DNA of 34,395 nt from Candidatus Eiseniibacteriota bacterium. GTDB lineage: Bacteria; Eisenbacteria; RBG-16-71-46. Below are positions 1 to 34,395 of the stretch, in pieces. The notes beneath the pieces were generated by a model. The model made no database searches. It saw only the letters and a list, made by a program, of their open reading frames with translations, and was not told the DNA's origin. The DNA lies in the NCBI GenBank assembly GCA_023249845.1, contig JAHFBW010000004.1, positions 1 to 34,395 on the forward strand, read 5' to 3'. Numbering within the stretch: the first letter of the stretch is position 1; each line of letters begins with the position of its first letter. The translations under genes were made by a program, and so were the position numbers.

Positions 1-1
1 A

Positions 2-253
2 TCGCGCCACACGGTGAAGGATCTGGCCGAAGCGGTGGCGAAGGCGACCGGTTCCAAGGCCGTACCGTGGCCTGCTGCCGATCTCGTGCGCACACACGGC
101 CCACTCGGCGAGGCGCTGCTGAACGACCTCACCGTGTCGTCCGCGAAAGCGCGTCGCGAGTTGGGCTGGGTTCCGCGTCATCTCTCGTTCGTCGCCGAAG
201 TCGACGACCTGTGGCGCGATTGGCAGGGAGCGCAGCCCACGCCCGTGCGCTGA
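2..253 (+). CDS. NAD-dependent epimerase/dehydratase family protein, C-terminal fragment (5' truncated by window)
   Basis: Frame open to the window start; C-terminal LTVSSAKARRELGWVPRHLSFVAEVDDLWRDWQ is typical of extended SDR sugar epimerases/dehydratases. Confidence 0.75.
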   Translation, partial: SRHTVKDLAEAVAKATGSKAVPWPAADLVRTHGPLGEALLNDLTVSSAKARRELGWVPRHLSFVAEVDDLWRDWQGAQPTPVR

Positions 254-380
254 GCGGCGGCCCGTTCGAACCTTGAGCTCGAGGGCGAGGCCACGCCGCA
301 CGACCCCTGCACTCGCGCGCCCCATACACCGTTGGCCTCCGGTGGCGCGACCGCGACGCGCTGCGTAGGCTGCGCATCCC

Positions 381-2174
381 ATGACTCCCCGGCCCGGCGC
401 CGCTCGCCCGTTGCCCCCGCTCGCGATCGCGCTCGCGGCGCTGGTCGTGCTCGTGCTCGCACTGCCGTGGATCCTCACGCCGATCATCGGGTCGCGGCTC
501 AAGGCCGAGGCGCGCGCCCGGGGCTGTGACGTTCGCTGGCAGTCGCTCGCGTTTCGCTGGCCGCTGCGCGTCGCCGTGCGCGGCCTCGAGGTGGATCGGC
601 TCGAGCCACGGCAGGCACTGGCGCGAGCAAGCCACGTCGAGGCATCGCTGGGGCCTCGGGGCTTGAGCCTGCGCCCGCGAGTGACCCGCCTCGAGATGCG
701 CGACGTGCTCGTGAGACTTCCGGCCGCGACGGATGACGACACCGAGCCGGTGGCCGCCGAGGATTCACGCCTGGAAGGCCCTGCGTCTCCCCGCGTGCGC
801 GCGGCCGCGAACCAGTTGGCCCAGGCGCTGCTCCTGCCCGCGCGCCGACTGCCCGAACTTCGCTTGCTGGACGTGAATGTCCTTCGCGGCGACTCGCTCT
901 TCACGCGCATCGACGCGCTCGAACTCACACATGCGGGCGGCGGCGTCCTGTTCGCCTCGCACGGACTGCTCGCGGGCGAGCAACGCGTGCCGTTCGAGGC
1001 GGCGCTCCAGTGGCAGCACGACGACCGGCTCGAGGGCCGCGCCAGCTTCGAGATCCCCGACGAGCACGCCGGCGCGGCGAGGCTCCGCTGCGTCGTGGAC
1101 GGCCGTGTCACGCAAGACCGGCGGGCCGGCGCGCTGCGCGTGCGTGAGGGCTCGCGACTGGTGATCGGCCGAGCGGAAGTCGAGCTCTCCGGCGAGCTTC
1201 GTCGCGAAGGACCGCGTCTCAGGGTCTCGCTCGCCGCACGCGGCCTCACGGCGTCGGACGTTCAGGAGAGCTTCCCGCCCGCGATGCTCGGCCCGCTCGC
1301 GGACCTTTCCGTCCGCGGATCTTGGGACTGGCACGCGAGCCTCGATGTGAACGTTGCGGAGCCCGACAGCGCGCGGTTCACCGCGGACGTGGTGCCCCAC
1401 GGACTGACGCTCGGTGCCGACGGCGCGCGTGTGCCGCTCCGCCAGCTCTCGGAACCCTTTCTAGCCCACATCCACGTGCCGCGCGACCGGATCGTCTATC
1501 GCGAACTCTCGGGCGCGAACCCGCACTACCGTCCGCTCGATCGCTTGAGCCCGTTCCTGCGCGAGGCGGTGCTCACCAACGAGGACGGCGCGTTCTACCG
1601 CCACCGCGGCTTCAACACCGAAGCGATCCAGGGCGCCATGGCGGCGAACCTGCGCGCCGGCGCGTACCGACGGGGCGCCGGCACCATCACGATGCAGCTC
1701 GCGCGCAACCTGTTCCTCGGCCACCGTCGAACACTCTCCCGCAAGGCGCAGGAGGTGGTGCTCGCGTGGGTGCTCGAACACCTGACCCCGCTTTCCAAGG
1801 ACCGGCTGCTCGAGATCTACCTGAACATCATCGAGTGGGGCCCGGGGCTGCACGGCGCGGATGAGGCAGCCCGTTTCTACTTCGACCGCGACGCTCAGGA
1901 CCTGACGCTCGACGAGGCGCTTTTCCTGACCGTGCTCGTCCCAAGCCCCGGGCGGTGGAAGAGCCGACTGGACCGTGTCGGCGAGTTGCGCCCCTGGGCG
2001 CGCAGTCAGATGGCGTTCATCGCGCGAAAGATGTCGTCGCGTGGCGTGCTCACGCCCGAGCAGGTGCCCAACGCGGAGCAGCTGCACATCACGCTGCGTG
2101 GGCCCGCGGCACAAGCGTTCGCTCCGCGCGACAGCACGAGTGCGCCTGCCGCCGATTCCAGCGGGGCGCTTTAG
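381..2174 (+). CDS. Biosynthetic peptidoglycan transglycosylase (GT51) with N-terminal TM and AsmA-like region
   Basis: GT51 motifs EDGAFYRHRGF, GAGTITMQLARNLFLGHRRTLSRKAQE, KDRLLEIYLNIIEWGPGLHGADEAARFYF; N-terminal TM ALAALVVLVLALPWILTPIIGSRL followed by about 330 aa of beta-rich AsmA/DUF748-like sequence. Confidence 0.85.
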   Translation: MTPRPGAARPLPPLAIALAALVVLVLALPWILTPIIGSRLKAEARARGCDVRWQSLAFRWPLRVAVRGLEVDRLEPRQALARASHVEASLGPRGLSLRPRVTRLEMRDVLVRLPAATDDDTEPVAAEDSRLEGPASPRVRAAANQLAQALLLPARRLPELRLLDVNVLRGDSLFTRIDALELTHAGGGVLFASHGLLAGEQRVPFEAALQWQHDDRLEGRASFEIPDEHAGAARLRCVVDGRVTQDRRAGALRVREGSRLVIGRAEVELSGELRREGPRLRVSLAARGLTASDVQESFPPAMLGPLADLSVRGSWDWHASLDVNVAEPDSARFTADVVPHGLTLGADGARVPLRQLSEPFLAHIHVPRDRIVYRELSGANPHYRPLDRLSPFLREAVLTNEDGAFYRHRGFNTEAIQGAMAANLRAGAYRRGAGTITMQLARNLFLGHRRTLSRKAQEVVLAWVLEHLTPLSKDRLLEIYLNIIEWGPGLHGADEAARFYFDRDAQDLTLDEALFLTVLVPSPGRWKSRLDRVGELRPWARSQMAFIARKMSSRGVLTPEQVPNAEQLHITLRGPAAQAFAPRDSTSAPAADSSGAL

Positions 2175-2228
2175 CCCTGTGCGGCGACTGTTACACTCGC
2201 GCGACCCCATTTTCCGGAGAGTGCGCTG

Positions 2229-5200
2229 ATGTTTGGCATCTGGCCCCACGAGTTCCACGTCTCGCGTGAGTCGCGCGATCGGTGCCGGTTCGACGAGGCG
2301 CTGTTCGCATCGTCGGGCCACGCCGTGCTCGCGCACCCTGCCGCGGCCTACCGGTTCGCGGCCGCGCTCGACCAAGCCCGTCCGGGCGCGCCGCTTGCGT
2401 CAGCCGCGGACCTCTTCGCGCTCGGCCTGCTCGACGAGGCGGCTCATCTCGTGATCCATCACTGGCGAACGACTCGCGATCCCGATGGAATGCGCGACGT
2501 GCTCTCACACTTGAAGCGCGAACTCGGCGAACGCCCACTGGATGACCTGCTGCTCGCGTTCGTCGAGCGGTTCCCTCCGCTCGCCGTCCATCGCGGGCAA
2601 CTCTCCTCCGCGACCTGGCTTCGAAGCGCCACGGCGGGCCGCCCGCACGCGGAATTGGCAGTCGAGGAACTGATGCTGTTGTGGCTCGCCAATGCGAATC
2701 CCGCCACGGCGCCCTACCGGGAGCTGCTCGACGACAACCCGCTTGCGCGCGACACCTCCTACGCCCGCGCGATGGCGCTGATCGAGGCCCGCCTCGCGCG
2801 CCGGGCACCCCTCGGCGAAGCGGGGGTCACTCTGCTCGAGTTCCTGCGTGCGCCCGTGCGCGCCAGCCCGGATTCGCTCGCCGGGCAGCTCGAGTTCGTG
2901 AACGCGCAGTGGAGCGCCATCGTCGAAGAATTGGTCGAGCGCATGAAGCTGGCGTTTGACCTGCGGCTCGAGGAAGCGCGCTGGTGGGCGTCGCGCGCGG
3001 CGCTGCGCTTGGGCCAGCACGACGCGCACGGTCTCGCCGAGCCGCCGGATTACTCTGGCCTCGAGGCGGAAGACGAACGATTCAGCCCCGACGCGGAGTG
3101 GATGCCCCGCACCGTGATGATCGCGAAGAGCACGCTGGTGTGGCTGGACCAACTGGCGCGACGCCATGCGCGGGAGGTCGCGCGGCTGGACCAGGTTCCG
3201 GACGAGGAGCTCGATCGACTGGCGGCATTCGGCATCGACGCCCTGTGGTTGATAGGCCTGTGGGAGCGGAGCGCGGCGTCGCGCACGATCAAGCGGAGCG
3301 CAGGTCAGCCGGACGCGGCCGCCTCGGCGTACGCCGTCCACGACTATTCGGTGGCCGCCGAGCTGGGCGGCGACGATGCATGGCGGAATCTTCGCGACCG
3401 CGCCCTGGCGCGCGGCATCCGCCTCGCGAGCGACATGGTGCCGAATCACATGGGGCTCGACTCGCGCTGGGTCCTCGAGCATCCGGAGTGGTTCCTGTCG
3501 CGCTCGGACTGCCCCTACCCGGCGTACACGTTCCGAGGCCCTGAGCTGTCGCCCGACCCGCGCGTCTCGCTCCGCATCGAGGATCACTACTGGGACCGGA
3601 GCGACGCCGCCGTGGTGTTTCGCCGGGAGGACCGCGCCGCCGGCGAGACACGCTACGTCTATCACGGCAATGACGGTACCAGCTTCCCGTGGAACGACAC
3701 CGCGCAGCTCGATTATCTGAACCCCGCCGCGCGAGAAGCGGTGATCCAAGCCATCCTCGGCGTGGCGCGGCGCTTCCCGATCATCCGCTTCGACGCCGCG
3801 ATGACGCTCGCCAAGCGCCACATCCAGCGGCTGTGGTTCCCGGAACCCGGCAGCGGTGGCGCGATCCCCTCGCGGGCCGGCCACGGCCTCACCCGGGCGC
3901 AGTTCGACCGCCTGATGCCGAACGAGTTCTGGCGCGACGTCGTGGACCGGGTCGCCGAGGAAGCGCCCGGCACGTTGCTCCTCGCCGAGGCGTTCTGGCT
4001 CATGGAAGGGTACTTCGTCAGAACGCTCGGCATGCACCGCGTCTACAACAGCGCCTTCATGGTCATGCTGCGCGACGAGCGCAATGCCGACTATCGAAGC
4101 GTGCTGCGCAACACGCTTGAGTTCGACCCCGACATCCTGCAGCGGTGGGTCAACTTCATGAACAATCCCGACGAGCGCACCGCGGTGGACCAGTTCGGTC
4201 GCGGCGAGAAGTACTTCGGCGTGTGCACGCTGCTCGCCACGCTGCCCGGCCTCCCGATGTTCGGGCACGGACAGATCGAGGGCTTCGAGGAGCGCTACGG
4301 CATGGAGTTCCGCCGCGCGCTGCGAGACGAGCCGGTGGATCTGGGGCTCGAGCGCGAGCACTGGCGGCGCATCGTGCCGCTGCTCCACCGCCGCGGCCTG
4401 TTCGCCGGCGCCCGTGAGTTCCTGCTCTACGACTGCCGCGACAGCGCCGGCCGCGTGAACGAGGACGTGTTCGCGTACTCGAACCGCGACAGCTCGGGTT
4501 GCGCGCTGGTGCTCTACCACAACCGCTACTCCGAGGCGCACGGCCGCATCCGCGTGTCCGCGGCGTACGCCGACAAGCGCGGCGGCTCCCGGTCGCTTCA
4601 CCAGCGCACGCTGCTTGAGGGATTGGGGTTCGAGACCTTGGGCCTCGATGCGTTGCTCCGCTGCCGGGACCAGGTGAGTGGCAACGAATTCCTGTTTCGT
4701 GCGCGTGAGCTGCGCGAACACGGCCTGCGCGTGGAGCTCGTGGCCTACGGCTCACGCGTGCTGCTGGATTGGCGCGAGGCGACGCGTGACGGTCGTCCGT
4801 GGGACGACCTCGAGCGGCAACTGCACGGCTCCGGTGTGGCGGACCTCGAGTCCGCGCTGTGGTCACTCGCGCTGGAGCCGGCGCACGCGGCGCTTGCCAC
4901 GTTCGTGGCGGGCGGGACTGTCGACGAGACCGCGCGCCGTGAGGCGGCGCTCACGGCATACGACAGGCTCGTGACGGAGGCACGCCGGCTGCTCTCGCTT
5001 GCCCCCCCCACGGCCACCGGCCACCCGCGACTGCTCGCGCGCCTCGACCGGCTCGTGTCGCTCACGCCGAGCGTCGGGCGCGAGGAGACCCCCGCAGAGG
5101 TCGCCGCGCACGCCGCGTGGCTCCTGCTCGAGGCAAGCGCCGCGGCGTACGCCGACCCCTCCTCCGCCACGATGGCGTTGCGCCTCTTCGACGAGTTGCG

Positions 5201-5465
5201 CTTGCGCGAGCCCCTCGCGAACGCGTTGCGCGAGCATGGCGCCTCGGGCGACCACGCCTGGCGGCTCGCCGCCCGGGTGCGCGCGATGCTCGCGCACCCC
5301 GCCGCCACGGCGATCCCCCGCACGACCGCGCGTTGGCAGGCGCTCCTCGCCGACGCCGACGCCCGCTTCGCGGCCGGAATCGACGCGGACGCCCGGCCGG
5401 AGGACGCCCCGGACTGGCTGTCGATCCCCGCGCGCTTCGAGTCCGCGACCACGCCGCCTCGCTGA
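2229..5465 (+). CDS. GH13 (alpha-amylase family) glycosidase/transferase-like protein, 1078 aa
   Basis: GH13 regions: DMVPNHMG (I), IIRFDAAMTLAKRH (II), LLAEAFW (III), NFMNNPDERT (IV); long non-catalytic N- and C-terminal parts. Confidence 0.8.
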   Translation: MFGIWPHEFHVSRESRDRCRFDEALFASSGHAVLAHPAAAYRFAAALDQARPGAPLASAADLFALGLLDEAAHLVIHHWRTTRDPDGMRDVLSHLKRELGERPLDDLLLAFVERFPPLAVHRGQLSSATWLRSATAGRPHAELAVEELMLLWLANANPATAPYRELLDDNPLARDTSYARAMALIEARLARRAPLGEAGVTLLEFLRAPVRASPDSLAGQLEFVNAQWSAIVEELVERMKLAFDLRLEEARWWASRAALRLGQHDAHGLAEPPDYSGLEAEDERFSPDAEWMPRTVMIAKSTLVWLDQLARRHAREVARLDQVPDEELDRLAAFGIDALWLIGLWERSAASRTIKRSAGQPDAAASAYAVHDYSVAAELGGDDAWRNLRDRALARGIRLASDMVPNHMGLDSRWVLEHPEWFLSRSDCPYPAYTFRGPELSPDPRVSLRIEDHYWDRSDAAVVFRREDRAAGETRYVYHGNDGTSFPWNDTAQLDYLNPAAREAVIQAILGVARRFPIIRFDAAMTLAKRHIQRLWFPEPGSGGAIPSRAGHGLTRAQFDRLMPNEFWRDVVDRVAEEAPGTLLLAEAFWLMEGYFVRTLGMHRVYNSAFMVMLRDERNADYRSVLRNTLEFDPDILQRWVNFMNNPDERTAVDQFGRGEKYFGVCTLLATLPGLPMFGHGQIEGFEERYGMEFRRALRDEPVDLGLEREHWRRIVPLLHRRGLFAGAREFLLYDCRDSAGRVNEDVFAYSNRDSSGCALVLYHNRYSEAHGRIRVSAAYADKRGGSRSLHQRTLLEGLGFETLGLDALLRCRDQVSGNEFLFRARELREHGLRVELVAYGSRVLLDWREATRDGRPWDDLERQLHGSGVADLESALWSLALEPAHAALATFVAGGTVDETARREAALTAYDRLVTEARRLLSLAPPTATGHPRLLARLDRLVSLTPSVGREETPAEVAAHAAWLLLEASAAAYADPSSATMALRLFDELRLREPLANALREHGASGDHAWRLAARVRAMLAHPAATAIPRTTARWQALLADADARFAAGIDADARPEDAPDWLSIPARFESATTPPR

Positions 5466-5747
5466 AGTCTACCGCTGGGGCAGCGCGCTCAATCGAGAGC
5501 TTTCGCGGGGGCTTGCCACCCAACGCTCGCCTGGGCACACGCTCGCACCGTGCAATCGGAGAGCATGCGAGCTGCAGCGTAGCCTGCGAACCCATTTTCG
5601 CGACGTCACTCTGCGAAACCCTCGAGCTTGCGTCCTGCGAGGTGTCCGTGGGTGCCAGCGGGGCACCGTCCTTGCGCTGCGTGGTGTGCATACGAGTCGG
5701 CCCCGCATCACGCGGAGCCACTGGCCCCCACACCCAAGAGGCACACC

Positions 5748-6311
5748 ATGCGCCGTACCCAGATCTCCACGGTCCTCCTGCTCGGGACCCTGACCGTGTT
5801 CCTCACCGGTTGTTCGAGGAATCCCGTCGCTCCCGAGGTCATGTCTCCCCTGAATGACGGCGCTTCATCCCTGGTGGGCGCTCAGGTTGACGACACCCCC
5901 GCGCCCACCGAAGGCGGCAACTCCAACGTGAGCACCGTGACGTTCAACCCGTCGGACGAGGGCGTGCTCACCGCCGGCCGCTGGACGCTCGTGTTGCACA
6001 AGAACTCGCTCAAGATGGCGACCACGATCACGCTGCGAGTCGCGGATGAGAACGCGATGGAAGTAGAGGTGGTGGTGACGCCGCCCGAGGCGAACAATTT
6101 CAAGGTTCCGGTGGAGCTCACCGCGAGCATGAACGAGCTGCCCACTTCCGCCTTCGACAACCTGACGATGTTCTACTGGGACGGTGCGTGGGCAGAGGTA
6201 GTGGATGTCGCGTCTCACCCGAACCAGAAGAACGTGGTGGCGCGCATGAAGCAGGCCGCCACCTGCCGCGTGGGCGAGCGCGACACCAATCTGAACCGGA
6301 TGGAGGACTAG
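5748..6311 (+). CDS. Small exported lipoprotein of unknown function
   Basis: ATG at 5748 (inside the longer 5628 ORF) gives MRRTQISTVLLLGTLTVFLTGCSRNPVAP, a lipoprotein signal with LTGC lipobox; beta-rich mature domain. Confidence 0.75.
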   Translation: MRRTQISTVLLLGTLTVFLTGCSRNPVAPEVMSPLNDGASSLVGAQVDDTPAPTEGGNSNVSTVTFNPSDEGVLTAGRWTLVLHKNSLKMATTITLRVADENAMEVEVVVTPPEANNFKVPVELTASMNELPTSAFDNLTMFYWDGAWAEVVDVASHPNQKNVVARMKQAATCRVGERDTNLNRMED

Positions 6312-6431
6312 CACCGAGCTGAACGCTGGAGAGGGAGCAGATCGGGCGTCGGTCCGCGAGGACCGGCGCCCGCTGCGCGTTTCCGAGTTCTCCCGCGCGC
6401 CAGGGATTCGGCGCGAGGCACCGGCCACTCG

Positions 6432-8057
6432 TCAGTACTTCACGACGTCGCCTTCGTTGGTCAGGTCGAACTTCGCCGCCAGCGGCTCCTTGGGCAGTCC
6501 CGGCATGCGCAGGATCTCCCCGGTGATGGGGATGACGAAACCGGCGCCCGCGGCGAGCTGGATCTCGCGGACTGTGACCAGGAAGTCTTTCGGCCGCCCG
6601 AGCAGCGTGGGGTTGTCCGAGAGCGACTGCTGGGTCTTCGCGATGCATACCGGCAGCTTGCCGAAGCCCAGGCGTTCGAGGTGGTCGCGGTCGCGCTTCG
6701 CCCGTGTCGTATAGTCCACGGCCTGAGCGCCGTACATCTCGCGCGCGACGGTGCGGATCTTGTCCTCGATGCTGAGGTCCCAGTCGTAGAGCGGCTTGAA
6801 GTGCGGCTCGCTCTTCGCGACGTGCTCGCGCACCAGTTCCGCCAGCTCGGTGCAGCCCTTGCCGCCCTCGGCGAAGCCGCGGCTCACAGCCGACGCCAGC
6901 CCCATGGCGTCGCAGTGCTTGTGCAGCGTCTCCACTTCCTCCGCCGTGTCCGCGGGGAAGTGGTTGATGGCTACGACGCACGGCTGCTCGAACTTGGCGA
7001 TGTTCTCGAGGTGCTTCTCCATGTTCGAGAACCCACGCAACATGGCGCGCACGTCGGGCTGGTTCACGTCGGCCACTCGCACTCCGCCGTGCATCTTGAG
7101 CGCCCGGATGGTCACGACCAGCACCGTGCAGGCTGGCGCGAAGCCGCCGTAGCGGCAGTTGATGTCGAAGAACTTCTCCGCACCCAGCTCGAACGCGAAT
7201 CCCGCCTCGGTCACTACGACGTCGGCATAGGCGAGCGCCGCCTTCGTGGCGGCGATGGTGTTGGTGCCATGCGCGATATTCGCGAACGGTCCGCCATGCA
7301 CGAATGCCGGAACGCCCTCGGTGGTCTGGACAAGATTCGGCTTCACGGCGTCGCGCAGCAACGCGGCCATGGCGCCCACCGCCTTCAAGTCCGCGGCCGT
7401 GACCGGCGAGCCGTCCGTGCGGTAGCCGACGACGATGCGTCCGAGCCGGGCCTTGAGATCGGCGATCCCGTCCGCCAGGCACAGGATCGCCATCACCTCG
7501 CTCGCGGCCGTGATGTCGAATCCCGTCTCACGCGGGATCCCTTCGGTGCGCCCGCCCAACCCAATCACGATGTCCCGCAGCGCGCGGTCGTTCATGTCCA
7601 CGACGCGTTTCCAGCTCACGTGCCGCGCGTTCAGCCCACTCGCGTTGTCGTGGTGCAACGCGTTGTCCACGAGCGCGGCCAGCAGGTTGTGCGCGCTCGA
7701 AACGGCATGGAAGTCGCCGTTGAAGTGCATGTTGATGTCGTCCACCGGCACCACTTCCGACGCCCCGCCGCCGGCGCCGCCGCCCTTCATGCCGAACGTC
7801 GGGCCCAGGCTCGGCTCGCGCAAGGCCACGGCGCTCTTGACGCCGATCTTCGCCAGGCCCTGAGCCAGCCCGACGCTGATGGTGGTCTTGCCTTCCCCGG
7901 CGGGTGTGGGGGTGATCGCCGAGACCAGCACCAGCTTGCCGCGGCGCGGCCGATCCTGGAATGACGGCAACGCGAGCTTGGCCTTCCAGTTCCCGTACGG
8001 CTCCACATGCGCCGGGTCCAAGCCCAGCGATCTGGCGATCTCGAGGATAGGTCTCAT
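6432..8057 (-). CDS. fhs: Formate--tetrahydrofolate ligase
   Basis: 541 aa; TPTPAGEGKTTISVGLAQGL P-loop, REPSLGPTFGMKGGGAGGG, NMHFNGDFHAVSSAHNLLAALVDNALHH, NIAHGTNTIAATKAAL, CIAKTQQSLSDNP. Confidence 0.97.
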   Translation of the reverse strand: MRPILEIARSLGLDPAHVEPYGNWKAKLALPSFQDRPRRGKLVLVSAITPTPAGEGKTTISVGLAQGLAKIGVKSAVALREPSLGPTFGMKGGGAGGGASEVVPVDDINMHFNGDFHAVSSAHNLLAALVDNALHHDNASGLNARHVSWKRVVDMNDRALRDIVIGLGGRTEGIPRETGFDITAASEVMAILCLADGIADLKARLGRIVVGYRTDGSPVTAADLKAVGAMAALLRDAVKPNLVQTTEGVPAFVHGGPFANIAHGTNTIAATKAALAYADVVVTEAGFAFELGAEKFFDINCRYGGFAPACTVLVVTIRALKMHGGVRVADVNQPDVRAMLRGFSNMEKHLENIAKFEQPCVVAINHFPADTAEEVETLHKHCDAMGLASAVSRGFAEGGKGCTELAELVREHVAKSEPHFKPLYDWDLSIEDKIRTVAREMYGAQAVDYTTRAKRDRDHLERLGFGKLPVCIAKTQQSLSDNPTLLGRPKDFLVTVREIQLAAGAGFVIPITGEILRMPGLPKEPLAAKFDLTNEGDVVKY

Positions 8058-8063
8058 GGGGCG

Positions 8064-8097
8064 GCACTATAGGACGGGGGCGCTCAGCGTGTGAACC
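8064..8097 (-). promoter_or_regulatory. Candidate sigma70-like promoter for fhs (TTCACA-N18-TATAGT)
   Basis: On the minus strand TTCACA (8090-8095) and TATAGT (8066-8071) are 18 nt apart; the -10 ends 8 nt before the fhs ATG. Confidence 0.5.
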
Positions 8098-8104
8098 CGT
8101 TCGC

Positions 8105-8120
8105 CGCAGGCGCGCCTGCG
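8105..8120. repeat. 16-bp perfect palindrome CGCAGGCGCGCCTGCG in the divergent fhs/sigma intergenic region
   Basis: Read directly; lies between divergent genes, upstream of both. Confidence 0.6.
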
Positions 8121-8223
8121 AGGTTCAGCCGCCGCCCGCGCCGGCCGACAACTCGGGTCGAACCGTTCCATTTCCCCTGCTCCGCGACCCGCCGGACCGT
8201 GCGGCGGCGCGGGAGGTTCCGGA

Positions 8224-8799
8224 TTGGAAAGCGCCACGTCACGTCCCTGGACCGAGCCCGGCCAGGACCTCCAGCTGCTCGATGCCGCGCAGCGCGGCGA
8301 CCTCACGAGCCTGCGGCGGCTCATTCGCGTCCATCGCGCGCCTCTGTGGCGCGCCTGCTTCGCGATCACCCGCCACCAGGGTGAAGCCGAGATGCTGTTC
8401 CAGGAGACGCTCGCTCATGCCGCGCGGCAGCTTCGCGCCGCGCCCACCGGCCGGCCATTTCTCCCCTGGCTCGTGCGGCTCGCGCGCCAGGTGGACTCCG
8501 CCAAGCGGCGCGGGCGCGAGAGCCGGCCCTCGGTGGGGACGCGGCGCCCGAACGGGGAGCCGTGGGTGGCCGGATCGCGCGGCGCGCATTGGGTCGAGGA
8601 CGAGAAGTCGACGCTGCACGCGTTCGCACAGCTTCACACCGACGATCAATGGCTGCTCGTGCTGCGACTATTCGAGCGCCTGTCCTACGCCGACATCGCG
8701 AAAGTCACCAGCCTCTCGATGCCGCGCGTCATGAATCGCCTTGCACTGGCACGCGAGTACCTGGACCGCATGCACGAACTCGGGGACCGCGCGGCATGA
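8224..8799 (+). CDS. ECF-like RNA polymerase sigma factor (sigma module 1)
   Basis: Region 2-like LWRACFAITRHQGEAEMLFQETLAHAARQLRAAPTGRPFLPWLVRLARQVDSAKRRGRE; region 4-like LSYADIAKVTSLSMPRVMNRLALAREYL. TTG start preceded by GGGAGG. Confidence 0.8.
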   Translation: MESATSRPWTEPGQDLQLLDAAQRGDLTSLRRLIRVHRAPLWRACFAITRHQGEAEMLFQETLAHAARQLRAAPTGRPFLPWLVRLARQVDSAKRRGRESRPSVGTRRPNGEPWVAGSRGAHWVEDEKSTLHAFAQLHTDDQWLLVLRLFERLSYADIAKVTSLSMPRVMNRLALAREYLDRMHELGDRAA

Positions 8800-10031
8800 A
8801 CCATCTGACCGTTCAGCAACTGTCCGCATCACTTGATGGCGCCGTCACCGGGCCGTCGCTCGAACTGGTCGTGCGTCACCTCTCGGCGTGTCAGGAGTGC
8901 CGGGACCGCCAGGCGCGGCTCGCGCGGCACGACGACGCGCTGCGCCGGCTGCTGGCGCCCGAGCCGAGCGAGGCGTTCCTCGAGGACCTGGGTACCCGGG
9001 CCGAGGACATCGCTGTGGCGATCGCGCGCGGACTCCCGCCACCGACGATGATCACGTCGAAGCCGCTGGCGGACGACGAGGATCCCTATGCGCCGAGCGA
9101 ACCGCCGCCGCTCGACCGTCCCGAGCTGGGACGAGCCGGGCAGCTCGCGAACGAGGCGGGCTATGGCCGCATCGGGCTCAAGCCCACCGGGTCCACGCAA
9201 CCTCCGGAGGCCGATCCCGCCGAGGCGCAACGCTGGATGGAAGCTCTCGAGCGCGGCTCGCCGCCGGAGCCAAGCGGCGTCTCGATGCCGCTGCCCCAGC
9301 AGAAGGCAGCACCGGACGGTCCGGTGTTCGACATGCCAACGTGGATCAAGGACCGCACCGCGCGCTCTCAGCCGCCGTCCACGCCGCGCGACGCGCAGAA
9401 GTTGAAACTCGTGTTCGACCCTGCGCCCGATCCCGCACCGGAGTTCGCGACGGAAAGCTTGCACGAGGTGTACCGCCCGCTCGAGCCGGACGAACGGTAC
9501 GCTGCACCCGCGGCCGCGGCTCCGGCGTACGCGCTGCCCGAGTTGACGTCGCGCGCGAGCGCGTATGACGACCCCGCGGAGTATGCCGCCGCGCGAGCGC
9601 GCTCGACACCGGAGCCCGGGGTGTACGCGACGCGAGAGCAAGCGCAGTCCGCGATGCAGCGCCGGTATCGCGAGAGCAGGCGCGCGCGCGGAATGCGAGC
9701 ACACTGGTGGATCGCGGGTGGCAGCGTCGGTGGGCTAGGGCTTGTCATCCTGGCGCTCCAGCTCATGCCGGTCTCGCGCGATGGCCGGGATCAAGTGGCG
9801 TCGGCACGCGGTTTCCAGATGCCCCGTCTCGAATTCGTGCGGCACGACAGCAGCGCGGTCCCCGACCCGGCCACGCGCCCAAACGAGCTGCGCTCGGCCT
9901 CGACCCCCGCGCCGGTCGAGACCGTGGTGCCGCAGCCGCCGCGCGTCGTCCCGCCTGGGCCAGCGGATTCGAGCGCGCTCTCGCCCGAGGACACAACCGC
10001 GGATTCAGCGGGTGTGGAGAAGAGACCATGA
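8796..10031 (+). CDS. Transmembrane anti-sigma factor with N-terminal zinc finger (anti-sigma 1)
   Basis: RHLSACQECRDR HxxxCxxC motif; single TM HWWIAGGSVGGLGLVILALQLMPV; ATGA overlap with the sigma gene. Confidence 0.8.
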   Translation: MNHLTVQQLSASLDGAVTGPSLELVVRHLSACQECRDRQARLARHDDALRRLLAPEPSEAFLEDLGTRAEDIAVAIARGLPPPTMITSKPLADDEDPYAPSEPPPLDRPELGRAGQLANEAGYGRIGLKPTGSTQPPEADPAEAQRWMEALERGSPPEPSGVSMPLPQQKAAPDGPVFDMPTWIKDRTARSQPPSTPRDAQKLKLVFDPAPDPAPEFATESLHEVYRPLEPDERYAAPAAAAPAYALPELTSRASAYDDPAEYAAARARSTPEPGVYATREQAQSAMQRRYRESRRARGMRAHWWIAGGSVGGLGLVILALQLMPVSRDGRDQVASARGFQMPRLEFVRHDSSAVPDPATRPNELRSASTPAPVETVVPQPPRVVPPGPADSSALSPEDTTADSAGVEKRP

Positions 10032-10068
10032 GTCGCCAGCGGCAGCCGGCGACCTAGGAGGTGCGGTC

Positions 10069-10527
10069 ATGAAGGCTCTCGTGGTGAACGGGTCGGCGAC
10101 CGAGCGCGCCGTCTTCTCGGCGCAGCTCACCTGGCTGGGGCTGGAACCCGACACGGCGGCCAGCGCCGAGGAAGCGCTGGACCTACTGCAGCGCGGTCAC
10201 GATTTCGCGGTGGTGCTGCTGTCGTGGAGCCTGCAGGGCTCCGAGGGCCTCGAGCTGCTGCACCGGATCCGCGCCGAGGCTCGCTGGGCCGAGCTTCCCG
10301 TCGTGCTCATCACCGGAATGGACGACCTGTCGCGAATCGAGCAGGCGCACGACGCCGCGGTGAGCGAGTTCCTGCTGCAACCCTCCGACGCGCAGGCCCT
10401 GCTCGAGAAGCTGCTCATCCTGGGCGTGGATCCCGAGGCGCCAGACGCCACGCAGCCCAAGCCACGCCATCGGCCGGCACACCGCGCACGCCCGAACGAG
10501 GACCCCGAGGCGCGCCGGGCGGCCTGA
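10069..10527 (+). CDS. Degenerate CheY-like response-regulator receiver domain protein (pseudo-receiver)
   Basis: Gapless alignment to the cheY product at 18154 over about 127 aa; phosphorylation-site residues replaced (DD->NG, D52->S, K104->Q). Good SD (TAGGAGG) and intact ORF. Confidence 0.85.
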   Translation: MKALVVNGSATERAVFSAQLTWLGLEPDTAASAEEALDLLQRGHDFAVVLLSWSLQGSEGLELLHRIRAEARWAELPVVLITGMDDLSRIEQAHDAAVSEFLLQPSDAQALLEKLLILGVDPEAPDATQPKPRHRPAHRARPNEDPEARRAA

Positions 10528-10607
10528 GCCTCGTGCCCGGGGTCGGGCTCGAGATCGGCCGTGAACCCGGGATCGTTCTTCTCAAGTCCGGCAAGGAAAC
10601 CTCACGC

Positions 10608-11150
10608 GTGCACGATCCCCTGCGGCGGCCATGGACGGAACCGGGTCGAGACCCGGAGCTCGCGCACGCCGCGCAGCGCGGCGATCTTGCCGAGCTGTTC
10701 ACGCTGTTGCGCGAGTATCGCCGTGAGCTGTGGCGCGTGTGTTTCGCGCTGACGCTCGACCGTCGGCGCGCTGAAAGGCTCATGCACGACACGCTATTGC
10801 GTGCCGCGAAGAACCTGCGTTCGGTCCCGAACGGGGCGGCGTTTCTGCCGTGGCTCGTGCGCCTCGCCGCCCACCTCGCGGCCGCGTCATCGCGCCGCAC
10901 GGAGCCGGACCCCGCGCGCGCCGGTGACATTTCGGAGTCGGCACTCGGAACCCGCGTGAGCGAGGCCGAGTCGCGTGCACTCCGGGCGTTCTCCCGGTTC
11001 AATGAGGCCGAGCGGCTACTGCTGGCACTCGCCACGGTGGAGCGCCTGCCGTATGCGGAGCTCGCCGCCGTGAGCAAGCGCGAGCCCACCGCGGTCCTGC
11101 ACGAGCTCTCGATGCTGCGCGTGCGCCTCGCCGAGGAGGACGCCGCGTGA
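10608..11150 (+). CDS. ECF-like sigma factor, divergent paralog (sigma module 2)
   Basis: In-frame GTG at 10608 in the 10224 ORF; N-terminus RPWTEPGRDPELAHAAQRGDLAEL parallels RPWTEPGQDLQLLDAAQRGDLTSL of the 8224 product; FLPWLVRLAA shared. Confidence 0.75.
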   Translation: MHDPLRRPWTEPGRDPELAHAAQRGDLAELFTLLREYRRELWRVCFALTLDRRRAERLMHDTLLRAAKNLRSVPNGAAFLPWLVRLAAHLAAASSRRTEPDPARAGDISESALGTRVSEAESRALRAFSRFNEAERLLLALATVERLPYAELAAVSKREPTAVLHELSMLRVRLAEEDAA

Positions 11151-12793
11151 GGCACCTGAGCGTGCAGCAGCTCTCCGCGTCACTGGATGGCGCGCTCGCC
11201 GGCGTCTCCCGAGAACTCGTGATGCGCCACCTCGCGGCTTGCGCGAGCTGCCGCGAGCGGCACGCCGGCTGGAGCGCGAACGACGACGCGCTCCGACGCG
11301 TGTTGTCGTGGGAGCCTGACGAACGCATGCTCGAGGAATGGTCGTCGCGCGTGGAGCTCACGCTCACCGCGGAACGCAAGGGTCTGCCGGCGCCCGCGTT
11401 CTCGGAACTGCAGCACCCGGTGATCGCGCCCGCGCCGGAGCCCGCCTCGGATCGGCTCGATCACGTGGTGCGCAGCGTCCGCCAGACTCGGCGCGGGGAT
11501 GCCGCCAACGAACCGGGGCCGCGCGAGACGGTTCCGTCGGCGCTGCCCGCAACGCTCCCGATCGAAAGGCCGGAAACGACACCAGCGGACCCGGTCGGGG
11601 CACCCAGCGAACTCCCGGTCGAGCCCGAATCCCCGCCGATCGAGCCGGTGCCGGTCATGTCCGCGCTCGGGCCGATCGCGGCGGCCGTGGCGCGCCCCCC
11701 CGGGCCAAGCCCGCGCGTGACAGAACCCGACTCTCCGATTCCGGCGCCCGCGCCACGTGACGCGAATGTGCCGCCGCCACGCCGCGCGTTGACGCCGCCG
11801 CACCGCCCCGAGGTCGCACCCTTGCCTTCGGTCGCGCGCTCACTTGAATCAGAGCGTGTCGTACGTGTCGGCCGTTCCAGGCGCCGTGAGGATCGCACGT
11901 TGCGCGGCTGGCTCGCCGCCGCTGGGGTCCTGCTCCTGGTGCTCGCCGGGTCTCCGCTCGTGCCCGAGGTCATTCGAATCCCACTGCCCGACCGTTGGCG
12001 CTGGCGACTGCCGCGTGTGGAGTTCGTGCGCCGAGACGGCGCCCGGCCGGACGCCGCGTCGGTTCGCGATGCGGGAACGAGTCTCGCGTCACGTACCACG
12101 ATCGAGCCCCAACTCGTCCCGAAGGTGCCGATCCCGGCCCCGGCCGAGAGCGTCGCCACGTCGGCCCAGCTGCCGGTCCCTGCGTCCGCAGCCGCCGACT
12201 CCGCGACGCCCTCGGAACCGGTCGCGGAAGCCGCGACCAGCACCGAGAAACCCTCCGAGCCGGGTGAAACCACAACGCGCCCGACGAAGCCACAACTGGA
12301 ACCCGCACGCACGGCACCCGAACGACCGCGCCCCGCGCATGCCACGAAGACGATGCGCACGGCGCCCCGGTACGTCGGCCCGCCCCTACCTCGCGAGCCA
12401 GAGCCCGACGTGACCTACGCCAGCGAGAGTCCGGGCACCATCGTCCCCACGCGCGTGACCACGACGGTCAAGCTTTCGCCCGAACCGACGCGCGTCCCTG
12501 TGCCCGCGCCGGGGCCGCCGACCGCCGCCGAGCCTGAGTCGGAAGAGGACTGGCCGCTCCTCTGCGGCACCGTTCTCGATGCCGTCGGCGCACCGGTGGA
12601 GGGCGCGCGCGTCGTGCTCGCCGCCAACGCCTTGAGCGTTCGCACCGATCGCCGAGGCCGGTTCTGCGTTGCCTGCCCGCCCGGTTCGCAGACCGTGCGC
12701 GTCGAGGCTACCGGCCGCGAACCGGTCTCGCGCTCGGTCGAACTCACGACGGGGATGACCGAGATTCGATTCTCGCTCGCAACCGGTCGTTGA
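11147..12793 (+). CDS. Transmembrane zinc-finger anti-sigma factor with C-terminal carboxypeptidase-regulatory-like domain (anti-sigma 2)
   Basis: LSVQQLSASLDGALAG...RHLAACASCRER parallels the 8796 product; TM LRGWLAAAGVLLLVLAGSPLV; C-terminal LCGTVLDAVGAPVEGARVVLAANALSVRTDRRGRFCVACPPGSQTVRVEATG. Confidence 0.8.
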   Translation: MRHLSVQQLSASLDGALAGVSRELVMRHLAACASCRERHAGWSANDDALRRVLSWEPDERMLEEWSSRVELTLTAERKGLPAPAFSELQHPVIAPAPEPASDRLDHVVRSVRQTRRGDAANEPGPRETVPSALPATLPIERPETTPADPVGAPSELPVEPESPPIEPVPVMSALGPIAAAVARPPGPSPRVTEPDSPIPAPAPRDANVPPPRRALTPPHRPEVAPLPSVARSLESERVVRVGRSRRREDRTLRGWLAAAGVLLLVLAGSPLVPEVIRIPLPDRWRWRLPRVEFVRRDGARPDAASVRDAGTSLASRTTIEPQLVPKVPIPAPAESVATSAQLPVPASAAADSATPSEPVAEAATSTEKPSEPGETTTRPTKPQLEPARTAPERPRPAHATKTMRTAPRYVGPPLPREPEPDVTYASESPGTIVPTRVTTTVKLSPEPTRVPVPAPGPPTAAEPESEEDWPLLCGTVLDAVGAPVEGARVVLAANALSVRTDRRGRFCVACPPGSQTVRVEATGREPVSRSVELTTGMTEIRFSLATGR

Positions 12794-12871
12794 GATCTCG
12801 CGCGGAACCAAGGCTCAAGCCCACCGTCACTTGGAGCGATAACGCAAGGGGTACGGGTCCTCTCCCCTCAA

Positions 12872-15085
12872 GTGGCCGCGCCCTCCGCCCGGGACTCCCT
12901 GGCAAGCCGGCCCCGACCCCGTCGTGGCCTCGAAGGGATCACGTTGGAACCATTGGACGATTCCATCCTCGACGAGTTCCTCGTCGACTCGCACGAAGGG
13001 CTCGACCGACTCGACCGTGACCTGGTCATGCTCGAGCACGATCCCGCGTCGGGAGAAGCACTCGCGAGCGCGTTTCGCTCGCTGCACACGATCAAGGGCA
13101 CGTGCTCGTTCTTCGGCTTCCGCCGGCTCGAGCGCGTGGCGCACGCGGGCGAGCACGTGCTGTCTCGGCTACGCTCGAATCAGCTCGCGCTCACGCCCGA
13201 GATCGCGGGCGGTCTGCTCGCCGTCGTCGACAGTGTTCGCGGCATCCTCGCGGGCATCGAATCCACTCGCCAGGAGCCCGCGGGCGACGACTCGGCCGTG
13301 TTGGCGCAGCTCGCGCCATGGCTTCCCGCGGAGGGCGCCGCGCGCGCCAGGCCGGCCGCCACGAGCCGGGCGAAGGCTGTCGTGCCGAAGCCTGCGCCGG
13401 CTCCGTCCGCGGCTGTTGGAGCGGTGGTGGAGGGTGGGCCGGCGACACCCGGCGCCACGACGGCGCTCCAGCAGCAGCACCTGCGCGTGGACGTGCGTCG
13501 ACTGGACCAGCTCATGGACCTGGTCGGCGAACTGGTGCTGGCACGCAATCAGCTCGTCCAGACCGTCGCGGTCGGAGGCGCCACGCCCGTGGGACGCGCG
13601 GCCCAACGACTGGATCAGGTCACGACGCGGCTCCAGGACGAGGTCATGCGCACGCGCATGCAGCCGGTGTCCGCGCTGTGGGCCCGCTTGCCGCGGCTCG
13701 TGCGCGACGTGGCCACGGCATGCGGCAAGCCCGTGCGGCTGGAGCTCGAGGGCAACGCCACCGAGCTGGACCGCACGCTGGTCGAGGCGCTCAAGGACCC
13801 GCTCACACACTTGCTGCGCAACGCCGTGGATCACGGCATCGAGGACGCGGCCACGCGCGAGCGCGCGGGCAAGCCGGCCGAGGGCGTGCTGCGCCTGCGC
13901 GCGTTCGAGGAGGGCGGCAGCGTTCACCTGTTGCTCTCGGACGACGGCGGCGGCATGTCGCTCGAGCGGATCCGCGCGCAGGCAATCGCACGCGGGCTCG
14001 CGGAGCCGGCCGACGTGGATCGGCTCACGGAGGAACAGTGGCTGCAGTTCGTGTTCCGCCCGGGGTTTTCCACGGCGAAGAACGTCACGAACATCTCCGG
14101 GCGCGGCGTCGGCCTGGATGCGGCGCGCTCGGCCATCGAGAGCGTGGGCGGCGGCCTCGAGGTGTCTTCCGTCTCGGGCCAGGGGACCACGTTCCACGTT
14201 CGCATCCCGCTCACGCTCGCGATCATCCCGGCGCTCACGGTGGAGCAGGCAGGCGAGTGCTACGTGATTCCGCAGGCGCACCTGCTCGAACTCGCGCGCC
14301 TGGGTGTCGGCGGCGCGAGGGTGGAGTGGGCGCACGACCGGCCACGATTCCGGTTGCGCGGCGAGCTACTGCCCGTCGTGCTGCTCGGCCGGCTGTTCGA
14401 TTCACCCGGAGCGCCTGGCAGCTCCGACGGCCGCCACCTGCTCGTGCTGAGTGCGGAGGGCCAGCGGTTCGGTCTGGTCGTGGACCAGGTGCGCGACACC
14501 GAGGAGATCGTCGTCAAGCCGCTCAGGTCCGGCTTGCGCGAGATCGGCCCATTCGCCGGCGCCACGGTGCGCGGCGACGGGCGCGTGGCGTTGATCCTCG
14601 ACGTGCTGGCACTCGCGGCCCACGCCGGCCTGCGCCGCGGCGTGACCGCGACGCCCGCGGCGAGCGCCACCCCCACCGCTCCTGCCCGGCGCGCAGTGCC
14701 GCTGTTGCTCGTGCGCTCGCGAGGCGGCCAGCCGGCCGTGGTCCCCGTGGCCGAGGTCGAGCGCATCGTGGAGTTCGAATCGAGCGCGTTCGAACGTTTG
14801 GACGAACGCCCCGCGGTGCGCTTCGAAGGCACGGTGTTGCCGGTCACGACGCTCGCCGGCGGAGCGACACGCCGCCGGCTCGATGCGTTCGAGGCCGAGC
14901 GCGCGTGGCCCGTGCTCATCCACGAGCGCGACGGGCAACGTTGGGGATTCCTGGTGGACACGGTCCTGGACATCGTGGACTGGCCGGGTGCTCCGGACGC
15001 CGAACGTCTCGTCGTCCGCGACCACGTCACCGACTACGTCTCGCTCGCCCGCGCCGGCGCGGACGCGTTCGCGGAAGCCGCATGA
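12872..15085 (+). CDS. cheA: Chemotaxis histidine kinase CheA with two C-terminal CheW-like domains
   Basis: Hpt LHTIKGTCSFFGF; P3 LDQLMDLVGELVLARNQL; P4 HLLRNAVDHGIE, DDGGGM, GRGVGLD; P5 CheW-like domain followed by a second CheW-like segment. Start codon uncertain (GTG 12872 or TTG 12944). Confidence 0.95.
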   Translation: MAAPSARDSLASRPRPRRGLEGITLEPLDDSILDEFLVDSHEGLDRLDRDLVMLEHDPASGEALASAFRSLHTIKGTCSFFGFRRLERVAHAGEHVLSRLRSNQLALTPEIAGGLLAVVDSVRGILAGIESTRQEPAGDDSAVLAQLAPWLPAEGAARARPAATSRAKAVVPKPAPAPSAAVGAVVEGGPATPGATTALQQQHLRVDVRRLDQLMDLVGELVLARNQLVQTVAVGGATPVGRAAQRLDQVTTRLQDEVMRTRMQPVSALWARLPRLVRDVATACGKPVRLELEGNATELDRTLVEALKDPLTHLLRNAVDHGIEDAATRERAGKPAEGVLRLRAFEEGGSVHLLLSDDGGGMSLERIRAQAIARGLAEPADVDRLTEEQWLQFVFRPGFSTAKNVTNISGRGVGLDAARSAIESVGGGLEVSSVSGQGTTFHVRIPLTLAIIPALTVEQAGECYVIPQAHLLELARLGVGGARVEWAHDRPRFRLRGELLPVVLLGRLFDSPGAPGSSDGRHLLVLSAEGQRFGLVVDQVRDTEEIVVKPLRSGLREIGPFAGATVRGDGRVALILDVLALAAHAGLRRGVTATPAASATPTAPARRAVPLLLVRSRGGQPAVVPVAEVERIVEFESSAFERLDERPAVRFEGTVLPVTTLAGGATRRRLDAFEAERAWPVLIHERDGQRWGFLVDTVLDIVDWPGAPDAERLVVRDHVTDYVSLARAGADAFAEAA

Positions 15086-15582
15086 GCCGCATGGCCAGCG
15101 CCGTCGACACGGGTTGGTGCACGTTCCAGCTCGCGGACGGGCTCTATGGCGTCGAGCTGTCGCGCGTGAACGAGGTGCTTCGCCCGCAGCCACTGGCGAG
15201 GGTGCCGCTGGCACCTCCGGCCGTGGCAGGTCTGCTGAACCTGCGCGGGCACATTGTGCCCGCGGTCGATCTGCGCACGCTGTTCGGACTCAAGCCGCGT
15301 TCCGCCGGCGCCTTGGTCGTCGTGCATGCCGACGATGGCCCCGTGGCGCTGGTCGTGGACGCGATCGGCGACGTGCAGCGCCGCGCCATGCTGCCGCCCG
15401 GCGCGCTCGAGGCTGACACGCATGCCGCACACGATTCCCTGTGCGCCCAAACCATTCCTTTGCCCGAGTCACTGCTCGTCGTGATCGACCTGGACCGGGT
15501 ACTGCAACAGGCGTTCGACCGGCCGGAGCCTGCGGGCATCGCGCGTTCGAGAGCCTGGGCTGCGACTGACTTCGGAGAGTGA
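15082..15582 (+). CDS. cheW: Chemotaxis coupling protein CheW
   Basis: [63 protein letters not shown] overlap with cheA. Confidence 0.93.
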
Positions 15583-15584
15583 AC

Positions 15585-17252
15585 ATGAAATGGACCGTTC
15601 GTACCCGACTCGTCGGCCTGAGTCTCATGGGGCTGGCGCTGCTGTTCGCCGTCGCCGCGACCGCGGGCTGGAGCCTGCGCCAGGCCGCCGTCTCGGGCCG
15701 CGTCATGCGTCATCACGTGCAGGCGGTGCGCGACCATCTCGAGATGGATATGATGCACGACGCCCTGCGCGCGGACGTGCTCGCCGTCGTCGCCGCGAAG
15801 GACGCGCCCTCTCGAGACGAGGCGGTCGCGACGCTCCGCCAGCATGTCGCCCGCCTCGAGCGGTATGCGGCGCGGTCGCCCGCTTCCGCGCTCGATCCGC
15901 AGACTCGCGCCGTGACCGGGGAGATCCGGGAAGAGTTCCGCCGTTTCGCGGAGTCTTCGCTGCGGATCGCGGAACGCGCCGAGGCCGGGGACCACGCGAG
16001 CCTCGAACGCGAGTTACCGGTGTTCCTCGCCCAGTGGGCACGTTTGGAGCCTCTCGCCGAAGGCGTGAGTGATCGCCTCGAAGCCGGCAGTTCCACGGCC
16101 GCCGCCGCCATGGACCGCGCCGCGGAAGCTGGAACGCAGTGGACGCTCGCCATCGCCGCGCTCGCAATCCTTGCATCGCTGTTCGCCGCGCATCGCGTCC
16201 GCCAGAGCATCCTGTTGCCGCTCGACGAGTCCGTGCGCGTCATGGACGCGGTGGCCGGCGGGGACCTCGACGCCCGCGTGTCCCCGGGGCGGGACGACGA
16301 ACTCGGGAAACTCGGCGACGCCGTGAACCGCGGACTCGAGAGCGTCGGCGCCGCCCTGTCGCGTATCGCCGAGAACGCGGTCGCCGTCGGCAACGCGTCC
16401 GAGGAGCTCGCCTCGGTGAGCAACGAACTCCAGTCGAGCGCCAAGCAGACCTCGGAGCAGACCGCGCTCGCGTCGGGCGCGAGCGAGGAAACGAACACCT
16501 CCGTGCGACTCGTGGCTGCGTCCGCACAGCAGGTGGGCTCGGGGATCCGCGACGTCGCGCACAACGCGAACGAGGCCGCCGCGGTCGCCGCCACCGCCGT
16601 TCGCGTCGCGGGCGAGGCCAACGAGACCATCCGGCAGCTGGGTGAGAGCAGCGAGCAGATCGACAATGTCATCCGCGTCATCCACTCGATCGCCGAGCAG
16701 ACGAACATCCTCGCGCTGAACGCCGAGATCGAGGCCGCGCGCGCCGGCGAGGCGGGCAAGGGCTTCGCGGTGGTGGCGAACGAGGTCAAGGAGTTGGCCA
16801 AGGAGACGGCCCGCGCCACCGAGGACATCTCGAGCCGCGTCAGCGCGATCCGCGCCGACAGTCGTGCCGCCGTGAACGCCATCTCGGAGATCGGCACCAT
16901 CATCCGGCAGATCAGCTCGACACAATCCGCCATCGCCGCCTCGGTCCAGCAACAGAGCGCGGCCACGGCTGAGATCACGCGCAACATGGGCGAAGCGGCG
17001 CGCGGCACCGACGAGATCGCCGCCACGATCAACTCGGTCGCCCGGGCGACCGAGAGCAACAGTGCGGCCGCGAGAGAGACACAGCGCGCCGCGAGCGAGC
17101 TCGCCATGATGGCCACCGAGTTGCAGCGCACGGTGAGCCAGTTCCGCTTCGGCCTGCGGTCGCACGCGTCCCTGGGCCGGCCCGCCGCGGGCGTCGTGAA
17201 CCCGTTCAGCCGCGTGCACGAGCGCGACGGCCAGGACGCGAAGGCCGCGTGA
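15585..17252 (+). CDS. Methyl-accepting chemotaxis protein (TM-periplasmic-TM-HAMP-signalling)
   Basis: TM1 [23 protein letters not shown]2 [21 protein letters not shown], tip [44 protein letters not shown]. Confidence 0.95.
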
Positions 17253-18157
17253 TGCGCGCCCCCCGCCCCGCCGACGCCACGGTCGCTCCGACGGATCCCC
17301 GCCCGTCCGCGGTGACCGGCCTGCGCCGCCACGCCGATGAACTCTCCCGCGCCTCCGAGCAGCTCTCGGGAAACGGCTGGGAGTGCGACAACGAGGCCGA
17401 GCGCACGGCGCGCCAGGCCGAAGGGGTGTCCGAAGCGGCCGAGCAGACTGCCGGTAACGTGGGAAGCGTGGCCGTGGCCGTGGAGCAGATGGGCGCCTCC
17501 ATCCACGAGATCTCGCGCAACACCTCGGAAGCGGCGGCGATCGCGGCCGCTGCCGAGAAGGAAGCCCACTCCGCCGCCGAGCGCATTCAGCGCCTGGGCC
17601 AGGTGAGCGAGCGGGCGGGTGGTGTCGTGCGCGCGATCTCGACCATCGCGCGGCGCACACACCTGCTGGCGTTGAACGCCGCCATCGAATCTGCTCGGGC
17701 CGGCGAGGCGGGCCGGGCCTTCCAGGTCGTGGCGCACGAGGTTCGCTCGCTCGCCCACCAGACTTCCACCGCGGCCGCCGAGGTCACGCACACGCTCGAA
17801 GGGGTGCGCACGGACAGCACCCAGGCCATCGAGGCGATCACGCAGATCCGCGGCACCATCCACCACATCGCGCTCATCTCCCGCACCATCGCGGAGGCCG
17901 TGGCGCAACAGCTGCGCACAGCCGACGAGATCAGCCGCAACTTGAACCAGGCCGCGAGTGGCGTGGTCACGATCAGTGAGGACAGCGCGGCCGTCGCCGA
18001 GGGCGTGCAGCGCATTCGCGTCCACGCGCACTCCGCGCAGGAGATCGCTTCGAACCTCGTGCGCCTGTCCACCACGCTTGGCCGCATCGCCGGGCGGCTC
18101 GAGGGACCCGAACCCGCCGTACCCCCGACACCATCGACCGTGGGAGGAATCTCGTGA
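17252..18157 (+). CDS. Soluble MCP-like signalling-domain protein with atypical tip
   Basis: No TM; tip ISTIARRTHLLALNAAIESARAGEAGRAFQVVAHEVRSLAHQTS. Confidence 0.88.
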   Translation: MRAPRPADATVAPTDPRPSAVTGLRRHADELSRASEQLSGNGWECDNEAERTARQAEGVSEAAEQTAGNVGSVAVAVEQMGASIHEISRNTSEAAAIAAAAEKEAHSAAERIQRLGQVSERAGGVVRAISTIARRTHLLALNAAIESARAGEAGRAFQVVAHEVRSLAHQTSTAAAEVTHTLEGVRTDSTQAIEAITQIRGTIHHIALISRTIAEAVAQQLRTADEISRNLNQAASGVVTISEDSAAVAEGVQRIRVHAHSAQEIASNLVRLSTTLGRIAGRLEGPEPAVPPTPSTVGGIS

Positions 18158-18537
18158 AAGCACTCGTGGTGGATGATTCGCGCGCGATGCGCCGCATCAT
18201 CGCGAAGTACCTGGTCGAGCTGGGCTTCGAGGTGCACGAGGCGGGCTCCGGCCTCGAGGCGCTCGTCCAAGCGCCCAAGATCCCCGGGCTGTCGTTCATC
18301 CTGCTTGATTGGAACATGCCCGAGATGGACGGCCGCACGCTACTCGAACGGCTGCGGGCCGATCCGGACTTCGCCGACATCCCGGTGATGATGGTGACCA
18401 CCGAGAGCGAGATGGAGCAGGTTGAGGTGGCGCTGCAGGCCGGGGCGAGCGAGTACCTGATGAAGCCGTTCGATCGCGCCGCGTTGCGCGAGAAGCTGCT
18501 GTTGCTCGGATTCGATCCCGAGGAAAAGGCCGCCTGA
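18154..18537 (+). CDS. cheY: Chemotaxis response regulator CheY
   Basis: MKALVVDDSRAMRRIIAKYL...FILLDWNMPEMDG...MMVTTE...EYLMKPFD; all phosphorylation residues intact. Confidence 0.93.
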   Translation: MKALVVDDSRAMRRIIAKYLVELGFEVHEAGSGLEALVQAPKIPGLSFILLDWNMPEMDGRTLLERLRADPDFADIPVMMVTTESEMEQVEVALQAGASEYLMKPFDRAALREKLLLLGFDPEEKAA

Positions 18538-18550
18538 GGGCGCCGCCCGC

Positions 18551-19660
18551 ATGAGCGAGATCCGGGTCCTCCTCGTGGATGACAGCGTCGCGGTACGCCG
18601 CGCGCTGGGCGACGCACTCATGGCCGAGCCCGGCTTCCACGTGTGCGGCTCGGCGCCGAACGGCCTGCTCGGGCTCGAGCTGCTCGCGCGCTCGCGGCCC
18701 GACGTGATCGTCTTGGACCTCGAGATGCCGGTGCTCGACGGCCTCGAGTTCCTGTCGCGCATGCGCTCGGAGCACCCCAAGCTGCCGGTGGTGGTGTTCA
18801 GCGGGGCGGTGGGCCACGGCAACGAAGCGACGCTCGAGGCGATGTGGCGCGGCGCGAGTGACTACGTGCTGAAGCCGCAGGGGCTGTCCTCCGAGGAGCT
18901 GCTCCCGTTCCTGCGCCGCGAACTGTTCCCGCGTCTGCGCGCGCTCGCGGGCCCCGCGCTGGCGCCGGAGGCCTCGCCTCCTCGTCCGCTACGGCTGCCG
19001 AGCGTCGTCGCGGCACAGGTCCGGCCCACGCCCGTGGCGGCACGGCCGTCCGGACGCGAGCCCACGCCGAGCATCGTCGTCGTGGGTGCTTCCACCGGCG
19101 GGCCGCGCGCTCTCGCGGCGGTGCTCAGCGAGCTCGTGCCGGACTTCCCGCTCCCCATCGTGGTGGTGCAGCACATGCCGGTCGAGATGACGGCGTTCTT
19201 CGCGGACGGTCTCGCGCGCAACTGCCCGCTTCCCGTGCACCTCGCGGGGGCCGGCCAGACCGTGGCCCCCGGCACCGTGTGGTTGGCGCCGGGCGGCACG
19301 CATCTCGTCCTGGAGAGCGAGGGCGCGCGCGCGCGCTTCCGGCTCGACAACGGCCCCGAGGAGAACGGCTGCCGCCCGTCGGTGGATCCGCTGTTCCGCT
19401 CCGCCACGCGGGTGTTCGGCTCCGGCGTGCTCGCCGTGGTGCTCACGGGCATGGGACAGGACGGCCTGGCCGGCGCGCGCGCCGTGCACGCCGCACACGG
19501 TCGCGTGATCGTGCAGGATGAAGCTTCGAGTATCGTCTGGGGGATGCCTGGCGCCATCGCGCGCGCTGGCGTCGCGCACGCCGTGCTACCGCTCACGCAA
19601 CTCGGCTCCGAAATCCTCTCGCGCACGCGGTCTCGCGGCGCTCGCGACCGGGCGGCGTGA
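18551..19660 (+). CDS. cheB: Protein-glutamate methylesterase CheB
   Basis: Receiver VDDS...VLDLEMPVLDGLEFL, catalytic domain GASTGGPRAL, VVQHMP, VVLTGMGQDG. Confidence 0.96.
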   Translation: MSEIRVLLVDDSVAVRRALGDALMAEPGFHVCGSAPNGLLGLELLARSRPDVIVLDLEMPVLDGLEFLSRMRSEHPKLPVVVFSGAVGHGNEATLEAMWRGASDYVLKPQGLSSEELLPFLRRELFPRLRALAGPALAPEASPPRPLRLPSVVAAQVRPTPVAARPSGREPTPSIVVVGASTGGPRALAAVLSELVPDFPLPIVVVQHMPVEMTAFFADGLARNCPLPVHLAGAGQTVAPGTVWLAPGGTHLVLESEGARARFRLDNGPEENGCRPSVDPLFRSATRVFGSGVLAVVLTGMGQDGLAGARAVHAAHGRVIVQDEASSIVWGMPGAIARAGVAHAVLPLTQLGSEILSRTRSRGARDRAA

Positions 19661-20520
19661 GCCTCGGCCCGGCGTCCGATCGCCGCCTGAACGCGCTCAC
19701 GGAGGCGGATCATACCTATCTCCGCCGCCTGCTCCACGAGCGCACGGGTGTCGTGCTGGACCAGAGCCGCGACGCGTTCGTCGAGATGCGATTGGGCTCG
19801 CTCGCGACCGAGACGGGTATCGGCTCGCTGCCCGAGGTCATGGAAGCGCTCCGCACCGAGGAGAGCTGGGGCATCCTGCACCGGCTCGTCGTGGAGTCGC
19901 TCGCCATCTCCGAGACGTCGTGGTTTCGCGACGCCCACCTGTGGGAGGAGCTGCGCGAGACCATCCTGCCCGAGCTGCTCGAACGTCGCTCTGGAGTGCG
20001 CCGGCTCAACCTGTGGAGCGCTGCCTGCGCGAGCGGACAGGAGCCCTACAGCCTCGCGATGCTTCTGCAAGAACAGGGCCCGTTGCTCGCCGGGTGGAAC
20101 GTGGAGCTGCTCGCCACGGACTTCTCGCAGACCATCCTCAAGCGCGCCCGCGGCGGCATGTTCAGCCAGATCGAGATGAACCGCGGCCTGCCGGTGACGA
20201 ACCTCGTACGGCATTTCCGGAAAACGACCGACGCTTGGGAGTTGAAGCCCGAGGTGCGTTCCCGTGTCGAGTTCCGCGAGCTGAATCTCGCGATTCCCTG
20301 GCCGGTGCTGCCGCAGATGGACCTCGTGCTCATGCGCAACGTGCTGCTGTACTTCGAACCGGCGCTGCGGCAGCGCGTGCTGCGCCGGCTCGCTCAGACG
20401 CTGCATCCAGACGGCATCCTGGTGCTCGGCTCGGGCGAGACCACGCTCACCATGGACGACACATTCGAAGGCGTTCCCCTCGAGCGCACGGTGGTGTACC
20501 GGCGCCGAGGCCGCCGATAA
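19657..20520 (+). CDS. cheR: Chemotaxis methyltransferase CheR
   Basis: SETSWFRDAHLWEELRETILPEL, LNLWSAACASGQEPYSLAMLL, LLATDFSQTILKRARGG, LVLMRNVLLYF; GTGA overlap with cheB. Confidence 0.95.
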   Translation: MSLGPASDRRLNALTEADHTYLRRLLHERTGVVLDQSRDAFVEMRLGSLATETGIGSLPEVMEALRTEESWGILHRLVVESLAISETSWFRDAHLWEELRETILPELLERRSGVRRLNLWSAACASGQEPYSLAMLLQEQGPLLAGWNVELLATDFSQTILKRARGGMFSQIEMNRGLPVTNLVRHFRKTTDAWELKPEVRSRVEFRELNLAIPWPVLPQMDLVLMRNVLLYFEPALRQRVLRRLAQTLHPDGILVLGSGETTLTMDDTFEGVPLERTVVYRRRGRR

Positions 20521-20543
20521 CGATTGGAAGAGAGGAGCGAGAC

Positions 20544-21020
20544 ATGAGCGCCAAGATCATCCCCATCCAGGAATGGCTGAAGACATTTCGAAGCGCGGCG
20601 GACGAGCTGGCGCGCACGTCGCTGCGATTCGATCCCAAGTCGGTCCCGGCGCGCGGCGAGGAGTCTAGCGAGCCGGGTGCTTACATCGCCATCCTCTCCC
20701 CGCACAACGCCGTGCACCTCGGGATCTCGGCCTCTCCTCCGGAGTGCCGCGCGCTGGCGCGCGCGCTGCTCGGCCTGCGCCAGGACGAGGTGCTCTCGGA
20801 CCGCGACGTCGTGGACGGCCTCTCCGAGGTCATGAACATCCTCGCCGGCAAGGTGAAGGCGAGCATGGCGGGCCGAGACGGCCAGCTGCACCTGGGGCTT
20901 CCCATGTACGTGAAGGATCCGATCCGCGCCGGCAAGGAGTCCGAGGCCGTCTCCGCCGAGGCGAAGCTCGGCCCCGTCGATTGCACGCTGCGCGTGTACC
21001 GGAGGCAGCGGGCGGCATGA
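20544..21020 (+). CDS. cheX: CheX-like chemotaxis phosphatase
   Basis: VVDGLSEVMNILAGKVKASMAG with the ExxN motif of CheX/CheC-type phosphatases; SD AGAGGAG; end of the che operon. Confidence 0.75.
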   Translation: MSAKIIPIQEWLKTFRSAADELARTSLRFDPKSVPARGEESSEPGAYIAILSPHNAVHLGISASPPECRALARALLGLRQDEVLSDRDVVDGLSEVMNILAGKVKASMAGRDGQLHLGLPMYVKDPIRAGKESEAVSAEAKLGPVDCTLRVYRRQRAA

Positions 21021-21022
21021 GC

Positions 21023-21042
21023 GCTGGGGCGGCCGCCCCAGC
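21023..21042. terminator. 20-bp perfect palindrome GCTGGGGCGGCCGCCCCAGC immediately after cheX (terminator-like or binding site)
   Basis: Starts 3 nt after the cheX stop; no U-tract. Confidence 0.45.
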
Positions 21043-21069
21043 TCACATCCTCGTCAAGCCCGTGCATTC

Positions 21070-21095
21070 GCCTGCCGATACGCCTCTCGGCAGGC
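21070..21095. terminator. Hairpin GCCTGCCGA-tacgcctc-TCGGCAGGC
   Basis: Perfect 9-bp stem, 8-nt loop; second structure after the che operon; no U-tract. Confidence 0.45.
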
Positions 21096-21264
21096 TCCGC
21101 CATCCCGGGACAGGCCTCTGGCCGCATGCCCGTGATGGATCCGCCCTTCGCTCGCGCTCCATGGACGGAACCTCGCCCGGTCGTGCGTTCACGGTCCCCA
21201 TCCACCGTGCGCCGCTGCCGCGTTGCCATCGTCCGCCCTTGCGGACCGACAGGGAGGTCCTGCG

Positions 21265-21768
21265 ATGCACCGCTCCATCCGTCTCGCGCTTGCCCTCGCA
21301 TTCACGGGAACCGCACTCGCGGCGTCCGTCGTGTTCGCGGCGGGCGGCGTCACCGTGGAACTCACCGCGAATCGCGTCACGAAGGCGCAGGGCCGTGAAC
21401 TGCTGGCCTCCGCCGACCAGGCGCGGCCGGGCGAAGTGCTCGAGTACCAGGCGCGCTACAAGAACGACGGCACGGGTGACGCCAGGGGACTCGCGGCCAC
21501 GCTGCCGATCCCGCGCGGCACGCAGTACGTGCCGGGCACCGCGTCGCCGAAGCGCGTCGAGGCGAGCCTCGATGGCCGCACGTTCGCGCCGGTTCCGCTG
21601 ACGCGCCGCGTGCGTACCGCCGACGGACGCACCGTCGTGCGCGAGGTGCCGGTGTCCGAGTACCGCGCGCTCCGCTGGGCGCTCGGCACGCTGCCCGCTC
21701 GCCAGAGCCGGCTCGTGACCGCGCGCGTGAAGGTCGAGCCCACGCAGGTCGCTGTCGAGACGCAGTGA
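21265..21768 (+). CDS. Secreted short DUF11-like domain protein
   Basis: ATG 21265 after GGGAGG; signal peptide MHRSIRLALALAFTGTALAASVVFAAG; GEVLEYQARYKNDGTGDARGLAATLPIPRGTQYVPGTA is DUF11-like. Confidence 0.75.
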   Translation: MHRSIRLALALAFTGTALAASVVFAAGGVTVELTANRVTKAQGRELLASADQARPGEVLEYQARYKNDGTGDARGLAATLPIPRGTQYVPGTASPKRVEASLDGRTFAPVPLTRRVRTADGRTVVREVPVSEYRALRWALGTLPARQSRLVTARVKVEPTQVAVETQ

Positions 21769-21877
21769 GGTTTCGCAGTCCCGTCATCAACCACTTCCCG
21801 GACGTGGCGCGGGACCCATCCGCCCGCCGCGCACACCGAACGGGGACGCACCGGACCCATCCACCGGAGTGTTTCCA

Positions 21878-24499
21878 ATGATCTCCCCACATATCGCTGG
21901 TGTCGTCCGCCAGCGGGTCAAGTCGCCGCTCGGCTGGGCGCGCACCGCTCTCGCGGTGGGTGTGTTCGCCGGGCTCGCGGGGCACGCGTTCGCCGCCCCA
22001 CCCGCTGGCACGTCAATCGGTAACCAGGCCACGGCCACATACCAGGACGCGGCTTCCAACAGCTACACCGTGTCGTCGAACTCGGTGAACACGATCGTGC
22101 AGCAGGTCGCCAGCCTGACACTCACCGCGAACGGCCTCCGCGTCGCGGCGCCCGGCGGCCAGGCCGTGTTCCCGCACGTGCTCACGAACACGGGCAATGG
22201 CACGGACTCGTTCTCGCTCTCCGGAGCAAACCAGGGTGGTGATGACTTCGACCTCACCGGGCTCGTGCTCTACGTGGACGCGGACGGGAACGGCGTGCCC
22301 GACAACTTCACGCCCGTCACCACGACCGGTCCGCTCGCCGCGGGCGCGTCCTACCGCTTCGTCGCGGTGGGCTCGGTACCCGGGACGGCGCTTTCCGGCA
22401 ATGTCGGCATGTTGTCCGTGAACGCGGCCAGCGCGTTCGACGCGGGTCAGACGGCGTCGAACACCGACCAAGTCACGGTGTCCACGAACGCCGTGGTGAA
22501 CGTGACCAAGGCCGTGAGCGCCGCAAACGGCGCATCGCCGAGCGGCCCGTACACCTACACCCTCACGTATACGAACTCGGGGAACGCGACCGCCGCCGGC
22601 GTGCGCCTCACCGACCTCGTGCCTGCGGGCATGACGTACGTGGCCGGCAGCGGCCGCTGGAGCGCCACCGGCGCGACGGTGCTGTCCGACGCGGACTCGT
22701 CCGACACGCACACGGCGGGCGCTAACTCGATCCGCTACGACTGGAATGCCGCGACGCCGGGTGCGGTCACGGCCATCGTTACGCAAGTGCCGCCCGGCCA
22801 GTCCGGAAGCGTCACCTTCGACGTCACGGTGAACGCGGGCCTGGCGCCGCAAACGATCGGCAACACCGCGCGCTTCGCCTACAACGACGGCGCGGCCGAC
22901 GTCGGCCCGTTCTTCACGAACACGGCGCCGTTCACCGTGGACCAGTCCGCCTCGGCCACGTTCATCGGTCAGGTGGTGCCGAGCGCGCTGCAGGGCGGCA
23001 CGGTGTCGTTCACGAACGTCCTCACGAACACCGGCAACGGCGCCGACGTCTTCGACATCTCGACCGCCGGCAGCACGTTCCCGGGCGGCTCCATCGTGCA
23101 GCTCTTCCAGAGCGACGGCGTCACGCCGCTCACGGACTCGAACGGTAACCTCACGCCGGACGTGGGCCCGCTCGCTCCCGGCGCCAGCTACAACGTCATC
23201 CTGCGCGTCACGTTGCCGGCGGGCGCCACCGGCGGCCCATACCAGGTCTCGAAGACCGCCACGTCGGCCACCGATCCGCTCGTGGCGCCGACCGCGCTCG
23301 ACGTCCTCACCTCGATCACCGCGAACACGGTGGATGTCACGAACAACGCCGCGCTTCCCGGCGGCTCGGGCGCCGGCACGGGTCCGGAAGGTGCGTTCGT
23401 GGACCGTCAGGTCGTGGCTTCGGGCAACACCGCCCGCTTCACGCTGTACGTCAACAACACCAGCGCGCAGCCCGACGCGTATGACCTCGCGGCCAGCACC
23501 GTGGGCACGTTCGCGTCGCTCACGCTGCCGGCGGGATGGACGGTGACGTTCCGCGACGGCTCGAACGCCGTCATCACCAGCACCGGGCCGATCGCGGCCG
23601 GTGGCAACATGCTCGTCTACGCCGACGTGGGCGTGGCCGCGGGCTTCGCGAGCGGTGACGTGGAGATCTACTTCCGCGCGCACTCTCCGGTGTCCCTCAC
23701 CCAGGACGTCATCCATGACCAGGTGGGCGTCACCGCGTCACGCGCGCTGGCCCTGACACCGAACAACACGGCGCAGGTCCTGCCGGGTGGTTACGTGGTC
23801 TACACGCACACGCTGGCCAACAACGGCAACGTGCTCGAGGGCGACGGCGTTGGCAGCACCGTGTCGTTCGCCACAGCCGAGACACAGGTGTCGTGGAACT
23901 CGGCGCTCTACTGGGACACGAACGGCAGCGGGCTGTTCGACGTGGGCGACCTGCCCCTGACGACGCTGTCGTCCATGGGTGGCCTCGCCCCCGGCGCCAC
24001 GTTGCGCGTCTTCGTGCAGGTGTTCGCCCCAGCGGGTTCGCCGCTCGGCACGGTCAACACCACGACCATCACGGCCAGCACGGTGAACGTGGGCTTCGTG
24101 GATCCGGCGCCGGGCGCAGGTCTCGCACAGGACGCCACAACGGTCATCAACGGCCAGGTCACCATCGTCAAGACGCAGGCGCTGGACGCGGCTTGCGATG
24201 GCACCGAGGACGGCGCGTTCACCACGCTGGACCTCACCACCGGAGCGGTGCCGAACGCGTGCATCCGCTACGAGATCACGGTCACGAACATCGGCACGAC
24301 GCCGGTGTCGTCACTGGTGATCAACGACGCGACGCCGGCCTACACCGTGTCGTCGAACGCCGCCTCGGCGTTCAGCTCGCAGGGCTCGATCGTCGTGCCC
24401 GCGGACGGTGCCACCGGCGCGATCACCGCCACGCTGGGCGCGCTGGCGCCCGGAGCCTCGGTGACGATCCGGTTCAGCGTTCGCATCGAGTTCCCATGA
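21878..24499 (+). CDS. Secreted DUF11-repeat protein, about 873 aa
   Basis: Signal peptide ending GHAFAAPP; repeated DUF11-like units (VLTNTGNGTDSFSL, YTYTLTYTNSGNATAAGVRLTDLVPAGMTYVAGSG, VLTNTGNGADVFDI). Confidence 0.85.
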   Translation: MISPHIAGVVRQRVKSPLGWARTALAVGVFAGLAGHAFAAPPAGTSIGNQATATYQDAASNSYTVSSNSVNTIVQQVASLTLTANGLRVAAPGGQAVFPHVLTNTGNGTDSFSLSGANQGGDDFDLTGLVLYVDADGNGVPDNFTPVTTTGPLAAGASYRFVAVGSVPGTALSGNVGMLSVNAASAFDAGQTASNTDQVTVSTNAVVNVTKAVSAANGASPSGPYTYTLTYTNSGNATAAGVRLTDLVPAGMTYVAGSGRWSATGATVLSDADSSDTHTAGANSIRYDWNAATPGAVTAIVTQVPPGQSGSVTFDVTVNAGLAPQTIGNTARFAYNDGAADVGPFFTNTAPFTVDQSASATFIGQVVPSALQGGTVSFTNVLTNTGNGADVFDISTAGSTFPGGSIVQLFQSDGVTPLTDSNGNLTPDVGPLAPGASYNVILRVTLPAGATGGPYQVSKTATSATDPLVAPTALDVLTSITANTVDVTNNAALPGGSGAGTGPEGAFVDRQVVASGNTARFTLYVNNTSAQPDAYDLAASTVGTFASLTLPAGWTVTFRDGSNAVITSTGPIAAGGNMLVYADVGVAAGFASGDVEIYFRAHSPVSLTQDVIHDQVGVTASRALALTPNNTAQVLPGGYVVYTHTLANNGNVLEGDGVGSTVSFATAETQVSWNSALYWDTNGSGLFDVGDLPLTTLSSMGGLAPGATLRVFVQVFAPAGSPLGTVNTTTITASTVNVGFVDPAPGAGLAQDATTVINGQVTIVKTQALDAACDGTEDGAFTTLDLTTGAVPNACIRYEITVTNIGTTPVSSLVINDATPAYTVSSNAASAFSSQGSIVVPADGATGAITATLGALAPGASVTIRFSVRIEFP

Positions 24500-24546
24500 T
24501 CTGACATCCGTGCGGCGGGGAGCAGGACGTTCCTCGTCGCCTGCCG

Positions 24547-24566
24547 GGGCCCCCTCACGGGGGCCC
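24547..24566. terminator. GC-rich hairpin GGGCCCCC-tcac-GGGGGCCC
   Basis: Perfect 8-bp stem, 4-nt loop, 48 nt after the upstream stop; followed by TCTCCC rather than a U-tract. Confidence 0.5.
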
Positions 24567-24645
24567 TCTCCCAACGCTTCGCGACGCCGTCACTCCGGAA
24601 CTGAACTCCGGAGGGCGGCGCTCGCGGGGCTTCCGGGGTTCTCGC

Positions 24646-27600
24646 ATGTCCCGTGGCATCACCTGGCTCGAGCGAGTTCTTCGCGTTCACGCGCGCGCGC
24701 GTGTGTGCGCGTTTATTATGCTGCTCACCAGCGCGGCCCTTCCCGGGGTCGCCGCCGCCGCGGCCACCGCCGCGCCCGCCGCCGGCACGCGCATCGACAA
24801 TGTCGCGCGCATCACCGCGGTGGACGCGTCCGGCTCGCCGTTCTCGGGACCGAGCAACGTCGTGCGCGCCGTCGTGCAGGGCCAGGAACGCGTGACGCTC
24901 AGTCCCGACCGTGGCGGCCTCGGTGCTCCCGGCACGAGCGTGACGCTGGCGCACCGACTCGTGAACACGGGCAACCTCGCCAGCGACTTTCGGCTCGACG
25001 CCACGAACCTGGCGCTGGACGGCTTCGACGCGGCGAGCTTCTCGCTGCTCCACGATCGCGACCGGAACGGTGTTGCCGGCGCCGGCGACACGCCGGTCGC
25101 GAACGGTGGCGTGTTGACACTCGCCGCCGGCGACTCCGCCGACGTGCTGCTCACGCTCGGCGTTCCCGCGGTCGCGCCGCTCGGCGCGCTGGCGCTCGTG
25201 CGGCTCGCGGCGACAGGGCTCGCCCAAGGTGCGTGGGCGGCGGTCACGGACACGCTCCGCACGCCCACCGTGGGCTCGCTCCCGGCGCTCACGTTCTGCG
25301 ACGCGCCGGACTACCAGCGCATCACCCGGCTGGCAGCACTCGCGGCACCGCTCTTCGTGCAGGCTCTGGCGCGGGGCTGCGACCTGGACCCAGCTCGCAT
25401 CGAGACCGTACGCCTGACGCTCCGCTCGCGTGCGACGGGGGACCACGAGAACTTCGACGCCGTGGAGACCGCGCCGCATTCCGGCCTGTTCCGGCTCGTG
25501 CCGGGCGCCCCCACGCTCACCGGGACAGGGACGTCTGCGGTGGGCGACGGCGTGCTCGCGATGACGCGCGGCGATCTCATCACCGCGGAGCTCCCGGGCT
25601 GCGGTAGCGTGCTCACGACCGCGTCGGTGTGGGTGGACCCGCGCTGCCTCGTGTACGAGTCACAGACCGACGCGCCCGTTGGCGGTGTGCGCGTGCGCCT
25701 CGTGGACGTGAGCGGCGCCGGCAACGGCGGCGTGCCGGGTGGCCTCGCGAGCGTGTTCGCCGGCGACGGTGTCACGCCGAGCCCCGCCGACTTGGTCACC
25801 GACGCGCTCGGCCGCTACTCGTTCCCGCTCGTGCCGCGCAGCACGTACCGGCTCGAGGTGTCCCCGCCCGAGCCGTGGCGATTCCCGTCGCGCATGGGCG
25901 CGGCCGCACTGCCGCTCGGGCATCTCACCGACGTCGCCGCGTCCTACGGCGGTGTGTTCACGGCGGCGGACTCGCTCGCGCCGATCGCGGTGGACGTGCC
26001 GGTGGACGCACTGGGGCCCATCGCGCTGTTCGTGGAACACACGGCGTCGCGGCCCGAGGTCGAGTGGGGCGACGAGCTCGAGTATCGCGTACGCATCGCC
26101 AACCGGTCGGACTCGGCACTCACCACGGTGACGCTAGGCGAGACGCTGCCGAGCGGGTTCGCCTACCTGCGCGGCTCGGCGCGCGGAGCGATCGCGATCA
26201 CGGGCTCGAGCGCCCGCCCGACCGGGCTGCCCGCGGTGGACGCCACGAACGCCGGTCCCGCGCTCTCGTTCGGCATCGGCGCATTGGCACCGCACGAGAC
26301 GTACGAGTTCGTGCTCCGCGTGCGCGTGCGCGCCGGTGCGCCCACCGGCGAGGCGCTGGCGGTGGCGCAGGCCACGGCGCGCGCCGCGGTCACGGACGTC
26401 GCGTCCAACGCGGCGCCGGCGCGCGTGCGCGTCCGTGGCGACGTGTTCGGCGACGAGGGCGCCATCGTGGGCAGCGTCTCGGTGCGCACGGGTGAGAGCG
26501 GGGATCCGGCCGGCCTGGCCGGCGTCCGGCTCTTCCTCGACGACGGCACGTGGGCGGTGACCGACGCGCATGGCCGGTTCAGCTTCACCGGCGTCACGCC
26601 CAGGACGCACGCGATCAAGCTCGATCGCACCACGCTGCCGCCGCGCGCGCGGCCGGTGGCGATCGACCGCCGTGATGCGGGCACGCCCGGCCTCCGGTTC
26701 GTGGACCTGACGCGCGGCGAGCTGGTGCACGCCGAGTTCGTCGTGACGGGTGACACGACGACGATGCGCGAGGCGCAGGATCGTCGCATGGCGGCCGCGA
26801 TGCGCGACGAAGCCTCTCGCGCCCTGGCACGCGGCGTCACGAGCCCCGAGCAGCGGCTGCGGAGCGGCGATCCGCGCGCCCTCCCGGCGTCGGCGATCGC
26901 CACCGGCGAGCGCGAGTCGTCCGAGGGACGGCCGACGCCGCTCGCGAGCTCCGCGACCTCGCCCGCGGCCGTGTTCGCCTCGCTCGAGCAATTGCTCCCC
27001 ACGCTCGACCCCGAGTTGGGCTTCGTGGCCCTCTCGGATCTCGACACCGTCGCCACCACGCAGCTCGCCGTACGCGTCAAGGGTCGGCTCGGCATGACGT
27101 TCTCGCTGCGTGTGAACGGCGAGCGCGTACCCGAGTCGCGGGTGGGACGGCGCGTCACCGCGCCGCGCGCCGGTCTCGAGGCGTGGGAATACGTGGGCGT
27201 GACGCTACGCCCGGGCAGAAACCAGCTCGAACTGTCCACACCGCACGCGCGCGGCCGCGTCGTGGTGCGCGTCGTGGTGCCGGCGTCGCTCGGCAACTTG
27301 GTGCTCTCGGGGCCCAGGCTCGCGTCCGCCGACGGCCGGAGCGCGGCGCTCCTGACGCTCGCCGCCACGGATTCCGCCGGCGTGCCCGTGGGCGTGCGCA
27401 CGCTGGTGACGCTCGAGAGTTCACTCGGTCGGCTCGCGGTGCGCGATCTGGATCCGGCGCAGGCTGGCGTGCAGGTGGCGGTGGAAGGCGGGATCGTCGA
27501 GGTGCCGCTCGTGGCCCCGGCCTCGCCGGGACGCGCGCGCATCACCGCCAGGTCGGGGGCGATCCAGACCGCCGCGCTCGTGGAGTTCGTGCCGGAGATG

Positions 27601-30093
27601 CGGCCGCTGCTCGCGGTGGGCTCGGTCGAGGGCGTCGTGAGCGTGCAGGGTGTCCGCCGCCCGGCGCACGGTTCGCTGCCGCGCACGGGTTTCGAGCAGC
27701 CGATCGAGCAGTTCCTCGCCGAGTCGCGCGACGGCCGGAACAGCGCCGGTGCACGGGGCGCGCTGTTCGTGAAGGGCCGCGTGCGCGATGACATGCAGCT
27801 CACGCTCGGCTACGACTCCGACCGCCCGCAAAACCTGCGGCAGTTCCGCGACATGCAGGTGGATCGTGGCTATCCGGTGCAGGGAGACGCCTCGGTCCGC
27901 GGCTACGACGCGCAGTCCACGGGCCGGCTCTATGCGCGACTCGACCGGCGCGACGCGTCGCTGCTCTACGGCGATCTCACCACCGGCGGCTCGGGGAATC
28001 CCGGCGCCGGGGCGTCGTCGCTCGCGAACTACGCGCGGAGTCTGACCGGCGCCGCCGCGGCGTGGGGCGGCGAGGATAACGGAGGTCGCGCGTTCACCAG
28101 CCGCGAGCGCTCGCGCCATGCGGTGGACGAGCTTCCCGGCCGCGGCGTGTCGGGCCCCTATCAACTCACGCGCGCGCCACTCGTGGAGAACAGCGAGCGC
28201 GTCGAGGTGATCGTGCGCGACCGTGACCAGCCCGCGGTGGTGCTGTCCTCCGATCTGCGCCAGCGCTTCACGGACTACGAACTCGATCCGCAGAGCGGAC
28301 GGCTGCTGTTCCGCTCGCCCGTGCCGAGCGTGGACGCGGCGATGAATCCGGTCAGCGTTCGGGTCACGTACGAGGTCCCGGAGGGCGGCGCGCCGGCGTG
28401 GGTGCACGGTGCAGAGGTGCACCAGCGGGTCGGGCCGCGGCTCGTCCTGGGCGGCACGTACGTGGACGACCACGATCCCGCGCAGCCGTTCGAGTTGCGC
28501 GGCGTGTCCACGACGGTGCGCCTGGGACCACGCACGTCGCTCATCGGCGAGTGGGCGGCCACACGCCTGCTGGCCGGCGGCCTTGAACCGTCCGGCGTGG
28601 GTGATGCCGGACGCGCCGAGCTGCGTCACGACGGAGCCCACACGCAGGCCCGGCTCTGGGGCATGACGGCGGCCGAGGGCTTCCGCAATCCCGGCGCCGG
28701 ACTCGCGGGAGGCCGCAGCGAGGCGGGCGGACGATTCGCCACGCGCTTGGCCGAGCGCACGCGGCTCACGGCCGAGGCGCAATTCAGTGCGGATGCCGCG
28801 GGGCAGGCGCGCCGCGGCGGACTGCTCACGAGCCTCGATCGCACGCTGTCCGCGGCGTGGCGTGGCGAGGTGGGCGTGCGCGTGACCGGCGAATCGCGCC
28901 GGAACGCGAGCGAGGAACCGCTCCTGCTCTCGGTGCGCGCGCGGCTCTTGGGCCAGTGGCCGCGACATCCCGAGTGGAGCGGCTACGGTGAGTTCGAACA
29001 GGACACGCGCCTCGCCGACCGCCAGCTCGCGGCGATCGGCGGCGAGTATCGCTTCAGCGCGCGTGGTCGTGCCTACGCTCGCCACGAGCTGGCGTCGTCG
29101 CTGCACGGACCGTGGTCGCTGACTTCGGGCGAGCAGCGGCTCGCCACCGTGGCCGGCGTGGATGCTTCGCTCGCGCACGATGCGCACGTGTTCAGCGAGT
29201 ACCGGCTCCAGGATGCGTTCGCCGGGCGGGACGCGCAGGCGGCGGTGGGCCTGCGCAACGCGTGGCGGCTCGCGAGCGGGATGCGCGTCGGGGGATCGTT
29301 CGAGCGCGTGAACCCCTTGAGCGGTCCGCGCGCGGCGGAAGGCCCGAGCACGGCGCTGTCGGGGAGCATGGACTGGGCGGAGGATGCACGCTGGAAGGGT
29401 TCCGCACGCATGGAGGTGCGCTCGAGCCGTGCTGCCGACCAGGTGCTCCAGACCATGGCGGCGGCCGTGAAGCTCGACAGCTCGTGGGTGGCGCTCGGCC
29501 GTCACGCGCTCACGTTCGGCGGTTCGCTCACCGGGGCTGGCCGCGAGGCGCGCGAGCAGCTGCAGTTGGCGCTCGCGTTCCGCGACCCCGGTAGCACGCC
29601 GCGCCCGTTCGGGCGGTGGGACGCGCTCACCCGCTGGGAGTTCCTGTACGAACGCTCCCCGGGCGCGGGCCAGCGCCTGCGCCGCACGGCGAACGTGGTG
29701 GGCCTGAACGGCACCGGCCGGTTCGCACGCGGCCTGAGCACGAACCTCGCGTGGGCGGGCAAGCTCACACGCGATGAGGCGGACGGCCTCACCTCGTCGG
29801 GCGGCGCCCAGTGGCTGCACGGTCGCGTGCTGCTCGACTTTGCACGCGCGTGGGACGCGGGTGTCTCCGCGAGCGTGCTCTCCGGCCGCTCGTTCGCCGA
29901 GCGGCAGTACGGACTGGGCGCCGAGCTGGGCCGTCAGTTGCCGGCAGGCACGTGGCTCTCGCTCGGCTTCAACCGCTTCGGCTATCGCGACGACGAGCTC
30001 ACCGCCGACGAATGGACGCGCACGGGCGGCTACCTCCGCTTCCGCGCGCGATTCGACGAGAACCTGTTCCGCCGCGAGGAGGCGAGACCGTGA
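24646..30093 (+). CDS. Giant secreted protein (1815 aa): DUF11/SdrD-like and Ig-like domains plus probable C-terminal outer-membrane beta-barrel
   Basis: N-terminal hydrophobic signal (AFIMLLTSAALPGVAAAA); SdrD-like YESQTDAPVGGVRVRLVDVSG...TDALGRYSFPLVP; DUF11 ASRPEVEWGDELEYRVRIANRSDSALTTVTLGETLPSGFAYLRGS; C-terminal alternating amphipathic strands. Confidence 0.85.
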   Translation: MSRGITWLERVLRVHARARVCAFIMLLTSAALPGVAAAAATAAPAAGTRIDNVARITAVDASGSPFSGPSNVVRAVVQGQERVTLSPDRGGLGAPGTSVTLAHRLVNTGNLASDFRLDATNLALDGFDAASFSLLHDRDRNGVAGAGDTPVANGGVLTLAAGDSADVLLTLGVPAVAPLGALALVRLAATGLAQGAWAAVTDTLRTPTVGSLPALTFCDAPDYQRITRLAALAAPLFVQALARGCDLDPARIETVRLTLRSRATGDHENFDAVETAPHSGLFRLVPGAPTLTGTGTSAVGDGVLAMTRGDLITAELPGCGSVLTTASVWVDPRCLVYESQTDAPVGGVRVRLVDVSGAGNGGVPGGLASVFAGDGVTPSPADLVTDALGRYSFPLVPRSTYRLEVSPPEPWRFPSRMGAAALPLGHLTDVAASYGGVFTAADSLAPIAVDVPVDALGPIALFVEHTASRPEVEWGDELEYRVRIANRSDSALTTVTLGETLPSGFAYLRGSARGAIAITGSSARPTGLPAVDATNAGPALSFGIGALAPHETYEFVLRVRVRAGAPTGEALAVAQATARAAVTDVASNAAPARVRVRGDVFGDEGAIVGSVSVRTGESGDPAGLAGVRLFLDDGTWAVTDAHGRFSFTGVTPRTHAIKLDRTTLPPRARPVAIDRRDAGTPGLRFVDLTRGELVHAEFVVTGDTTTMREAQDRRMAAAMRDEASRALARGVTSPEQRLRSGDPRALPASAIATGERESSEGRPTPLASSATSPAAVFASLEQLLPTLDPELGFVALSDLDTVATTQLAVRVKGRLGMTFSLRVNGERVPESRVGRRVTAPRAGLEAWEYVGVTLRPGRNQLELSTPHARGRVVVRVVVPASLGNLVLSGPRLASADGRSAALLTLAATDSAGVPVGVRTLVTLESSLGRLAVRDLDPAQAGVQVAVEGGIVEVPLVAPASPGRARITARSGAIQTAALVEFVPEMRPLLAVGSVEGVVSVQGVRRPAHGSLPRTGFEQPIEQFLAESRDGRNSAGARGALFVKGRVRDDMQLTLGYDSDRPQNLRQFRDMQVDRGYPVQGDASVRGYDAQSTGRLYARLDRRDASLLYGDLTTGGSGNPGAGASSLANYARSLTGAAAAWGGEDNGGRAFTSRERSRHAVDELPGRGVSGPYQLTRAPLVENSERVEVIVRDRDQPAVVLSSDLRQRFTDYELDPQSGRLLFRSPVPSVDAAMNPVSVRVTYEVPEGGAPAWVHGAEVHQRVGPRLVLGGTYVDDHDPAQPFELRGVSTTVRLGPRTSLIGEWAATRLLAGGLEPSGVGDAGRAELRHDGAHTQARLWGMTAAEGFRNPGAGLAGGRSEAGGRFATRLAERTRLTAEAQFSADAAGQARRGGLLTSLDRTLSAAWRGEVGVRVTGESRRNASEEPLLLSVRARLLGQWPRHPEWSGYGEFEQDTRLADRQLAAIGGEYRFSARGRAYARHELASSLHGPWSLTSGEQRLATVAGVDASLAHDAHVFSEYRLQDAFAGRDAQAAVGLRNAWRLASGMRVGGSFERVNPLSGPRAAEGPSTALSGSMDWAEDARWKGSARMEVRSSRAADQVLQTMAAAVKLDSSWVALGRHALTFGGSLTGAGREAREQLQLALAFRDPGSTPRPFGRWDALTRWEFLYERSPGAGQRLRRTANVVGLNGTGRFARGLSTNLAWAGKLTRDEADGLTSSGGAQWLHGRVLLDFARAWDAGVSASVLSGRSFAERQYGLGAELGRQLPAGTWLSLGFNRFGYRDDELTADEWTRTGGYLRFRARFDENLFRREEARP

Positions 30094-33000
30094 AGCGCGA
30101 GTCGAGTGTGCGGCCAGGCTGGCTTCGGACGGCATCGCTGTGGAGCCGGAGCGAGGGGGCATTCGGCCCTGGAGGACGCTCGTCGGGCGCTTCCTGCGCC
30201 CTCCTCACTTGTCTGGCGTCCGTCTCCGCCATCCTGGCTCCCGACGGCCGCCAGGCACCTCCAGGGCCGAATACCCCCCCGCCCCGGCTACTGCGAACGC
30301 TGTTCGTCGGCAGCCTCGCCGCGTTCCTGATGCTCGCGTCGTTCACGTTGTTCACACCCCCCGCGTCGGCGCAGGTCGCCCGCACGATCACGCCCAGATT
30401 CAACGTGCAGACCGCCGGCGACGTGACGTTGATCGGCAACACGCTCATGACCTGCAGTGCCGGCGGACAGTGCGCCGGGGCGCAGGCCGGTGGCACCGGC
30501 AACGTGAACAACCAGAACTTCACCATGCAGTACGTGGACGTTGATTCCGACGCGTCCACGTTCGCGTCCAGCACCGCCACGCTGTCGCTGCCCGCGGGCG
30601 CGAGCGTGCTGTGGGCAGGGCTCTACTGGGGCGGCACCTCCGCGGCCGCCGGGCGCAACACGGCCAGGTTCGCCGTGCCGGGCGGTGCCTACGTCACGCT
30701 CACGGCACAGCAGCTGGACGCCATCGGTTCCGCGTACCAGGGCTTCGTTGACGTCACCTCGCAGGTGAGCGCGGCTGGGAGCGGCACGTATGCCGTCGCC
30801 AACGTGGAGTCCACCCCGGCCGGGAGTGACGTGTGGGCGGGCTGGGGACTCATCGTCGTCTACCATCTGAACACGCTGCTGTCGCGAAACCTCACCGTGG
30901 CCGACGGCTATGTCTTCACGGGTCCCGGCACCGACGTGAACCTGAGCATCGGCGGCTTCCTCACGCCGCCCTCGGGCACCGTACAGGCCGGCGTCGGGTT
31001 CATCGCGTATGACGGCGACCTTGGGCACACGGGCGAGGACCTCATCCTCAACTCGACGGTACTGAGCGACGTGCTGAATCCTGCGAACAACGTGTTCAAC
31101 AGCACGGTGACAATCGAGGGCACGCGCTTCTCGGCCAAGAACCCCGACTACGTGAACCAACTGGGCTTCGACGCTGACCTCCTCGGGGCCAACGGCGTGC
31201 TCGGCAACGGCAGCACGAGCGCCAACGTGACGCTCAAGAGTGCCAGCGATCGCTACTACGCCGGAGCGGTGGTCTTCAAGACCGAGATCTTCGTACCGAA
31301 GTTCGATGCCTCGAACTACCGGAAGACCGTCGTGGACTTGAACGGCGGCTCCGTGCGGCCCGGCGACGTGCTGGAGTACACGGTGAGCGCTCGCAACGTC
31401 GGCACGGACGCCGCGCTCCAGACCGTCATCCGCGACACACTCGCTGCGACGCTCACCTACGTCGCGGGTTCGCTGCGCGTATCGGCCGGGCCCAACACCG
31501 GCGTCAAGACCGACGCCCAAGGCGACGACCAGATGGAGTACACCGCGGCGAGCCGTGTCGTCACCGCGCGTGTCGGAACGGGCGCAAATGGCACGAGCGG
31601 TGGGCAGCTCGACGTGAACGTGAGCACGAGCATCGTGTTCCGCGCGCAGGTCACGCCCCCGGCCCCGACCGGAACGGTCGTCTCGAACCAGGCCGTGCTG
31701 GCGTGCATCGGCCAGCAGCTGGGCCAGCCGCTCGCCGCGTCGAGCGACGGCGACAGCCTCGTGGCCGGAGAGCAGCCCACCCTGGTGACCACGTCGTCCT
31801 CGCCTATCACCGGCACGGTGTTCGAGGACGTGAACTATGGCGGCGGCGCCGGCCGTTCGCGCGCGGCGTCCGCCGGCGCGGCGGTGGCCGGCGCGCGCGT
31901 CGAGCTTTACGACGCCTCGGGCAACTACAAGGGGGCGGCCGTCACCAACGCTGCGGGTCTCTACTCGCTCGATGGCTGGGCTCCTGGCCTCTACACCGTG
32001 CGAGCTGTGAATGCGAGTGTCGCATCCACGCGGCCGGGCTCGGTCGCCGGCTTGCTTTCGGTGCAGACCCTCCGCACCGACGCCGTCGCCGCGCTGACCG
32101 CCGTCACGGATCGTGTGGGCGGCGAGACTCCGAGGCTCGCGGACGCCGACGCTAACCTGGCCGGCGCCTCGCTCGGCTCGCTCACGACGGCCACCACCAC
32201 GGCGCAATCCGTGAGCGGCGTGACGCTCGCCGCGAGCACGGTCGCGGGCGTGGATTTCGGCTTCAACTTCGACACCATCGTGAACGCGAACGACGGAGGC
32301 CAGGGCAGCCTGCGCCAGTTCATCCTGAACGCCAACGCACTCGGCAACGCCGGCCTGTCTCAGGGCGGCCAGACCGCCGGCGTCGAGGCCGCGCTGTTCA
32401 TGGTCTCGGACGGCGCCGCGCACGCGGGACTTCGCGCCGGCCTCGCGAACCTGCTCATTGCGGGCACCGTGCGCATGAACTGCGCCACGGCGCTGCCCGC
32501 GATCACCGGCGCGTTCACCCGCGTGGACGGCGCGACGCAGACCGTGAACGTGGGCAACTCCAACGCTGTCGCTCTCGGGACCGGCGCCACCGTGGGCGTG
32601 GACCTTCTCCCCACCGCCGTGGTCGCCGGCCCCGAGGTGGAGCTGCGCGGCGCCGCGGGCGTGGCGCTGGGGCTCGACGTCCAGGCCGCAGACGTCACAC
32701 TCATGAATCTCGCGCTCACGTCGTTCGGCACGGCCGCGGGGAGCGACGCCAGCGCGATGATCCGCGTCGGTGCCGCTGCGGACCGCGCGCGGCTCGAGCG
32801 GCTCGTCCTGGGCGCCACGGCGCAGGCCTTCGCCGACCCCGGCGCGGCGCTTCGCGCGCGTGCCGACCAGGTGCGCGCGCTGGGCGGCGACGATGGCGTG
32901 GTGCGCGACTGCCTTGCCGGCTTCGGCGCTGGGAGTGCGGTCGCGCTCACCGCGGGATCGAACGGCTGGACCGTGGATGGTTGCGTGCTCCAGGGGAACG

Positions 33001-34395
33001 CCACCGCCGCGCCCGCGCTCGGCCAGCTCGTGCTTGCCGCGGGCGGCGGTTTCACCGCCTCGCGCTGTCTCGTGGAGGACGGCTCCGGCCCGGGACTGGA
33101 TCTCGCCTCCGCCACCGTGTCCTGCGTGCTGACGAACCTCACGGTGCGGGGCAATGGCCGCGGCACGGGTGCGGTCGATGCCGGTGCTCGCCTGGGTGGC
33201 GCGAGTGGCACGCTCGTGCGCTGCCTCGTCCAGTCGAACCACGGCGCGGGTGCGCAGCTCGTCTCGAGCGCCACTGGCTGGACCATGACGCGCAACTCGT
33301 TCTCAGCGAACGGCACGGTCACCACGTTCGCGGGCGGCCCGGCTTCGGGTCAGATCGGCATCGATCTCCAGTCGGCCGCCGACAACACCGCCACGGGTTC
33401 GGCACCGTTCGTGACCCGCAACGACGCAGGCGATGGCGACGCAGGCGCCAACGCGCTCGTCAACTTCCCCGTACTCGCGAGCGCCACGCTCGCAAACGGA
33501 CAGTTCAGCGTGAGCGGATGGGCGCGCCCCGGCTCCACCATCGAACTCTATCTCTCGGACGGCGACGCGAGTGGATTCGGAGAGGGTCGCAGTTGGCTCG
33601 CCACGGTGGTCGAGGGTTCAGCCTCGGACCAGGACGCGGCCGTGTCGGCGTACGCGCCGCTCGTGAACGGCCTGGACCAGGGCACAGACAACACGAACCG
33701 CTTCCGCTTCACGCTGCCGCTGCCGGCCGGCGTCGCGGTGGGCGTTGCGCTCACGTCAACGGCGACGCTCGCCGTCGCGGGCACGTCGGAGTTCTCGGGC
33801 GTCGTGCTCGTGAACACCGGTGTGAGCGTGTCCGGAACCGCCTACGCCGACACCGATCACGACGCGCAGCAGGACGCTGGCGAGGCGGGCAGCAACCTGG
33901 CGCTGTGGGCCAAGCTCGTGGCGACGGGCGGCACGTCAGCCGCGCAGGTCGTGCCCGTGGCTGGCGCAAGCGGTGACTACGCGTTCACGTTCGTGTCCTC
34001 CGGCACGTGGACCGTGCTGCTCGACGACTCGAACGATCCGGCCGACCTTTCGCCTGGCCTGCCATCCGGCTGGCTCGGTACGCAGAACGCGAACGGCTCG
34101 CTCGCTGCGAGTGTCAACGCCACCGACGTCACGAACCAGGACTTCGGCCTCTGGCACGGAAGCCGTGTGGACGGCGTCGTCTTCCGAGACGACGGAGCGG
34201 GTGGCGGAATCGCGAACGACGGCGTGCGCGGAGCCGGCGAGGCTGCAATTGCCTCGCGACGCGTGCGGCTCACGAGCGCGAACTGTGCGGGCGGCGTGTG
34301 TGACTCGACGCTCACCGACGGCGCCGGCGCGTTCGAGCTGTGGGTGCCGTTCGCCGCCAGCGGCAGCGTCGGCGTCGAGGCCACGAACCCCTCGG
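30090..34395 (+). CDS. Giant secreted DUF11/SdrD-like surface protein, 3' truncated by window
   Basis: Frame open from GTG 30090 (GTGA overlap with upstream stop) to the window end with no stop, so absent from the ORF track; internal signal-like LLRTLFVGSLAAFLMLASFTLFTPPASAQVA; DUF11 DVLEYTVSARNVGTDAALQTVIRDTLAATLTYVAGSLRV; SdrD-like ITGTVFEDVNYGGG; NANDGGQGSLRQFILNANALG. Confidence 0.8.
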   Translation, partial: MKRESSVRPGWLRTASLWSRSEGAFGPGGRSSGASCALLTCLASVSAILAPDGRQAPPGPNTPPPRLLRTLFVGSLAAFLMLASFTLFTPPASAQVARTITPRFNVQTAGDVTLIGNTLMTCSAGGQCAGAQAGGTGNVNNQNFTMQYVDVDSDASTFASSTATLSLPAGASVLWAGLYWGGTSAAAGRNTARFAVPGGAYVTLTAQQLDAIGSAYQGFVDVTSQVSAAGSGTYAVANVESTPAGSDVWAGWGLIVVYHLNTLLSRNLTVADGYVFTGPGTDVNLSIGGFLTPPSGTVQAGVGFIAYDGDLGHTGEDLILNSTVLSDVLNPANNVFNSTVTIEGTRFSAKNPDYVNQLGFDADLLGANGVLGNGSTSANVTLKSASDRYYAGAVVFKTEIFVPKFDASNYRKTVVDLNGGSVRPGDVLEYTVSARNVGTDAALQTVIRDTLAATLTYVAGSLRVSAGPNTGVKTDAQGDDQMEYTAASRVVTARVGTGANGTSGGQLDVNVSTSIVFRAQVTPPAPTGTVVSNQAVLACIGQQLGQPLAASSDGDSLVAGEQPTLVTTSSSPITGTVFEDVNYGGGAGRSRAASAGAAVAGARVELYDASGNYKGAAVTNAAGLYSLDGWAPGLYTVRAVNASVASTRPGSVAGLLSVQTLRTDAVAALTAVTDRVGGETPRLADADANLAGASLGSLTTATTTAQSVSGVTLAASTVAGVDFGFNFDTIVNANDGGQGSLRQFILNANALGNAGLSQGGQTAGVEAALFMVSDGAAHAGLRAGLANLLIAGTVRMNCATALPAITGAFTRVDGATQTVNVGNSNAVALGTGATVGVDLLPTAVVAGPEVELRGAAGVALGLDVQAADVTLMNLALTSFGTAAGSDASAMIRVGAAADRARLERLVLGATAQAFADPGAALRARADQVRALGGDDGVVRDCLAGFGAGSAVALTAGSNGWTVDGCVLQGNATAAPALGQLVLAAGGGFTASRCLVEDGSGPGLDLASATVSCVLTNLTVRGNGRGTGAVDAGARLGGASGTLVRCLVQSNHGAGAQLVSSATGWTMTRNSFSANGTVTTFAGGPASGQIGIDLQSAADNTATGSAPFVTRNDAGDGDAGANALVNFPVLASATLANGQFSVSGWARPGSTIELYLSDGDASGFGEGRSWLATVVEGSASDQDAAVSAYAPLVNGLDQGTDNTNRFRFTLPLPAGVAVGVALTSTATLAVAGTSEFSGVVLVNTGVSVSGTAYADTDHDAQQDAGEAGSNLALWAKLVATGGTSAAQVVPVAGASGDYAFTFVSSGTWTVLLDDSNDPADLSPGLPSGWLGTQNANGSLAASVNATDVTNQDFGLWHGSRVDGVVFRDDGAGGGIANDGVRGAGEAAIASRRVRLTSANCAGGVCDSTLTDGAGAFELWVPFAASGSVGVEATNPS
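30161..30272. repeat. Inverted repeat, 15-bp perfect arms ATTCGGCCCTGGAGG / CCTCCAGGGCCGAAT with nested 7-bp CGTCGGG / CCCGACG
   Basis: Arms 30161-30175 and 30258-30272; inner arms 30181-30187 and 30240-30246; outer G5/C5 also pairs after one mismatch. Confidence 0.8.

Follow-up and report, generated by a model that had tools for sequence, protein, structure and literature searches.

A stand-alone CheY-like pseudo-receiver in the chemosensory gene cluster of an Eisenbacteria genome

Gene content of the chemosensory cluster

The window, by which we mean the whole analyzed stretch of 34,395 nt, contains a chemosensory gene cluster preceded by two sigma/anti-sigma pairs, and between these pairs lies an open reading frame for a receiver-like protein. 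From sigma factor 1 through cheX all genes are located on a single strand, in the following order:

8224–8799, + strand: ECF-like sigma factor 1; regions 2 and 4 recognized, ortholog in the same-genus genome G013 93% identical
8796–10031, + strand: zf-HC2 (zinc-finger) anti-sigma 1, without CarboxypepD_reg (domain search)
10056–10063, + strand: Shine–Dalgarno sequence AGGAGGTG, 5 nt ahead of the pseudo-receiver ATG (read from the sequence)
10069–10527, + strand: pseudo-receiver (aspartate-less CheY paralog), 152 aa
10608–11150, + strand: sigma factor 2, a derived copy whose start was inferred from its alignment to sigma 1
11147–12793, + strand: zf-HC2 anti-sigma 2 with C-terminal CarboxypepD_reg (domain search)
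12872–15085, + strand: CheA with Hpt, H-kinase_dim, HATPase_c and two CheW-like stretches (domain search)
15082–15582, + strand: CheW (homologs in syntenic order)
15579–17252, + strand: methyl-accepting chemotaxis protein 1 (domain search)
17249–18157, + strand: MCP-like protein 2, short (domain search)
18154–18537, + strand: intact CheY (D7, D8, D52, T82, Y101, K104), the parent family of the paralog (alignment and domain search)
18551–19660, + strand: CheB (homologs in syntenic order)
19657–20520, + strand: CheR (homologs in syntenic order)
20544–21020, + strand: CheX, CheY phosphatase family (domain search)

No match to a P2 domain was found in CheA. The pseudo-receiver gene is separated by 37 bp from anti-sigma 1 upstream and by 80 bp from the likely sigma 2 start (10608) downstream, and no terminators above chance were found flanking it. 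Judged from the sequence, co-transcription with the neighboring genes as part of the same operon is plausible. The distance to the intact cheY is 7.6 kb. Beyond cheX, three genes (21223–30093) have homologs that are also located downstream of cheX in a genome of the same family (G003).

Phosphorylation site, fold and selection

An earlier, sequence-only reading of this DNA had described an intact reading frame with a strong Shine–Dalgarno sequence and a basic, proline-rich tail; we confirmed an open frame of 152 aa with the motif 5 nt from the ATG, and the tail (PKPRHRPAHRARPNEDPEARRAA) had been quoted correctly. The protein divides into a receiver (residues about 1–120) and a low-confidence, R/P-rich tail (about 121–152). 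Its GC content at the three codon positions (0.77/0.42/0.90) shows the pattern of a coding gene and is similar to that of cheY (0.70/0.37/0.88). The product matches the Pfam family Response_reg (PF00072) with E = 5.3e-13 and 49.5 bits (cut-off 30.2), and its top match in its own genome, self excluded, is the CheY encoded at 18154 (E = 5e-23; second-best 1e-11). In the ungapped alignment with this CheY (18154–18537) we counted 50 identities in 127 positions (39%), exactly the figure that had been estimated by hand. Given this identity, the Response_reg match and the position of CheY as nearest relative in the genome, the similarity is not due to chance.

Relative to CheY we observed the substitutions D7N, D8G, D52S, Y101F and K104Q, with W53, T82 and P105 unchanged. 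Each residue call of the sequence-only reading (N7, G8, S52 and Q104, with T82 and W53 kept) agrees with the alignment; two further changes, Pro56 to Q in the β3–α3 loop and F106 to S, had escaped it. Four of the five conserved catalytic positions are lost. In a receiver that lacks the metal pair, the phosphoacceptor and the lysine, phosphotransfer to Asp is chemically implausible. With D7, D8, D52 and K104 all substituted and the loop at the active site remodeled, the protein is expected neither to bind metal nor to take up phosphate on an Asp, and from receiver biochemistry we infer that the phosphotransfer chemistry has been lost. The product lacks what marks a phosphorylatable CheY (Asp phosphoacceptor, acidic pair and Lys); it is recognized by PF00072 without the Asp, the DD pair or the K, and has a predicted (βα)5 fold. 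By sequence and predicted fold it is a stand-alone pseudo-receiver, a class already known.

An AlphaFold model based on a three-row alignment showed the (βα)5 fold with a pLDDT of about 90 over most of residues 1–120, values of 73–83 in 81–110 and low confidence in the tail. Among solved structures, Spo0F and CheY have the nearest folds; the matches also include the FrzS receiver. Among 63 residues invariant in six CheYs, 30 are kept in the pseudo-receiver, and they are distributed unevenly: 9 of 10 are retained in α5 and the tail, compared to 3 of 17 in the β3–α3 active-site loop, β4 and α4 (Fisher p about 0.005 for each, with the groups of elements picked after the pattern had been seen). 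The retention of α5 could reflect packing and not binding.

Codon models gave an omega of 0.18–0.20 for the pseudo-receiver branch and of 0.07 for the CheY branches. Omega = 1 was rejected on the pseudo-receiver branch (p about 0.0015), equality with CheY was not rejected (p 0.18–0.32), and after removal of the active site, its loop and α4 the omega was 0.25–0.28 (p 0.02–0.04); these values are model-dependent and synonymous sites are saturated. For this reason neutral drift was also simulated in 400 runs, starting from the CheY of G003 and continuing to an identity equal to that of the pseudo-receiver. The profile score of the pseudo-receiver is 101.4, compared to a neutral maximum of 70.3 and a median of 45 (reached in 0 of 400 runs), and 12% of the 400 runs remained open across 123 codons. 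Drift is therefore an unlikely explanation, and the fold has been constrained for most of the history of the gene, which does not in itself prove a present-day function.

These results bear on the idea that the gene is a duplicate in slow decay, largely or wholly without function, its frame still open by chance and through recent constraint. The omega nominally above that of CheY (0.2 versus 0.07, not significant), the share of neutral runs that stay open, the observation of the pseudo-receiver in a single genome and the likewise derived state of the adjacent sigma 2 would fit such a decay. However, its profile score lies far above every neutral simulation, omega = 1 is rejected on its branch, the gene has a strong Shine–Dalgarno sequence and a coding GC pattern, and its losses are clustered and not spread, so that we regard decay as fairly unlikely.

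Relatives, origin and the sigma/anti-sigma neighborhood

We compared 47 genomes of the phylum Eisenbacteria (G000 being the genome under study). The syntenic operon was found in five further genomes, namely one of the same genus (G013), one of the same family (G003) and three of another family (G038, G039 and G044), with one CheY in each; a CheY search of the family recovered it in only 3 of 20 genomes. The available sequence of G003, G038, G039 and G044 contains no extra CheY copy and one sigma plus one anti-sigma gene upstream of cheA, where the contig of G038 begins within its sigma gene and the sequence further upstream lies outside view. From the single pair and the single CheY in these four genomes, the ancestral layout was probably sigma, anti-sigma, che genes. 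In the assembly of G013, the nearest relative and the only one that shares the duplicated sigma modules, the interval of the pseudo-receiver and sigma 2 falls into a 1.7 kb gap between contigs C96 and C147; the linker of anti-sigma 1 is found on one contig and that of anti-sigma 2 on another, which indicates that the pair is doubled in the genus. A single G013 anti-sigma gene split by a contig break was rejected, because the two contigs bear distinct linkers. Searches for orthologs of the pseudo-receiver at each level from its own genome through family, order and class to the phylum (47 genomes) returned CheY and other receivers only, seven distant receivers were the only matches in wider genome contigs, and no relatives were found in viral contigs.

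The C-terminal ending LGxDP is present in 6 of 6 operon CheYs, appears as LGVDP in the pseudo-receiver and is found in 0 of 5 other receiver proteins aligned. The one-to-one ortholog of the operon CheYs is the protein encoded at 18154–18537 (98% identical to the CheY of G013), and 10069–10527 is the second copy. In its sequence relationships the pseudo-receiver is a paralog of its own operon's CheY. The shared ending, the drift simulation and the branch omega of about 0.2 all back the earlier proposal of a CheY paralog that has lost phosphotransfer and kept its fold. Concerning the age of the duplication, the codon model preferred, by 8.6 log units, a split that precedes G003, and a recent split was not rejected by the protein AU test (p 0.32), with a long pseudo-receiver branch.

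In two families of the phylum, the syntenic operons have an ECF-like sigma gene and a zinc-finger anti-sigma gene ahead of cheA (8224–21020 in the window; L024, L060, L061 and L062). Pairs of the same kind, with no che genes within the stretch fetched, were observed in G005 (C141, L051) and G001 (C33, L049). The CarboxypepD_reg domain of anti-sigma 2, absent from anti-sigma 1, is covered by the alignment with the sole anti-sigma of G003. Sigma 2 has no Pfam region 4 match and has lost the RRPNGE linker via a deletion of about 8 residues; its branch omega is 0.27 versus 0.10, with omega = 1 weakly rejected. A shared promoter sequence was sought upstream of sigma 1 and sigma 2 and none was found. 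The derived state of sigma 2 leaves room for co-specialization with the pseudo-receiver, or for joint decay of both.

The sequence-only reading had suggested a sigma or anti-sigma target for the pseudo-receiver. On such a view the protein would bind one of the two sigma factors or an anti-sigma, tuning transcription without phosphorylation and linking the chemosensory pathway to the adjoining sigma/anti-sigma modules. The pseudo-receiver does sit between two sigma/anti-sigma pairs, sigma 2 could have co-specialized with it, and such a pair precedes cheA in distant families too. However, the argument is a positional one only: G003, G038, G039 and G044 retain the pair upstream of cheA with no second, pseudo-CheY copy in their available sequence, and we found nothing in the pseudo-receiver sequence that would mark a known type of sigma or anti-sigma binder. 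The neighborhood therefore predates the pseudo-receiver or is independent of it, and we consider binding to these factors unlikely. What the gene order does point to is a link between the chemosensory system and the sigma factor that is conserved in two families of the phylum.

Possible mode of action and comparison with known systems

We tentatively favor, with a probability of about 0.45, a pseudo-receiver derived from CheY that would keep the fold without the phosphate chemistry and dock on a CheY partner as a constitutive competitor or co-partner. The operon's own CheY would have been duplicated to give a stand-alone pseudo-receiver; locked in one state, this protein would act by protein contact and not by phosphorylation, and it would dock through its α5 face and C-terminus onto a partner that CheY uses as well, with CheA, CheX or another output as candidates. 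A shared CheY partner appears most likely because the α5 face and LGxDP are kept and the α4 switch face is rebuilt. No match to FliM or FliN was found in G000 (87% complete), G013 or G003 (99% complete), and several PilT homologs are present in all three. The output of the che operon is therefore probably not flagellar, and on this gene content the flagellar switch would be an unlikely target.

Alternatively, the pseudo-receiver might be a constitutively active output that is controlled by its amount alone, the level being set by the sigma modules, and a model of this type has been proposed for CmrT (PMC12632262). The threonine and the aromatic residue of Y–T coupling are both kept (T82, F101), a combination that is found in only about 47% of pseudo-receivers (PMC12632262). 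However, the α4 output face of CheY has been replaced, and we consider control by amount distinctly unlikely. Very unlikely in our view is a combined role in which the phosphate-blind CheY copy would form the fixed arm of an ECF-sigma-wired chemosensory system, bridging CheY partners and a specialized sigma/anti-sigma copy.

About 6% of bacterial receivers are pseudo-receivers, aspartate-less receivers (ALRs) account for about 4% of receivers overall, and the mode of action of bacterial pseudo-receivers is an open question (PMC12632262). As it stands, 10069–10527 is a single instance of a class that comprises several percent of receivers; with a single-domain pseudo-receiver, an intact parent-type CheY and all likely partners in one cluster, it would offer a compact test of competition for CheY sites. 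It resembles the ALR domains described before (PMC12632262, PMC4395418) in its PF00072 match without Asp and other catalytic residues, in the replacement by Ser, which is frequent (15% of ALRs; PMC4395418), and in its stand-alone form, which is also known (PMC4395418), but differs from them in adjoining a complete che operon that includes an intact parent-type CheY. Also among the fold matches is the receiver of FrzS from Myxococcus xanthus (2gkg, 2i6f; PMC1974792), a pseudo-receiver with a CheY fold that exerts its effect on type IV pilus motility through protein contact; however, FrzS is a longer polar protein that binds SgmX via α3–β4–α4, whereas in 10069–10527 β4–α4 is changed and α5 is kept. 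CmrT of the CmrRST system in C. difficile (PMC12632262) is likewise a pseudo-receiver encoded together with a normal kinase and receiver, but it is an OmpR-family regulator and the protein studied here has no effector domain. With CheY itself the pseudo-receiver shares the fold, 39% identity and the C-terminal LGxDP of its own operon's CheYs, and it differs from CheY in the absence of the metal site, the phosphoacceptor and the catalytic Lys.
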